In this document: positions 1 through 61,630 of the stretch, piece after piece | Layout of the letters: the number at the start of each line of letters is the position of its first letter | How positions within the stretch are numbered: the first letter of the stretch is position 1 | Assembly: GCA_947478805.1 (NCBI GenBank) | Contig: CANJXQ010000010.1 | Span: 1-61,630 of the forward strand | Origin: Betaproteobacteria bacterium | Lineage (GTDB): Bacteria > Pseudomonadota > Gammaproteobacteria > Burkholderiales > SG8-39 | Direction: 5' to 3' | DNA: 61,630 nucleotides | Notes under the pieces: model-generated | Databases searched by the model: none | What the model was told of the DNA's origin: nothing | Seen by the model: only the letters and a program-made list of their open reading frames with translations | Program-made: the position numbers and the translations under genes

Positions 1-434
1 CCCACCTTGAGCAGCATCTCCTTGGTGTAGTAGAGGTCGCCGCGCTTCTCGCCGTGGTATTCGAACTGGCGCGTCTCCACGATCGAGTCCACCGGGCAGG
101 ACTCCTCGCAGAAGCCGCAGAAGATGCACTTGGTCAGGTCGATGTCGTAGCGCGTGGTGCGGCGCGTGCCATCGTCACGTACTGCGGACTCGATGGTAAT
201 GGCGAGCGCCGGGCAGACCGCCTCGCACAGCTTGCAGGCGATGCAGCGCTCTTCGCCGTTCGGATAGCGCCGCAATGCATGAAGGCCGCGAAAACGCGGG
301 CTTTGCGGCGTTTTCTCCTCGGGGAACTGCACGGTGATCTTGCGCGCGAACAGGTGCCTGCCAGTCAATGCCATGCCCTTCACCAGCTCGAGGAGCATGA
401 AGGTCTTGAAGAAATCCCTGATTCTGTCGCTCAT
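1..434 (-). CDS. nuoI: NADH-quinone oxidoreductase subunit I (partial, C-terminus beyond window)
   Basis: This is the 8-iron ferredoxin subunit of complex I, which passes electrons through clusters N6a and N6b toward NuoB. The reading frame begins with ATG at 434 and runs off the left edge, so about 144 residues are visible. Two ferredoxin motifs are seen: C64-x2-C67-x2-C70-x3-C74-P and C103-x2-C106-x2-C109-x3-C113-P. It lies 16 bp downstream of nuoH on the same strand, as the last visible gene of the nuo operon; nuoJ to nuoN are presumably beyond the edge. Confidence 0.96.
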
Positions 435-450
435 GGTTTCTCGTTTGCTC

Positions 451-1545
451 TTACGATCGGGACCAAATGTTCCACGGCGTCTGCATCCAGGCGCTGATCA
501 GCACCAGCCAGACAATGGTGATCGGGATGAACACTTTCCAGCCCAGCCGCATGATCTGGTCGTAGCGATAGCGCGGGAAGGTCGCGCGCAGCCAGAGGAA
601 CATCGTGACGATGATCGCCGCCTTGCCCAGCAGCCAGACGATGGGTGGTATCCAGGTAAAGGGCGCAAACCCGAAAGGAGAAGCCCAGCCGCCGAAGAAC
701 ATGATGGCGCTCAATGTGGCGATCAGCCACATGTTGGCATACTCGGCGAGGAAGAAAGTCGCAAATCCCATGCCCGAGTATTCGATCATGTGGCCTGCCA
801 CGATTTCGGACTCGCCCTCGACCACGTCGAAGGGCGCGCGGTTGGTCTCGGCAACGCCGGAAATGAAGTACACCAGCACCATGGGAAGCAATGGCAACCA
901 ATTCCAGGACAGGAAATTCAGTCCCTGCGCCGCGAACATGCCCTTGGCCTGCCCATTCACGATGTCCGAGAGATTCAGGCTGTGCGAGACCAGGAGCACG
1001 CAGACCAGTGCGAAGCCCATGGCGATTTCATACGCCACGATCTGCGCCGCAGAGCGCATGGCGCCAAGGAACGCGTACTTCGAGTTCGACGCCCAGCCGG
1101 CGATGATCACGCCGTAGACCCCCATGGACGTCATCGCCATGAGGTAGAGCAGCCCGGCGTTGACATCGGCGAGCACGACTTCGGGTGCAAACGGGATCAC
1201 CGCCCAGGCGGCCAGCGCAGGCCCGAGCGCCAGTACGGGTGCCAACAGGAACAAGAACTTGTTCGAGCTGGCGGGAATGATCAGCTCCTTCACCAGCGCC
1301 TTCAAGCCGTCGGCGATCGGCTGGAACAACCCCATCGGTCCCACGCGGTTGGGACCGAGGCGGATCTGGATCCATCCGATGAACTTGCGCTCCCACAGCG
1401 TCAGGTACGCCACGGCACCCATGAGGGGCAGCACGATGCACAGGATGAGCACCACGGTCTTGATTGCGATGAACGCGTAGTCTCCCAGTTGCGGCCCCAG
1501 CCCGGAGACCAGCAGGCCCTGGAAGGATTGGAGGAGCTCGCTCAC
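451..1545 (-). CDS. nuoH: NADH-quinone oxidoreductase subunit H
   Basis: Membrane subunit of complex I that joins the peripheral arm to the proton-pumping arm and helps form the quinone chamber. The 364-residue protein is strongly hydrophobic with about eight helices. It carries the family signatures [20 protein letters not shown] near residue 50 and the acidic loop [16 protein letters not shown] in the middle. Its start overlaps the nuoG stop by 4 bp, suggesting translational coupling. Length is normal for the family. Confidence 0.97.
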
Positions 1546-3878
1546 GCCCGCTCCACCGACAGTTCGCCAAACATGGCGCCCAGCGCCGCAGTCGTCGGGT
1601 GCGCCGCAGCAATGCGGACTACGCCCTCGGGAAGCCGATCGTCGATGATTACGTCGAGCGCGACCTCACCCGCTTGCTTCACGCGCACCCTGTCGCCCGC
1701 CGACACGCCGAGTTTCTGGGCGACGGAGGCGCGCATGCGCGCCTGTGGGGGCCGCGCATCGCGCGTCATCTGCAATGACTCCGCACGACGCACGATAGGG
1801 TCGCTGAAATATATTGGCACGTCGGCGACGCGCTGCAGGGCGTGGGAATTCCCGGCCCCCAGCGATACCGCCACGCCATTGACCCGATTGTCGAGCCGAG
1901 CGGTCCAACCGGACTGGGCGCCCAATTCGGCGCGCACCGCCTCGGAGGACTCCTGGTCAAATCCAGGCAGCTCAAGCAGGTTGCCAAGCACGCGCAGGAT
2001 CTTCCAGCCCGGGCGCGACTGGCCTGCCGCACGCACCACGGCGTTGAAGGCCTGCACGCGACCTTCGCAATTCACGTAGGTGCCCGACGTTTCCGTATAG
2101 GGCGCCAGCGGCAGCAGCACATCGGCATATTCGGTGGCGTTTCCTGCATACGTGGAAATGGCCACGACGAATTCGGCGCCCCGCATGGCCTTTGTCGCCT
2201 GCGCAGAGTCGGCACAATCCAGTTCCGGCTCCATGCCAAACAGCACATACGCGCTGCGCGGCGAAGAGATCATGGCAGACGCATTCAAGCCGCCCGCGCC
2301 CGGGACACAATTGGCGATATGGCCGCCCACCGAATTCGCGGACTGCCCCAGCACGCCGAATCGCGCACCGACAAGCTCGGACAGCATCTGCATGAGCGAA
2401 TGCAGTTCCGCCGCGCGCGGGTGCTGTTCGGCGAAGTTGCCAAGGAACAATCCAACCGCCTTGCCGGAGCACAAGCTTGCCGCGATCTTGCGGGTGTCGT
2501 CCCGCACTTCAAGCGCGGCAACCGCGGATGGCACCGGCTGCTCCTTCTTTTCCGCGACCGCCTTGACGACCTGTCCCAGCACCTCGGGCAGCTCGTTGGG
2601 TGGAACGATGGCCTTGTTGGCCACCGCCATCAACAGCTCGTCGTCGGACGAATGGATGATATTCAATTGTTGAATACGCTTGCCGGCGATGCGAAAGCGC
2701 GACGCCAGCACCGGGTGATCCTTGCGCAGGAATGAGCCGACGACAAGAACACGGTCAAGGGATGCGATGTCCGCTACCGGCATTCCCAGCCAGGGCGCGC
2801 CGGCGCGCTTGCCGTCAGCCGAAAAATCGGACTGGCGCAGGCGAAAATCTACGTTCTCGCTGCCGATCGCGCGGGTCAGCTTTTGCGCGAGGTGCATCTC
2901 TTCAAGGGTCGCGCTCGCGCTCACAAGGGTTCCAATGGCCGAGGCGCCCCGCGCCGCCTTGACTTCCCCAAGGCGCTTGGCCACCAGCGCCAGCGCACTT
3001 TGCCAGTCGGCCTCGCGCCAGCGTCCGTCTTCCTTGATCATGGGCGTGGTCAGCCGCTCCGCCGAGTTCAGTGCCTCGTAGGAAAAGCGGTCACGATCCG
3101 AGATCCAGCATTCATTCACCGCCTCGTTCTCGAGCGGCACCACGCGCAGGACGCGGTCCTGCTTGGTCTGCGCGATCAGGTTGGCACCCAGGCTGTCGTG
3201 GGGCGATACGGTCTTGCGACGGTTCAACTCCCAGGTGCGCGCGCTGTAGCGGAACGGCTTGGAGGTCAGCGCGCCAACCGGGCAGATGTCGATCATGTTG
3301 CCGGACAACTCTGAATCCACGGTCTTGCCCACGAACGATACGATTTCCGAATGCTCGCCTCGCCCGATCATGCCGAGCTCCATGACACCGGCGACTTCCT
3401 GGCCGAAGCGCACACAGCGGGTGCAGTGGATGCAACGACTCATCTCCTCCGCGGACACCAGCGGCCCGATATTCTTGTGGAACACCACGCGCTTGGCCTC
3501 GGTATAGCGAGAAGCGCTGCCGCCGTAGCCGACCGCAAGGTCCTGCAGCTGGCACTCGCCGCCCTGGTCGCAGATCGGGCAGTCGAGCGGATGGTTGATC
3601 AGCAGGAATTCCATCACCCCGCTCTGCGCCTTCTTGGCGGCTTCGGAATGCGTCCACACTTTCATGCCGTCCGTGACGGGCGTCGCGCAGGCCGGCATCG
3701 GCTTGGGCGCCTTTTCCACCTGCACCAGGCACATGCGGCAATTGGCAGCGATGGACAGCTTCTTGTGATAACAGAAGTGCGGCACGAAGATGCCCAGGCG
3801 ATTGGCCGCCTCCATCACCGTGGACCCATGGGGGACTTCCAGGCCCTGGCCGTCGACTTCGACTTTCAGCATGGCCAT
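1542..3878 (-). CDS. nuoG: NADH-quinone oxidoreductase subunit G
   Basis: Large iron-sulfur subunit of the complex I peripheral arm. The 778-residue product has an N-terminal 2Fe-2S ferredoxin domain (C36, C47, C50, C64), the His-Cys cluster (H96, C100, C103, C109), a further 4Fe-4S motif starting at C149-x2-C152-x2-C155 and closed by the DICPVGAL motif near residue 200. A degenerate molybdopterin-type domain fills the rest. It follows nuoF by 3 bp and overlaps nuoH by 4 bp. Length fits the betaproteobacterial form. Confidence 0.97.
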
Positions 3879-3881
3879 GGT

Positions 3882-5225
3882 TCAGGCCGCCTTTTCAAGA
3901 TGAGCAACGTGGGCGCCGGCGCGCCCCCACTTCGGCTCGCTGTCCGGCCCGGAAACAAGGCATCGCTTGTTTTCGATGTGGTATGCGAACTCGGAACGGA
4001 AATGCTTGAGGAAACTCTTGACCGGCAGCGCCGCCGCGTCGCCGAGCGCGCAGATGGTGCGGCCGGCGATGTTGTCGGCCACATTGTCGAGCAACGCGAG
4101 GTCTTCAGGCCTGCCCTGCCCGTTCTCGATGCGGTGGACCACGCGATACAGCCAGCCGGTACCCTCGCGGCAGGGCGTGCACTGGCCGCAGGACTCCTCG
4201 TAATAGAAGTACGACAAGCGCTCCAGCGCCCGCACCATGCAGGTCCGCTCGTCCATGACGATGACTGCCCCCGAACCCAGCATGGAGCCCGCCTTGGAGA
4301 TGGAGTCGTAGTCCATGTCCGTGGCCATGATGACCTCGGCCGGCAGGACAGGCATCGACGAGCCGCCCGGTATCACGGCTTTCAGCTTGCGCCCGTCCTT
4401 CACGCCACCCGCCATTTCCAGCAGCTTTGCAAACGGGGTCCCGAGCTTGACTTCGTAATTGCCCGGACGATTCACGTGCCCAGACACCGAGAACACCTTG
4501 GTGCCGCCGTTGTTGGGTTTGCCCAGAGCGAGGAAGGCATCGGCGCCATTGCGGATGATCCAGGGCACCTGCGCGAAGGTCTCGGTGTTGTTGATGGTGG
4601 TCGGTTTGCCGTAAAGACCGAAGCTTGCGGGGAACGGCGGCTTGAAGCGCGGCTGGCCCTTCTTGCCTTCGAGAGATTCCAGCAACGCTGTCTCTTCGCC
4701 GCAGATGTAGGCGCCGTAACCTGCGTGTGCATGCAGCTCGAAACTGAAATCCGACCCGAGAATGTTCTTGCCGAGGTAGCCTGCGGCGCGCGCCTCATCC
4801 AGTGCAGCCTCGAATCGCTCGTAGACTTCCCAGATCTCGCCGTGGATGTAGTTATAGCCGGTGGTGGCACCCATGACGTAGGCGCCAATGATCATGCCCT
4901 CGATCACCGAATGCGGGTTATAGCGCAGGATGTCGCGGTCCTTGCAGGTGCCTGGCTCGCCCTCGTCCGAATTGCACACCAGGTACTTGGCGCCTGGAAA
5001 CTGCCGCGGCATGAAGCTCCACTTCAAGCCGGTCGGAAAGCCCGCACCACCGCGCCCGCGAAGACTGGATTTCTTCAACTCGCCGATCAGTTCGTCCTGC
5101 GGGGTCTTGGCGGAGATGATTTTCTTCAGCGCAGCATAACCGTCGCGCGCCTCGTAATCCTTCAGGCGCCAGTTATTGCCGTCAAGGCCCGTCATCAGAA
5201 TGGCATCGGAACCGTAGTCGAGCAT
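3882..5225 (-). CDS. nuoF: NADH-quinone oxidoreductase subunit F
   Basis: NADH- and FMN-binding subunit, the electron entry point of complex I. The 447-residue protein shows the glycine-rich nucleotide motif [13 protein letters not shown], the [14 protein letters not shown] segment, and the 4Fe-4S motif [14 protein letters not shown] near the C-terminus. I chose ATG at 5225 ([10 protein letters not shown]) because it lies one base after the nuoE stop and matches family N-termini; a longer frame extends upstream but overlaps nuoE. Confidence 0.97.
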
Positions 5226-5226
5226 C

Positions 5227-5709
5227 TCAGGCCCCTTTCCCGAGCTCATCGACCAGGGCATCGAGCTTGGAATTGGACATGCTGTCACACATGCGCTTGT
5301 TGTTCACCAGCACAACCGGCGCCATGGCGCAGGCGCCCATGCACTCGCCTTCCTTCAGCGTGAATTTCCCGTCGGGCGTGGTCTCGTTGAAGTCGATGCC
5401 CAGGCGCGACTTGAGGTGATCGGCTGCCGCCAGCGACCCCTGCAGGCCGCAGGGCAGGCAAGTACAGATGGTGAGTTTGAACTTGCCCGTCGGTTGCAGG
5501 TTGTACATGTTGTAGAAGCTCGCCACCTCGTACACTGCGACCGGTGCCATGCCGAGGTACCCGCCGACGAAGTCGATGGTCTCGGGGGCCAGCCATCCTT
5601 TTTCATCCTGCGCGATCACCAACGCCGCCATGACCGCCGACTGCTTCTGGTCAGCGGGGTACTTGGCGATCTCTCGATCGATCTTTTTCAGGGATTCCGC
5701 GGAAAGCAT
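5227..5709 (-). CDS. nuoE: NADH-quinone oxidoreductase subunit E
   Basis: Thioredoxin-fold 2Fe-2S subunit of the complex I NADH dehydrogenase module. The 160-residue protein carries the N1a cluster ligands C82 and C87 ([11 protein letters not shown]) and C123 and C127 ([11 protein letters not shown]). It sits between nuoD and nuoF with almost no spacing (1 bp before nuoF, 10 bp after nuoD), consistent with one transcript. Length is typical. Confidence 0.97.
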
Positions 5710-5719
5710 CAGAGGTCAC

Positions 5720-6973
5720 TCACCTGTCAATTTCGCCGAACACGATGTCCTGCGTGCCAATGATGGCCACGACGTCCGCGAGCATGTGCCCCCGCGACAT
5801 TTCGTTGAGCGCGGCCAGATGCGGAAATCCCGGCGCGCGAATCTTCAAACGGTAGGGCTTGTTGGCGCCATCCGATATCGCATAAATTCCGAATTCGCCC
5901 TTCGGGTGTTCCACCGCTGCATACGCCTCTCCCGGAGGCACATGCATGCCTTCGGTGAAGAGCTTGAAGTGATGGATCAATTCTTCCATGTTGCTCTTCA
6001 TGTCGACGCGCGAAGGCGCGGCCACCTTGTGGTTCGACGTGATGACCGGCCCGGCATTGGCGCGCAGCCAGGCTATGCACTGACGGATAATCTTGTTCGA
6101 CTGGCGCATCTCCTCGATGCGCACGAGATAGCGGTCGTAGCAATCGCCATTGACGCCAATGGGTATGTCGAACTCCATCCGGTCGTAGACTTCGTACGGC
6201 TGCTTGCGGCGAAGGTCCCACTCCACCCCGGAGCCGCGCAGCATGGGCCCCGTGAAACCGAGCGCCTTGGCACGTTCCGGCGTCACCACGCCGATGCCGA
6301 CGGTGCGCTGTTTCCAGATGCGGTTGTCGGTGAGCAGGGTCTCATACTCGTCGACGTACGTCGGAAAGCGCCGGGTGAAGTCCTCGATGAAATCGAGCAA
6401 GGAGCCCTGGCGGTTCTCGTTGAGCTCGCGCACCTTTTTCTCGCTGCGGTAGGGCGATGGCAGGTACTGCGGCATTGCGTCCGGCAGGTCGCGGTACACA
6501 CCGCCAGGCCGATAGTAGGCCGCGTGCATGCGCGCGCCTGACACCGCCTCATAGCAGTCCATCAGGTCCTCGCGCTCGCGAAAGCAATAGAGAAACACCG
6601 TCATCGCGCCGATATCGATGGCGTGGGCACCCAGCCACAGAAGGTGGTTGAGCACCCGCGTGATCTCATCGAACATGACGCGGATATATTGCGCACGCTC
6701 GGGCACCTCGATGCCGACGAGCTTCTCGATGGCCATGCAGTAAGCGTGCTCGTTGCACATCATCGACACATAGTCCAGCCGATCCATGTACGGCAGCGAC
6801 TGGATCCAGGTCTTGTGCTCGGCAAGCTTCTCGGTGGCGCGATGCAGAAGGCCGATGTGCGGGTCGGCACGCTGGATGACTTCGCCATCGAGTTCGAGCA
6901 CCAGGCGCAACACGCCATGGGCGGCCGGATGCTGCGGGCCAAAATTGAGCGTGTAATTGCGTATCTCGGCCAT
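5720..6973 (-). CDS. nuoD: NADH-quinone oxidoreductase subunit D
   Basis: 49-kDa-type subunit of complex I, related to the large subunit of NiFe hydrogenases, forming part of the quinone site with NuoB. The 417-residue product starts [20 protein letters not shown], with the HxxH-type quinone-site motif (GPQHPAAHG) near residue 13. The ATG at 6973 is one base after the nuoC stop; six further in-frame residues upstream would overlap nuoC and are less likely. nuoC and nuoD are separate genes here, not fused as in enterobacteria. Confidence 0.97.
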
Positions 6974-6974
6974 G

Positions 6975-7583
6975 TCAGGCCTTCCCGCCAAGTTCGCCGT
7001 ACTGCGCTTCGCGAACGATGCGGGGGGTGACCTCGCGCGGCTCGATCGTAACCGGCTGGTATATCACGCGCCGCTGCTCCGGGTCGTAGCGCATTTCGAC
7101 GTTGCCTGACAACGGGAAGTCCTTGCGGAAAGGATGGCCGACGAACCCGTAGTCGGTGAGAATGCGCCGCAGGTCGTCATGCCCCTCGAACATGATGCCA
7201 AACAGGTCGAATGCCTCGCGCTCGTACCAATTGGCATTCGGCCACACGCCGGTCAATGTATCGACAACAGGAAAATCATCTTCGGCGGCAAACACACGAA
7301 GGCGCAGGCGGCAATTATTGGACACCGAAAGGAGGTGGGCCACGACTGCGAAGCGCAGGGGCGGCACTTCACTTCCACCCCACCCCGAATAATCCACGCC
7401 GCACAGGTCGATCAACTCCTCAAACCGCAGGGAAGGTTCGTCGCGCAATAGCGTGGCCACGCCGATCAAGTCATTCGATTTCACTACCAGCGTCAGCTCG
7501 CCCAACGCCTCGTCCAATCGCTGGATACGCTCGCCCAGCGTCGATGCCAATGCGGCCTTGAGCGTTTCAATGCGTGTGGACAT
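6975..7583 (-). CDS. nuoC: NADH-quinone oxidoreductase subunit C
   Basis: 30-kDa-type peripheral-arm subunit of complex I that packs against NuoD. The 202-residue product has the conserved segment [25 protein letters not shown], followed by [15 protein letters not shown], both diagnostic of the family. It is followed at 1 bp by nuoD. About 35 bp separate it from nuoB. Confidence 0.97.
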
Positions 7584-7618
7584 GAATAGGTGGCCGTTGC
7601 GTCAGTTTGATAGGCTGT

Positions 7619-8098
7619 CTAGCGTGCGATGGTATTGGTGCGCTTGATCTTGTTCTGCAACTGCACCAGCCCGTACAACAATGCCTCGGCGGTCGGAGGG
7701 CAGCCAGGGACATATACATCGACAGGGACGATGCGATCGCAGCCCCGCACCACTGAATAACTGTAGTGATAGTACCCGCCGCCATTCGCGCACGAGCCCA
7801 TCGACAGCACCCAACGCGGCTCTGCCATCTGGTCATACACCTTGCGCAGGGCCGGCGCCATCTTGTTGCACAACGTGCCGGCCACGATCATCAGGTCAGA
7901 ATGGCGCGGGCTAGGGCGAAATACGATGCCGAAACGGTCGAGGTCGTAGCGCGCGGCCCCCGCATGCATCATCTCGACGGCGCAACATGCCAGCCCGAAC
8001 GTCATCGGCCACAGCGACCCGGTGCGCGTCCAGTTGACGAGTTTGTCCACCGATGTGGTCACAAAACCCTGTTGCATCAGTCCGTCGGAGGCGCCCAT
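7619..8098 (-). CDS. nuoB: NADH-quinone oxidoreductase subunit B
   Basis: PSST-type subunit carrying cluster N2, the last iron-sulfur centre before quinone. The 159-residue product has the tandem cysteines C38-C39 ([11 protein letters not shown]), then GSCANGG and [11 protein letters not shown], which supply the other N2 ligands. It starts 1 bp after the nuoA stop. Length and motifs are complete. Confidence 0.97.
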
Positions 8099-8099
8099 G

Positions 8100-8468
8100 T
8101 CACTCCCATTCCAGCGCGCCCTTCATCCACTCGTAGATGAAACCCACGACGAGGATGAAGAGGAAGATCATCATTGAGACGAACCCGAACATGCCGATCT
8201 CGTCCAGCACGACTGCCCACGGAAAGAGGAACGCAATTTCCAGGTCGAACAGGATGAAGAGGATCGCGACAAGGTAGTAGCGGACGTCGAACTTCATCCG
8301 CGCATCTTCGAATGCCTCGAATCCGCACTCGTAGGGGGACAGTTTTTCGCTGTCGGGGCGGTTCATGCCAAGCAATGTGGAGCAGACCCAGCCCGCAATC
8401 GTGGGTCCCGCGCCCACCGCAACAGCGACGCAGATAAAGGCCAGGATCGGGAAATAGGCTTCAAGCAT
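8100..8468 (-). CDS. nuoA: NADH-quinone oxidoreductase subunit A
   Basis: Small membrane subunit and first gene of the nuo operon. The 122-residue protein starts [11 protein letters not shown] and has three hydrophobic helices. The loop after the first helix carries the family motif [28 protein letters not shown] at 8468 was chosen because the in-frame extension upstream lacks similarity to the family. The operon promoter should lie between here and the tRNA gene at 8652. Confidence 0.96.
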
Positions 8469-8651
8469 GGTGGCTAGATTTTTTTCCCGGGACACCGGAA
8501 GCAATTGCGGGATCGTTGGCCCGGAGGATCCTGTCGCACATCTCGCAATCGCTTCCTTCAATTAACGGATCCGTCACCCGGGACTCCCATCACCCCGACC
8601 GCCCTGCCTGCCCACTCCAACCACTCTCGTACGCTTGCTCACATTCAAGCC
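8469..8651. other. nuo operon leader region, no gene
   Basis: About 180 bp between nuoA and the upstream tRNA-Leu gene. I see no coding potential, clear promoter or terminator hairpin here; nuo could be read through from the tRNA/secG transcript or have its own promoter. Confidence 0.5.
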
Positions 8652-8736
8652 TGGTGCCGACGGGGAGACTCGAACTCCCACAGCTTTCGCCACCGCCCCC
8701 TCAAGACGGCGTGTCTACCAATTTCACCACGTCGGC
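8652..8736 (-). tRNA. tRNA-Leu, anticodon GAG
   Basis: An 85-nt class II tRNA on the minus strand. The acceptor arms GCCGACG and CGTCGGC pair perfectly, discriminator A and an encoded CCA follow. The D-arm reads GGTGAAATTGGTAGACAC. The anticodon stem CCGTC/GGCGG encloses loop TTGAGGG with anticodon GAG. A long variable arm precedes the T-arm GGGAGTTCGAGTCTCCC. The position between secG and nuoA is the classic proteobacterial location. Confidence 0.95.
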
Positions 8737-8841
8737 AAATTTTGGCTTGGAACCAGCAACGAGGAACATCCATTCGCGCCTCGCTGTTCTACCGCCCGCG
8801 GAAACCAGGAGGAAAAGGATCCAAGCGCGAATATTTTACTA

Positions 8842-9228
8842 CTACTTTGGAACCTCGTTCGCCCCGGAGCTCTTCGCCGCATCACTTTCGGCCGCGGATT
8901 TCGCTGCTGGCGCAGCCGGCGCGCTCGTTGACGCCGGGGTCGCGGGCGCCTCCTTGACTGCATCCATGACTCCACCACCCTCGACTGTTCGGTGACTTGC
9001 AAGATAAGCAAGCCCAAGGCTCGTCAGGAAAAAGATAGCGGCCAGCACCGCAGTTGCACGCGACAGGAAATTGGCGGAACCCGTGGCGCCAAACAAACTG
9101 CCTGACGCCCCGCTGCCAAACGCGGCGCCGACATCAGCACCCTTGCCATGCTGCAGCAAGACCAGGCCGATGACACCCAAGGCGGCCAGCACGTGAACAA
9201 CTAAAACCAGAGTCAGCCAAATATTCAT
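8842..9228 (-). CDS. secG: Preprotein translocase subunit SecG
   Basis: Small inner-membrane subunit of the Sec translocon that assists SecA-driven export. The 128-residue protein has two hydrophobic helices (residues about 3-22 and 58-78) separated by the family loop [22 protein letters not shown] long low-complexity Ala/Ser/Pro tail (residues about 90-128) is typical of betaproteobacterial SecG. It is 11 bp downstream of tpiA. Confidence 0.95.
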
Positions 9229-9239
9229 GATGTCCTTTA

Positions 9240-10010
9240 TCAGCTATTGCGCATTGCAGCTTTGCAAATCGCAATGAAATCATCGGCGACCAGCGAGGCG
9301 CCGCCAATCAGTCCGCCGTCTATATCCGGCTGGGAGAACAATTCAACCGCATTCGCAGGTTTGACGCTGCCACCATACAAAAGCACCAGCGCATCCGCGA
9401 TGCCCGAATCCATCCTTGCAACCTTCCCCCGGAGGAACGCATGAACGGCTTGTGCCTGCGCTGGCGAAGCCGTCTTCCCCGTCCCGATCGCCCATACCGG
9501 TTCGTAGGCCAATACGGCCGATTCCAACGCCGACACGCCGGCTAGAGCCACGACCGCATCCAGTTGCCGCGCAACCACCGCTTCGGTTTCGCCCTGTTCA
9601 CGCTGCCCGAGAGTTTCGCCAACGCACAAAATCGGGAGCAGTCCGCTGCGTTGCGCTGCCAGGAACTTGGCACCAACCAGTGCATCGCTTTCGGAATACA
9701 GCTGCCGGCGCTCCGAATGGCCGACAATGACGTAACGACACCCGAAATCCCTGAGCATCGCACCAGACACCTCACCGGTGAATGCACCATGGTCATTCTC
9801 GCACAGTGTCTGCGCCCCCCAGGTGATGCCACTCCCCGTGAGCGCGGCAGATACCTGCGCAAGGTAGGGAAACGGGGGACAAACCGCGAATTCGGCGCCT
9901 TGGTTCGCGTTGAGCGAAACACACAGCCGTGCGAGCAAATCCCGGTTGGATGCGAGGCTGCCGTGCATTTTCCAGTTGCCCGCGACCAGCCGACCTCTAC
10001 CCGGACTCAT
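9240..10010 (-). CDS. tpiA: Triosephosphate isomerase
   Basis: Glycolytic enzyme interconverting dihydroxyacetone phosphate and glyceraldehyde 3-phosphate. The 256-residue TIM barrel shows the substrate Asn and Lys (AGNWKMHG), the electrophilic His (VIVGHSERR), the catalytic-Glu motif [15 protein letters not shown] with the loop-6 lid, and [10 protein letters not shown] for phosphate binding. I chose ATG at 10010; a GTG two codons earlier (10016) is also possible since the ribosome site is weak for both. Confidence 0.95.
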
Positions 10011-10340
10011 GCCCACTTCGCCCCCACGTATTCATGCCGCACTGATGAACCGACACGTACAGACGCGCGTTGCGTCCGGTGCCGCAAGAATTGCATCGCC
10101 CACAAGAAACGGGCAGCCCGTCATTCTAGCTGCGAGGCTCGCCAAGGTCAATGCAAAACCAGGAAAAACTCTGGGGATTCAGTATGTTCCAGCGCACTTC
10201 CGCGCGCATGCCCAAACATTGACTGAGGCACGCCAATCACCACCACGTGCCGTGTCGACGCCACAAGCAAAGCCGAACCGATGCGCAAAACGAAAGGGCC
10301 CGCATTCGCGGGCCCTTTCTAGTACCGGGTTCGGTACACC
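10011..10340. other. Intergenic region between pstB and tpiA
   Basis: About 330 bp without a convincing gene. It contains the pst operon terminator (10293-10318) on its pstB side and must hold the promoter for tpiA-secG on the other. Short open frames on the plus strand here are antisense shadows with no recognisable product. Confidence 0.6.
10293..10318 (-). terminator. Rho-independent terminator after pstB
   Basis: A perfect 11-bp inverted repeat AAAGGGCCCGC / GCGGGCCCTTT with a 4-nt loop, 23 bp after the pstB stop. On the minus strand the 3' arm runs into TTTCGTTTTG. It should end the pstSCAB transcript. Confidence 0.85.
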
Positions 10341-11174
10341 TTAACCGAATCGCCCAGTAATGTAATCCTCGGTTTCGCGACGCTTGGGATTCACGAATAG
10401 GGTCTCGGTCACCCCGAACTCGATCAATTCCCCCAGATACATGTAGGCGGTGAAATCCGAGACACGCGCGGCCTGCTGCATGTTGTGGGTGACGATCACG
10501 ATGGTGAAATCCTTCTTCAGGTCATGCACCAGTTCCTCGATGCGCAAGGTGGAGATGGGGTCAAGTGCCGAAGTCGGCTCGTCCAGCAGGAGGACATGCG
10601 GCTTGACCGCAATCCCGCGCGCGATGCACAGGCGCTGCTGCTGTCCGCCGGAAAGACTCATGCCACTCTGGCCCAGCTTGTCCTTCACCTCGCCCCACAA
10701 CGCGGCTTTTTGCAGCGCCCACTCGACGCGATCGTCCAGTTCCGACTTGGACAGTCGTTCGTGCAACTTCACGCCAAAGGCAATATTGTCGTAAATGGAC
10801 ATCGGAAACGGCGTCGGCTTCTGGAACACCATGCCCACGCGTGCACGCAGGTCGTTCAGATCGACGTTGGAGGCAATCATGTTCTGCCCGTTGAACAACA
10901 GTTCTCCCTCTGCGCGCTGCTCGGGGTACAGGTCATACATCCGGTTCAAGGTGCGCAAAAGGGTCGATTTGCCGCAACCCGAAGGTCCGATGAATGCCGT
11001 GACGCGGCGCTTGTAGATTTCCAGGTTGATATTTTTCAGCGCATGGTACTTGCCGTAATAAAACTGGAAATTCTTGAAGGCAACTTCAACCGTCTCGGAT
11101 GTCGCCGCCGCTTCACCGCCTTCACGCCCTTGTCGCTGGGCACTGGCGTCCCGGGCTAATGTTGCCATATTCAT
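10341..11174 (-). CDS. pstB: Phosphate ABC transporter ATP-binding protein
   Basis: ATPase of the high-affinity phosphate importer. The 277-residue protein shows Walker A ([10 protein letters not shown]), Q-loop ([15 protein letters not shown]), ABC signature ([14 protein letters not shown]), Walker B ([13 protein letters not shown]) and H-loop (IVTHNMQQA). About 25 residues precede the usual PstB N-terminus. Its ATG overlaps the pstA stop by 4 bp. The operon ends just downstream at a terminator; phoU is not next to it but about 22 kb away. Confidence 0.97.
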
Positions 11175-12013
11175 CGCTGGATCTCATTCTTGAACAAGGT
11201 ACGGGCGATTATGTTCAGTGCAAGCACACCGATCGTAATCAGGAACACACCGGCCCAGGCAAGCTCTTGCCAGTCGGTGAACGGGCTCATTGCAAATTTG
11301 AAAATGGTAACCGGCAGGTTGGCCATCGGCTTGTTCAGGTCCGTGGACCAGAACTGGTTCGAAAGCGCAGTGAACAGCAGTGGTGCAGTTTCGCCGGCAA
11401 TGCGGGCTACTGCCAACAGGATGCCGGTAATGATCCCGGATTTCGAGGCCTGCAACGTCACTTGGGTGATGACCTGGTACTGCTGGGCACCGAGCGCAAA
11501 TGCCGCTTCGCGCAGGCTGTTGGGCACCAGCAGAAGCATGTTTTCCGTTGTGCGGACCACCACGGGAACCACAATTAGCGCCAGCGCCACCACGCCCGAA
11601 ATACCGGAGAAATTTCCGACCTGCGATACATAGAAAGCGTATATGAACAGCCCGATCACGATTGACGGTGCTGACAGCAGGATGTCGTTGATGAACCGCG
11701 TAGCGCCGGCGAGCCAGGATCCAGCGCCGTATTCAGCGAGGAACACACCGGCCAGAATTCCTATGGGCGTGCCGATCAAGGTCGCCAACCCGACCAGGAT
11801 GAAGCTGCCTGCGATGGCGTTTGCCAGCCCGCCCTCTGCAGCGCCCGGGGGCGGAGTCATCTTGGTGAATAGATCTAGCGACAATCCCGACACGCCCAAC
11901 TGCAGCGTCGTAAACAGTATCCAGATCAGCCAGAACAGGCCAAACGACATCGCGGCCAACGATAAAGTCAGGGCGAATTTGTTGACGAGCTTGCGTTTTT
12001 GGGAAAGGTTCAT
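11171..12013 (-). CDS. pstA: Phosphate ABC transporter permease PstA
   Basis: Integral membrane subunit of the phosphate importer, pairing with PstC. The 280-residue product has about six hydrophobic helices and the EAA-type cytoplasmic loop [22 protein letters not shown] that contacts PstB. It follows pstC by 13 bp and overlaps pstB by 4 bp. Confidence 0.96.
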
Positions 12014-12026
12014 TCGTCGCGCTCGC

Positions 12027-12980
12027 TCAGGTCCGGCTACCCTCGGCCCCTTGCAGCCTCATCAGCAGCAGCTTGGAAGTCGCGAGGACGATAAAGGTGA
12101 TGACAAACAGGATCAGGCCAAGCTCCATCAAGGCCGCGGTATGCAGCCCGGGGCCCGCCTCGGCGAATTCGTTGGCCAGCGCCGACGTAATGCTGTTGCC
12201 CGGGAGGTAAAGCGAGACGTCGGTAAGGAAATTGGTGTTTCCAATGACAAAGGTGACGGCCATGGTTTCCCCCAACGCGCGCCCGAGACCGAGCATGATG
12301 CCTCCGGTCACGCCGACCTTGGTGTAGGGTAGGACGACATTCCAGACGACCTCCCAGGTCGTACTGCCGACCGCATAGGCCGACTCCTTGAGCATCGTCG
12401 GAGTCACCTCAAAAACATCGCGCATTACCGAAGCAATGAACGGGATGATCATGATGGCCAGGATGATCCCCGCCGCCAACAAGCCAATGCCCATTTGCGG
12501 ACCGCTGAACAAGCGCCCGATGAAGGGTACATTTCCCAGAGTGGCGCTGATTGCGGGCTGAAAATATTTCGCGAAGATCGGGGCGAACACCAGCAGCCCC
12601 CACATGCCATAGACGATGCTCGGGATAGCCGCAAGCAACTCAATGGCGGTTCCAAGTGGACGGCGCAACCACCCTGGCGACAATTCGGTCAGAAAGATTG
12701 CGATTCCGAAGCTGACTGGTACCGCAATGACCAGCGCGATGATCGATGTGATCAGCGTCCCGTAAATCGGAATCAAGGCGCCGAAGCGCTCCATCGGCGG
12801 ATTCCACTCGCTGGTCCAAATGAATGCCGGACCGAACTTCATGATCGACGGCCACGAGGCATAGACCAGCGAACCGATAATTCCCGCCAGCACCAGGAAA
12901 GTGAACGCCGCAGTCGCTCTGGTCAGGTTGCGGAATATCCAGTCCGCAATCCACTGGCGGGGTTTTGCAGACTTATTCAT
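12027..12980 (-). CDS. pstC: Phosphate ABC transporter permease PstC
   Basis: Second membrane subunit of the phosphate importer. The product (317 residues from ATG at 12980) has about six helices and the EAA-loop motif [22 protein letters not shown]. The start is uncertain: an in-frame ATG at 12998 and a TTG at 13049 preceded by GGAG would lengthen the cytoplasmic N-terminus by 6 or 23 residues. It follows pstS, from which it is separated by a large stem-loop. Confidence 0.94.
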
Positions 12981-13078
12981 TGCACTCAGCTCTACCATAA
13001 CCGAAGAAGACTCGGCGTCTGCCGTGGTGCCTCGTGGAACAGCGCTCAATTCCGCTCCCCTCTAAACATTGATCCGCG

Positions 13079-13135
13079 AGTCGCCCAGCCTCGAGGGCGT
13101 TTCGCAGACCCGCCAGCTTTAAGACTGGGGCGACT
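13079..13135 (-). other. Stem-loop between pstS and pstC
   Basis: AGTCGCCCAG at 13079-13088 pairs with CTGGGGCGACT at 13125-13135 (one bulged base), starting exactly at the pstS stop codon. No T-tract follows on the minus strand. Such a hairpin would stabilise the pstS end of the mRNA or slow readthrough, giving more binding protein than permease. The role is inferred. Confidence 0.6.
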
Positions 13136-14180
13136 AACGCACAGTCCAGAGCGCCTTGCCCGAAGCATCCTTGATGTTCGCGGCGAGGGACGTGTTGATC
13201 AGCTTGATCAGCGAATCAGGCAGCGGCACATATTCAAGTTCGGTAGCCATTTTCCCGCCATTTTTCAATGCCCAATCGAAGAATTTCAAGGTTTCGATGC
13301 CCTGAGCCGGCTTGTCCTGCACCTTGTGCATGAGAATGAAGGTCGCCCCCGTGATCGGCCACGATGCCTTGCCGGGTTTGTCCGTCAGGATCTCGGCGAA
13401 AGCCGACTTCGCCCAATCCGCGCCTGCAGCCGCAGCCTTGAAATTCTCATCATCGGGCTGCACGAACTGACCTTCCGCATTTTGCATTTGCGTGTGCGTC
13501 AGCTTGTTCTGCTTGGCATACGCATATTCGACGTAACCGATCGACGCCGGCACGCGCTGGACGAACGCGGAAACACCTTCGTTACCCTTACCACCCAATC
13601 CGAGCGGCCACTGCACCGCAGTGCCTTCGCCAACCTTCTGCTTCCACTCGGCGTTGACCTTGGACAAGTAGTTCGTGAAGATGAACGTCGTACCGGAGCC
13701 GTCTGCGCGCCGCACCACGGCGATGTCCTGTGCCGGGAGCGCAACCTTCGGATTCAAGTCAGCAATCGGCTTGTCATTCCACTTGGTAATCTTGCCGAGA
13801 TAGATATCGCCCAATACAGCGCCGGTCAGGCGCATCTCGCCGGGCTTTATGCCTGGCAGATTCACCACCGGCACGATTCCACCGATGACCGTCGGGAACT
13901 GCAACATGCCGCTCTTTTCCAGATCGGCCGGAGAAAGTGGCATGTCCGAGGCGCCAAAATCGACAGTCTTCGCCTGTATCTGCTTGATCCCGCCACCTGA
14001 ACCGATGGACTGATAGTTGATCTTGTTTCCGGTGGCTTTCTGGTAGGCATCAGCCCACTTCGAATAGATCGGGGCCGGAAATGACGCGCCGGCACCGGTG
14101 ATTTCGGCAGCAATTGCGCTGGAAGCCAGCGCTGCGGAGACCGCAACACCGATCAATCCTTTAAATACCGTTGTGTTCAT
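13134..14180 (-). CDS. pstS: Periplasmic phosphate-binding protein
   Basis: Solute-binding protein of the phosphate importer and the most upstream pst gene. The 348-residue precursor has a Sec signal peptide ending near AIAAEI (residue about 25). Typical PstS motifs follow: [36 protein letters not shown] and [16 protein letters not shown], which form the phosphate cleft. A PHO box lies about 58 bp upstream, so it should be induced by phosphate starvation. Confidence 0.97.
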
Positions 14181-14237
14181 AAGAGCACTCCTGATGATAG
14201 TCGGAAGACTTACAGGAAACGATATTAGGGTGCGAAT

Positions 14238-14255
14238 ATGACAGCAAGGTTACAA
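14238..14255 (-). promoter_or_regulatory. PHO box upstream of pstS
   Basis: Minus strand reads TTGTAAC-CTTG-CTGTCAT, two 7-mers spaced 11 nt, close to the PhoB consensus CTGTCAT-N4-CTGTCAC. It lies 58 bp before the pstS start, a normal distance for PhoB activation. Confidence 0.85.
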
Positions 14256-14277
14256 ACTGACTCAATCTCGATGAATT

Positions 14278-15633
14278 TCAGGCTCTTGACGCATCCCCCA
14301 CCGCTGCAGCAATCTCATTGGCGCCGGCGGTGACTTTGGCCTTGTTTTCGCCTTCCACCATTACGCGCAGCACCGGTTCGGTTCCCGACGGACGCAACAA
14401 CACGCGCCCCTTTTTCCCCAGCCGGCGCTCGACTGCCTGTGTGGCCATTGTGATCGACGCATTTCTTTGCCACTCGAAGTCTCTCGGCACAGTCACGTTC
14501 ACCAGCACCTGGGGAAACAGTTTCAGGTCGCCGGCAAGCGAGCTCAGCGATTTGCCCGATTCGCAAACTGCTGTCAGCACCTGCAACGCCGACACGATCC
14601 CGTCGCCGGTCGTATGTTTGTCCAGACACAGGATGTGCCCCGAATTCTCGCCCCCCAATTCCCACCCCCGTTCGGCCAGCGCCTCCAGGACATAGCGATC
14701 ACCCACCTTGGCCCGCACGAAGCCAATACCCAAGGCCCCAAGCGCGTTCTCAAGCGCCAGGTTCGTCATCAAAGTCCCTGCAACGCCCTTGAGCGGGCCA
14801 CGCCGGTGGCGGTGACGCGCGATCACGTAGAGAAGTTGGTCGCCGTCGAAGGGAACTCCGGACGCGTCGACCATGAGCAGCCGATCGCCATCGCCGTCGA
14901 GTGCAATACCCAGATCCGCCTTGTGCTCCTTGACGGCCGCCTGAAGCGCCTGGGGGGACGTAGCGCCGACCATGTCGTTGATGTTGAGTCCATCCGGACT
15001 TACGCCGATGGAAATCACGTCTGCGCCCAGTTCGTGGAATACGTGCGGCGCAATGTGATAGTCCGCCCCGTTGGCACAATCGACCACCATGCGCAGCCCG
15101 CGCAGATCGAGCGCAGAAGGGAAGGTGCTTTTGCAAAACTCGATGTAACGCCCGGCCGCATCATCGATCCGGCGCGCCTTGCCGAGTTGCGCCGAAGGGC
15201 GACAACCCATCGGCTGTTCCATGGCATTTTCAATCTCCGCCTCAACCGCATCGGGAAGCTTGTTCCCGTCGGCAGAGAAGAACTTGATGCCATTGTCGGA
15301 GTAGGGGTTGTGCGACGCGCTGATGACGACCCCTGCCTGCAGTCGCAACGCCCGCGTCAGATAGGCGATCGCCGGTGTCGGCATCGGGCCGGAGAGCATG
15401 ACGTCGATGCCAGCGGCGGACAAACCCGCCTCCAGGGCGGCCTCGAGCATATAGCCGGAAATCCGCGTGTCCTTGCCGATGAGCACTGCCGGGCGCTCGC
15501 CTCGGCGCAATTTGGCGGTTCGTGTCAGTACCTCACCTGCGGCAAAGCCCAGTCGCATCACGAAATCCGGAGTGATCGGAAATTCACCGACCTTTCCCCG
15601 AACACCGTCAGTCCCAAAGTATTTGCGGCCCAT
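14278..15633 (-). CDS. glmM: Phosphoglucosamine mutase
   Basis: Converts glucosamine-6-phosphate to glucosamine-1-phosphate for peptidoglycan and LPS precursors. The 451-residue protein begins [13 protein letters not shown], shows the phosphoserine loop [15 protein letters not shown], the metal loop [11 protein letters not shown], the sugar-binding loop [10 protein letters not shown] and the phosphate-binding [13 protein letters not shown] took ATG at 15633 because all conserved sequence starts there. In related genomes glmM follows folP directly; here an arsenic cassette separates them, so glmM needs its own promoter in 15634-15773. Confidence 0.95.
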
Positions 15634-15737
15634 TAGATCCGTCCAAGTATTAATTTTTTCAATTGTATCAAGGATATCGGTTGATTTTTCAGTGAGTGGT
15701 ATCCAGTCTCTGACCGATCTCGACGGCCATGCTGCGG

Positions 15738-15775
15738 TTTGCATTTTTACTATATTTCGATATTATTGGAAATAT
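15738..15775 (+). promoter_or_regulatory. arsR promoter and candidate ArsR operator
   Basis: TTTGCA (15738-15743) and TATTAT (15761-15766) form a sigma70-like promoter with a 17-nt spacer. The dyad ATATTTC (15752-15758) / GAAATAT (15769-15775) spans the -10 element and overlaps the arsR start codon, as expected for an ArsR autorepressor site. The predicted transcript start is about 15773, one base before the ATG, so the mRNA may be leaderless. Confidence 0.6.
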
Positions 15776-16133
15776 GGAAACTAAAGATGCCGTTGCCGCA
15801 CTCGCCGCCCTTGCGCAGGACACCCGCTTGGCCGCGTTTCGCTTGTTGGTTCAAGCCGGCCCCTCCGGGCTCCCTGCCGGTGAAATTGCCGGGCGGTTGG
15901 CGCTGCCCCCAGCCACGGCCTCCTTTCACCTTGCCCAACTCAGCCACGCCGGACTTGTGAATACGCAAGCCCGGGGCCGTTTCGTCATTTACACAGTCGA
16001 CTTCAATCGCATGACCGGGCTGCTCGGCTTCCTGACCGACAACTGCTGCGGCGGTGATCCCTGTGGCCCGCAATCGTGTTCGCCCACAGGTAACCCGGCA
16101 CTCCCAAACCAGACCGAAAGGACAAAGCCGTGA
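15774..16133 (+). CDS. arsR: ArsR/SmtB-family arsenic-responsive repressor
   Basis: Winged-helix metalloregulator heading the arsenic cassette. The 119-residue protein begins METKDAVAALAALAQDTRL; the recognition helix is around residues 46-60 (PPATASFHLAQLSHAGLV). Four C-terminal cysteines (C91, C92, C97, C102) form a likely As(III) site, as in ArsR proteins with a C-terminal thiol site rather than the classical alpha-3 motif. An in-frame ATG upstream (15729) adds 15 hydrophobic residues atypical of the family, so ATG at 15774 is preferred. It overlaps the next gene by 4 bp. Confidence 0.92.
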   Translation: METKDAVAALAALAQDTRLAAFRLLVQAGPSGLPAGEIAGRLALPPATASFHLAQLSHAGLVNTQARGRFVIYTVDFNRMTGLLGFLTDNCCGGDPCGPQSCSPTGNPALPNQTERTKP

Positions 16134-16627
16134 AACGCTTCCATGTACACGTTGGAGTCTCGGACCTCAATGCAGGCATCGGGTTTTATACAGCGTTGTT
16201 CGGCACGGGCCCCAGCGTCGCGAAAGACGATTACGCAAAATGGATGCTCGACGACCCTCGGGTCAACTTTGCCATTTCCACCCGAGGCAAGAAACCGGGC
16301 TTGGATCACCTGGGCATCCAGGCGGAGAGCAAAGAGGAACTCGCGCAACTACATGCGCGGATGACCGATGCGCAATTGCCCGTTGCTTCGCAAAGCAATG
16401 CGACCTGCTGCTACGCAAACTCGGACAAGCACTGGACACTCGATCCGGCCAACATTGCGTGGGAGAGTTTCCACACTTTGAAAGAAGCAAGCGTGTTCGG
16501 GGAAACCCTGCCCTCCGCAAGAGAACTCGAGCGTGCTGCCAGCGCCTGCTGCATCCCGCTGGCCAGGAAGAGTCCCGAGGCAAATTCGTGTTGCGTTCCC
16601 GCCGAGACCACATCCTGCTGCAAATAG
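16130..16627 (+). CDS. arsI: ArsI/CadI-family vicinal-oxygen-chelate metalloenzyme (candidate C-As lyase)
   Basis: Small VOC-fold protein of the ArsI/CadI family. Known ArsI enzymes are Fe(II) dioxygenases that cleave the C-As bond of methylarsenite. This 165-residue protein keeps the expected metal ligands (H5, H60, E112) and the vicinal arsenic-binding pair C93-C94 in ATCCYANSDKHW. Three more Cys pairs (140-141, 154-155, 163-164) form a thiol-rich tail that could deliver or sequester arsenic. Cadmium-associated CadI shares the same core, so substrate is inferred from context. Confidence 0.85.
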   Translation: MKRFHVHVGVSDLNAGIGFYTALFGTGPSVAKDDYAKWMLDDPRVNFAISTRGKKPGLDHLGIQAESKEELAQLHARMTDAQLPVASQSNATCCYANSDKHWTLDPANIAWESFHTLKEASVFGETLPSARELERAASACCIPLARKSPEANSCCVPAETTSCCK

Positions 16628-16646
16628 CCCCCACCCGGAGACCCGC

Positions 16647-17141
16647 ATGACCAGCAAACCTCTCAACGTCTTGTTCCTGTGTACCGGAAATTCGGCGCGC
16701 AGCATCCTTGCCGAATCCGTCCTGAACCATGTAGGTGCCGGCCGATTTCGCGCCTTCAGCGCGGGCAGCCACCCCAACGGCACGGTCAATCCGTACGCCA
16801 TTGAACTTCTGAAGAAGAACAACCTGCCGGTGGACGGCGTGCGCAGCAAGAGCTGGGATGAGTTCGCCCGACCGGATTCGCCCGTCATGGACTTTGTCTT
16901 CACTGTCTGCGACCAGGCTGCCGGCGAAGTGTGTCCATTCTGGCCCGGGCAACCCATGACCGCGCATTGGGGTGTCGAGGACCCGGCCGGAGTCGAAGGC
17001 GATGATGAGACTAAGCGGCGCGCATTTTTCGCGGCCTACACCCATCTGCGTCGTCGCATAGAAATCTTCACCAACCTTCCGATGGCGACCCTCGATCGCA
17101 TGGGATTGAAGAAGCAACTCGACGACATCGGTCGCTCATGA
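16647..17141 (+). CDS. arsC: Arsenate reductase, low-molecular-weight phosphatase type
   Basis: Reduces As(V) to As(III), using an LMW-phosphatase fold. The 164-residue product has the P-loop C12-TGNSA-R18-S and two more cysteines (C88 and C96 in FTVCDQAAGEVCPFW), the thiol relay of thioredoxin- or mycothiol-type enzymes. ATG at 16647 follows GGAG at 16637-16640. It overlaps the aquaporin gene by 4 bp, linking arsenite production to its exit channel. Confidence 0.92.
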   Translation: MTSKPLNVLFLCTGNSARSILAESVLNHVGAGRFRAFSAGSHPNGTVNPYAIELLKKNNLPVDGVRSKSWDEFARPDSPVMDFVFTVCDQAAGEVCPFWPGQPMTAHWGVEDPAGVEGDDETKRRAFFAAYTHLRRRIEIFTNLPMATLDRMGLKKQLDDIGRS

Positions 17142-17794
17142 CCATTGGCAAGCGCCTGGCGGGCGAGGCACTGGGGACCGCACTGCTGCTCGCCGTCGTT
17201 GTCGGCTCGGGCATCATGGGTCAGCGCCTGTCAGGCGGGAATGACGCAATCGCCTTGCTTGCCAACAGCGTTGCGACCGGCGCAGGGCTGGTCGCGCTCA
17301 TCCTTGTCTTCGGCCCCGTATCCGGGGCACATTTCAATCCGGTGGTGACACTGTGCGACGCAGCGCTCGGCAACCGGTCGTGGAAGGATGTCCCGGCCTA
17401 CGTTGCGGCCCAGTTCGCGGGCGCGATTATCGGCGTCGCCATGGCGCACGCCATGTTCGATCTGCCGCTCTTCGCCGCCTCCGCGCATGCGCGAACGGGA
17501 GTCGCGCAATGGTGGAGCGAAATCATTGCAACGTTCGGCCTGGTGCTGGTCGTTTTTGCCTGCGTCAGGAGCAAGACAGCATTCACGCCGTTCGCCGTGG
17601 GGCTCTACATCACCGCTGCGTACTGGTTCACGGCCTCGACATCGTTTGCCAATCCTGCCGTCACCCTTGCACGAAGCATGACCGACACGTTTGCGGGCAT
17701 CCGTCCCGATGACGTGGCCGGATTTGTTGTCGCGCAGTTGGTCGGCGCGCTCGTCGGACTGGCGGTGGTGCGATGGATGGTCCCGGGGAAATGA
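17138..17794 (+). CDS. aqpS: MIP-family channel, AqpS-like arsenite exit pore
   Basis: A 218-residue major-intrinsic-protein channel with six helices. The two pore boxes are HFNPVVTL (first NPA altered to NPV) and SFANPAVTLARS (second intact). In Sinorhizobium meliloti AqpS next to arsC releases arsenite formed inside the cell down its gradient; the 4-bp overlap with arsC here fits that route. No arsB or acr3 pump is present in the window. Function as an arsenite channel is inferred from context. Confidence 0.82.
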   Translation: MTIGKRLAGEALGTALLLAVVVGSGIMGQRLSGGNDAIALLANSVATGAGLVALILVFGPVSGAHFNPVVTLCDAALGNRSWKDVPAYVAAQFAGAIIGVAMAHAMFDLPLFAASAHARTGVAQWWSEIIATFGLVLVVFACVRSKTAFTPFAVGLYITAAYWFTASTSFANPAVTLARSMTDTFAGIRPDDVAGFVVAQLVGALVGLAVVRWMVPGK

Positions 17795-17814
17795 CGACGC
17801 CGAGCGATTAGCGC

Positions 17815-19026
17815 ATGGGCGCCCAAGCAACGCAGGCATTGCTTTGGCGATTGGTGCCTGCGCTGGGCATCGCACAGATCATTTCCTGGGGCAGTCTTTA
17901 CTACGCCATCGCAGTTCTTGGCGAAAGCATCCAGCGGGATCTGCAGATCGGACCGGTGCTGTTGTATGGGGCATTCACCGCGAGCCTGATTCTCTCCGGC
18001 ATGGTGGCACCCTTCGTAGGCAGAATCGTGGACGCCCGCGGCGGGGGAGCGGTCATGCCGGCCGGATCCGCGATTGCAGGCATGGCGCTGCTCATCATCG
18101 CCTGCGCAGAAGGGCCGGCGGCGCTCGTCGCAGGGTGGCTGGTCGCGGGAGTCGCCATGTCCGCGGCGCTTTACGATCCTGCCTTCGCGACGCTGACGCG
18201 CATTGCAGGCACGTCCTATCGCACCGCAATTACCGCGCTGACGCTGTTTGGCGGGTTAGCGAGCACGGTCTTCTGGCCCGCATCGCAATACCTCATGGAT
18301 GCCATTGGCTGGCGGCAGACATTGATGATCTATGCCGCAGCTCATCTTCTCATCTGCCTGCCGATTCACGCGCTCCTCATTCCGCGCAGCGTGCCTCGGC
18401 CGGTCACCGGCGGGGCGATCACCATGCCGGAAACATTGCCGCCCAAACGCCGCGGCTTCTACTTCCTGGCCCTCGCATTCGCGATGTCGAGCTTCATTTT
18501 TTCGGCCATGTCCGTACACCTCATTTCCATCCTGAAGACGTCCGGGTTCGATGCCGGCAGTGCCGTCTGGCTCGCTGCCCTGATCGGTCCGATGCAGGTA
18601 TTGGGGCGGATTGGGGAACTGGCATTCGGGCGCAATCTCCGCTCGACCACCGTGGGTTCCATTGCGCTTGGATTGCTGCTCGTCGCCATCGTGTTGCTGA
18701 TGCTTGTTCCGGGTCCGGGCATCATTGCCATCGCGTTTGCCATTGCCTATGGATGCAGCAATGGCATCATGACCATCGCCAGAGGCACTATTCCGGCACA
18801 ACTGTTCGGTCGCGAAGGCTACGGAGAATTGCTGGGCCGGTTCGCGAGAGTCGTGTCATCAGCCACGGCTGCCGCACCCATCGTCATCGCCCTCATGTTG
18901 GCTGCTGATATCACCTATGCGGGCATCGAGGCGACACTCATCGCTTGCATCGTCGTGGCCATTGTCAGCTACGGCTTCGCTTTGCGTGCCAACCCGGCAG
19001 GCACCCAGGTTCACTGGGCCACATGA
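17815..19026 (+). CDS. MFS transporter of the arsenic cassette
   Basis: A 403-residue major facilitator protein with about twelve hydrophobic helices. It is 20 bp after the aqpS-like gene and is the last gene of the cassette. MFS exporters in ars operons include ArsJ (1-arseno-3-phosphoglycerate), ArsP-like and ArsK (arsenite/antimonite). No adjacent gapdh gene is present, which argues against ArsJ; ArsK-like export is possible but not provable from sequence alone. It ends 40 bp before the convergent folP stop. Confidence 0.75.
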   Translation: MGAQATQALLWRLVPALGIAQIISWGSLYYAIAVLGESIQRDLQIGPVLLYGAFTASLILSGMVAPFVGRIVDARGGGAVMPAGSAIAGMALLIIACAEGPAALVAGWLVAGVAMSAALYDPAFATLTRIAGTSYRTAITALTLFGGLASTVFWPASQYLMDAIGWRQTLMIYAAAHLLICLPIHALLIPRSVPRPVTGGAITMPETLPPKRRGFYFLALAFAMSSFIFSAMSVHLISILKTSGFDAGSAVWLAALIGPMQVLGRIGELAFGRNLRSTTVGSIALGLLLVAIVLLMLVPGPGIIAIAFAIAYGCSNGIMTIARGTIPAQLFGREGYGELLGRFARVVSSATAAAPIVIALMLAADITYAGIEATLIACIVVAIVSYGFALRANPAGTQVHWAT

Positions 19027-19066
19027 GCAAAGCCAGCGACGCTGACGGGCGCGCAGCTGAAAATAC

Positions 19067-19891
19067 TCAGCGCACCTGCGACCACAGCACCAGGGCATCG
19101 CGCGTCGCCGCCACATCGTGCACGCGAAGGATCGACGCACCGCGTTGCGCCGCGATCAGCGCCGCAGCCACGCTCACGTGCACGCGCTCACCCGGCGGCC
19201 TCCCGGTGATCGCCCCAAGGGTGGCTTTTCGCGAAAGGCCGGCAAGGAGCGGAAAGTCCAGCCTCACCAACGCATCGAACTCGCGCAGCAGGGTCAGATT
19301 GTGTTCTGCAGTCTTGCCGAACCCGAACCCCGGGTCGAGCACGATGCGCTCTCGAGCAATTCCCGCCGACAGGGCCGCCTCGGCACGCGAAACCAGGAAC
19401 GCACCCACCTCAGACACGACATCGCCATAGCTTGGCGCGGCCTGCATGTTGCGAGGCCCACCCTGCATGTGCATCAGACAGACTGCAACATTGCTTGCAG
19501 CAACGGCTTCCATTGCCCCGGGCCGCTGCAATGCCTCGATATCGTTGACCATGGATGCACCAGCCGCGATGGCCAAACGCATCACGGCTGGCTTTGCCGT
19601 GTCGATTGATAGCGGAATATTCGAACCGACGAGCGCCTCGATGACTGGCATCACACGGGCCAGTTCATCCTCCAGGCTGACGGGCTGCGCCCCGGGGCGG
19701 CTTGACTCCCCGCCGATGTCCAGGATATCTGCGCCCTCAGCGATCAGGCGGCGAGCATGGGCAATGGCTTGTGCGGCGGTCGCATGCTCCCCGCCATCCG
19801 AAAATGAATCCGGCGTGACATTGACGATTCCCATGAGCAAGGGCCGGTCCAGCGCCAGCTGGAAGCTTCCGGCAATCAGTTTGCGCGCCAT
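19067..19891 (-). CDS. folP: Dihydropteroate synthase
   Basis: Folate-pathway enzyme condensing pABA with dihydropterin pyrophosphate; the sulfonamide target. The 274-residue TIM barrel shows MGIVNVTPDSFSDGG, the pterin-site ILDIGGESSRPGA, IDTAKPAV, SMVNDIEAL, DPGFGFGKTAEHN and GLSRKATLG. It lies downstream of ftsH beyond a terminator hairpin, so it may have partial or independent expression. Confidence 0.96.
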   Translation of the reverse strand: MARKLIAGSFQLALDRPLLMGIVNVTPDSFSDGGEHATAAQAIAHARRLIAEGADILDIGGESSRPGAQPVSLEDELARVMPVIEALVGSNIPLSIDTAKPAVMRLAIAAGASMVNDIEALQRPGAMEAVAASNVAVCLMHMQGGPRNMQAAPSYGDVVSEVGAFLVSRAEAALSAGIARERIVLDPGFGFGKTAEHNLTLLREFDALVRLDFPLLAGLSRKATLGAITGRPPGERVHVSVAAALIAAQRGASILRVHDVAATRDALVLWSQVR

Positions 19892-19925
19892 GCGATGAAT
19901 TCACCCATCCGGACCCAGAAACAAA

Positions 19926-19951
19926 AAGGCCCGAAGCGCACTCCGGGCCTT
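19926..19951 (-). terminator. Rho-independent terminator between ftsH and folP
   Basis: AAGGCCCG and CGGGCCTT form an 8-bp stem with a 10-nt loop; on the minus strand it is followed by TTTTTG and more Ts. It lies 19 bp after the ftsH stop and should reduce readthrough into folP. Confidence 0.8.
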
Positions 19952-19969
19952 CGCTGCCTAACGCATGCT

Positions 19970-21844
19970 TCAGGCCGTTGCGGGTTCGGTCGTCGTCGCG
20001 CCTGCCTGGGGAGGCTGTTGCGAGGGCGACTGCGGCGGCTTGGGCGGACGCGGCGGCACACCCGCCATGATGTCGTCGAGCTGCTCCGCGTCCAGCGTTT
20101 CCCACTCCAGCAAGGCCTTCGTCATCACCTCGACCTTGTCGCGATTGTCTTCGATCAGCTTGCGCGCGAGCCCATATTGCTGGTCGATGATGCGACGGAT
20201 TTCCTGGTCGACCTTCTGCATCGTCGTCTCGGACACATTCTTGTGCGTGGTGACGGACCGGCCGAGGAATATTTCCCCCTCGTTCTCGCCATACACCATG
20301 GGCCCCAGCTCGTCCGACATGCCCCACTGGGTAACCATCCGGCGCGCCAGATCAGTGGCGCGCTCGAAGTCGTTCGAGGCGCCAGTGGTCATCTGGTTCA
20401 TGAAGATTTCTTCGGCGATCCGGCCACCGAAAAGAACCGCTATCGTCGAGAGCAGTCTTTCCTTGTCCATGCTGTAGCGGTCCTCGACCGGCAATTGCAT
20501 GGTCACGCCGAGGGCGCGCCCGCGCGGAATGATGGTCACCTTGTGCACGGGATCGGTCTTGGGCTGGAGCTTGGCAACCACCGCATGCCCGGACTCGTGG
20601 TACGCGGTGTTCCGCCGCTCTTCCTCCGGCATGACCATCGAACGGCGCTCGGCGCCCATGATGATCTTGTCCTTGGCGCGCTCGAAATCTTCCATGTCCA
20701 CCAGGCGCTTGTTCTTGCGCGCAGCGAACAGTGCCGCTTCATTCACCAGATTGGCGAGATCCGCCCCTGACATTCCCGGCGTGCCCCGCGCGATGATGTC
20801 GGCCTTGACATCCGGCGCCATCGGCACCTTGCGCATGTGCACCAGGAGTATCTGCTCGCGACCACGGATATCGGGCAGCGGCACGACCACCTGGCGATCG
20901 AAACGGCCCGGACGCAGCAGCGCGGGATCGAGCACATCGGGGCGGTTCGTTGCTGCGATCACGATCACGCCCGTCGTCCCTTCGAATCCGTCCATCTCGA
21001 CCAGCAACTGGTTCAAGGTCTGTTCGCGCTCGTCATTGCCGCCGCCCAGTCCGGCGCCACGCTGGCGCCCCACCGCGTCGATTTCGTCGATGAAAACGAT
21101 GCACGGCGCCTGCTTCTTTGCCTGCTCGAACATGTCGCGAACACGAGCCGCGCCGACACCGACGAACATTTCGACGAAATCCGACCCCGAGATGGAGAAG
21201 AACGGCACCTTCGCCTCGCCCGCAATCGCGCGCGCCAGCAAAGTCTTGCCTGTTCCGGGCGAGCCCACCATCAGCACGCCCTTAGGGATATGCCCGCCCA
21301 GCTTCTGGAACTTGGTCGGGTCCTTGAGGAAATCGACCAGTTCGGCAACGTCTTCCTTCGCCTCTTCACATCCGGCAACATCGGCGAAGGTCACATTATT
21401 CGTGGCCTCGTCCATCATGCGCGCGCGCGACTTGCCGAACGAAAACGCACCGCCCCGGCCGCCGCCCTGCATTTGCCGCATGAAGAACACCCAGACCCCG
21501 ATCAACAGCAGCATCGGGAACCAGGACACGAAGATGTTCATCAACAGCGACGGTTCTTCCTCCGGCTTGGCCTCGATCTTTACGCCGTACTTGAGCAGGT
21601 CGGACACCAGCCAGATGTCGCCGGGCGAGTAGCTGGTGACGCGCTTGCCTTCGTTGGTGGTGGACTTGAGCACGCGGCCCTCGATGAGGACCTTCGCGAT
21701 GCGACCGGCCTTCACCTCCTCGATGAATTGCGAGTACTCCATCGGTGCCTGCGGGGCTTGACGGGCGTTGAACTGGTTGAAGACCGTCATCAGCACCAAG
21801 CCGATCACGAGCCAGATCACCAGATTCTTGAAAAGATTGTTCAA
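19970..21844 (-). CDS. ftsH: ATP-dependent zinc metalloprotease FtsH
   Basis: Membrane-anchored AAA+ protease that degrades unstable membrane and regulatory proteins (in E. coli, LpxC and sigma32). The 624-residue product has two N-terminal helices flanking a periplasmic domain, Walker [12 protein letters not shown], Walker [13 protein letters not shown], the second region of homology around [20 protein letters not shown], and the zinc-site HESGHA. The C-terminal tail is Pro/Gln-rich. Downstream of divergent or codirectional rlmE by about 220 bp. Confidence 0.97.
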
Positions 21845-21926
21845 AATTCCTCCTGCGCCGTTGCCGGCGAGTATTCCTCAAACACCATTCCAAAATGGTG
21901 CGCTGGTAGGGTACTGCCTGGGAAGC

Positions 21927-21953
21927 ATGCGGGGCGTTCCCCCGCACTTCGAG
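21927..21953 (-). promoter_or_regulatory. Possible sigma32-type promoter for ftsH
   Basis: Minus strand has CTCGAA, 14 nt, then CCCGCAT, resembling the heat-shock promoter pattern CTTGAA-N13-17-CCCCAT. It lies about 85-110 bp before ftsH, often a heat-shock gene. Match is imperfect and GC-rich DNA gives chance hits. Confidence 0.3.
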
Positions 21954-22064
21954 AATGGCTGACATTCTAGTCCCATAGTATCGGGACAACCAAATGTGCC
22001 CACCTCAGATATCAGCCAAATAACCTGTCCTATTAGCACTTTAACAACACGCAATCCCATTCAT

Positions 22065-22688
22065 TCAGTGACCGGTAAAGCCCTTCCCCAAGAGATACAT
22101 TTCCGTCGAACGACCTCTTGACGCATCCGGTTTGCGCGACGCCACTGCCTTGAAGCTTTCACGCATCGCTGACTGAAACTCCACAAACCCGCTCCCCTGG
22201 AACGTCTTGACGAGGAAATTTCCCCCCAATTTCAGATGCTTGCGAGAAAAATCCAGCGCCAACTCGCACAAGTGAAGGCTTCTGGCCTGATCTGCCGCCG
22301 CTATACCGGAGATATTGGGGGCCATATCTGAAACCACAAGATCCACAGGCCGACCGCCAAGTGCCGTCTCGACTTGCGCAAGCACCGAATCCTCCCTGAA
22401 ATCTCCGTGGATGAAGGTCACCCCGGCAAGCGGGGCCATCTCCAGCAAATCCAGCGCAACGATTTTTGCGTTGGCCCCGGCGAGTTGCGTAATCACCTGA
22501 GCCCAGCTCCCCGGCGCCGCCCCCAGATCGACAACGCACGCGCCGGGGAAAATCAAGCGATCCCGCTTCGCGATCTCCGACAACTTGTATGCAGCGCGGG
22601 AACGGTAACCCTGCGCCTGTGCCTGTTTGACGAAGCTATCCGATACATGCCGGTGCATCCATGCCTTGCTCGAGGGTTTCATCGCCAT
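22065..22688 (-). CDS. rlmE: 23S rRNA (uridine-2552-2'-O)-methyltransferase
   Basis: RrmJ/FtsJ enzyme that methylates U2552 of 23S rRNA late in 50S assembly. The 207-residue protein has an AdoMet motif VVDLGAAPGSWAQV, the catalytic Lys in RAAYKL, DLVVSDMAPNISG and the FLVKTFQGSGF segment. It is divergent from yhbY with only 38 bp between starts, the usual arrangement. It precedes ftsH by 220 bp. Confidence 0.96.
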   Translation of the reverse strand: MAMKPSSKAWMHRHVSDSFVKQAQAQGYRSRAAYKLSEIAKRDRLIFPGACVVDLGAAPGSWAQVITQLAGANAKIVALDLLEMAPLAGVTFIHGDFREDSVLAQVETALGGRPVDLVVSDMAPNISGIAAADQARSLHLCELALDFSRKHLKLGGNFLVKTFQGSGFVEFQSAMRESFKAVASRKPDASRGRSTEMYLLGKGFTGH

Positions 22689-22726
22689 TCCGGTTTCCCC
22701 GAACGCCCACTGTTAGAATCCAGTCC

Positions 22727-23248
22727 ATGCAAGAACTCACACCCACAGCACGACGCGCCCTCAAGGCGCAGGCTCACCCGCTCAAACCCGTGATCATGAT
22801 CGGCAACGACGGCCTGACGCCGGCGGTCCTCGCGGAAGTGGAGCGCGCGCTGAAATCCCACGAGCTGATCAAGATCCGTGTGCTGGGGGACGACCGTGAA
22901 GCGCGCACCCGATGGCTGAAAGAAATGTGCGAGCACACGGGCGCAGCCCCCGTGCAACATATCGGCAAGATTCTTGTCATTCATCGGCCAAATCCTGAAC
23001 CCTCGCCGGTTACGGAAAGAAAATCGCGCAGCCCGTCGCGCCCGAAAACGGCGGCGCGCGCCCAGCCGAGCAAAGCCTGGCGCGGCGTTGCATCGACACG
23101 AGGGGCGCCGCCACGGTCGTCGGCATGGTCGCCCGGGCCGAAAACTCCTGGCACTCGACGCACCTCGCGCCCCACGACACGAAAGGGGTTTTCCGAATCG
23201 GCCGCCCCGCGCTCGGCCGCAAGACCTCCTCGGCGCCGCCCGGGCTGA
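22727..23248 (+). CDS. yhbY: CRM-domain RNA-binding protein YhbY with basic tail
   Basis: Ribosome-assembly factor of the CRM family, associated with pre-50S particles. Residues 1-98 form the CRM domain with LKPVIMIGNDGLTPAVL, EVERALKSHELIKI and HIGKILVIHRP. After this comes an unusual 75-residue tail rich in Arg, Pro, Ser and Ala; ordinary YhbY is near 100 residues. ATG at 22727 was chosen to match the family start (MQELTPTARRAL). Divergent from rlmE and convergent with greA (17 bp apart). Confidence 0.92.
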   Translation: MQELTPTARRALKAQAHPLKPVIMIGNDGLTPAVLAEVERALKSHELIKIRVLGDDREARTRWLKEMCEHTGAAPVQHIGKILVIHRPNPEPSPVTERKSRSPSRPKTAARAQPSKAWRGVASTRGAPPRSSAWSPGPKTPGTRRTSRPTTRKGFSESAAPRSAARPPRRRPG

Positions 23249-23265
23249 AACACCGAGCGCTGCCG

Positions 23266-23748
23266 CTACTGGTAGCGTACGTCGATTACCTCGTATTCCC
23301 TGACTCCACCTGGCGTCTGGACCTGCACGACATCGCCGGCATATTTTCCAATCAGCGCCCTTGCAATGGGCGACGAAATCGAGATCTTGGCCTTCTTTAT
23401 GTCTGCCTCATCGTCACCGACGATCTGGTACGTGACAGTTTGATTCGAGGTCCCGGAGGTCTCCTGTAGTTCAACGAAGGCGCCGAACACGCAACGCCCG
23501 TCCGTCTCCAGCAATGCCGGATCGATGATCTGCGCGTTGCCCAGCTTGGACTCGACTTCGGCGATACGTCCCTCGACAAAACTCTGGCGCTCCTTGGCCG
23601 CATCGTATTCGGCGTTTTCAGACAGGTCCCCGTGCGAGCGCGCCTCGGCAATCGAGGCGATGATGCTGGGTCGCTCAATGGTCTTCAGTCGTTGCAGCTC
23701 CGCACGAAGCATCTCGGCACCGGCTACAGTCAATGGGGTCTTGGCCAT
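23266..23748 (-). CDS. greA: Transcription elongation factor GreA
   Basis: Stimulates cleavage of backtracked transcripts by RNA polymerase. The 160-residue protein has an N-terminal coiled coil with the acidic tip ([18 protein letters not shown], the D-L-S-E-N-A-E-Y motif) and a C-terminal FKBP-like domain ending near [20 protein letters not shown] at 23748 ([10 protein letters not shown]) matches the family; an in-frame start five codons upstream is less likely. Follows carB in the same direction after about 210 bp. Confidence 0.96.
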
Positions 23749-23959
23749 GATGAGATTCCACAAAAAATATCCGCATTCACACCGGAATCCTCAGGACAGA
23801 ATCCTAAGGATCGGGCAGGTCTGCGGGGGTGCCCGGCTGCGCGCATGACAGCCCGGACGGAAAAGAATTGAGCGTGTCCAACTATGCGGGGGATATTACC
23901 CTCGCGCTCCCCTGCATCAGATGCTCCTGACGGTCATTCTGCCAGAGGCTCTCACTTTT

Positions 23960-27218
<3,259 letters not shown>

Positions 27219-27226
<8 letters not shown>

Positions 27227-28451
27227 GGCCTTCCTTCGGAGCATGGCCTTCCTTCGGAGCATGGCCTTCCTTCGGAGCATGGCCTTCCTTCGGAGCATGG
27301 CCTTCCTTCGCGGCGTGGCCCGCCTCACCCATCATCTTCACGAATCGATCGAACAGGTAACCGATGTCGCGCGGCCCCGGGCTCGCTTCAGGGTGTCCCT
27401 GGAAACAAAACGCCGGGCGGTCGGTCCGCGCCAGCCCCTGCAAGGATCCGTCGAACAAGGACACATGCGTGGCCCGCAGGGTCGCCGGCAGGGTGTCCGG
27501 ATTCACCGCAAAGCCATGGTTCTGGCTGGTGATGACCACCTGCCCGGTGTCGAGGTCTTTCACCGGGTGATTGGCGCCGTGATGGCCGAATTTCATTTTC
27601 ATGGTCCGTGCACCGGAGGCGAGCCCCATCAATTGGTGCCCAAGGCAAATGCCGAACACCGGTATCTTGGTGGTTTCCAGAATGGTGCGAATCGCCTCGA
27701 TGGCATAAGTGCACGGCTCGGGATCGCCCGGACCGTTGGACAGGAACACGCCGTCCGGCTTCAACGCCAGCGCGGCATCGGCACCGGCCTCTGCGGGAAG
27801 CACCGTGACGCGACAGCCGCGGCTTGCCAACATACGCAGGATGTTGCGCTTGACGCCGTAGTCGTAGGCCACCACATGCAAGAGTGCGCCCGCCACGGCC
27901 GCATAGCCCTTGCCAAGCGCCCATTCCCCCTCATCCCAGGAATATGACTTCTTGGTGCTGACCACTTTCGCCAGGTCCATGCCGGCCAAACCGCCGAAGC
28001 CCCGCGCAGCGGCGAGCGCCTTCGACTCATCCACGTCACCGGCCATCAAGGCCCCGTTCTGGGCGCCTTTCTCGCGCAAGATCCGCGTCAGCCGCCGCGT
28101 GTCGATATCGGCGATGCCCACGATCTTTCGTGCCCGAAGGTAATCGTCCAGCGACTGCGTGGAACGCCAGTTCGACAGCTGCAAAGGCAGGTCGCGGATA
28201 ACCAGACCGGACGCAAATATCCCTGTGGATTCCTCGTCTTCCGGATTGATGCCGGTATTGCCGATATGCGGATACGTCAGCGTGACGATCTGGCGGCAGT
28301 AGGAGGGATCGGTGAGGATCTCCTGATACCCGGTCATGGAGGTGTTGAAAACCACCTCGCCGGAGGAGAGCCCGTCGGCACCAATGGAAACACCGCGAAA
28401 AACACTGCCGTCGGCAAGGACCAGCAGGGCAGGCGGCGGCGTCTGGGGCAC
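27219..28451 (-). CDS. carA: Carbamoyl-phosphate synthase small subunit
   Basis: Glutamine amidotransferase subunit that supplies ammonia to CarB. The 410-residue product has the triad Cys in [12 protein letters not shown] and the His/Glu in [11 protein letters not shown], with [12 protein letters not shown] for glutamine binding. The usual C-terminus ends near DRFVKMMG; here a tail of repeated K-E-G-H-A-P units is added by the 18-bp tandem repeat. A strong hairpin lies 29-73 bp upstream of its start. Confidence 0.96.
27223..27312. repeat. 18-bp tandem repeat spanning the carA end and carB start
   Basis: Unit GCATGGCCTTCCTTCGGA occurs four times without mismatch at 27223, 27241, 27259 and 27277, with a fifth copy at 27295 differing in the last two bases and a decayed sixth after it. 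The length is a multiple of three. On the minus strand every unit encodes K-E-G-H-A-P in the carA frame and a GGAAGG-CC-ATG ribosome-site/start pair in the carB frame. Confidence 0.95.
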
Positions 28452-28479
28452 AGAAAACTCTTTGAAAATGAAGCACCTA

Positions 28480-28524
28480 GATACGCAAAACGGGACAGGC
28501 TCGTGGCCCGTCCCGTTTTGTATC
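28480..28524 (-). terminator. Hairpin upstream of carA (dapB terminator or carAB attenuator)
   Basis: CAAAACGGGAC (28486-28496) pairs with GTCCCGTTTTG (28510-28520), and GATAC/GTATC extends the stem past one bulge. On the minus strand the 3' arm contains GTTTTG. It lies about 135 bp after dapB and 29 bp before the carA start, so it could end the dapB transcript, attenuate carAB, or both. Confidence 0.65.
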
Positions 28525-28659
28525 TTACAGGCGAATTATACAGCAGAGCCGGCCCTGCTTCAACGCCCGCGGACCTTGGCTCGGGAACTGCTGCAAATGG
28601 CGGAAAACCAGGTCAGCGATGCCCGACGTCAGCGCTGCCCGACGACGGGCAGATCACGC

Positions 28660-29457
28660 TCAAGCCAGGCCGAGGACGTCCTGCATGTTGAACAAGCCAG
28701 GACCGCGGGCGCTGAGGAACTGTGCTGCGCGCAACGCGCCCAGTGCGTAGGTCATGCGGCTTTGCGAGCGCACTGTCACCTCCACCCGCTCGCCCTCCCC
28801 CGCGAAGATCACCGTATGCTCGCCAACGATGTCGCCGCCGCGAATGCTGTGGAAGGCGATGCTCTTGGCATCACGCTCCCCGGTGATGCCCTCGCGACCG
28901 TAGGCCGCCACCTCCTTGAGATTGCGACCGAGGGCATCGGCGACGACCTCGCCCAGGCGCAACGCGGTTCCCGAGGGAGCATCCACCTTGTGCTTGTGAT
29001 GAGCTTCCACGATCTCGACATCGAAAGCGGGCCCGAGGCTGCGCGCGGCAATCTCCGCCAGCTTGAAAGTGACATTGACGCCGACGGCAAAATTGGGCGC
29101 CATGACGATACCCACGCGCTCGGCAGCACGTGCAATCTGCTGCTTTTGTGCATCGGTAAATCCCGTGGTGCCGATGATCATGCGGGAACCCGACGCAACA
29201 CACATCTCAAGATGCGCAATCGTGGCTTCCGGCCGGGTGAAATCGATCAGGCAATCGCCCGCCGATATTGCCGCACGCGCATCGCTTCCGATCGTCACAC
29301 CGCACGCAGCACCGACAGCCTCGCCGGCATCGCGACCGAGCAGCGGGCTCCCGGCAACATCGAACGCCGCGGCCAGACTCACCGACGCATCCCGCAACAC
29401 AGCCTCGAGCAGCGTGCGCCCCATGCGCCCTGCCGCGCCTGCTATGACCATCTTCAT
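28660..29457 (-). CDS. dapB: 4-hydroxy-tetrahydrodipicolinate reductase
   Basis: Lysine and meso-diaminopimelate pathway reductase. The 265-residue protein begins [16 protein letters not shown] (nucleotide-binding GxxGxxG), and shows [37 protein letters not shown] (catalytic His and Lys) and the C-terminal domain. It follows bamE in the same direction (67 bp gap) and precedes carAB, as in other betaproteobacteria. Confidence 0.96.
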
Positions 29458-29524
29458 CAGCCGATTCCATTCATTGTCTGTACTGCTGGCGCTTTACCGC
29501 CAGCCAGTTTTTTTCGCCTGCGTT

Positions 29525-29938
29525 TCACCGGCCGCTCTGCGATGCGCCCGGCGCTGCCCCGGCATCCTTGGCGCCACCCGCCACCACATCGCCCTCCAGT
29601 CGCTTGAGCTTGTTTTCCTCGAAAAACACCACGATGCGGCGCTTCTCGACTTCCGAACTGTTCTCCGGCTGCCTCAGGAAAACATAGTCCCAGCGATCAA
29701 CGCGGAACGGGTCGATGATCAACGGGGTGCCGAGGATGAAGCGAACCTGCTCCTTGGTCATACCCACCGTGAGCTTGGACACCATTTCCTGATTCACCAT
29801 GTTGCCCTGCTGGATCTCCATCCGGTAAGGCGAGATCTGGGGAATGAAACTGCACCCTGCGAGCGCCAGGGTGGCAAATAGGAACGCCGCCAGCCGGATT
29901 GACCTGGAACAAGGATTGCGAATGTTGTCGATGACCAT
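29525..29938 (-). CDS. bamE: Outer membrane assembly lipoprotein BamE
   Basis: Small lipoprotein of the BAM outer-membrane protein assembly complex. The 137-residue precursor has a lipobox (LALAGC) with the lipidated Cys near residue 29, then IPQISPYRMEIQQGNMV and the SmpA/OmlA-fold motif LTVGMTKEQVRFILGTPLI. A 25-residue Ala/Gly-rich tail follows. It is divergent from fur, the standard betaproteobacterial pairing. Confidence 0.95.
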   Translation of the reverse strand: MVIDNIRNPCSRSIRLAAFLFATLALAGCSFIPQISPYRMEIQQGNMVNQEMVSKLTVGMTKEQVRFILGTPLIIDPFRVDRWDYVFLRQPENSSEVEKRRIVVFFEENKLKRLEGDVVAGGAKDAGAAPGASQSGR

Positions 29939-30074
29939 GGCGTGCGCGGCGTCCCCGAGGCATTAAAAGTCGATATGATAACGGAATACCTGTTGCGATC
30001 AGACAACACACGTTCACTCATCACGGTTCAAGAACCGATCCGACGCACCGAATTCCCTCCCGTCAAAGCTCATC

Positions 30075-30518
30075 ATGACAACAAATACGCACAATCTGAA
30101 AACCATTGGCCTGAAGGCGACCGGGCCTCGCCTGCGCATCCTAAAACTGTTCGAGGAATCCGAGGTTCGGCACCTTGCGGCCGAGGACGTCTATCGCACC
30201 TTGATGAATGACGGCATGGACATCGGCCTGGCGACCGTCTACCGCGTACTCACCCAGTTCGAGCAGGCTGGCATCCTGAAGCGCCACCATTTCGAGGCCG
30301 ACAAGGCGGTTTTCGAGCTGAACGAAGGCACGCATCACGATCACATCGTCTGCATGCAGTGTGGCCGGGTCGAGGAATTCCATGACTCCGAGATCGAGAA
30401 GCGACAGCAGCGCATCGCCAGGGAACGCGGCTTCTCGATCCAGCAGCACGCGCTTTCGCTCTACGCCGACTGCATCAAGACTGCCTGCCCGAACCGCAAT
30501 TCGCAAAACCCAGCGTAG
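30075..30518 (+). CDS. fur: Ferric uptake regulator
   Basis: Fe(II)-dependent transcriptional repressor. The 147-residue protein has the winged-helix segment [17 protein letters not shown]...[20 protein letters not shown] and the metal sites [18 protein letters not shown]. The second structural-zinc CxxC is not obvious; one C-x4-C (DCIKTAC) is at the end. It is divergent from bamE. Confidence 0.95.
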
Positions 30519-30587
30519 AGCACGGCTGTTTGCCCGCGCCGCGGTTACCACGGGTTCAATCCGGCGCCACCTCATTCGCAGGCCATT

Positions 30588-31142
30588 GTGCTCGAAGCAT
30601 TCCTCACCTCCACGCTGCTGGTCGCCATCGCCGAAATCGGCGACAAGACGCAACTGCTTTCATTCGCGCTCACCGCGCGACTGCAGCGTCCGCGCGCCAT
30701 CATTGCGGGCATATTCGTTGCCACGCTGTTCAATCACGCGATTGCGGGTGCGGCGGGCGCCTGGATTGCCAGCGTCGTGTCCCCGGAAACCATGCGCCTG
30801 ATTACGGCCGGCGCATTTGCGATTTTCGGCCTGTGGGCGGTGAAGCCCGACACGCTCGATGACGATATCCCGACCGACAATCGCGGCGCATTCCTCACCA
30901 CGGTGGTCGCGTTCTTCGTCGCCGAGATGGGCGACAAGACGCAGTTCGCCACCATCGCCCTGGCGGCACGCTACGACTCGCTGGCGTCGGTTGTCGTCGG
31001 GACGACGCTGGGAATGATGATTGCCAACGTACCCGCGGTGCTGCTCGGCCAGAAGCTGGCCACCAGGGTTCCCGCCGCCGCCATGCGAAAACTTGCAGCG
31101 GCGCTTTTCCTTGCCACCGCAGCCTGGACTTATTTCGGATAG
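30588..31142 (+). CDS. TMEM165/GDT1 (UPF0016)-family cation transporter
   Basis: Predicted Mn2+ (or Ca2+) exporter. The 184-residue protein is two homologous triple-helix halves, each carrying the family signature E-x-G-D-K-T: EIGDKTQLLS near residue 16 and EMGDKTQFATI near residue 112. Bacterial members such as Vibrio MneA export manganese. The position after fur (69 bp) suggests a metal-homeostasis link. Start is GTG at 30588. Substrate is inferred. Confidence 0.88.
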   Translation: MLEAFLTSTLLVAIAEIGDKTQLLSFALTARLQRPRAIIAGIFVATLFNHAIAGAAGAWIASVVSPETMRLITAGAFAIFGLWAVKPDTLDDDIPTDNRGAFLTTVVAFFVAEMGDKTQFATIALAARYDSLASVVVGTTLGMMIANVPAVLLGQKLATRVPAAAMRKLAAALFLATAAWTYFG

Positions 31143-31162
31143 GTACCGGCGGAGAGGGCCCC

Positions 31163-31627
31163 ATGACCATGGACATCATCCTGTGGCGACACGCGGAAGC
31201 AGAAGACGCGCCGTTCGGAGGCAGCGATGCCGCGCGCGCACTCACCCGGCGCGGCCACAAGCAGGCCGAGAAAATGGCTGCCTGGCTGCGCGACCGCTTG
31301 CCCGACGACCGGCGCATACTGGCCTCACCCGCCGTGCGCACCCAGGAAACCGTGGCGGCACTCGAGCTGCCGTTCACGACCGCCAAGGCGCTGGCTGTCG
31401 GCTCGGCCCCCGAGCTGGTGCTGGCTGAAGCGGGCTGGCCGCGCGCGGGCGGCACCGTGCTCGTTGTCGGACATCAACCCACGCTGGGACGCGTCGCCGC
31501 AATGCTGCTCTTCAATCAGGATTCCGACTGGAGCATCAAGAAGGGCGCCATCGTGTGGATATCAGCGCGCACCGACGGCGGGCGCGGCTGCGTGCTGCGC
31601 GCCGCGCTGACTCCAGACCTGCTCTGA
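31163..31627 (+). CDS. sixA: SixA-type phosphohistidine phosphatase
   Basis: Histidine phosphatase superfamily protein of 154 residues. The catalytic RHA motif is at ILWRHAEAED near residue 9, and the second His is in VVGHQPTLGRV. SixA removes phosphate from histidines of phosphorelay or PTS proteins. It starts 20 bp after the TMEM165-family gene and is convergent with ppx. Confidence 0.88.
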   Translation: MTMDIILWRHAEAEDAPFGGSDAARALTRRGHKQAEKMAAWLRDRLPDDRRILASPAVRTQETVAALELPFTTAKALAVGSAPELVLAEAGWPRAGGTVLVVGHQPTLGRVAAMLLFNQDSDWSIKKGAIVWISARTDGGRGCVLRAALTPDLL

Positions 31628-31690
31628 GCCCAGCCCCTTGCTGGCGCCCCAATTTCCAAGGAATTGAAATTCGTAGATGCCGGAGCAGCG

Positions 31691-31741
31691 GGTATCTACA
31701 GCCGTTTTTTATACTGATACCGGGATAATTCTCATCCCGCT
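31691..31741. terminator. Hairpins between sixA and ppx
   Basis: Two adjacent inverted repeats, GGTATC/GATACC (31691-31721, with a T6 run in the loop) and CGGGAT/ATCCCG (31721-31739), lie between the convergent sixA and ppx stops. They plausibly act as a bidirectional terminator; the stems are short. Confidence 0.45.
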
Positions 31742-31752
31742 ACAGGGGCACG

Positions 31753-33285
31753 CTAGGCGCCCAGCACGCGTGCCCGCTCCTCGTTGAGTCCCCGCACGTC
31801 GAAGCGGATCCCCAACGCGCGCCACTCCTCGGCCTCCCCCGCCAGGGCTTCTTCGCTCAGCGGATGCTCATCGAGCCATGCGCGCGGCAGCGACACCGTG
31901 AAGCCCGTTTCATTGGCGCGGCACGACAATGGCGGCGCCGTGATGTCGCCGCGGCTGAGGTAGAACAGTGCCGCAAGGCGCAGCGCGAAAATCAGCGACC
32001 AATCGTCACTGCGCGCCGACAGCGACTCGAGCTTGGACAGTCGCCCGCGATGCGCCAGGACCAGGCTGGCCAGCCGTGCCTGTTCATCGCGCGAGAATCC
32101 CGGCATGTCCGCCTGGGAAACGATGTAGGCGGAATGCTTGTGATAGCCCGCATGGGCGATGGTGATGCCGATCTCGTGGAGCGCGGCGGCGAACTGCAAC
32201 AGCAGCACGTCCTGCTCGGCCGCCTCGTTGCCCAGCCCGGCATGGATGCGCGCCGCGAGAGAATGAACGCGCTCGGCCTGCGCCGCATCCACGTGATAAC
32301 GACGCATGAATTCGCGCACCGTCGCCTCGCGCATGTCATGGTGGCTGACACGTCCCAGGAGGTCGTAGAGCACGCCCTGGCGCAACGCCCCCTCCGAAAC
32401 ATCCATGGCCTCGATCTTCAGGCCGTCGAGGATGGCGGACATGATGGCCAGCCCCCCGGGAAGAATGGCAAGCCGCTCCTCCCGCAGACCCGGCATTTTG
32501 AGTCCCGACACATCGCCGGTTCGCACGAGATGCCCACGCAATTTGTCCAGGCCCTCCGACGTGATGCCGGCCTCGGACCAGCCGTTGGCCTCGATGATTG
32601 CAGCCAGCGATTTGGCGGTTCCGGACGAACCCACGGCCTGCGCCCAACCGGCCCGCCGGTAGTCCTTGACGATGCGCTGCAGCTCGTTGGCGGCCGCCAC
32701 TTCGGCGCGCTTGAAGTTCGCCTTTTCGATTCGTCCATCAGCAAAGAATCGCTGGCTCCAGCTCACCGACCCCATGGCGAGCGATTCCATCAGCTCGGGC
32801 ACATAGCCGGTGCCAATGATGAATTCAGTGGACCCGCCGCCGATGTCGATGACCAGGCGCTTGTCGGTCGAGGGCGGCAGGGAATGCGACACGCCCAAGT
32901 GGATGAGGCGCGCTTCCTCGCGACCGAAGATCACCTCGATCGGAAACCCCAGGGCTTCCCGTGCCTCCACGAGGAATTGGTCGGCGTTCTTCGCCACCCG
33001 CAGTGCATTGGTTCCCACGGCGCGCACGGCACTGCGCGGAAACCCGCGCAGGCGCTCGCCGAACCGGCCCAGCGCTTCCAGCGCCCGCAATTGCGTTGCC
33101 CGGTCCAGGCGCCCATCGCGGGTGAAGCCGCCGCCCAGTCGAACCGGTTCACGCAAGGAATCGAGCAGGTAGATCTGCTGGTCGACGACCCGGCCAATCT
33201 GCAGGTGAAAACTGTTGGAACCGAGGTCCACCGCCGCTAAGGTGTCATGCCGGATGGCGCGTGATGATTGTTTTTCCACGCTCAC
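31753..33285 (-). CDS. ppx: Exopolyphosphatase (Ppx/GppA family)
   Basis: Removes terminal phosphates from polyphosphate, or hydrolyses pppGpp. The 510-residue protein shows ASKHA-fold phosphate motifs LAAVDLGSNSFHLQ near residue 17 and LVIDIGGGSTEFIIG near residue 145, and a C-terminal HD-like helical domain, the full long form of Ppx. It lies downstream of phoU in the same direction and opposite to ppk1, the enzyme that makes its substrate. Confidence 0.94.
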   Translation of the reverse strand: MSVEKQSSRAIRHDTLAAVDLGSNSFHLQIGRVVDQQIYLLDSLREPVRLGGGFTRDGRLDRATQLRALEALGRFGERLRGFPRSAVRAVGTNALRVAKNADQFLVEAREALGFPIEVIFGREEARLIHLGVSHSLPPSTDKRLVIDIGGGSTEFIIGTGYVPELMESLAMGSVSWSQRFFADGRIEKANFKRAEVAAANELQRIVKDYRRAGWAQAVGSSGTAKSLAAIIEANGWSEAGITSEGLDKLRGHLVRTGDVSGLKMPGLREERLAILPGGLAIMSAILDGLKIEAMDVSEGALRQGVLYDLLGRVSHHDMREATVREFMRRYHVDAAQAERVHSLAARIHAGLGNEAAEQDVLLLQFAAALHEIGITIAHAGYHKHSAYIVSQADMPGFSRDEQARLASLVLAHRGRLSKLESLSARSDDWSLIFALRLAALFYLSRGDITAPPLSCRANETGFTVSLPRAWLDEHPLSEEALAGEAEEWRALGIRFDVRGLNEERARVLGA

Positions 33286-33412
33286 AACATAGCATCCGCG
33301 TCACCGCGCTGCAAACGAACAGCGGCTTGAGCCATCTCAAGGCGCAGTGTGATAAGTACTGCTACGGCACACTACTGACGGCAGCGCAGCGCACGGGAGT
33401 GATCGTGCCGGA

Positions 33413-34126
33413 TCAAGAGCGAGCCACCAGCTCCATTTCCTCGATCGTCACGTGCCGGACGTCCTTGCCCTTGATCATGTACACCACATACTCGGAAATA
33501 TTCTTGGCATGGTCGCCGATACGCTCGAGCGACTTGGCGATGAAGATCAGGTCGATCGAGGTCGAAATCGTGCGCGGGTCTTCGATCATGTAGGTCAGCA
33601 GCTGGCGCAGGATGGCCTGGAAATGCTCATCCACGTCCAGGTCCTGGCGCGCGATATGCGGTGCATCCTCGACCTCGAGGCGCGCAAAGGCGTTCAACGA
33701 GCGGCGCAGCATGTCGAGCACGATGTCGGCGACGACGCCCAGGTCGCCCAGTCTGGGCACGCCCCGCCATGAGAGCTCATGCAGGTTTTGCGCCGTGCGC
33801 GCGATCTTCTTTGCCTCGTCACCGATGCGCTCGAGGTCGGTGATCGTCTTGAGCACCGTGGTGACCAGTCGCAGGTCGTTGGCGCTGGGCTGGCGGCGCG
33901 CAATGATCGAGGTACAAAGCTCGTCGATGTCGCGCTCGAGACCATTGACTTCGGTTTCCCCTTGCGCCACTTTCTCCAGCAGGGAAGCTTCCCCGCGCCT
34001 CAAGCCGCTGATGGCATAGCGTATCTGGCGCTCCACCATGCCACCCATGGAAAGCACCTGCGAGCGCAATTGCTCGAGCTCGGCATCGAACTGCTTGGAA
34101 GTGTGTGTTTCAGGATGCATCGTCAT
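33413..34126 (-). CDS. phoU: Phosphate signalling regulator PhoU
   Basis: Negative regulator linking the Pst transporter to the PhoR kinase. The 237-residue all-helical protein has two PhoU repeats with the metal-cluster motifs E-x3-D-x3-D (LERDIDEL) and DLERIGDEAKKIA / KSLERIGDHAKNISEYV. ATG at 34126 gives the family-length protein; the frame continues 21 residues upstream. Unlike in many proteobacteria it is not downstream of pstB but next to ppk1/ppx. Upstream, only half of a PHO box (TTGTCAC) was seen. Confidence 0.95.
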   Translation of the reverse strand: MTMHPETHTSKQFDAELEQLRSQVLSMGGMVERQIRYAISGLRRGEASLLEKVAQGETEVNGLERDIDELCTSIIARRQPSANDLRLVTTVLKTITDLERIGDEAKKIARTAQNLHELSWRGVPRLGDLGVVADIVLDMLRRSLNAFARLEVEDAPHIARQDLDVDEHFQAILRQLLTYMIEDPRTISTSIDLIFIAKSLERIGDHAKNISEYVVYMIKGKDVRHVTIEEMELVARS

Positions 34127-34314
34127 CAGCCCATCGGATTGGCCTTCGGTCCTGGCGCCAAGTGGTGCCAGGACTGCAGATTGATTCAAGTCAACATGCT
34201 AACGATCCAATGTGACAACAATGTTTCAATTGCATAGGTTGCCGCGTCCCCGCACGCACGGGTTAATATTCCGCCAGCAAGCGCCGCAGCGCCGTGAACG
34301 TCACCGGAATCCCA

Positions 34315-36435
34315 ATGATCAAGGCTATGTCCAAGCGCACACCCAGGCCCGCCGCGGCGAGACGCACCACAATGAAATCGTTTCGAGGGCGCTTCCTCGC
34401 ACGTGAACCCGGATTGCTCGCGTTCAACCGGCGCGTGCTGGCCCAAGCACAGGACAAGGACGCCCCGCTGCTCGAGCGCCTGCGTTTCCTGTGCATCGTG
34501 TCGTCGAACATGGACGAATTCTTCGAGATTCGCGTCGCCGAACTCAAGGAACGCATCAAGATGGGGGACGAGGTCGGCCGCGAGGGTGAAAAGAACGCCA
34601 GCGAGCTGTTTGCAGAAGTCTCCAATGCGGCGCACGCCATCGTCAATGAGCAGTACCGCGTGCTCAACGAGGAGCTGCTTCCGGAACTCGCAGGCGCGAA
34701 GGTGCGTTTCCTGCAGGAAAAAGACTGGTCGCGGGAACAACGCAAATGGCTGCAGGACTACTTCCAGCGCGAAATGGTGCCGCTGCTGACGCCCATCGGC
34801 CTCGACCCGGCGCACCCGTTTCCCAGGGTATTGAACAAGTCGCTGAATATCGCGGTCGCGCTCGAAGGACGGGACGCATTCGGGCGCAGTTCCGGCACCG
34901 CCATCGTGCAGGCGCCGCGCCTCCTGCCGCGCGTGATCCGGCTGCCGGAAAAAGTCTCCGGCCGTGCATTCCACTTCGTGCTGCTGACCTCGGTCCTCCA
35001 GGCGTTCCTCGGCGCCCTGTTCCAGGGCATGACCGTCCAGGGCGCCTACCCGTTCAGGGTCACCCGGAACAGCGACCTCTTCCTCGACGACGAGGAGATC
35101 AAGAACCTGCGCACCGCCCTGCAGGGCGAGCTGCCGCAACGGCACTTCGGCGACACGGTGCGGCTGGAGATCGCGTCGGGCTGCCCCCGCGACATGGAAA
35201 ACTTCCTGCTACAGCAGTTCGACCTCACTGACCGCGATATGTATCGCGTGGACGGCCCGGTCAACCTGGTCCGGCTGATGCAGGTCCCCGACATGATCGA
35301 CCTGCCCAAGCTCAAGTACCCGCCGTTCCTGCCCGGCCTGCCGAAGGCGTTCGAAAAGCAGGGCGACCTGTTCGAGCAGATCCGCAAGGGCGACATCCTC
35401 CTGCACCATCCCTACCAGTCGTTCAATCCGGTGATCGAACTCCTCGAGCAGGCTGCTGCCGACCCGAATGTGGTCGCCATCAAGCAGACGGTGTATCGCA
35501 CCGGCACCGACTCGGTTCTGATGCAATACCTGATCGATGCGGCCAAGCGCGGCAAGGAGGTCACCGTCGTGGTGGAGCTGCTGGCGCGCTTCGATGAAGA
35601 AGCCAACCTGAACTGGGCGGCCAAGCTCGAGGAGGTCGGCGCCCATGTTGTCTATGGCGTAGTCGGCTACAAGACCCACGCCAAGATGCTGCTCGTCGTG
35701 CGCCGCGAAGAAGGCCGCCTGCGCCGCTACGTGCACCTGTCCACCGGGAACTACCACCCCCGAACCGCCAAGCTCTACACCGACTTCGGCCTGCTCACAG
35801 CGAACCCGGCGGTCTGCGACGACGCCAACGAACTATTCAAGCAGCTCACCGGCCTGGGACATGCCCGCAGGCTCAGCCACCTGTGGGTATCGCCGTTTAC
35901 CCTGCACGAACGCATCATCGCCGCGGTTCGCCGCGAATCGCGCAATGCCAAGGCAGGCAAACCCGCCCATATCATCGCCAAGATGAACACATTGCTCGAG
36001 CCGCGGGTCATCGATGCCCTGTATGCCGCCAGCTGCGTCGGCGTCAAGGTGGATCTCCTCGTTCGCGGCGTGTGCGCCCTGCGGCCGGGCATTCCAGGGC
36101 TGTCGGAGAATATTCGCGTGCGCTCCATCATCGGACGCTTCCTCGAGCACTCGCGCATCTTCTATTTCCTCAACGGCGGCGAGGAGAACGTCTACCTGTC
36201 GAGCGCCGACTGGATGGAACGCAATTTCTTCCGGCGCATCGAGGCCTGCGTGCCGGTGCTGGATCCGAAGCTCAAGGCGCGGGTGATCCGCGAGGGCCTG
36301 CGCAGCTGCCTTGCCGACAACCTGCAGGCATGGGAAATGGATTCCGAAGGCGGCTACCACCTGCGCAAGGCCTCGCGCGGCAGCATCCCGGTGTCGGCGC
36401 AGGCGCAACTGCTGGCATTATTGACCGCGGGTTAG
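34315..36435 (+). CDS. ppk1: Polyphosphate kinase 1
   Basis: Makes polyphosphate from ATP. The product (706 residues from ATG at 34315) starts with FRGRFLAREPGLLAFNRRVL, has the central QTVYRTGTDS and the catalytic phospho-His region GYKTHAKMLLV, HLSTGNYHPRTAKLYTDFGLLT, and the C-terminal SSADWMERNFFRRIE. The start is ambiguous: GTG at 34294 and ATG at 34327 are in frame. It is divergent from phoU and its end overlaps the convergent gene by 4 bp. Confidence 0.96.
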   Translation: MIKAMSKRTPRPAAARRTTMKSFRGRFLAREPGLLAFNRRVLAQAQDKDAPLLERLRFLCIVSSNMDEFFEIRVAELKERIKMGDEVGREGEKNASELFAEVSNAAHAIVNEQYRVLNEELLPELAGAKVRFLQEKDWSREQRKWLQDYFQREMVPLLTPIGLDPAHPFPRVLNKSLNIAVALEGRDAFGRSSGTAIVQAPRLLPRVIRLPEKVSGRAFHFVLLTSVLQAFLGALFQGMTVQGAYPFRVTRNSDLFLDDEEIKNLRTALQGELPQRHFGDTVRLEIASGCPRDMENFLLQQFDLTDRDMYRVDGPVNLVRLMQVPDMIDLPKLKYPPFLPGLPKAFEKQGDLFEQIRKGDILLHHPYQSFNPVIELLEQAAADPNVVAIKQTVYRTGTDSVLMQYLIDAAKRGKEVTVVVELLARFDEEANLNWAAKLEEVGAHVVYGVVGYKTHAKMLLVVRREEGRLRRYVHLSTGNYHPRTAKLYTDFGLLTANPAVCDDANELFKQLTGLGHARRLSHLWVSPFTLHERIIAAVRRESRNAKAGKPAHIIAKMNTLLEPRVIDALYAASCVGVKVDLLVRGVCALRPGIPGLSENIRVRSIIGRFLEHSRIFYFLNGGEENVYLSSADWMERNFFRRIEACVPVLDPKLKARVIREGLRSCLADNLQAWEMDSEGGYHLRKASRGSIPVSAQAQLLALLTAG

Positions 36436-36815
36436 TACTCGTCCTCGTCGTGCGGCGGGTCGATGCGGCCGAGGTCCAGGTTGACGATGTTGGTGGGCTG
36501 CCGCGCAACAACCAGCACCCTGCCGTTCACTTCCCGCCTGCCCGGAATCACCACCCGGATCAGGTAAGCCCCCGGGGCAACATCGCGTAACCAGTACTGC
36601 GCGTTATCGTCTGCAACCGCTGCGAAGGTCCCGACCTCGACACGAGCCCCGGGATAAAGCTCGCCGCGCATCGTGTCATAGACCCTGCCGTAGACATCAG
36701 CCGCCTGCGCCGTGGGCGCAGCCAGTACTGCCAGGCCGGCAATCAGGAGGACAGCCAGGACGCGACGAAAGATTGCCGTTGGCGCTCCAACGACCAAGCT
36801 GCGCGAAAGAACCAT
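36432..36815 (-). CDS. Small secreted carboxypeptidase-regulatory-like protein
   Basis: A 127-residue precursor with a signal peptide ending near AAPTAQAAD (residue about 39). The mature part is a single beta-sandwich: VYGRVYDTMRGELYPGARVEVG...YWLRDVAPGAYLIRVVIPGRREV. It ends in an acidic tail DPPHDEDEY. It begins 3 bp after the alkaline phosphatase stop, preceded by AGGA, so it belongs to that operon and should be Pho-controlled. Function unknown; it may help localise or fold the phosphatase. Confidence 0.7.
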   Translation of the reverse strand: MVLSRSLVVGAPTAIFRRVLAVLLIAGLAVLAAPTAQAADVYGRVYDTMRGELYPGARVEVGTFAAVADDNAQYWLRDVAPGAYLIRVVIPGRREVNGRVLVVARQPTNIVNLDLGRIDPPHDEDEY

Positions 36816-36818
36816 CGC

Positions 36819-39131
36819 TCAGAGTCCTTTCAGGAACTTCCCGTCCGGGGAAGACTTGGGCACGTTCACGTAGGGTGTTCCGCGATCAAGCGCACGACGA
36901 TCCTTCACCCCGGCCAGTGCCGCCGAGATGCGCACATGCACGTCCGAATTTTCGTATGAACCAGCGAACAAGGCCGAGCCCGCACCCGACGCGCTGAGCA
37001 CCACATCGTCTCCCGAATGCGGTGCGACCGTCACGCTGCGTTCCGTCTTGTTCGCGCCGCCGACGATGGTGCGCGTGGGCATGTTGCCCGTCATCAACAG
37101 GCCATCGGGCGCGCGTTTCGGATTGGGCACTGCGGCGCTCTTGCCATCGGTGGGCTCCAGCGGCTGGTAATTGGTGAGGAAATTGGTGCTGTACGTCGGG
37201 CGGCCGCCATCCTCGATCACCAGCTTGATGTCGGGATCGGAGTCGTCGGGGAACCCGTCGTTGCGGGAGCTGCGATAAGTCGGGAAAGTGGCATCGTTGA
37301 AAGTGCCCACCGCATCCTGCAATGGGCAGGGGCGCGCCGCTTCGCCCATGGTGCCCAGCATGATGGGATATTCCGCCCCGGTAAAGCAGCCTCCCGGCGG
37401 CGTCGGACCTCCTGCGGCAATGGCACCCGGGAGCACCACGCCAATGATGGTTTCCGGCTGCGCATGATCGGCTGTCAATACTGTCAGCGCGTCAGCACGG
37501 CGACCGACGTTGCTTGCCACCCAACCGACGGCCTCATCGAGCTCAAGCGCATCGAACACGACCCGCTCGTACTCCAGGGTGTGGCCCAGCTTGTCGGTTT
37601 GCGATTGCTCGACCATCAAGATCCAGCCCCCGGATTTCCCGGCTAGGTTGTCCAGCACCGACACCGCCTTCTTCACCATCTCGACTTTGGACGGAACGGC
37701 GCGAAAGCAATCGGCGACCGTCGCGCCGCACCCCGTTCCATAGGGCGGGGCAACACTCATGCCCATTTCCGGTGCCGCCACCCCCTTGCCGCGAATGGTT
37801 GCCAGGCCGCGGGCCACCCGGCGATCCAGTGCACCCGGAATATTGTCCGCCCCCAGGCCGCTGGAGGTGGTGCGGAATTCGCCGCTGAAGATGCCGAGCA
37901 AGGGCTTGTTGTCCGGAGCCGCGTTCAGTTCGGAGAGATTGCGCGCCGTTGCATAGCCGCGCGACGGTGCAATGGAGGCGAACAGGTCCACATCGCTGCG
38001 ACCGTCATCGCGATACTGGTAGAACGCCTTCATGTCCGCGTTGGACTTGAGCATCCAGTCCCGCGCGCCCGCCCCCAGGATCACGTCCAGCGGCTGGGTC
38101 AATTCAGCCAAGGCCTTGAACCCGGTCGCCGGTTGCGCCGTGCCGTCCTGGTAGAAACCGAGCATCTGTTGCGCGATTGCAGTGCGTGTTGAGCGCGCGC
38201 GGCTGTGCGCCGCCACCGCCGCAGGCGTTGCGTCCGTGACGAATGCATCGGTCACCACGCCGGTCTTCCAGCCGCGCGTGCGCTTGAGGAATTCCCACAG
38301 CGTTTCGATGCGCGGATTGTCCAGCGCCGTTTCCGGGGTGTTGTCCACGGACACGTTCAACGCATTGTTCGGCTGCTTCATTCCCGTGATGTACGTCGCC
38401 ATGCCGGGCGCGGAATCGGTGATGATGCTGTCGAAGGAAGCGGTATGAACCATGGCGTAGTGATCCATGCGGTCCATATGAAGGCCGCCTTGTGCACGCC
38501 CTTCATGGACCCCCTTTCCGACGATGCGCGCTGCGGTGCGGATCGGCAGGCCCATGCCATCACCGAGGAAGAACACCACGCGATTGACCGCGGCCTTACC
38601 GCCTTTCCCCGCTGCCGGGAATGGCGACGCGGCCACCGGAAATTCGTTGGTAATGCTCCGTTCCAGTCCATCCACGGAGACCACCGCAGTCACCTTGTAA
38701 GTCCCCTCCCGGTCGAACGAGAGGTTGCGCGCCGTGGCGCCAAAGAACAAGGGGGACTGGGGTGTGCCGCTTTCAAGCCCCGCACCCTGAGCTGCGACTT
38801 TCGCCTTGAACGCCGCGGTGACATCGCGTCCGTTGATGGTCACGCTGCGCAACTCCGGCGCCTGCTTGGCCGGAATCTGGGTCTCTACCCGAAGATCGAA
38901 GCGCTGACCGCGAATGAGCTGCGTGCCGGTGGGCGGAGAAATGCGCAGCCCCGTGGAAGGCTCGGCATTGGTCGGAAAGTCCGCCAGCACACGCCCGCCC
39001 TGAACCGGTTGCACGGCATTGGGCTTACCATCTCCTCGGAACGGGGCATCGTCATCCAGGCCGGCCAGGCTGATCATGGGAAGGCTGAGCAATGCAGCGG
39101 CAATGACTGTGTGGCGGAATCGGAAATCCAT
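36819..39131 (-). CDS. Secreted alkaline phosphatase (PhoA superfamily)
   Basis: A periplasmic phosphomonoesterase freeing phosphate from organic esters. The 770-residue precursor has a signal peptide (about 1-23) and an extra Ig-like N-terminal region (about 60-165). The alkaline phosphatase core follows, with FLGDGMG (D191) and the nucleophile motif TDSAPGMATYITG (S240), LTADHAQPET near the C-terminal third and many metal ligands. ATG at 39131 starts the signal peptide; the in-frame extension to 39281 runs through the PHO boxes. It is larger than E. coli PhoA (471). Two PHO-box clusters lie upstream. Confidence 0.9.
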   Translation of the reverse strand: MDFRFRHTVIAAALLSLPMISLAGLDDDAPFRGDGKPNAVQPVQGGRVLADFPTNAEPSTGLRISPPTGTQLIRGQRFDLRVETQIPAKQAPELRSVTINGRDVTAAFKAKVAAQGAGLESGTPQSPLFFGATARNLSFDREGTYKVTAVVSVDGLERSITNEFPVAASPFPAAGKGGKAAVNRVVFFLGDGMGLPIRTAARIVGKGVHEGRAQGGLHMDRMDHYAMVHTASFDSIITDSAPGMATYITGMKQPNNALNVSVDNTPETALDNPRIETLWEFLKRTRGWKTGVVTDAFVTDATPAAVAAHSRARSTRTAIAQQMLGFYQDGTAQPATGFKALAELTQPLDVILGAGARDWMLKSNADMKAFYQYRDDGRSDVDLFASIAPSRGYATARNLSELNAAPDNKPLLGIFSGEFRTTSSGLGADNIPGALDRRVARGLATIRGKGVAAPEMGMSVAPPYGTGCGATVADCFRAVPSKVEMVKKAVSVLDNLAGKSGGWILMVEQSQTDKLGHTLEYERVVFDALELDEAVGWVASNVGRRADALTVLTADHAQPETIIGVVLPGAIAAGGPTPPGGCFTGAEYPIMLGTMGEAARPCPLQDAVGTFNDATFPTYRSSRNDGFPDDSDPDIKLVIEDGGRPTYSTNFLTNYQPLEPTDGKSAAVPNPKRAPDGLLMTGNMPTRTIVGGANKTERSVTVAPHSGDDVVLSASGAGSALFAGSYENSDVHVRISAALAGVKDRRALDRGTPYVNVPKSSPDGKFLKGL

Positions 39132-39190
39132 GGGGGTGGGAACCTCAGAAAGTTCGGGAAGGGTTGCGGGCCACAGTTTCCCGCCTGAAT

Positions 39191-39208
39191 GTGACGCGGA
39201 TGTGACAA
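39191..39208 (-). promoter_or_regulatory. PHO box (proximal) upstream of alkaline phosphatase
   Basis: Minus strand reads TTGTCAC-ATCC-GCGTCAC, two 7-mers spaced 11 nt. It lies 60 bp before the alkaline phosphatase start. Confidence 0.75.
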
Positions 39209-39239
39209 TGCTAGCGGGACAGGCACATGTACACGGCGC

Positions 39240-39268
39240 GTGACAGGTGCGTGACATTCGGATGAAAT
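39240..39268 (-). promoter_or_regulatory. PHO box (distal, triple) upstream of alkaline phosphatase
   Basis: Minus strand has three consecutive 7-mers in exact 11-nt register: ATTTCAT, ATGTCAC, CTGTCAC, separated by CCGA and GCAC. Together with the proximal pair, five half-sites face the phosphatase gene. The same spacer separates it from dgkA on the other side. Confidence 0.85.
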
Positions 39269-39331
39269 GTCGGCCAATCAAAATGACACGCCTGCAATGC
39301 GGTGCTGGTCCACATCAAGGAGCAACGAGGC

Positions 39332-39709
39332 ATGCCAACGGAAGAAAGCCCGTACAAGGGAAAGACCGGCATCCGACGCCTGTTGAATGCGCTGGGCTAC
39401 TCATACAGCGGATTTGGCTCCGCATTCCGCAATGAAGATGCGTTCCGTCAGGAAGTACTGCTCGCCGTTATCCTCGTGCCCCTGGGACTATGGCTCGGGC
39501 CAACAGGAATCGCCAAGGCACTACTGGTATCCAGTGTCCTGCTCGTGCTGGTGGTGGAATTGCTCAACTCGGCGGTGGAGGCCACGGTCGATCGCGTGTC
39601 GCTCGATCAACATAACCTTTCAAAGCGGGCAAAGGATATCGGCAGCGCGGCCGTATTCATGAGCCTGGTGAATGTTGCCATCGTTTGGGGCCTCGTCCTG
39701 CTGGCCTGA
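39332..39709 (+). CDS. dgkA: Diacylglycerol kinase
   Basis: Small inner-membrane kinase that phosphorylates diacylglycerol to phosphatidate. The 125-residue product has three hydrophobic helices and the signature FRNEDAFRQEV...VVELLNSAVEATVDRVS, with the catalytic acidic residues. ATG at 39332 follows a GAGG-like site; an in-frame start ten codons upstream is less likely. It is divergent from the alkaline phosphatase and 155 bp upstream of btaA. It may return diacylglycerol released by phospholipid turnover to phospholipid synthesis. Confidence 0.93.
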   Translation: MPTEESPYKGKTGIRRLLNALGYSYSGFGSAFRNEDAFRQEVLLAVILVPLGLWLGPTGIAKALLVSSVLLVLVVELLNSAVEATVDRVSLDQHNLSKRAKDIGSAAVFMSLVNVAIVWGLVLLA

Positions 39710-39790
39710 ACCGGACACCTTGCGCAGCTTGAGCGCACTCAGGGGCGCGGATTCGCATCCCACTGACAAGGCCCAAAAGAATTCGTCGTC

Positions 39791-39808
39791 GTTTCATGTG
39801 GCTGTCAC
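39791..39808 (+). promoter_or_regulatory. PHO box upstream of btaA
   Basis: GTTTCAT-GTGG-CTGTCAC, two 7-mers with 11-nt spacing, 56 bp before the btaA start and oriented toward it. Confidence 0.85.
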
Positions 39809-39864
39809 ATCAGACGACTAGGCTTGCAGCCTGTTGATCCATTACTACAACAGGCAGACCTAAC

Positions 39865-41088
39865 GTGTCGATTGATGGACAGAAATCAGTACGCAGGCTT
39901 CCGCAAAAACTGCTGCACAAGGTCGATCAGAAAGTCTTCGACGCCCTTTACTCCCGATCGCTCGTCTACAACACCTGCTGGGAAGACCCTGCAGTTGACC
40001 GCCGAGCGCTGGACCTGCGACCGGCAGACCGCGTCCTGGTCATCACCAGCGCGGGTTGCAATGCGCTGGACTACGCGCTCACCGGTGTTGCGCGTGTTCA
40101 TGCCGTGGACGCCAATCCGCGACAGTCGGCATTGCTGGAATTGAAGCTCGCCGGCATTCGCCGCATCGAATTCGAGGACTATTACGCCTTGTTCGGTGAT
40201 GGCCGCCATAAGGATGCGGAGCGAATCTATCGTCAGGCGCTGCGAATCGACTTGTCGGCTTTCGCCCGCGAATTCTGGGATCGGCGCATCCGCTGGTTCA
40301 GCGACGCCAACCCGCGCTCCAGCTTCTACTTCCACGGCCTGTCCGGCCTCGTGGCCCGCGGCTTCCAGAGCTACCTGAACATGCGGCCAACACTGGCGCA
40401 CGGCGTCACCGCATTGCTGGAAACCCGCACTCTGGATGAACAACGCGAAACCTACGATGCGCTCGTCCAGCCGCACTTGTGGGGACGGGGCCTGAACTGG
40501 GTGCTGTCGCGCGGCGTCACCATGAGCATGCTGGGCGTGCCGCGGCCGCAAAAACTGGAGGTCGAGCGCCAGCACCGCGACGGCGTTGCCGGCTTCGTGC
40601 GTGAAGCCATCGAATACGTATTTCGCGACCTGCCTCTGCGCTCGAACTACTTCTGGAAGCTCTACCTTCGAGGACGGTACGACAGGGAATGCTGCCCCGA
40701 ATACCTGAAACCCGCCAATTTCACCGCCCTCAAGGCGGGACTTGCAGATAGCGTGAAGGTCCACACCTGTACCGTGACGGAATTCCTGCGCGCATCGCGC
40801 GATCCGATCACGCGCTTTGTGCTGCTCGACCACATGGACTGGATGAGTTCCTATCTCCCGCGGGAACTGCACGAGGAATGGCAGGCCATCCTGGAGCGGG
40901 CCAGCCCTGGGGCGCGCATCATCCTGCGCAGCGCTCACCTGCGCCCGGCTTACCTGGACACGGTGTGCATCGGTGGCAGGCCACTGCGCGAGATCCTGAA
41001 ATTCCACGACGGTCTCGCCTGGGCGCTGCAACCATTGGATCGCGTGCACACCTATGCCGGCTTTCACATCGCGGATGTTCCTGCATGA
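39865..41088 (+). CDS. btaA: BtaA-like AdoMet:diacylglycerol 3-amino-3-carboxypropyltransferase
   Basis: First enzyme of betaine lipid (DGTS) synthesis: it transfers the aminocarboxypropyl group of AdoMet to diacylglycerol. The 407-residue product is a DUF3419 protein with the N-terminal YNTCWEDPAVDRRAL and the AdoMet region VLVITSAGCNALDYALTG-VARVHAVDANPRQ. LDHMDWMSSYLP near the C-terminal third is also characteristic. Start is GTG at 39865. It overlaps the next gene by 4 bp, and a PHO box lies upstream. Together with BtaB it replaces phospholipid when phosphate is scarce. Assignment rests on family, pairing and regulation. Confidence 0.88.
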   Translation: MSIDGQKSVRRLPQKLLHKVDQKVFDALYSRSLVYNTCWEDPAVDRRALDLRPADRVLVITSAGCNALDYALTGVARVHAVDANPRQSALLELKLAGIRRIEFEDYYALFGDGRHKDAERIYRQALRIDLSAFAREFWDRRIRWFSDANPRSSFYFHGLSGLVARGFQSYLNMRPTLAHGVTALLETRTLDEQRETYDALVQPHLWGRGLNWVLSRGVTMSMLGVPRPQKLEVERQHRDGVAGFVREAIEYVFRDLPLRSNYFWKLYLRGRYDRECCPEYLKPANFTALKAGLADSVKVHTCTVTEFLRASRDPITRFVLLDHMDWMSSYLPRELHEEWQAILERASPGARIILRSAHLRPAYLDTVCIGGRPLREILKFHDGLAWALQPLDRVHTYAGFHIADVPA

Positions 41089-41825
41089 TGCTGCTCCAGG
41101 ACAGCCGCGTGCTGTTGCACCTGCTGCGCGGGCAGCGAGCGATGGGCAATCACGCCGAACGCCTGGAACGGTTCTACGCCCCGCAGGCGGCGCACTACGA
41201 CCGCTTTCGCGAGCGCCTGCTGCATGGCCGACGCGAACTGGTGGAACGATTGAATCCCTCCCCGGGCGACAGCGTGGTCGAACTCGGTGGCGGCACCGGC
41301 CGCAACCTGGAGTTTTTCGGGGCGAGACTGCTGTCCCTGTCACGCTTCGAACTCGTGGACCTGTGTCCTGCGCTGCTGGCCCAGGCCAAGCAGCGCTCCG
41401 AGCGGTGGCCTCACCTGGTGCGCCTTGTGCAGGCAGACGCGACGACTTATCGACCGAACGTTATAGGCGGCTACGGCGTCGATCGCGTTTACTTCTCGTA
41501 TTCGCTCACCATGATTCCCGAGTGGCGCCGTGCCATCAACAACGCCATCCGCATGCTGCGCCCGGGTGGCCTGCTGGGCGTGGTCGATTTCTACGTGTCC
41601 GGCGCGGAGCCGCTGCCCAATCGAGCCCACCATGGATGGGCGACACGTCGCTTCTGGCCGCGCTGGTTCGCGCACGATGGCGTGCGGCTGAGTGCCGACC
41701 ACCTTCCGGAACTGATGCGACGCACCGACCCCGTGCATTGCGAAGAACGCACGGCACCCGTTCCCTACCTACCAGGACTGCGAGTTCCCTACTACCTCTA
41801 TGTCGGACGCAAGCGTCAGCGCTAA
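41085..41825 (+). CDS. btaB: BtaB-like AdoMet-dependent N-methyltransferase
   Basis: Predicted to add three methyl groups to the amine of diacylglyceryl-homoserine, giving DGTS. The 246-residue class I methyltransferase has motif I VVELGGGTGRNLEFFG, motif II FELVDLCPALL and post-motif VDRVYFSYSLTMIPEWRRAI, typical of BtaB/UbiE-like enzymes. Its ATG overlaps the btaA stop (ATGA). The next gene overlaps its end by 26 bp. A generic methyltransferase is the alternative, but coupling to btaA makes BtaB likely. Confidence 0.85.
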   Translation: MMLLQDSRVLLHLLRGQRAMGNHAERLERFYAPQAAHYDRFRERLLHGRRELVERLNPSPGDSVVELGGGTGRNLEFFGARLLSLSRFELVDLCPALLAQAKQRSERWPHLVRLVQADATTYRPNVIGGYGVDRVYFSYSLTMIPEWRRAINNAIRMLRPGGLLGVVDFYVSGAEPLPNRAHHGWATRRFWPRWFAHDGVRLSADHLPELMRRTDPVHCEERTAPVPYLPGLRVPYYLYVGRKRQR

Positions 41826-42780
41826 TCTATCCACCGATCCCAATCCGGCGCACGCGGCGGGCCGGCGGGTAAGGGCAGTGTTTCTCTCCGATATCCACCT
41901 GGGAACCCGGGCCTGCCAGGCGGAGCGACTGCTGGAATTCCTGCGTCACATCGAGACCGACTACATCTACCTGCTGGGCGACATCATCGATTTCTGGTCG
42001 CTGTCGCGCGGCATCCACTGGCCGGCGCCCCACAACACCTTCGTCCAGAAGATGCTCAAGCGCGCGCGCCACGGCGTGCACGTGACATTCGTGCCAGGCA
42101 ATCACGACGAAGCGCTGCGCGAGTACGTCGGCACCGGCTTTGGCGACATCCAGGTCAAGCGCGAGGCGGTGCACGTATCGGCGGATGGCCGCCGCTACCT
42201 CCTCATCCACGGCGACGAATTCGACCAGATCACGCGCCACCATCGCTGGCTGGCGCTGGCGGGCGACGTTTCCTACACGCTGCTGGTGCGACTGAACATC
42301 CTCCTGTCCTGGATCCGGCGCAAGCTGCACAAGCCCGGCTACTGGTCACTCGCAGGCTATGCCAAACGCAAGGTCAAGGGCGCGCTCGATTTCATTTATG
42401 GATTTGAAGAATCGGTCGCGCACCACGCCCGTCACCGCGGCATGGACGGGGTCATCTGCGGTCATATCCACAGCGCGGTGGTCAAGGACATCGACGGTGT
42501 GCGCTACATAAACTGTGGCGACTGGGTGGACAGCTGCTCGGCCATTCTCGAGCATCTGGATGGGCGGATCGAGCTGGTGCACTGGGAACAGGATCCGTCA
42601 CTTGTTCCGGCCGGGATTCCAGCAGAGATCGAAGCACCCATCGGCGTACCCGGCACCCCGCTCTACGGAACATCTGCCCCGAACGTTGCCCCGGCCCCTT
42701 CCCGGCCTGCAACATCCTTGCCTCCAAAGAACTCATGGCCCATCCAGCCCGTATCCACCGCATCACGCAACCGGCTGTGA
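41800..42780 (+). CDS. plcP: PlcP-like metallophosphoesterase (phospholipid headgroup hydrolase)
   Basis: Calcineurin-type phosphoesterase of the LpxH-related clade to which the phosphate-starvation phospholipase C PlcP of Sinorhizobium belongs. The 326-residue protein has all metal motifs: LSDIHLGTRACQAE near residue 30, LLGDIIDFWSLSRG, VPGNHDEALREY, LIHGDEFDQITRH and CGHIHSAVV. It is longer than LpxH (about 240). The C-terminal 50 residues are Pro-rich. PlcP would convert phospholipid to diacylglycerol, the substrate of BtaA in the same operon. A true LpxH role is the alternative. Confidence 0.78.
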   Translation: MSDASVSANLSTDPNPAHAAGRRVRAVFLSDIHLGTRACQAERLLEFLRHIETDYIYLLGDIIDFWSLSRGIHWPAPHNTFVQKMLKRARHGVHVTFVPGNHDEALREYVGTGFGDIQVKREAVHVSADGRRYLLIHGDEFDQITRHHRWLALAGDVSYTLLVRLNILLSWIRRKLHKPGYWSLAGYAKRKVKGALDFIYGFEESVAHHARHRGMDGVICGHIHSAVVKDIDGVRYINCGDWVDSCSAILEHLDGRIELVHWEQDPSLVPAGIPAEIEAPIGVPGTPLYGTSAPNVAPAPSRPATSLPPKNSWPIQPVSTASRNRL

Positions 42781-42787
42781 GACCGGC

Positions 42788-43810
42788 CTATTCGTCACGC
42801 TCGCGGAACACCAGCCACGCCGCGAACAGGCTGAACGTCGCCACAATCGCAACGACGATCCAGAAGCCCTCAGGATCCTGTCCAAAGGGGACTCCTCCGA
42901 CGTTCATGCCAAACAGTCCGGCGATGACATTGATGGGCAACGCAAGCACCGTCACTGCAGTGAGCACGAAAAGCGTGCGCCCGGTGCGCTCGTTGATGCT
43001 GGCAGCAATCTCCTCCTGAAGCAGCTTGATTCGTTCCTGCAGCGTGGTCATGTCGCGCAGGATCAGCGAGAACTCCTCCGCCGATTGCCTGAGCTGCGAT
43101 GCATCCTCTTCGGCCACCCATTGCGGCGGCCGATTCAGCAACCGAAACAAGGCGGCCGGCTCCGGCGCCAGCAATCGCTGCAATCGCACCAGGTCCCGAC
43201 GCAGTACCCCAAGGCTGGCACGCTTGGTGTCCAGGCGGCCGGCAAGCAGCCGGTCCTCGATGGAGTCGACTTTCTTCACGGTCTTGCGGACAATTCCCAG
43301 CAGCACGTCGCCCTGGTCGTGAAGCAAGTGGATGAACAGTGACAAGGGGGAGGAAAATGTTTCACCTGACTTCACCGCGGTGCGCAGCCTGTCTATCGAG
43401 CGTGAGGGCAGGTTTCTCGCCGTCACCAGCGTCTTGGGATCGATGCTGATCCAGACCGTCGCCACCTGAGAGGATTCGCTGAACGGGAAGTCATAGATGA
43501 CGTCATTCAGCACCGCCACCAGTGTCTCGGATGCGTACTCGATGCGCGTCGAGGGCCCGCTTTCGCTCAGTGCACCGAAGTACTCCTCGGAAAGCTCGAA
43601 GTGCTCCTCCATCCACCGGGCAGTCCCGGCATTGGCCGCATTGAAATGAAACCAGCCGAACGCGGCCGGCTTTTCTCCGTCGTCGATCGCCCGCAAGCAC
43701 GCCGCGGCCTGCTCCGAATCGACTGCCCGGCCCACGCCGTCGTCGGCAAACGAGAATCCGCTGATCAGTCCTGACGGGTCTGAACCGTAGCTTTCTGCGC
43801 TGACACTCAA
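42788..43810 (-). CDS. zntB: CorA/ZntB-family divalent cation transporter
   Basis: A 340-residue CorA-superfamily channel: large cytoplasmic domain, long helix, then two C-terminal transmembrane helices (about residues 280-305 and 312-335) flanking the signature GMN in IAGLFGMNVGGVPFG. The N-GG-P context resembles ZntB, which imports zinc, more than CorA. TTG at 43810 was chosen because GGAGG precedes it by 4 nt and the frame upstream runs into a PHO box. It is convergent with the plcP-like gene (7 bp). Zinc supply to metallo-phosphatases is a plausible role. Confidence 0.8.
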   Translation of the reverse strand: MSVSAESYGSDPSGLISGFSFADDGVGRAVDSEQAAACLRAIDDGEKPAAFGWFHFNAANAGTARWMEEHFELSEEYFGALSESGPSTRIEYASETLVAVLNDVIYDFPFSESSQVATVWISIDPKTLVTARNLPSRSIDRLRTAVKSGETFSSPLSLFIHLLHDQGDVLLGIVRKTVKKVDSIEDRLLAGRLDTKRASLGVLRRDLVRLQRLLAPEPAALFRLLNRPPQWVAEEDASQLRQSAEEFSLILRDMTTLQERIKLLQEEIAASINERTGRTLFVLTAVTVLALPINVIAGLFGMNVGGVPFGQDPEGFWIVVAIVATFSLFAAWLVFRERDE

Positions 43811-43867
43811 TCTTCCTCCGCGATGCAATGAGACTCCGGGAAATCGACCAGCACTGGAAACGGCGCA

Positions 43868-43885
43868 GTAACAGGCATGTGACAA
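43868..43885 (-). promoter_or_regulatory. PHO box upstream of the CorA/ZntB gene
   Basis: Minus strand TTGTCAC-ATGC-CTGTTAC, 11-nt register, 58 bp before the chosen start codon. Its existence also argues against the longer start at 43885. Confidence 0.75.
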
Positions 43886-44021
43886 ATTTACTTCGCCCGT
43901 ATTGCAACCACCTGAAAGCCCGGGGGCGAAAGAGACATTGCCCGCAAATGTTCCGCCGCACGATAACTCCCCGGGAACGCGCCGCTATGGAGGCGTTGTC
44001 TGGAGTGGAGCCGTTCTCCGG

Positions 44022-44039
44022 TGTCACAGCCGCGTAACC
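44022..44039 (+). promoter_or_regulatory. PHO box upstream of the phytase-like gene
   Basis: GTGTCAC-AGCC-GCGTAAC, 11-nt register, 44 bp before the start and oriented toward it. Confidence 0.7.
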
Positions 44040-44082
44040 CGCCAGGACTAATTTACGGCTTTTCATTGAATGAGAACCCGCG

Positions 44083-45438
44083 ATGATCCGTACTGTTCCG
44101 CTTGCTTGCGTAGCCCTGTCCGTCGCCTGTCTTTCGACCGGCGCCCTGTCCCAGCAGTCCTTTCCGGCCACCCTTGCCGGACACGCCATCCTTCCAGCCG
44201 AAAGCTTTCTCAGCGCTCCGACTGATGCACCGCCAGACTTGAAGCTCAGCGGCAAATACACGACGCTCAAGCGGGTGGACGCCCCGGGCACCGTCATGGG
44301 CAAATCCGCGGAACGCGATACGGGCGTCAAGTTGCCTTTCAAGGGCCAGCCGAGACAAGGCCATTCGGGCATCAAGACCATGGCGGATGGCACGTTCTGG
44401 GTGCTCACCGACAACGGCTTTGGGGCGAGAAACAACTCTGCCGACTCCATGCTCTACCTCAACCAGTACCGCATCGACTGGGACAAGGGGGCATTCAAAC
44501 CGCTGAAGACGATCTTCCTGCACGACCCTGACAGGAAGGTACCGTTTCGCATCGTTCACGAAGGAACCAAGAAACGCTACCTGACCGGCGCCGACTTCGA
44601 TACCGAAGGCTTCCAGTTCATCGGCAATCACGTGTGGATCGGCGACGAATTCGGGCCCTATGTAATCAAGGCTGACAAATCGGGCAAGGTGCTCGCCGTG
44701 TTCGAGACGCTCGCGGACGGCAAGCCGGTGCGCTCACCCGACCACTGGGCGGTGCAATCGCCGGGCACGCCGACCGGCACCTTCCCGAACGTCAACCTGC
44801 GGCGCTCCAAGGGCTTCGAGGGATTCGCCTCATCCAGGGACGGCAAGTTCATCTACGGCCTGCTCGAAGGCCCCCTATGGGACGCCGAGAAGAAGGACTG
44901 GGAAAAAGTCGACGGCAAGGAAGCGTCCAGAATCCTTGAATTCGATGTGGCCAGCGAAAAATGGACGGGGCGCTTCTGGCACTACGTGTTCGAGGCCAAT
45001 GGCAACGCGATCGGCGATTTCAACATGATCGACGCAACCACAGGCCTCATCATCGAGCGTGACAACGGCGAGGGCACCGCGGACAAGGCCTGCCCGGCTG
45101 GCACGCGCGGCGACAACTGCTTCCCCGATCTAGCACGGTTCAAGCGTGTCTACAAGGTGGAGTTCAGCCCGGAAACTTCGGGAAAGCCGGCGCGCAAGAT
45201 CGGCTACATCGATCTCATGCAGATCCAGGACCCGGCGAAGAAGGCACGCAAACCCCTGAACGACGGCGTCTATACCTTCCCGTTCTTTACCATCGAGAAC
45301 GTGGATATCGTCGACGAGCGACACATCATTGTCGGCAACGACAACAACCTGCCGTTTTCATCCAGCCGGGATCCCAACAAGGCTGACGACAACGAAATGA
45401 TGCTGCTCGAAGTCGAAGCGTTCCTGAAGGCCCGCTGA
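44083..45438 (+). CDS. Secreted phytase-like esterase (PF13449-type)
   Basis: A 451-residue exported protein with a signal peptide ending near GALSQQSF (residue about 24). The mature part matches the esterase-like-activity-of-phytase family: GFGARNNSADSMLYLNQYRI, TGADFDTEGFQFIGNHVWIGDEFGP, SKGFEGFASSRDGKFIYGLLEGP and ENVDIVDERHIIVGNDNNLP, a beta-propeller pattern. The preceding PHO box suggests it releases phosphate from organic sources outside the cell. Substrate is not deducible. Confidence 0.8.
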   Translation: MIRTVPLACVALSVACLSTGALSQQSFPATLAGHAILPAESFLSAPTDAPPDLKLSGKYTTLKRVDAPGTVMGKSAERDTGVKLPFKGQPRQGHSGIKTMADGTFWVLTDNGFGARNNSADSMLYLNQYRIDWDKGAFKPLKTIFLHDPDRKVPFRIVHEGTKKRYLTGADFDTEGFQFIGNHVWIGDEFGPYVIKADKSGKVLAVFETLADGKPVRSPDHWAVQSPGTPTGTFPNVNLRRSKGFEGFASSRDGKFIYGLLEGPLWDAEKKDWEKVDGKEASRILEFDVASEKWTGRFWHYVFEANGNAIGDFNMIDATTGLIIERDNGEGTADKACPAGTRGDNCFPDLARFKRVYKVEFSPETSGKPARKIGYIDLMQIQDPAKKARKPLNDGVYTFPFFTIENVDIVDERHIIVGNDNNLPFSSSRDPNKADDNEMMLLEVEAFLKAR

Positions 45439-45475
45439 CGCCGGCGCCCACTGCCTGCATGACACCCCAGGCAGG

Positions 45476-45898
45476 CTATTTCGCCAGTCCGCCCTGTGTC
45501 CAGGATTTCCCTGCACACAGGGTGACGTTGCGCTCCTTGAATTTCCAGCGCCCCCCGACCTTCACGAGGCTGTCGTCATATTCACCCATGATGTAGGGTC
45601 GAATGCCCTCGGAGATATCGATGGCCATGACGTAGAGCTTCAGCCGCACGGCATCGCCATCCCCCTCGATGACGGCGTTGGAGGTCCAGTGCCGGCTCTT
45701 GTGCCCGGCCGCAGCCGCCTTGTGGATGTAGGCCACCAGTTGCGCGCGTCCCTGTGCCCGGCACTCGCCATAGGCCATGAACTTCCCGTCCTCAGTGAAC
45801 AGGTCCGCCCAATCCTCGGCGCGGCGATGGTCGATGGCATGGTTATAGCGCGAGGCCAGCTCCATGATCTCAATTCTGTCCTCCGGCTTCAGCGGCAT
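45476..45898 (-). CDS. NTF2-like protein, copy 1 of 3
   Basis: A 140-residue SnoaL-like/NTF2-like protein with the pattern EIMELASRYNHAIDHRRAEDWADLFTEDGKF...SRHWTSNAVIEGDG...RPYIMGEYDD. ATG at 45898 follows AAGGAGG. It is one of three tandem paralogues sharing roughly half their residues by eye. NTF2-like folds include isomerases, dehydratases and small ligand binders; the conserved D-H pair (AIDHRR; SRHW) could form an active site. No specific function can be assigned. Confidence 0.75.
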   Translation of the reverse strand: MPLKPEDRIEIMELASRYNHAIDHRRAEDWADLFTEDGKFMAYGECRAQGRAQLVAYIHKAAAAGHKSRHWTSNAVIEGDGDAVRLKLYVMAIDISEGIRPYIMGEYDDSLVKVGGRWKFKERNVTLCAGKSWTQGGLAK

Positions 45899-45942
45899 GC
45901 ACCCTCCTTGGCGAAATTGATCACAATAAACAATGTCAGGGG

Positions 45943-46362
45943 TTACTTGCTCTGTACATGCACAGGCCAGTCGCCGCCGCTTGCGGTGACGCGACGAACC
46001 TTGAATTTCCAATGACCGTCCAGCTTCACCAGTTCATCGTCATACTCGGCCAGGATCTGGGGCCGAATGCCATTCGTGATGTCGTAGGCCAGGACGTACA
46101 TGCGCAGCCGCGCGCGATCATCCTTTCCCTCGATCACCGGATTGCAGGGCCAGTGGCGTATCTTCTGGCCTGTTCGTTCGGCTTTGCGAATGTGCTCCAC
46201 CAGGGCCGGCCGTCCCCCCGCCCGCAGTTTCCCATCGGCCCACAATTCCCCATCCGGTGAAAACACATCGGCCCATTCTTCGGCGCGACGATGGTCAATG
46301 GCATAGTTGTAGCGCGCCACCAGCTCGATGATCTCGAATTCATCCGATGCACTCAAATCCAC
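45943..46362 (-). CDS. NTF2-like protein, copy 2 of 3
   Basis: A 139-residue paralogue of its neighbours, with EIIELVARYNYAIDHRRAEEWADVF and IRHWPCNPVIEG. Start is GTG at 46362, preceded by GGGAG; the frame extends further upstream without similarity to the siblings. It precedes copy 1 by 44 bp in the same direction. Function unknown. Confidence 0.72.
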   Translation of the reverse strand: MDLSASDEFEIIELVARYNYAIDHRRAEEWADVFSPDGELWADGKLRAGGRPALVEHIRKAERTGQKIRHWPCNPVIEGKDDRARLRMYVLAYDITNGIRPQILAEYDDELVKLDGHWKFKVRRVTASGGDWPVHVQSK

Positions 46363-46417
46363 TGTCTTCTCCCGTTTGTCAGCCCAACCTTTTGGGCGGC
46401 GACGATCCTGGAAGGCG

Positions 46418-46816
46418 CTAGATGCCGCCCGCGGCAAAATTGACGCGCCGCACCTTGAATTTCCATTTCCCATTGACCTTGACAACGGTGTCGTCGTAGT
46501 CGCCCATCACATAGGGAGAGATGCCATTGCCGATGTCCACCGCCATCAGGTACATGCGCAGGCGAGCCGTATCGCCCTCACCCTCGACGATGTGATTGCA
46601 TCCCCAGTGGCGCACCTTCTTGCCGGAGGCCTTGGCCTTGCGCATGTGCTCGATGAAGGCGGCCCGCCCCTCCACGCGGTTGCCATTGCCTGAAATCATC
46701 AGGCCGTCCTCGGTAAAGCAATCCGCCCACTCCTCAGCCATGCGACGGTCGATGGTGAATGAATAGCGTGCGGCCAGTTCGATGATATCCAGCTTGTCCT
46801 GCAAACTGAGTGGCAT
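46418..46816 (-). CDS. NTF2-like protein, copy 3 of 3
   Basis: A 132-residue paralogue, with DIIELAARYSFTIDRRMAEEWADCF and VRHWGCNHIVEGEG. ATG at 46816 follows AGGGGGAC. It is the first of the trio in transcription order, 177 bp downstream of ppk2. It lacks the DH pair of the siblings (IDRRM instead of IDHRR), so its activity may differ. Confidence 0.72.
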   Translation of the reverse strand: MPLSLQDKLDIIELAARYSFTIDRRMAEEWADCFTEDGLMISGNGNRVEGRAAFIEHMRKAKASGKKVRHWGCNHIVEGEGDTARLRMYLMAVDIGNGISPYVMGDYDDTVVKVNGKWKFKVRRVNFAAGGI

Positions 46817-46993
46817 TTGCGAGTCCCCCTGTTCCGGTTGCGTTCGTTGGTTGCCGGGGAAACTTACCATGAACGACCGGACGACGTCATACGCAGGCAA
46901 ACACCTGGTCATTTGAGCGGCCGCTGAGCCGGCCACCCGCGCGCGCTTACGCAAGGGCGGCGCCCCTGGCGCGCCCCCGCGGCACAGCACCAA

Positions 46994-47932
46994 TCAATAG
47001 ATTTCAGGGACCAGAAGTTCCGGGGGTACCGGGCTGCGCCGGTAGTTGGCATGGCGCTCGCGCGGGGGCAGCACCACCGCCTCGCGCTGCACTTCGACAT
47101 AGGGCACCTGGCTCAGCAGGTGGTGGATGCAGTTCAGGCGCGCCTTCTTCTTGTCAACCGCCTGCACCACCCACCACGGCGCATCGGGGATATGCGTGCG
47201 CTCCAGCATGACCTCCTTTGCCCGCGTGTAGTTCTCCCAGCGCCGGCGCGATTCGAGATCCATCGGGCTGAGCTTCCATTGCTTTAGCCGGTCGTGTATG
47301 CGGCCATGGAACCGCAGCTCCTGCTCCTCATCGGTGATGGAGAACCAGTACTTGATCACTTGGACTCCGGAGCGCACCAGCATTTTCTCGAACTCGGGCA
47401 CCGTGCGGAAAAACTCTTCGTACTGCTCGTCGCTGCAGAATCCCATGACGCGCTCGACTCCCGCGCGGTTGTACCAGCTGCGATCGAACAGGACCATTTC
47501 CCCGGCTGCCGGCAAGTGCGATACATAGCGCTGGAAATACCATTGCGTGCGCTCCCGGTCGTTGGGCGCGGGCAGTGCAGCCACACGGCACACGCGCGGA
47601 TTGAGCCGCTGCGTGATGCGCTTGATGACGCCGCCCTTCCCGGCGGCATCGCGCCCCTCGAAGAGGATGATCATCTTGTGGCCCGTGTGCTGCACCCAGT
47701 CCTGCAGCTTGACGAGTTCTCCCTGCAATCGGAACAGCTCGCGGAAGTAGAGAACCCGCTGCGCGCGCGATTCCTCGTCGCTCGCGGAATCCGCTGCAGC
47801 GTTGCCCACGCCCGCGCCTGGCAGAATGCGATCATCGAGCTCCATTTCCAGCTCTTCATCCAGGCTGTCCAGCACATCCCGGTGAATACGATTGTAGATG
47901 TCATCCGGCAGCGCAGAACTTTCGGTACTCAT
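46994..47932 (-). CDS. ppk2: Polyphosphate kinase 2, class I type
   Basis: Transfers phosphate between polyphosphate and nucleotides, often regenerating ATP or GTP from diphosphates. The 312-residue protein has Walker A FEGRDAAGKGGVIKRI, Walker B VLFDRSWYNRAGVERVMGF, and the lid region VIKYWFSITDEEQELRF...DPRKQWKLSPMDL-like segment (DRLKQWKLSPMDLESR). It follows the cNMP-binding gene by 55 bp, likely in one transcript under a PHO box. This genome fragment therefore has both PPK1 and PPK2. Confidence 0.94.
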   Translation of the reverse strand: MSTESSALPDDIYNRIHRDVLDSLDEELEMELDDRILPGAGVGNAAADSASDEESRAQRVLYFRELFRLQGELVKLQDWVQHTGHKMIILFEGRDAAGKGGVIKRITQRLNPRVCRVAALPAPNDRERTQWYFQRYVSHLPAAGEMVLFDRSWYNRAGVERVMGFCSDEQYEEFFRTVPEFEKMLVRSGVQVIKYWFSITDEEQELRFHGRIHDRLKQWKLSPMDLESRRRWENYTRAKEVMLERTHIPDAPWWVVQAVDKKKARLNCIHHLLSQVPYVEVQREAVVLPPRERHANYRRSPVPPELLVPEIY

Positions 47933-47987
47933 GTCGGTGGGTACTCCTTGTTGTTGTTTCCGCGAGCGCCGATCGGAGCGCAGCTAT

Positions 47988-48344
47988 CTACAAGCGATCG
48001 TCCATGCGACGAAGCCGGTCCGCCAGCAAGCGCATCACCTGCAGGGAGAAGTTCGGGGTCTGCTGAACCAGGAACTTGAACCGGCGCTGGTCGATCGGAA
48101 CCAGCTTCGCGGCCTCGCGCACAATGGCCGTGGCACTGCGTGGAGACCCGTCGATCATGGTCATTTCACCCAGAACGCCCCCCGGACCCAGCGTTTCCAC
48201 GGTGCGGCCCTTGACTTCTAGGTCCACGACCCCCTCGATCACTACGTACATGGTGTCACCAGGCTCGCCCTCTCGAAACACTAGGTCATCCTTGGCGAAT
48301 GTCTGGAAGCGGTCTTCATTCCTGAACAGATCGATCGAAATCAT
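47988..48344 (-). CDS. Stand-alone cyclic-nucleotide-binding-domain protein
   Basis: A 118-residue protein made only of a Crp-type cNMP-binding fold: LVFREGEPGDTMYVVIEGVVDLEV, LGPGGVLGEMTMIDGSPRSATAIV. There is no DNA-binding helix-turn-helix. The loop has GEMTMIDGSPRSA where cAMP sites carry GE...RSA, so ligand binding is plausible. Directly upstream of ppk2, downstream of a PHO-like box. It could be a small allosteric partner of PPK2; this is inference. Confidence 0.75.
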   Translation of the reverse strand: MISIDLFRNEDRFQTFAKDDLVFREGEPGDTMYVVIEGVVDLEVKGRTVETLGPGGVLGEMTMIDGSPRSATAIVREAAKLVPIDQRRFKFLVQQTPNFSLQVMRLLADRLRRMDDRL

Positions 48345-48375
48345 GATGTCCTCATTGCGGTTTCATGAACTTTAC

Positions 48376-48402
48376 GTGACAAGTATGAAGAATTCATGAC
48401 AG
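48376..48402 (-). promoter_or_regulatory. PHO-like box upstream of cNMP-ppk2
   Basis: Minus strand CTGTCAT-GAAT-TCTTCAT in 11-nt register (48385-48402), followed by TTGTCAC two bases out of register. It lies 41-58 bp before the cNMP-binding gene. Confidence 0.65.
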
Positions 48403-48551
48403 TCGCCATGGTGAGCACACCGGCACCTCGCCGGAAGATAGCTTGAACAGGTTGCACTGCCATGACAGGGTTACGGGCAAGACATATCCGCCCATGAAGA
48501 GCGACAGCCCTCAACGTTGAAAGGCGACCTCGTCTCATCCCGGACACAAAT

Positions 48552-48569
48552 CCTTCACGCCAACGTAAC
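48552..48569 (+). promoter_or_regulatory. Weak PHO-like box upstream of phnC
   Basis: CCTTCAC-GCCA-ACGTAAC, correct spacing but several mismatches, 59 bp before phnC. Confidence 0.4.
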
Positions 48570-48628
48570 AATGGAAATACACACTGCCGCCATTCCACAT
48601 CTCCATCGCCCACATCGAGCCACAGACC

Positions 48629-49513
48629 ATGAACGAAACGATTTCCATCAGCGGACTGAACAGGACATTCGGACATACCAAGGCACTGGACGACGTCAAT
48701 CTCTCCGTCGCCAAAGGAGAAATTGTCGCCTTGATCGGCGCCTCCGGTTCCGGCAAATCCACCATGCTGCGCCATGTCGCCGGGCTGGCGAAGGCCGACG
48801 GTTCCAACGCGGCTTCACGTATCGTCGTCGGCGGACGCACCGTCCAGTCGGGTGGCCGGCTTGCACCTGACGTCCGCGACATCAGGGCGGGTATCGGCTT
48901 CGTCTTCCAGCAATTCAACCTGGTCGACCGGCTTCCTGTCATCACCAACGTCCTGGCCGGCATGCTGCATCGGATTCCATCCTGGCGCAGCACCATCAAG
49001 CACTTCACCCACGATGAGATCCGCCTCGGGCTGGAGGCACTGGAACGTGTCGGCATGGCCGAACGTGCCCTGCAACGAGCCTCGACGCTGTCTGGCGGCC
49101 AGCAGCAGCGCGCGGCGATTGCACGCACGCTGGTGCAGAAAGCCAGTGTCATTCTCGCCGACGAACCGATCGCCTCGCTGGACCCGGAGTCCTCGCGCAA
49201 GGTGATGGACCTGCTCTCGCGCATCAACCGGGAAGACGGCACCACGGTTCTGGTATCGCTTCACCAGGTCGATGTCGCCATCAAGTACTGCCCGCGCACC
49301 GTCGCCTTGCACCGTGGTCGGGTGGTCTACGATGGCGCATCGAGCGCGCTCACCCCCACGCTCTTGCGTGAACTGTACGGCGCCGAGGCGGAAGAGGTAC
49401 TCCATCCTCCGGTGGCGCAAGCCCCCATTCCCGTGTTTCAGCATCGCGCCTATGTGGAACAGCCACTTGCTACTGCAAGGCACGCTGCCTCGGTAGAGGC
49501 ACGCGCGATTTAA
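48629..49513 (+). CDS. phnC: Phosphonate ABC transporter ATP-binding protein
   Basis: ATPase of a phosphonate/phosphate-ester importer. The 294-residue product has Walker [16 protein letters not shown]-loop [11 protein letters not shown], signature [15 protein letters not shown], Walker [16 protein letters not shown] and H-loop VSLHQVDVA. The C-terminal 35 residues are a variable extension. First gene of phnC-phnD-phnE-phnZ-like; phnD starts 33 bp after. Confidence 0.94.
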
Positions 49514-49546
49514 GCCCCCAAATTTTCAACCGTGGAGATCAATCCA

Positions 49547-50527
49547 ATGCTACGCAAGCACCTCGCAGCATGCACCGTGCTGGCCGCCATCGCGGCCCCA
49601 GCTGGCGCTGAAATGCCCAAGGAACTCAACTTCGGAATCATAGCCACCGAATCCTCGCAAAACCTCAAGCAGGACTGGCAACCGCTGATCGACGACATGT
49701 CCAAGCGCCTCGGCACCAAGGTCAATCCCTTCTTTGCACCCGACTATGCCGGCGTCATCGAAGGCATGCGCTTCAACAAGGTGCACCTGGCCTGGATGGG
49801 CAACAAGTCCGGCATGGAAGCGGTTGACCGCGCCAGCGGCGAAGTGTTTTCGCAGATCGTGTACGCCGATGGATCCCTTGGCTACTACTCACTGCTGATC
49901 ACCCACAAGGACAGCCCCTACAAGTCCCTCGAGGACGTCCTCAAGAGCGGCAAGAACATCAACTTCGGCATCGGCGACCCGAATTCGACCTCCGGGTTCC
50001 TCGTCCCCGGCTACTACGTGTTCGCCCTCAACAAAGCGGACCCCAAGACGCTGTTCAAATCCGTTCGTGCCGCCAACCACGAGACCAACATGATGGCCGT
50101 GGCCAACAAGCAGGTCGATGTCGCCACGAACAACACCGAAAACTGGGAAAAATTCGAGGCACGCTTCCCGGAGAAGATCAAGGACGTGCGCGCCATCTGG
50201 AAGTCACCCCTGATCCCGTCCGACCCCATGGTCTGGCGCAAGGACCTCGACGCTGACGCCAAGGCGAAAATCAAGCAGTTCTTCCTCGGCTACGGCAAGG
50301 GCGGCGATGCAGCGCGCGAACTGGCCATCCTTGCCAAGCTCACCTACAAGGGCTTCAAGGAGTCCAACAACAACCAGCTCATACCCACGCGCCAGCTGGA
50401 ATTGTTCAAGGACAAGACCAGGCTGGAGAACGACACGGCCATGAATGCCCCCGAGCGCCAGAAAATGCTCGACGATATCAACCGGAAGCTGGCTGAACTC
50501 AACCAACAGTTGGCATCACTGAAATAG
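49547..50527 (+). CDS. phnD: Periplasmic phosphonate-binding protein
   Basis: Solute-binding protein of the phosphonate importer. The 326-residue precursor starts MLRKHLAACTVL (ATG at 49547 after GGAG), with a signal peptide ending near AGAEMP. PhnD signatures are FGIIATESSQNLKQDWQPLIDDM, FAPDYAGVIEGMRF, IGDPNSTSGFLVPGYY and DVATNNTENWEKF. A strong terminator follows it before phnE, which would make PhnD more abundant than the permease. Confidence 0.94.
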   Translation: MLRKHLAACTVLAAIAAPAGAEMPKELNFGIIATESSQNLKQDWQPLIDDMSKRLGTKVNPFFAPDYAGVIEGMRFNKVHLAWMGNKSGMEAVDRASGEVFSQIVYADGSLGYYSLLITHKDSPYKSLEDVLKSGKNINFGIGDPNSTSGFLVPGYYVFALNKADPKTLFKSVRAANHETNMMAVANKQVDVATNNTENWEKFEARFPEKIKDVRAIWKSPLIPSDPMVWRKDLDADAKAKIKQFFLGYGKGGDAARELAILAKLTYKGFKESNNNQLIPTRQLELFKDKTRLENDTAMNAPERQKMLDDINRKLAELNQQLASLK

Positions 50528-50549
50528 GAAAGCAGGGGCAGCAATTCGA

Positions 50550-50575
50550 GGCGGTCTTCGGGCCGCCTTTTTTTT
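50550..50575 (+). terminator. Intra-operon terminator between phnD and phnE
   Basis: GGCGGTC-TTCG-GGCCGCC followed by eight Ts. A UUCG-type tetraloop and long T-run make this a strong rho-independent terminator, only 12 bp before phnE. Readthrough must feed phnE unless it has its own promoter, for which there is no room. Confidence 0.85.
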
Positions 50576-50586
50576 AGGAATCTCGT

Positions 50587-51393
50587 ATGAATGATCATGT
50601 ACAAGCGCGCTCACTGCCTGACGCCGCCGGGGGCATTGCCAAGCAGAATCTATGGCAACTGATTGCCTGGGGTCTCCTGCTCGCTATCCTGGCAGCCTCC
50701 TGGAAGGGGGCCGACATGCGGCCGGCAGACCTGCTCAAGTATTCCGGCAATATGGCTACCTACGCATCCGACTTCTTTCCACCGGATTTTCGCGAGTGGA
50801 AGGTGTACATCGACGAAATGCTGGTCACCCTGCAGATCGCCATCTGGGGAACGGCGCTGGCAGTCCTGCTCGCCGTGCCCTGCGGGCTGCTCTGCTCGGC
50901 CAACATCGTGCCCTGGTGGGTCTACCAGCCCATGCGCCGGCTGATGGATGCAGCGCGCGCGATCAACGAAATGGTGTTCGCGATGCTCTTCGTCGTCGCC
51001 GTCGGACTCGGCCCATTCGCTGGCGTGCTCGCGCTGTTCATCCACACCACCGGCATCCTCGCCAAGCTGTTCTCCGAAGCCGTCGAAGCCATCGACCCGC
51101 AGCCCGTCGAGGGCATCCGCTCCACCGGAGCCAGCACCCTGGAAGAAGTGGTGTTCGGGGTCATTCCCCAGGTCCTGCCCCTGTGGATCTCCTACACGTT
51201 GTACCGGTTCGAGTCCAATGTCCGCTCCGCAACCGTCGTCGGCATGGTTGGCGCCGGCGGGATCGGGGTCGTGCTCTGGGAAATCATCCGCGGTTTCTAT
51301 TACGCACAAACGTGCGCGGTCATGATCATCATCGTCGTGACGGTCAGCGTGATCGACCTCCTGTCGGCACGCATACGCAAACTGTTTATCTAG
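50587..51393 (+). CDS. phnE: Phosphonate ABC transporter permease
   Basis: Membrane permease of the phosphonate importer. The 268-residue protein has about six helices and the EAA loop [24 protein letters not shown] near residue 180. It is preceded by the phnD terminator and followed by 10 bp then the PhnZ-like gene. Confidence 0.94.
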
Positions 51394-51403
51394 GGAGATA
51401 CCA

Positions 51404-51967
51404 ATGAGCCTTTCCATCGAACAAATCGTGGCACTATTCGAGGAACGCGGCAGCAATCAGTATGGCGCGGAGGCAGTCAGCCAGATTGAGCATGCGCTGC
51501 AATGCGCCGCCCACGCCGAGCGCGCGCAGGTACCGCCGACCCTCGTCACGGCCGCGCTGTTGCACGATCTTGGCCACCTGCTGCACTCCCTCGGCGACGA
51601 CCCGGCGGCACAGGGCGTGGACGACGTCCATCAGTTCATCGCACTTCCCTTCCTGCGCAATCTGTTTCCGGAAGCCGTGCTGTCCCCCATACGGCTGCAC
51701 GTGGACGCCAAGCGCTACCTGTGCGCCGTCGAGCCCGGTTACTGGGAAGCGTTGTCGCCGGCGTCAAAGCGCAGCCTCGAATTACAGGGGGGTATCTACT
51801 CGCCAGCCGAGGCGCAATGCTTCATGGACCAGCCGTTCGCGCAAGACTCGGTTTTGCTGCGCCGCTGGGACGATACCGCCAAACTACCGGGATTGAAAAC
51901 GCCTTCACTGTCGCACTTTGCCGGGGCCATGCAAAAGAGCCAACTCACGCTGGAGACGATAGGCTAG
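51404..51967 (+). CDS. phnZ: PhnZ-like HD-domain mixed-valent di-iron oxygenase
   Basis: A 187-residue HD-domain protein matching the phosphonate-degradation HD family. PhnZ oxidatively cleaves the C-P bond of 2-amino-1-hydroxyethylphosphonate. The expected ligands are all visible: H30, H54-D55, H58, H76, H99 and D156 or D157, plus the substrate-site Tyr/Glu (Y20, E23) and K103, with an offset of about 4 from PhnZ as I recall it. The usual partner PhnY (2-oxoglutarate hydroxylase) is not in the window. It shares the phnCDE operon. Its end overlaps the convergent DUF1045 gene by 23 bp. Confidence 0.82.
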   Translation: MSLSIEQIVALFEERGSNQYGAEAVSQIEHALQCAAHAERAQVPPTLVTAALLHDLGHLLHSLGDDPAAQGVDDVHQFIALPFLRNLFPEAVLSPIRLHVDAKRYLCAVEPGYWEALSPASKRSLELQGGIYSPAEAQCFMDQPFAQDSVLLRRWDDTAKLPGLKTPSLSHFAGAMQKSQLTLETIG

Positions 51968-52724
51968 CCTCGCTCATCGCGTACTCCCGCACGCTGCCGT
52001 CGAATCCGAACCGGCGCGTCAGCCGGAACGGCGCGCCGCGCGCCGGCTCCTCGAAGACGCAGAGTGCATCGACCAGCAACGGCGACGCATTCAGGTGATC
52101 AATCCTTGGCCGCAGCCATTCGATCAAGCCCGCCTCTTCCCCGAGAAAAAGGCTGCGGGTCAGTGTCATATGGAACCGCCACTCGTCCAGCACATAGGGA
52201 TAGCCCCAGTGCGCAAGCAAGGCGTCCTGCCTTGCACTCAAATTCGCACCGCGGCGACGCGCCAACTCCTGCTCCCCCAGGCGCTTGCGAAGCGGATCCA
52301 GTTCCTCGACGCAGGCCTGTGCAAGCTCCTGCAATTGCGCGGTGACCGTGCGGGGACACAACGCAATGAAGCTCCCGAGGCGAGTCGCCTCCAGTCGGCC
52401 GAGTGCAAAAGACGTCTGCTGGCAGGCCAGCGCGGACACCGCCGCATGGAAATCGGCCCGACTGCAACCAGCCACCAATTCAAAGGGCGGCTTCAGGGTG
52501 GCATGAAAGCCGTATCGCCCAGGATCGGCAGTCAAGTCCGCAATTTCCACCGCTGAAACAGCGGGAATCCGCGGCTGCACACATGCAAGGCCGCTGATCG
52601 GGTCTCGGCCCAGCCACTTGCAGCCGAAGTCCCACCATTCGCTGTCCCGGGGCGGCGCGAAATACACGGCGTACCGGAACGAGCCTTCCGGTACGCCTGC
52701 CGTTCCGGCATCACGGCTCGTCAT
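51945..52724 (-). CDS. Phosphonate-metabolism 2H phosphoesterase (DUF1045)
   Basis: A 259-residue protein of the phosphonate-associated DUF1045 family, which has a 2H phosphoesterase fold. Two histidine motifs are seen: GFHATLKPPFEL near residue 75 and RFHMTLTRSLFL near residue 195. Members usually sit in C-P lyase operons. A role in opening the cyclic phosphate product (the PhnP step) is a reasonable inference. ATG at 52724 is 14 bp after phnM; an in-frame TTG overlapping the phnM stop is possible. A 12-bp perfect inverted repeat lies in its first 60 bp. Confidence 0.82.
   Translation of the reverse strand: MTSRDAGTAGVPEGSFRYAVYFAPPRDSEWWDFGCKWLGRDPISGLACVQPRIPAVSAVEIADLTADPGRYGFHATLKPPFELVAGCSRADFHAAVSALACQQTSFALGRLEATRLGSFIALCPRTVTAQLQELAQACVEELDPLRKRLGEQELARRRGANLSARQDALLAHWGYPYVLDEWRFHMTLTRSLFLGEEAGLIEWLRPRIDHLNASPLLVDALCVFEEPARGAPFRLTRRFGFDGSVREYAMSEASLSSPA
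52668..52697. repeat. Perfect 12-bp inverted repeat inside the 5' end of DUF1045
   Basis: GGCGTACCGGAA (52668-52679) and TTCCGGTACGCC (52686-52697) with a 6-nt loop. It would form a stable hairpin in the mRNA about 30-55 nt after the start codon. Confidence 0.85.
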
Positions 52725-52738
52725 GTTCAACCGCTTTC

Positions 52739-53908
52739 TCAATGCAAGGCAAGATGCCGCGACACATGGCGTGCCTTCCCGCGCACGATCGTCGCGACGA
52801 CGCGCGGCATCTCGGGCTGCGAATCATCCACCAGGATGAGGTCCGCGCGCTGGCCGGCGGCAATCTCGCCGCGATCCCGAAGACCCGCCGCCCGCGCCGG
52901 GTTGCGCGACACCAGGCGCCAAGCCTCGGCCAGGGGCGCGATGCCCGCATTCGCCAACAGGAAAGGCGCGGCCAGCAGGGCCGGATAGAAATAATCGGAT
53001 GCGAGCACGGTGCAGATGCCCTCGCCGACCATGTCGGCGGCTCGCACGCCATTGATGTGGCTGCCGCCGCGCACGACATTGGGCGCCCCCATGATCACTG
53101 CGTTGTCGAGTTCTCGCGCCGCGAGCGCCGCTTCGCGCCCCATGGGGAACTCCGCGATGCGGCATCCCAATGACTGGTAGCGCCGGCGATCCTCCGGCGA
53201 CGTGTCGTCGTGCGAGGCCATGGGCACATCACGCAACGAAGCGGCCTTGGAGAGTCGCTGCACCGCAGCCGGCACCTCATCGCCGCGCTCGCGTGACGCC
53301 TCAAGGATCTCGCGAAAACGCGACACGCTGACGCCGGCCCGCTCCGCGTACTTGGCGATTCGACCATGATCGTCCAGCTTGCGAGCGATGCCCGGCAGGT
53401 GATCGTTGAAGGCCAGGAAATCGACGTGTCCAGACTGCAGCCAGCCAATGACCTCCTCCACTGCCTCGAGATTGTGGTTCTCGAAGCGCAGGTGGACACG
53501 ATTATCGGCGCCGAACAGGTCCTCGGTTCGCGCGCAGGCAATGTGCTGCACCAGCGCTCGCGCAGTATCGATGCCGCGCAACCCGCCTTCCCATGAACAG
53601 GTGATGCCGTGAAATGCAGTCGTGATCCCATTGGAGAGCAGCTGTCGATCGGTATCGGCCATGGCCATCGCCAGCGGAAACTGCGCCTCCGGCCGCGGCG
53701 CCATCTGGCGCTCGAAGGCATCGCCGTGAATATCAACAATGCCCGGAAGCACGAGCATCCCGTTTGCATTGAGGCTGCCCCGGGCTTGCCCCCCGCCAAT
53801 GTCGGCAATGTGACCACCGTCGAACCGGATGTCGGTGACTGTGAAACTGCCATCCGCAAGCAACACCCTGCCACCAGCCACTCCTGTTATTTCCGACACG
53901 CCGCTCAT
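52739..53908 (-). CDS. phnM: Alpha-D-ribose 1-methylphosphonate 5-triphosphate diphosphatase
   Basis: C-P lyase pathway amidohydrolase that removes pyrophosphate from the triphosphate intermediate. The 389-residue product has VLPGIVDIHGDAFERQMAPRP (HGD metal site), FHGITCSWEGG, DFLAFNDHLPG, MASHDDTSPE and HINGVRAADM. It is the first gene of a phnM-DUF1045 operon, separate from the phnGHI operon 6 kb away. A PHO box lies 32 bp before its ATG. Confidence 0.94.
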   Translation of the reverse strand: MSGVSEITGVAGGRVLLADGSFTVTDIRFDGGHIADIGGGQARGSLNANGMLVLPGIVDIHGDAFERQMAPRPEAQFPLAMAMADTDRQLLSNGITTAFHGITCSWEGGLRGIDTARALVQHIACARTEDLFGADNRVHLRFENHNLEAVEEVIGWLQSGHVDFLAFNDHLPGIARKLDDHGRIAKYAERAGVSVSRFREILEASRERGDEVPAAVQRLSKAASLRDVPMASHDDTSPEDRRRYQSLGCRIAEFPMGREAALAARELDNAVIMGAPNVVRGGSHINGVRAADMVGEGICTVLASDYFYPALLAAPFLLANAGIAPLAEAWRLVSRNPARAAGLRDRGEIAAGQRADLILVDDSQPEMPRVVATIVRGKARHVSRHLALH

Positions 53909-53939
53909 CGATATGCATCCGCCAAAAGTAGACCAGCCT

Positions 53940-53957
53940 ATGGCAAGGCGGTTACAG
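53940..53957 (-). promoter_or_regulatory. PHO box upstream of phnM
   Basis: Minus strand CTGTAAC-CGCC-TTGCCAT, 11-nt register, 32 bp before the phnM start codon. Confidence 0.7.
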
Positions 53958-54128
53958 GAATATTTCGCGGATCCTCAAGAATGTCCTTCACGCCGTTGCG
54001 AAACGGTTTTTTGGGTCCCTTGTCAGGAAATGTGCACAACTGCAGCAGGCCCCCCCTGGCGTTGACATGGCAGTGGCGCGTGGCGCCTCCTGAATCAACC
54101 AATCGCCCATTGCGTGGCGCGCAGGGCT

Positions 54129-57020
54129 TTATTTGGCGGCCTCGCGGGCAAGTGTACCCCGCGGCGAGGCCATGACAAGACGCTGCACGACATCGCAGAA
54201 ATCTTCCACAGCGTCTGCCTTGAAAATGAGCTCCCTCACGCCAGCCGCTCCCGCCTGGCACTGCAAGTCCTCATCGATAAACCCCGATGCCACTGCGACC
54301 GGAAGGTCGGCACGTATGGCCCTCACTTCGCGCGCAATATCCAGCCCCGACATCCCCGGCATGTTGTAGTCGGTAACCACCAGCCGGAATGCGTGAGCGT
54401 TCGCGCGCAATGCCGCGAGCGCCGCCGCCTGGTCGACGTAGGAGCAGACACTGTAGCCTCGACGTTCTAGCAGGCGTTTGACAAGCGACACCATGGATTC
54501 GTCATCGTCGAGGTACAGGATGCGCTCCCCTGATCCCCGTACCTCGCTCGCCTTGCCTTCCTCAGGACACGTTTCATCCGCAGCACTCTGGGCAACAGGA
54601 AAATAGATTACAAAGCTGGCCCCTTGGCCCGGTTCGCTCTTGGCTTCGATCACGCCCTCATGACCCTCGACGATGCCGTGGACTACCGCGAGGCCCAGCC
54701 CAGTTCCTTCGTCTACCGCCTTGGTGGTAAAGAAGGGCTCGAAAATTCGCGCCAAAACCGCCTTGTCGATGCCGGGGCCCGTGTCCGAAACCCGCACGCG
54801 CACGGCGCGCCCTGGCCGTACCGCGCACATTGCACGCAGTCCCGAATGCGCCTCGGCCATCGCTTGATCGAGCATCACGGAATACAGGCAGATGTCGATT
54901 CGGCCGGGCTGGCTTCCGATCGCCTGCATGGCGTTTGTGGCCAGATTGATGATGACCTGCTGAATCTGGGTCGCATCGGCCAGCACGGCGGGCACATCAG
55001 ATGCGCACTGGATATTGAGGCTCAGGCGCGCAGGCAGCGTGGCGCGCAGCAAGCGCCCCGCCTCCTCGACAATCGGGTTGAGGGTGATGGGCTTTCGAAC
55101 CGCCGGCTGCCTTCTGCTGAAGGAGAGTATCTGGCGCACCAGTTCGCGCCCGCGCCGGGCAGCTTTGGTGATCTCCTCCAGGCTTTCCTGGGCCTGCGCA
55201 TTGTCTGGCACGTCCTGTCGCACGAGTTCGGCGTTACCCAGTACCGTGGCAATGATGTTGTTGAAGTCGTGCGCAATGCCCCCGGCCAGTGTTCCCACCG
55301 CCTGCATTTTCTGTGATTCACGCAACTGCGCCTCCAGAGAGGCCTGGCGCTCCTCGGCGCGTTTGCGGGGGGTGATGTTCTCGTGACAGATCACCACGCC
55401 GGGCCACGATCCCTGCAGGGGAGTAACCCACAGGCGGAACCATCGCTGCTCCCTGGGAGAATGGCAGGGATAGTCAAGAATGTATTCGCGTCGCTCGCCG
55501 CCAAGTACGCCAATGATTCCGCTCCAGGCAGCCGACGCCTCTTCGCCCAAGGGTGCCCCCGCCGCCGGTTGGCATACATCAAGGTAGTTCACCCCCACGG
55601 GATTCACGACCGTCTCCGATGCGCCGTTCTCCCGGGCGAACTCCCGCCAGGCGCTGTTGACCGCCATGATCACGCCGTTCTGTTCAAGCACTGCGACCTG
55701 CTCGCTCAGCGAGTTGAGCACGGAAACATTGAAGGCCTCACTTTCGCGAAGGCGCCTCTCGCTCATGTCACGCATGTGCTCGAGGCGCTTGCGCTCGGAA
55801 ATGTCCTGGAGAATCGTGGAGACGCCGACAATGTTCCCGGCGGAATCCTTGATCGGGGAATGACTCGACAGCACCGGGATCACCTGTCCGTCCTTGGTCC
55901 GGCGTTCCGACTCCCTTGTCGTTTTTTCCCCGCGCAGCACGCTTTCGTTGATCTCTTTCAGCCGGCTCTTCCGACCTCCCACAAGAACGAAGTGGGACGC
56001 CTGGCCAATCGCCTCTGCGGCGGAATAGCCGAGCATCTTCTCCGCACCGGCGTTCCAGGTCAATATCCTCCCGTCGAGGGAGCGGCTGTAGATGGCATCG
56101 TTGGAGTTTTCGACGATGGCTCCAAGCTGGGCGCGCGAGGCCTCGGCATCAATGCTCTCGGTGATGTCCTGGCAGTAGCCGACCCATTCGCGAACGCTTC
56201 CTTGCGCCCCGAAGACCGGCGCGCCGCGCACCCTCATGTGCCGCCACTCGCCGTCGAAACGGCGCATTCGAACGTTGACTTCGTAGGTCACGCGATTGGC
56301 GACCGCGCGCGACACGATTCCCTCCACCTTCGCGCGATCCTGCGGATGGACCGCTTTGCCCCAGGATCCGCCGGTGATCTCGGCACAGGATTGCCCGGTG
56401 AAGTTACGCCAGCTGAGGTTGTCGCCGATGCCCTCCCCGCCTGCATCGACGTTCCAGACCACTTCGGCGGAGGCCGCCACCAACGTGCGAAAGCGTTCCT
56501 CGCTCTCCCTCAGGGCGGACACGTTGCGCTCGGTGATCATCCTGAGCAGCTCATTGGCATTGCCGATACCCAGGTAACGACCCTGGTCGGTAATCAGGAA
56601 TCCGCTGCCGATGCCCTGGCCGGAGCTGTCGAGGATTATCTGCGCCACCTCCATCGCGGCACGGTCGTGCTCGACCATGATCGCATCACCGCTCTCGAAC
56701 TCGTCCATTCCCAGCAGCTCGATGATGCTTCGCGAACCGTAGATATCCAGCGCGTAGAGCCTGCCGAAGAATTCGATGTACTGCTTGCGCTCCACCAATG
56801 CGACCGGAATGTTCGAGGCGTCGACGACCGGCAGCGCGAAGAGACTGCGGTCACCGAGAAATCGGGCCAGTGCGCTCTTGCAACGATCGGTGGTTCTGAT
56901 TGGCGGGAGGAAATGGGCCAGCTGTCCGACAGTGGATGCGTGAAGCGCCAGGCATTCCCTCATGTTGGCGGAACGACTGTCACGCCCGTTGCGCTGGGCG
57001 GAGAAGGGAATGATCGACAT
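54129..57020 (-). CDS. Hybrid sensor histidine kinase (CBS-like, PAS x3, HisKA, HATPase, REC)
   Basis: A 963-residue cytoplasmic kinase. A CBS-like module at about 25-165 precedes three PAS domains (about 170-290, 295-410, 420-555), HisKA with the phospho-acceptor H584 in LAGGIAHDFNNII, HATPase with the N-box NLATNAMQAIG and G-boxes, and a C-terminal receiver (about 840-955) whose acceptor Asp is in VVTDYNMPGM. No transmembrane helix is visible, so the signal is probably internal. A PHO box precedes it. The CBS-like module resembles that of the EAL-CBS-GGDEF neighbour. Output partner unknown. Confidence 0.87.
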   Translation of the reverse strand: MSIIPFSAQRNGRDSRSANMRECLALHASTVGQLAHFLPPIRTTDRCKSALARFLGDRSLFALPVVDASNIPVALVERKQYIEFFGRLYALDIYGSRSIIELLGMDEFESGDAIMVEHDRAAMEVAQIILDSSGQGIGSGFLITDQGRYLGIGNANELLRMITERNVSALRESEERFRTLVAASAEVVWNVDAGGEGIGDNLSWRNFTGQSCAEITGGSWGKAVHPQDRAKVEGIVSRAVANRVTYEVNVRMRRFDGEWRHMRVRGAPVFGAQGSVREWVGYCQDITESIDAEASRAQLGAIVENSNDAIYSRSLDGRILTWNAGAEKMLGYSAAEAIGQASHFVLVGGRKSRLKEINESVLRGEKTTRESERRTKDGQVIPVLSSHSPIKDSAGNIVGVSTILQDISERKRLEHMRDMSERRLRESEAFNVSVLNSLSEQVAVLEQNGVIMAVNSAWREFARENGASETVVNPVGVNYLDVCQPAAGAPLGEEASAAWSGIIGVLGGERREYILDYPCHSPREQRWFRLWVTPLQGSWPGVVICHENITPRKRAEERQASLEAQLRESQKMQAVGTLAGGIAHDFNNIIATVLGNAELVRQDVPDNAQAQESLEEITKAARRGRELVRQILSFSRRQPAVRKPITLNPIVEEAGRLLRATLPARLSLNIQCASDVPAVLADATQIQQVIINLATNAMQAIGSQPGRIDICLYSVMLDQAMAEAHSGLRAMCAVRPGRAVRVRVSDTGPGIDKAVLARIFEPFFTTKAVDEGTGLGLAVVHGIVEGHEGVIEAKSEPGQGASFVIYFPVAQSAADETCPEEGKASEVRGSGERILYLDDDESMVSLVKRLLERRGYSVCSYVDQAAALAALRANAHAFRLVVTDYNMPGMSGLDIAREVRAIRADLPVAVASGFIDEDLQCQAGAAGVRELIFKADAVEDFCDVVQRLVMASPRGTLAREAAK

Positions 57021-57144
57021 CGATGATTCGGAGGGCCAATTGATCAGGATGCGGGCGAGGACAGGCGCTGGAGGCCGTCTGGAGAAATGCCTGGGTCAAT
57101 ACTTCCCGGCGGCATTGGGCGTTGCATGATATTGCTTGCCCTAT

Positions 57145-57162
57145 GTGACATTACGGTGAAAG
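57145..57162 (-). promoter_or_regulatory. PHO box upstream of the hybrid histidine kinase
   Basis: Minus strand CTTTCAC-CGTA-ATGTCAC, 11-nt register, about 125 bp before the kinase start. Confidence 0.75.
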
Positions 57163-57228
57163 TTGATCGCATGCCACGCCAAATCTCCTCTCCCGCATAA
57201 GCGCCGCCGCAAGCGAGTGCGCGATGAA

Positions 57229-59034
57229 TTACGCGGTTTGCCACTCCGACGACTGAAGTTCAGCGCCCGCCCTGCGCTGCGCAACGTGAAAGCCGCCCTT
57301 TGCGAGCTTGGCCATCCGCTTGGCATCCGTTGCGGCCGTGGCAACGTCCTCCGGGCGATGAAAGTCCCCTGCCTCCACCCTTACCGCGCCGCCGAATACC
57401 GTGGTGAGCGGAAAAGTGCATGGATTGCCGCGCCGGTCCTCGGATGTGATGTAGCCGCAGTCGCGCGCTTCCTGGTCGAAGAGATCGAGTGCCCGCCCAT
57501 TGAAGTCGGAGAGAATGCCCATGCAGCGCTCTGCCCAGTCCTCGCTCTGGAACAGCACCACGAAGTCGTCGCCGCCCACATGCCCGACAAAGTCATGCTG
57601 CGGATCACAAAAGGAAACGAGCGTGGCGGCGAGCATTCTGATCATCTCGTCGCCGCGCCAGAAGCCGTACACATCATTGAAGGGCTTGAAATTGGCCAGA
57701 TCGAAATAGCACGCGGCAAAGCGCGAGCGGCGGGCGAGCAGTCGGCCGATGTGCGTGCAGATTGGAATATTTCCCGGCAACGAAGTGAGCGGGTTGGCGT
57801 GGCGCGCGGCCTCGATGCGGAACTCCGTCAGCGCGCGGACCACCTGTTCGCCCGTGGCGAGGCCGGCGTAGTGGCCGACCTGGCTGAGAATGAAACCATC
57901 GACGAGGTAGCGCTGGTCTTCCCCTTTCATCAGTTCGAATACCGATTCTACCGGCGTGCCGCACTCCACGACCAGTGGGGAATCGTTCATGAAAAGGGTG
58001 CACGGCCTGCGGCCGAAGAGCTCGCGCTGATAAGGCCGGCCCAGCGCGTTCTGGAAGGAAAGGCGGTTGATGAGCCCCACCGGTTTTCCATCAGATACGA
58101 TTGCAATGGCGTGGACGTTGCCGAGCTTGTTTAGGATCCGCTCAAGTTCCACCACGGTGGACGTCGCCTCCACGGCGTCCCGCTTGATGAGGAAACGCTC
58201 GGCGATCGCACCGCCGGCATGGGCCGCTCTGGCTTCAGGCAACACCGCGATCTTGGAGGATTTCAGGGCCTTGGATACCAGCGTGGGAATGCAGTTGCTC
58301 GGTTCGGCGGCCGGCCGGCCGATGAGGTAGCCCTGGCCGAACTTGACGCCCATGTCGCGCACCACAGCCAGCTCTGCCGCCTCTTCGATGCCCTCGGCGA
58401 TGAGGGCGGTCTGGAAGCGTTCCGCGACGTACAGGTACACACGCAGTATCTCCAGGTGCTCGTTGCTCTTGTGGATGCCCTGCACGAAGTGCTTGTCTAC
58501 CTTCACATAGTCGGGCTTGAGCAGGGTCCATTGCTTGAGACTTGAGTGTCCGTCGCCGAAGTCGTCGAGCGCCAGCCCCACCCCCAGCGCGCGCATCGGT
58601 GCAAGCGCTGCCTTGAGTTCGACATCGGAGGCCACGCGCACATGCTCTGTCAGTTCAATCACGATTCGGTTTGGCAACAGGCCGGTCCGGCGGGCGAACT
58701 GCATGCGGTCGCCCAATTCGCCCGGCTTGAGGCTGAGCAGCGCCGCCGCACTCAGGTTGATGAAGATCTTCCCAGGCATGTTTCTGCGCGCGAATTCGCG
58801 CATTGCGGCAAAACAACAATGCAACTCCAGCTCCAATTCGCAGCCCTCGGCCCGCGCGGCGGCAAACAGCTGGTCGGGCCGCTCGAACGGCGAACCCTCG
58901 GGACCGCGAATAAGGCTCTCGTAGGCGAAGACTTCGGCGCTTTGCAGGCTGCAAATCGGCTGGAAGAACGGCCTCAGGCTGCGCGCCGCCATCAGGCCGC
59001 GCGTACCAAACTCAATGGGACCTGCAGACTTCAT
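57229..59034 (-). CDS. EAL-CBS-GGDEF c-di-GMP signalling protein
   Basis: A 601-residue protein with an N-terminal EAL phosphodiesterase domain (about 15-255), a central CBS-like pair (about 275-395) and a C-terminal GGDEF domain (about 430-600). EAL catalytic residues look complete: Y-E39-SLIR, INLSA, ELTEH, LALDDFGDG, YVKVDKHFV and IAEGIEEAAE. The cyclase signature reads GGDDF, not GGDEF, so cyclase activity may be weak or lost. ATG at 59034 is preceded by AGGAG; the frame extends 23 residues further. It follows the 7-TM gene by about 140 bp. Confidence 0.9.
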   Translation of the reverse strand: MKSAGPIEFGTRGLMAARSLRPFFQPICSLQSAEVFAYESLIRGPEGSPFERPDQLFAAARAEGCELELELHCCFAAMREFARRNMPGKIFINLSAAALLSLKPGELGDRMQFARRTGLLPNRIVIELTEHVRVASDVELKAALAPMRALGVGLALDDFGDGHSSLKQWTLLKPDYVKVDKHFVQGIHKSNEHLEILRVYLYVAERFQTALIAEGIEEAAELAVVRDMGVKFGQGYLIGRPAAEPSNCIPTLVSKALKSSKIAVLPEARAAHAGGAIAERFLIKRDAVEATSTVVELERILNKLGNVHAIAIVSDGKPVGLINRLSFQNALGRPYQRELFGRRPCTLFMNDSPLVVECGTPVESVFELMKGEDQRYLVDGFILSQVGHYAGLATGEQVVRALTEFRIEAARHANPLTSLPGNIPICTHIGRLLARRSRFAACYFDLANFKPFNDVYGFWRGDEMIRMLAATLVSFCDPQHDFVGHVGGDDFVVLFQSEDWAERCMGILSDFNGRALDLFDQEARDCGYITSEDRRGNPCTFPLTTVFGGAVRVEAGDFHRPEDVATAATDAKRMAKLAKGGFHVAQRRAGAELQSSEWQTA

Positions 59035-59176
59035 GGCATGCTCCTCGACGATCATTGAAAGGGCTGCGGCCACGAACGCAAGGTATTTGCACCGTGGCTG
59101 CAACGGCTATCGGCAAGGGTGCGCGTCGATTAAGAGGTCAAAATAAATAAAACCATGTAATCCAATCGTCACATTG

Positions 59177-60028
59177 TCATGATTGGAGCAGATTGACGGG
59201 CCGACATTTTTTCCGCGACTGAACGAACTCCCATTTGGGTACATGCGCCAGCGCGATGCTGAGCCACACTGCTGCGCTGAAGTACAGCGACATCCATACG
59301 ACTTCATCCTTCCAGTCTTCCCAGCGGTGGGAGACGGTGCGACGCTCCATCGCGTCCAGCGCGCCTTGCGCGATCGTCATGTATTGGCGCCCAGCCGATT
59401 CGTCGGCAAGCCAGCGCGAGAAGTACATCGGGACATCGACCAGAAACATGAATCCGATATAGGCGACGCCGGCAGCGCATATGATGGCAAGCACGGGACG
59501 CAGCCTGGCGTTGCTTCGCGGCCACACGGAAGCAAGGCTCACGATCAGCATCGTCGCGCTGACCGCCCACAGGGTTTCCTCGAACACGTGGCCCAGATTG
59601 GATGTGGTCAGCACCGAATACCAGGAGCAGACTTCGGCCAGGGCGATCAGCGGGACCATGGCTGTCGACGTGGCCCTTCCCAGGGAGCTGTCGGCTTCAC
59701 GCGAAAGCTCCCGCAGCAGCAGCGCCCATTGCATGGCGAAGCACAGCTCGGCAATCGTCGCCACCGAGCGGCCTACGATGATGCTGGCGAGCCAGGTATC
59801 GACCATCACGATGCGCGGCACATCGAAAACCGGCAGCACCGAGCGGAATGCGCAGCTGAACACATAGCCCGCGGACAACAGGACCTGCAGTCGGCGCGCC
59901 GCATAGACTTCGCGGGTCAGTGCCGGCTTTCTTCTCTTGAGTGCGGCCGCGGAAAGCGACCAGGCGAACACATTGAGCGCGCTCACCGCGCACAGGGACA
60001 ACCACCAGAAAAGGACATTGGATGACAT
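59177..60028 (-). CDS. Unknown seven-helix membrane protein, predicted Pho-regulated
   Basis: A 283-residue protein with about seven hydrophobic segments (near residues 5-28, 46-68, 77-108, 120-143, 150-172, 180-207 and 245-268). I do not recognise the family. The loop MERRTVSHRWEDWKDE before the last helix is charged and could face the cytoplasm. It has the strongest PHO-box array in the window 44 bp upstream, and may share a transcript with the c-di-GMP enzyme downstream. A receptor or transporter role is possible but unsupported. Confidence 0.75.
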   Translation of the reverse strand: MSSNVLFWWLSLCAVSALNVFAWSLSAAALKRRKPALTREVYAARRLQVLLSAGYVFSCAFRSVLPVFDVPRIVMVDTWLASIIVGRSVATIAELCFAMQWALLLRELSREADSSLGRATSTAMVPLIALAEVCSWYSVLTTSNLGHVFEETLWAVSATMLIVSLASVWPRSNARLRPVLAIICAAGVAYIGFMFLVDVPMYFSRWLADESAGRQYMTIAQGALDAMERRTVSHRWEDWKDEVVWMSLYFSAAVWLSIALAHVPKWEFVQSRKKCRPVNLLQS

Positions 60029-60071
60029 GAGCCTGTCATGCTGACATGCTATCGGCCATCATCCAAATCAT

Positions 60072-60111
60072 GTGATGGTTTGATGACCGTTACGTGACCG
60101 TTTCGTGACAG
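60072..60111 (-). promoter_or_regulatory. Four-fold PHO box upstream of the 7-TM gene
   Basis: Minus strand shows four 7-mers in perfect 11-nt register: CTGTCAC, CGGTCAC, CGGTCAT, CCATCAC, separated by GAAA, GTAA and CAAA. It ends 44 bp before the start codon. The longest PHO array in the window. Confidence 0.9.
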
Positions 60112-60231
60112 TGGAATTTTCGTGCGGAACGTAACGACGCCTCCCGGCGCCTGCATGTCAACACGTGACAGCGGTCATTCCTGGCTCCGCCACTCGTTGT
60201 ACCAGGTCACCCCCCATCATCATTTCCGCTC

Positions 60232-60249
60232 CTGTAAGAAAAGCGTCAC
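60232..60249 (+). promoter_or_regulatory. PHO box upstream of phnG
   Basis: CTGTAAG-AAAA-GCGTCAC, 11-nt register, oriented toward the C-P lyase operon and 131 bp before phnG. Confidence 0.75.
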
Positions 60250-60380
60250 ACGAGCGTGCTTTACTCCGATGCTTCCGGGCGCAGTTCAATTTATCCGGTT
60301 ATCTATTCGACCCAGTCGATGAGAAGGAAGCAACAGAGCAATGCGAGCGCTGCGATCGTTGAACGACCGGGTGGGGCACT

Positions 60381-60854
60381 GTGACTGAACGGGCCCCAGT
60401 CCCAGCGGCAGCAATGCCGGAGCGACGCCACTGGATGGCCATCCTTGCCAGGGCCAGCCGCGAGGAGTTGGAAGCCGCGTGGTCGTCGCTGGAAAGCCCC
60501 CCCGCCTATCAATGGCTGCGTCGCCCCGAGACCGGGCTGGCGATGGTGAGGGCACGGGCCGGCGGCAGCGGTGCCAAGTTCAATCTCGGAGAAGCAAGCA
60601 TCACGCGCTGCGCACTGCGCACCGCCGATGCGAAGACCGGCATCGCCTACATCCTCGGGCGCGACCGGCGGCGCGCGGAACTGGCGGCGCTGTTCGACGC
60701 CCTGCTCCAGGATGAGTCAACACGCCCGCGAATCGAGCGCGACGTTGTATTTCCACTGGCTGCGCGACAGGTCGCCGCAAGCGCCAACGCAAGCCGCAAG
60801 GCCGCCGCCACGCGGGTCGATTTCTACACCATGGTCAGGGGCGAGAATCCATGA
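60381..60854 (+). CDS. phnG: Phosphonate C-P lyase complex subunit PhnG
   Basis: Subunit of the PhnGHIJ core that cleaves C-P bonds of alkylphosphonates. The 157-residue product shows RHWMAILARASREELEAAW, ETGLAMVRARAGGSGAKFNLGEASITRC and the end AATRVDFYTMVRGENP, all typical. Start is GTG at 60381 after GGTGGGG; ATG at 60414 is possible. phnH begins 35 bp after its stop. Confidence 0.93.
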   Translation: MTERAPVPAAAMPERRHWMAILARASREELEAAWSSLESPPAYQWLRRPETGLAMVRARAGGSGAKFNLGEASITRCALRTADAKTGIAYILGRDRRRAELAALFDALLQDESTRPRIERDVVFPLAARQVAASANASRKAAATRVDFYTMVRGENP

Positions 60855-60888
60855 CATCGCCCATGACTTCGCCGATGGGACTGCCCGC

Positions 60889-61548
60889 ATGCTGATCGCC
60901 GGCGATACCCTGCACGCCGGGTTTTCCGAACCGGTGTTCGACAGCCAGCGCACCTTTCGCGCCGTGCTCGAGGCCACGTCGCACCCCGGCCGCATCGTCG
61001 ATGTCGGCACACCATTCGACGCGCCGCCGCCGCTCCATCCGGCCACGGCGGCCATCTGCCTGGCCCTGGTGGATTTCGAGACGCCGGTCTGGATACAGGC
61101 CGCAGCGGGCGGGAATACACACGCAACCGAGAACGCAACTGCGCACGCAACCGGGCAAACCACCGAGGCGCTCTCCCAGTTCCTGCGTTTTCATTGCAGC
61201 TCGCCGCTCGCCGCGGACCCCGCGCTCGCAGCTTTCGCCGTCATTCATGCCCCCGAGCACATGCCGCCGCTGACGGCGTTCAGTGCCGGCCTGAGCGACT
61301 ACCCCGACCGTTCGACTACGCTGCTCGTCCAGGTCGATGACTTGAATACCGGACGCCGCATCCAATTGTCCGGCCCGGGCATCAAGCACTCCCGACAACT
61401 TGCGCCGGCCGGCCTCCCGGAGCGTTTCTGGACCGAATGGCGCGACAACGGCGCCCTTTTCCCGCGCGGGGTCGATGTGCTGTTCATCTGCGGATCGGAC
61501 ATCGCTGCGTTGCCGCGCACCACCCGGGTGGAGATGACATGTACGTAG
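60889..61548 (+). CDS. phnH: Phosphonate C-P lyase complex subunit PhnH
   Basis: PLP-transferase-fold subunit of the C-P lyase core. The 219-residue product starts MLIAGDTLHAGFSEPVFDSQRTFRAVLEATSHPGRIVDVG; the last part matches the conserved PhnH N-terminus. C-terminal GPGIKHSRQLAPAGLPERFWTEWRDN and FPRGVDVLFICGSDIAALPRTTRVE are diagnostic. A longer in-frame extension to 60571 overlaps phnG and is rejected. It overlaps phnI by 10 bp. Confidence 0.93.
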   Translation: MLIAGDTLHAGFSEPVFDSQRTFRAVLEATSHPGRIVDVGTPFDAPPPLHPATAAICLALVDFETPVWIQAAAGGNTHATENATAHATGQTTEALSQFLRFHCSSPLAADPALAAFAVIHAPEHMPPLTAFSAGLSDYPDRSTTLLVQVDDLNTGRRIQLSGPGIKHSRQLAPAGLPERFWTEWRDNGALFPRGVDVLFICGSDIAALPRTTRVEMTCT

Positions 61549-61630
61549 CAGTCAAGGGCGGCGAGACCGCCATCGCCAATTCGTGGCGCCTGCTGGCCGA
61601 GTCACGCCGCGGCGACCCGGCGGTTCCCGA
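61539..61630 (+). CDS. phnI: Phosphonate C-P lyase complex subunit PhnI (partial, 5' end)
   Basis: Only the first 30 codons are inside the window: MYVAVKGGETAIANSWRLLAE and onwards. This matches the PhnI N-terminus (MYVAVKGGEKAI...). PhnI is the nucleosidase subunit that forms ribose-1-phosphonate from ATP. Its ATG lies inside the end of phnH. phnJ, K and L presumably follow. Confidence 0.9.
   Translation, partial: MYVAVKGGETAIANSWRLLAESRRGDPAVP

Follow-up and report, generated by a model that had tools for sequence, protein, structure and literature searches.

Gene for a seven-helix membrane protein from an undescribed family, behind a PHO-type array in a betaproteobacterial phosphorus region

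Many genes of unknown function serve phosphorus-limited bacteria. The window analysed here, a stretch of 61,630 nucleotides from a betaproteobacterium, contains a gene that may be of this kind. It encodes a membrane protein, lies behind an array of PHO-type sites and is divergent from the C-P lyase genes. The locus raises the question of what this protein does, and of whether its link to phosphate belongs to the whole family or to this lineage.

The gene, its array and the surrounding region

The first-pass annotation described a 283-residue membrane protein with four consecutive 7-mers upstream and a c-di-GMP enzyme and a hybrid kinase next to it. The open reading frame is confirmed on the minus strand with an ATG start, the four 7-mers are present as described, and the two signalling genes lie downstream on the same strand. 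The region contains the following features.

59177-60028, minus strand: seven-helix membrane protein gene, ATG start, 283 aa, undescribed family
60029-60047, minus strand: type A element (ATGTCAGCATGACAGGCTC), directly abutting the ATG of the seven-helix gene
60072-60111, minus strand: PHO-type array of four 7-mers at 11-nt spacing, pointing towards the seven-helix gene
60381-60854, plus strand: phnG, divergent neighbour, first of the C-P lyase genes
57229-59064, minus strand: EAL-CBS-GGDEF protein, outside the conserved setting
54129-57020, minus strand: PAS hybrid histidine kinase with receiver, outside the conserved setting
52739-53908, minus strand: phnM, 5 kb off in the window and adjoining the seven-helix gene in the nearest relative, L024
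51945-52742, minus strand: DUF1045 gene, overlapping the end of phnM

As read from its genes, the window is a phosphorus region. Its further content includes phoU domains and PhoA-type, DUF3419, metallophosphoesterase and phytase-like genes. The last three lie in a row at 39865-45438 and likely form a lipid-remodelling and phosphorus set; we take the DUF3419 gene to be BtaA-like and the metallophosphoesterase to be PlcP-like. Other ORFs of the window are presumably PstSCAB, Ppk, Ppx, PhnCDE, PlcP and BtaA, names that we gave from reading the translations. At 16533-19026, a relative of LMWP-type arsenate reductases (55% to the protein at locus L063) is followed by ORFs that, judged by eye, look like those of an aquaporin-like protein and an MFS protein.

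The array is composed of the units CTGTCAC-N4-CGGTCAC-N4-CGGTCAT-N4-CCATCAC in exact 11-nt register, and its near end is 44 nt from the ATG of the seven-helix gene. The PHO unit consensus is CTGTCAY. Scored against this consensus, with a maximum of 28 for four units and 21 for three, the array reaches 24/28. It is the top four-unit array of the whole window, in agreement with its earlier description as the strongest, and exceeds the four-unit maxima of 18 to 20 found in 30 simulated windows of equal length (first-order Markov). The next independent four-unit array (39229-39268, minus strand) scores 21/28. It falls inside the 5' part of the annotated PhoA-type ORF (36819-39281, minus strand), the true start of which is probably further downstream. 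A promoter scan over 56800-60400 found no sigma-70-type site, and terminator-like sites in this interval are at chance level only. On the simplest reading, 60072-60111 would be the promoter of a left-hand phn transcript in which the seven-helix gene is first.

The closest relative, at locus L024, encodes a protein that is 88% identical. L024 keeps the array (17/21 in three units, 21/28 in four), and nearly all bases between the array and the ATG match those of the window; the mid-intergenic region has diverged. The seven-helix gene of L024 adjoins phnM. The EAL-CBS-GGDEF and kinase genes are absent, with 5.3 kb of the window lying opposite 158 bases of L024, so this pair was either inserted in the window or lost in L024.

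Family membership and predicted fold

The first-pass annotation recognised no family for the protein and set clear membership of a known one unrelated to phosphate against its own reading. The profile search agrees with it: Pfam and NCBIfam give zero models at E up to 1 for the 283-aa protein. The Pfam domain search revealed no signalling or cytoplasmic output domain, and no catalytic motif of any known enzyme was recognised in the protein. A PDB profile search gave a best E of 0.032 for a partial match to a metal transporter over 56 profile positions. A literature search, which covers text and cannot query sequences, found no description of the family; the family is undescribed.

Relatives are encoded at 310 loci in genome_contigs. 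The best 80 of the 310 were analysed and are mostly betaproteobacterial by record label; two of these labels, Bordetella parapertussis and Klebsiella pneumoniae, come from MAGs and are not trustworthy. Of 399 genomes from the same order, 8 encode a relative, counting the window's own genome. A phylum-wide draw gives 11 of 398, again with the own genome, and nine of these belong to genus g260 of another class. The family extends to a second proteobacterial class and is patchily distributed. Plasmid and phage records searched for relatives gave no match. An alignment of 21 divergent members has 37 invariant columns, which include R62, D69, R72, R87, E94, E132, E150, D198, Y202, and R205. When 54 members were scanned singly against Pfam, only scattered matches appeared, including one member with SnoaL-like domains and one with 7TMR-DISM_7TM (E 0.0028). 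The SnoaL-matching member is presumably L093, the seven-helix ORF of which (L093:8001-9323) continues to 441 residues.

Structure prediction, which the first-pass annotation had proposed, also yields the seven helices claimed there. The AlphaFold2 model, based on 54 sequences, is confident (mean pLDDT 92.4, pTM 0.87) and is composed of seven long transmembrane helices; short strands separate helix 2 from helix 3 and also precede helix 7. The presumed inner segments contain a mean of 2.56, 1.70, 2.74, and 2.93 (tail) Lys+Arg, and the presumed outer loops 1.06, 0.09, and 2.93. The last outer loop is 27 residues long and has a mean of 2.28 acidic residues. This distribution favours an N-terminus outside, though not cleanly. 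Given such a topology, the invariant charges of the model would sit near the periplasmic ends of the helices.

The resemblance of the model to microbial rhodopsins (PF01036) appears to be one of arrangement only. VIA-align superimposes 202 residues on bacteriorhodopsin 4fpd at 3.4 Å with a Z of 14.2. All 50 matches listed are microbial rhodopsins, with Z of 13 to 14 for the likeness, and the two have their seven helices in a similar register, with a pair of short strands between the second and third. However, by the tool's own warning, Z 14 is also reached by helical models without kinship. Foldseek against the PDB places microbial rhodopsins and GPCRs in its first rows at E of about 0.05 to 0.3, with nothing at E 0.001 or better. 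Likewise, hhalign against 13 rhodopsins gives probabilities of 0.3% and 0.9% with a shallow partner alignment. The retinal lysine is invariant in the rhodopsins compared, whereas the seven-helix family has no conserved lysine in helix 7 (residues 236-260, either family alignment) and no Pfam or profile match. Rhodopsin kinship is not supported by these comparisons, and a distant rhodopsin relative in which the fold outlasted the retinal lysine is very improbable.

Two further families were compared by hhalign with shallow alignments and rejected, namely HlyIII/PAQR (PF03006; 0.2% against 6 sequences) and 7TMR-DISM (PF07695; 1.4%). The latter has seven helices as well and accounts for the single Pfam match mentioned above, but the seven-helix protein has no further domain attached that could serve as output.

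A closer likeness is found among predicted viral proteins (BFVD). The Megaviridae environmental protein A0A5J6VIR5, an uncharacterised protein of 267 residues, is matched by Foldseek at E 3.7e-14 with 27% identity. The two models superimpose with TM-scores of 0.81/0.86 and an rmsd of 2.3 Å, and the viral protein is likely a true homologue. A second, weaker relative is present among the predicted viral proteins. Scans of viral_contigs did not find the DNA of A0A5J6VIR5; one scan returned unrelated proteins.

Neighbours and upstream elements of the homologues

The survey of neighbours, also proposed at first pass, set the 80 homologue loci (1.15 Mb) against 0.55 Mb of control sequence, in 39 stretches drawn from the genomes of the loci; several controls are short and most begin at a contig end. 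A phosphorus gene is present in 30/80 loci, which are mutually related, and in 0/39 controls (Fisher 7e-7; 18 query proteins, of which PhoA, PhoD, and CYTH-CHAD were picked after inspecting the loci). The 15 window-derived queries alone give 21/80 versus 0/39 (9e-5). Some of the matches are weak, at 33 to 34% for PhnM and 32 to 33% for CYTH-CHAD. Matches of phn type occur in 6/80 loci (L068 by a 34% PhnM alone) and 0/39 controls. PhoD alone is found in 6/80 loci, and 50 of these genomes have about one to two copies of it each. A quick family tree of 79 rows with long branches requires a minimum of 17 switches in phosphorus state, or 13 with the 15 queries, so the phosphorus neighbourhood is not one inherited synteny. 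Relatives of LMWP-type arsenate reductases are present in 11/80 loci and 1/39 controls. Among the neighbours listed for the nine g260 loci, neither phosphorus nor lipid genes are evident.

A lipid-type cluster recurs near the seven-helix gene in L018, L021, L026, L027, and other loci. It comprises two glycosyltransferases, an Mpo1-like protein, a class III aminotransferase, a PS decarboxylase and an LplT-like MFS protein, LplT being our label for an MFS_1 match. With a query set picked after inspecting the loci, Mpo1-like genes (a match slightly under the Pfam cut-off) are found in 22/80 loci, glycosyltransferase 4 in 15/80, LplT-like MFS in 12/80, aminotransferase III in 10/80, and PS decarboxylase in 9/80, each with 0/39 in controls. 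At least one of the five is present in 23/80 loci. Phosphorus and lipid-type neighbours, singly or together, occur at 36/80 loci; the other 44/80 have neither, which counts against the role proposed below. Metallophosphoesterases that we presume to be PlcP-like lie near 9/80 homologues; Pfam assigns them only to Metallophos. PlcP-type lipid remodelling takes place at low phosphorus (PMC4796936). The seven-helix family shares the neighbourhood of such enzymes but is absent from the pathway as laid out in the portion of that paper cited here.

The link to c-di-GMP and kinase signalling that the first-pass annotation implied does not carry over to the homologues. By tblastn, relatives of the EAL/GGDEF protein are present in 3/80 loci versus 0/39 controls, and relatives of the kinase in 7/80 versus 2/39. 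By blastp at E 1e-5, the counts are 3/80 (L035, L069, and L081) and 9/80. Both genes are also missing from L024, and a conserved c-di-GMP linkage as a rule is rejected. Two loci are exceptions: an EAL gene and a kinase gene adjoin the seven-helix copy of L081, and that of L021 has, about 2.4 kb away, a CBS-GGDEF relative with a broken reading frame and 34 to 40% identity.

By the refuting condition set at first pass, a lack of conserved PHO boxes before the homologues, the PHO claim holds for this lineage, in which L024 keeps the array, and fails for the family as a whole. A sense array of three units scoring at least 16/21 precedes only 3/79 homologues (L024, L027, and L100), a count that speaks against the proposed explanation. 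The same array precedes 18/867 other genes of the homologue loci and 0/432 control genes (P 7e-4). The neighbourhoods are thus rich in PHO arrays, whereas the seven-helix gene itself rarely has one. At a threshold of 15, the counts are 3/79 homologues, 52/867 neighbour genes, and 4/432 control genes. Family-wide PHO boxes were also sought with a two-unit score (14 positions) and rejected: a score of at least 11 is found before 5/79 homologues and 77/868 other genes, which is no enrichment before the homologues. In genus g260 (L127-L135), 9/9 upstream regions contain antisense PHO-like units scoring 16 to 18 of 21, mostly as two well-matching half-sites, spaced by 22 nt, around a poorly matching middle unit. 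Other genes reach the same score in 0/116 cases antisense and 2/116 sense.

Two other upstream elements were first read by eye from the upstream regions and then scanned. The type A consensus (ATGTCAATATGACAGGATG) abuts the start codon in 21/79 homologues at 12/19 or better, and the site of the window scores 15/19. At 15/19 or better, 10/10 locus sites abut a seven-helix start and none occurs in controls. A type A match of 14/19 is also located at 14230-14248, near the presumed pstS start, where it overlaps a PHO-like site (14238-14255).

The type B element is the palindrome ATAAACG-TATATA-CGTTTAT. It has 37 sites at 17/22 or better in the loci and none in controls. Thirty-five of the 37, in 26 loci, are located upstream of either a seven-helix gene or a small RHH-like one, at most 450 bases away; the remaining two precede a PhoD-type and a CYTH-CHAD gene. 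In 16/80 loci (L099:7730-7981 and 15 others) and in no control, the RHH-like gene precedes the seven-helix gene at a distance of 11 to 129 nt. Its product has no Pfam match, so that RHH is a reading of the sequence. Type B is a putative operator common to the RHH-like and seven-helix genes and nearly confined to both. No RHH-like gene was found in the window's own genome.

Proposed role and alternatives

The analysis supports a membrane protein with an accessory role in phosphorus scarcity that is most likely PHO-driven in this lineage. This role is based on the array and the phnM adjacency of L024, the phosphorus and lipid-type neighbours, the PHO arrays before other genes of the loci, the ten invariant residues and the number of changes on the tree. 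The protein would be located in the inner membrane with seven helices and its N-terminus outside. PhoB would most likely turn the gene on at low phosphate in this lineage, as the first of a phn transcript of the seven-helix gene, phnM, and the DUF1045 gene, as in the close relative. Its job would be accessory, either in phosphorus scavenging or in a phosphorus-sparing change of membrane lipids. The invariant charges in the periplasmic half of the helices could line a pocket that accommodates the head group of a lipid or an organophosphate. We infer this substrate, and also an enzyme rather than a carrier; the lean towards an enzyme comes from the lipid neighbours together with the one-sided charged residues. 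The full proposal, a PhoB-induced enzyme embedded in the membrane that handles lipids or organophosphates of the outer leaflet as an accessory to phosphorus scavenging or sparing, is tentative, and we place it somewhat short of an even chance.

The same Arg, Glu, and Asp residues within the seven helices could instead form a gated path for phosphate, phosphonate, an arsenical or a lipid in a protein induced by phosphorus shortage. A transporter would fit the phn transport and phosphorus genes close by and the excess of arsenate reductase relatives at the loci. However, the protein matches no transporter family, and its invariant charges occupy one half of the membrane rather than spanning it, which makes this reading doubtful. 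In a different reading, the array serves the phn operon alone and the seven-helix protein has a job unrelated to phosphorus, usually under operators of its own. Most homologues indeed have no sense PHO array, and the operator is almost confined to the seven-helix gene and the RHH-like gene upstream of it. Phosphorus genes at 30/80 loci on scattered branches argue against such a passenger, as do the two type B sites outside this gene pair, and we consider it unlikely.

A receptor that senses periplasmic phosphate, phosphonate or the state of the membrane, and signals via a partner such as the EAL protein or the kinase, would account for the rhodopsin- or GPCR-like arrangement of the helices, the two signalling genes downstream in the window, the pair adjoining the L081 copy and the lone 7TMR-DISM_7TM match. 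The protein lacks a cytoplasmic output domain, though, and the rarity of EAL/GGDEF and kinase relatives at the loci together with the low 7TMR-DISM profile probability renders a receptor distinctly unlikely. Quite improbable as a whole is a broader reading, in which bacteria and algal-type giant viruses share a new retinal-free rhodopsin-like family that acts on outer-leaflet lipids or organophosphates at low phosphorus and, over part of its range, is paired with an RHH-type repressor of its own.

With the proposed accessory role, the seven-helix family is a testable candidate for an unknown phosphorus-saving step. In scattered lineages, this strongly conserved membrane family has C-P lyase, phosphatase, polyphosphate, and lipid genes as neighbours. 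By record label, close relatives are present in culturable strains of Zoogloea, Paucibacter, Rhodoferax, and Pelomonas, with Zoogloea dura and Rhodoferax lacus among the carriers.

The role of the EAL gene of the window is a question separate from that of the seven-helix protein. In Pseudomonas fluorescens, the c-di-GMP phosphodiesterase RapA is controlled by a PHO box (PMC3032545). The EAL gene of the window is likewise downstream of a PHO array, and by analogy with RapA the gene may matter in this strain. RapA bears no relation to the seven-helix protein, and the EAL gene is a candidate target of the array. It is possible that 57229-59064 encodes a RapA-like low-phosphate phosphodiesterase of this strain.
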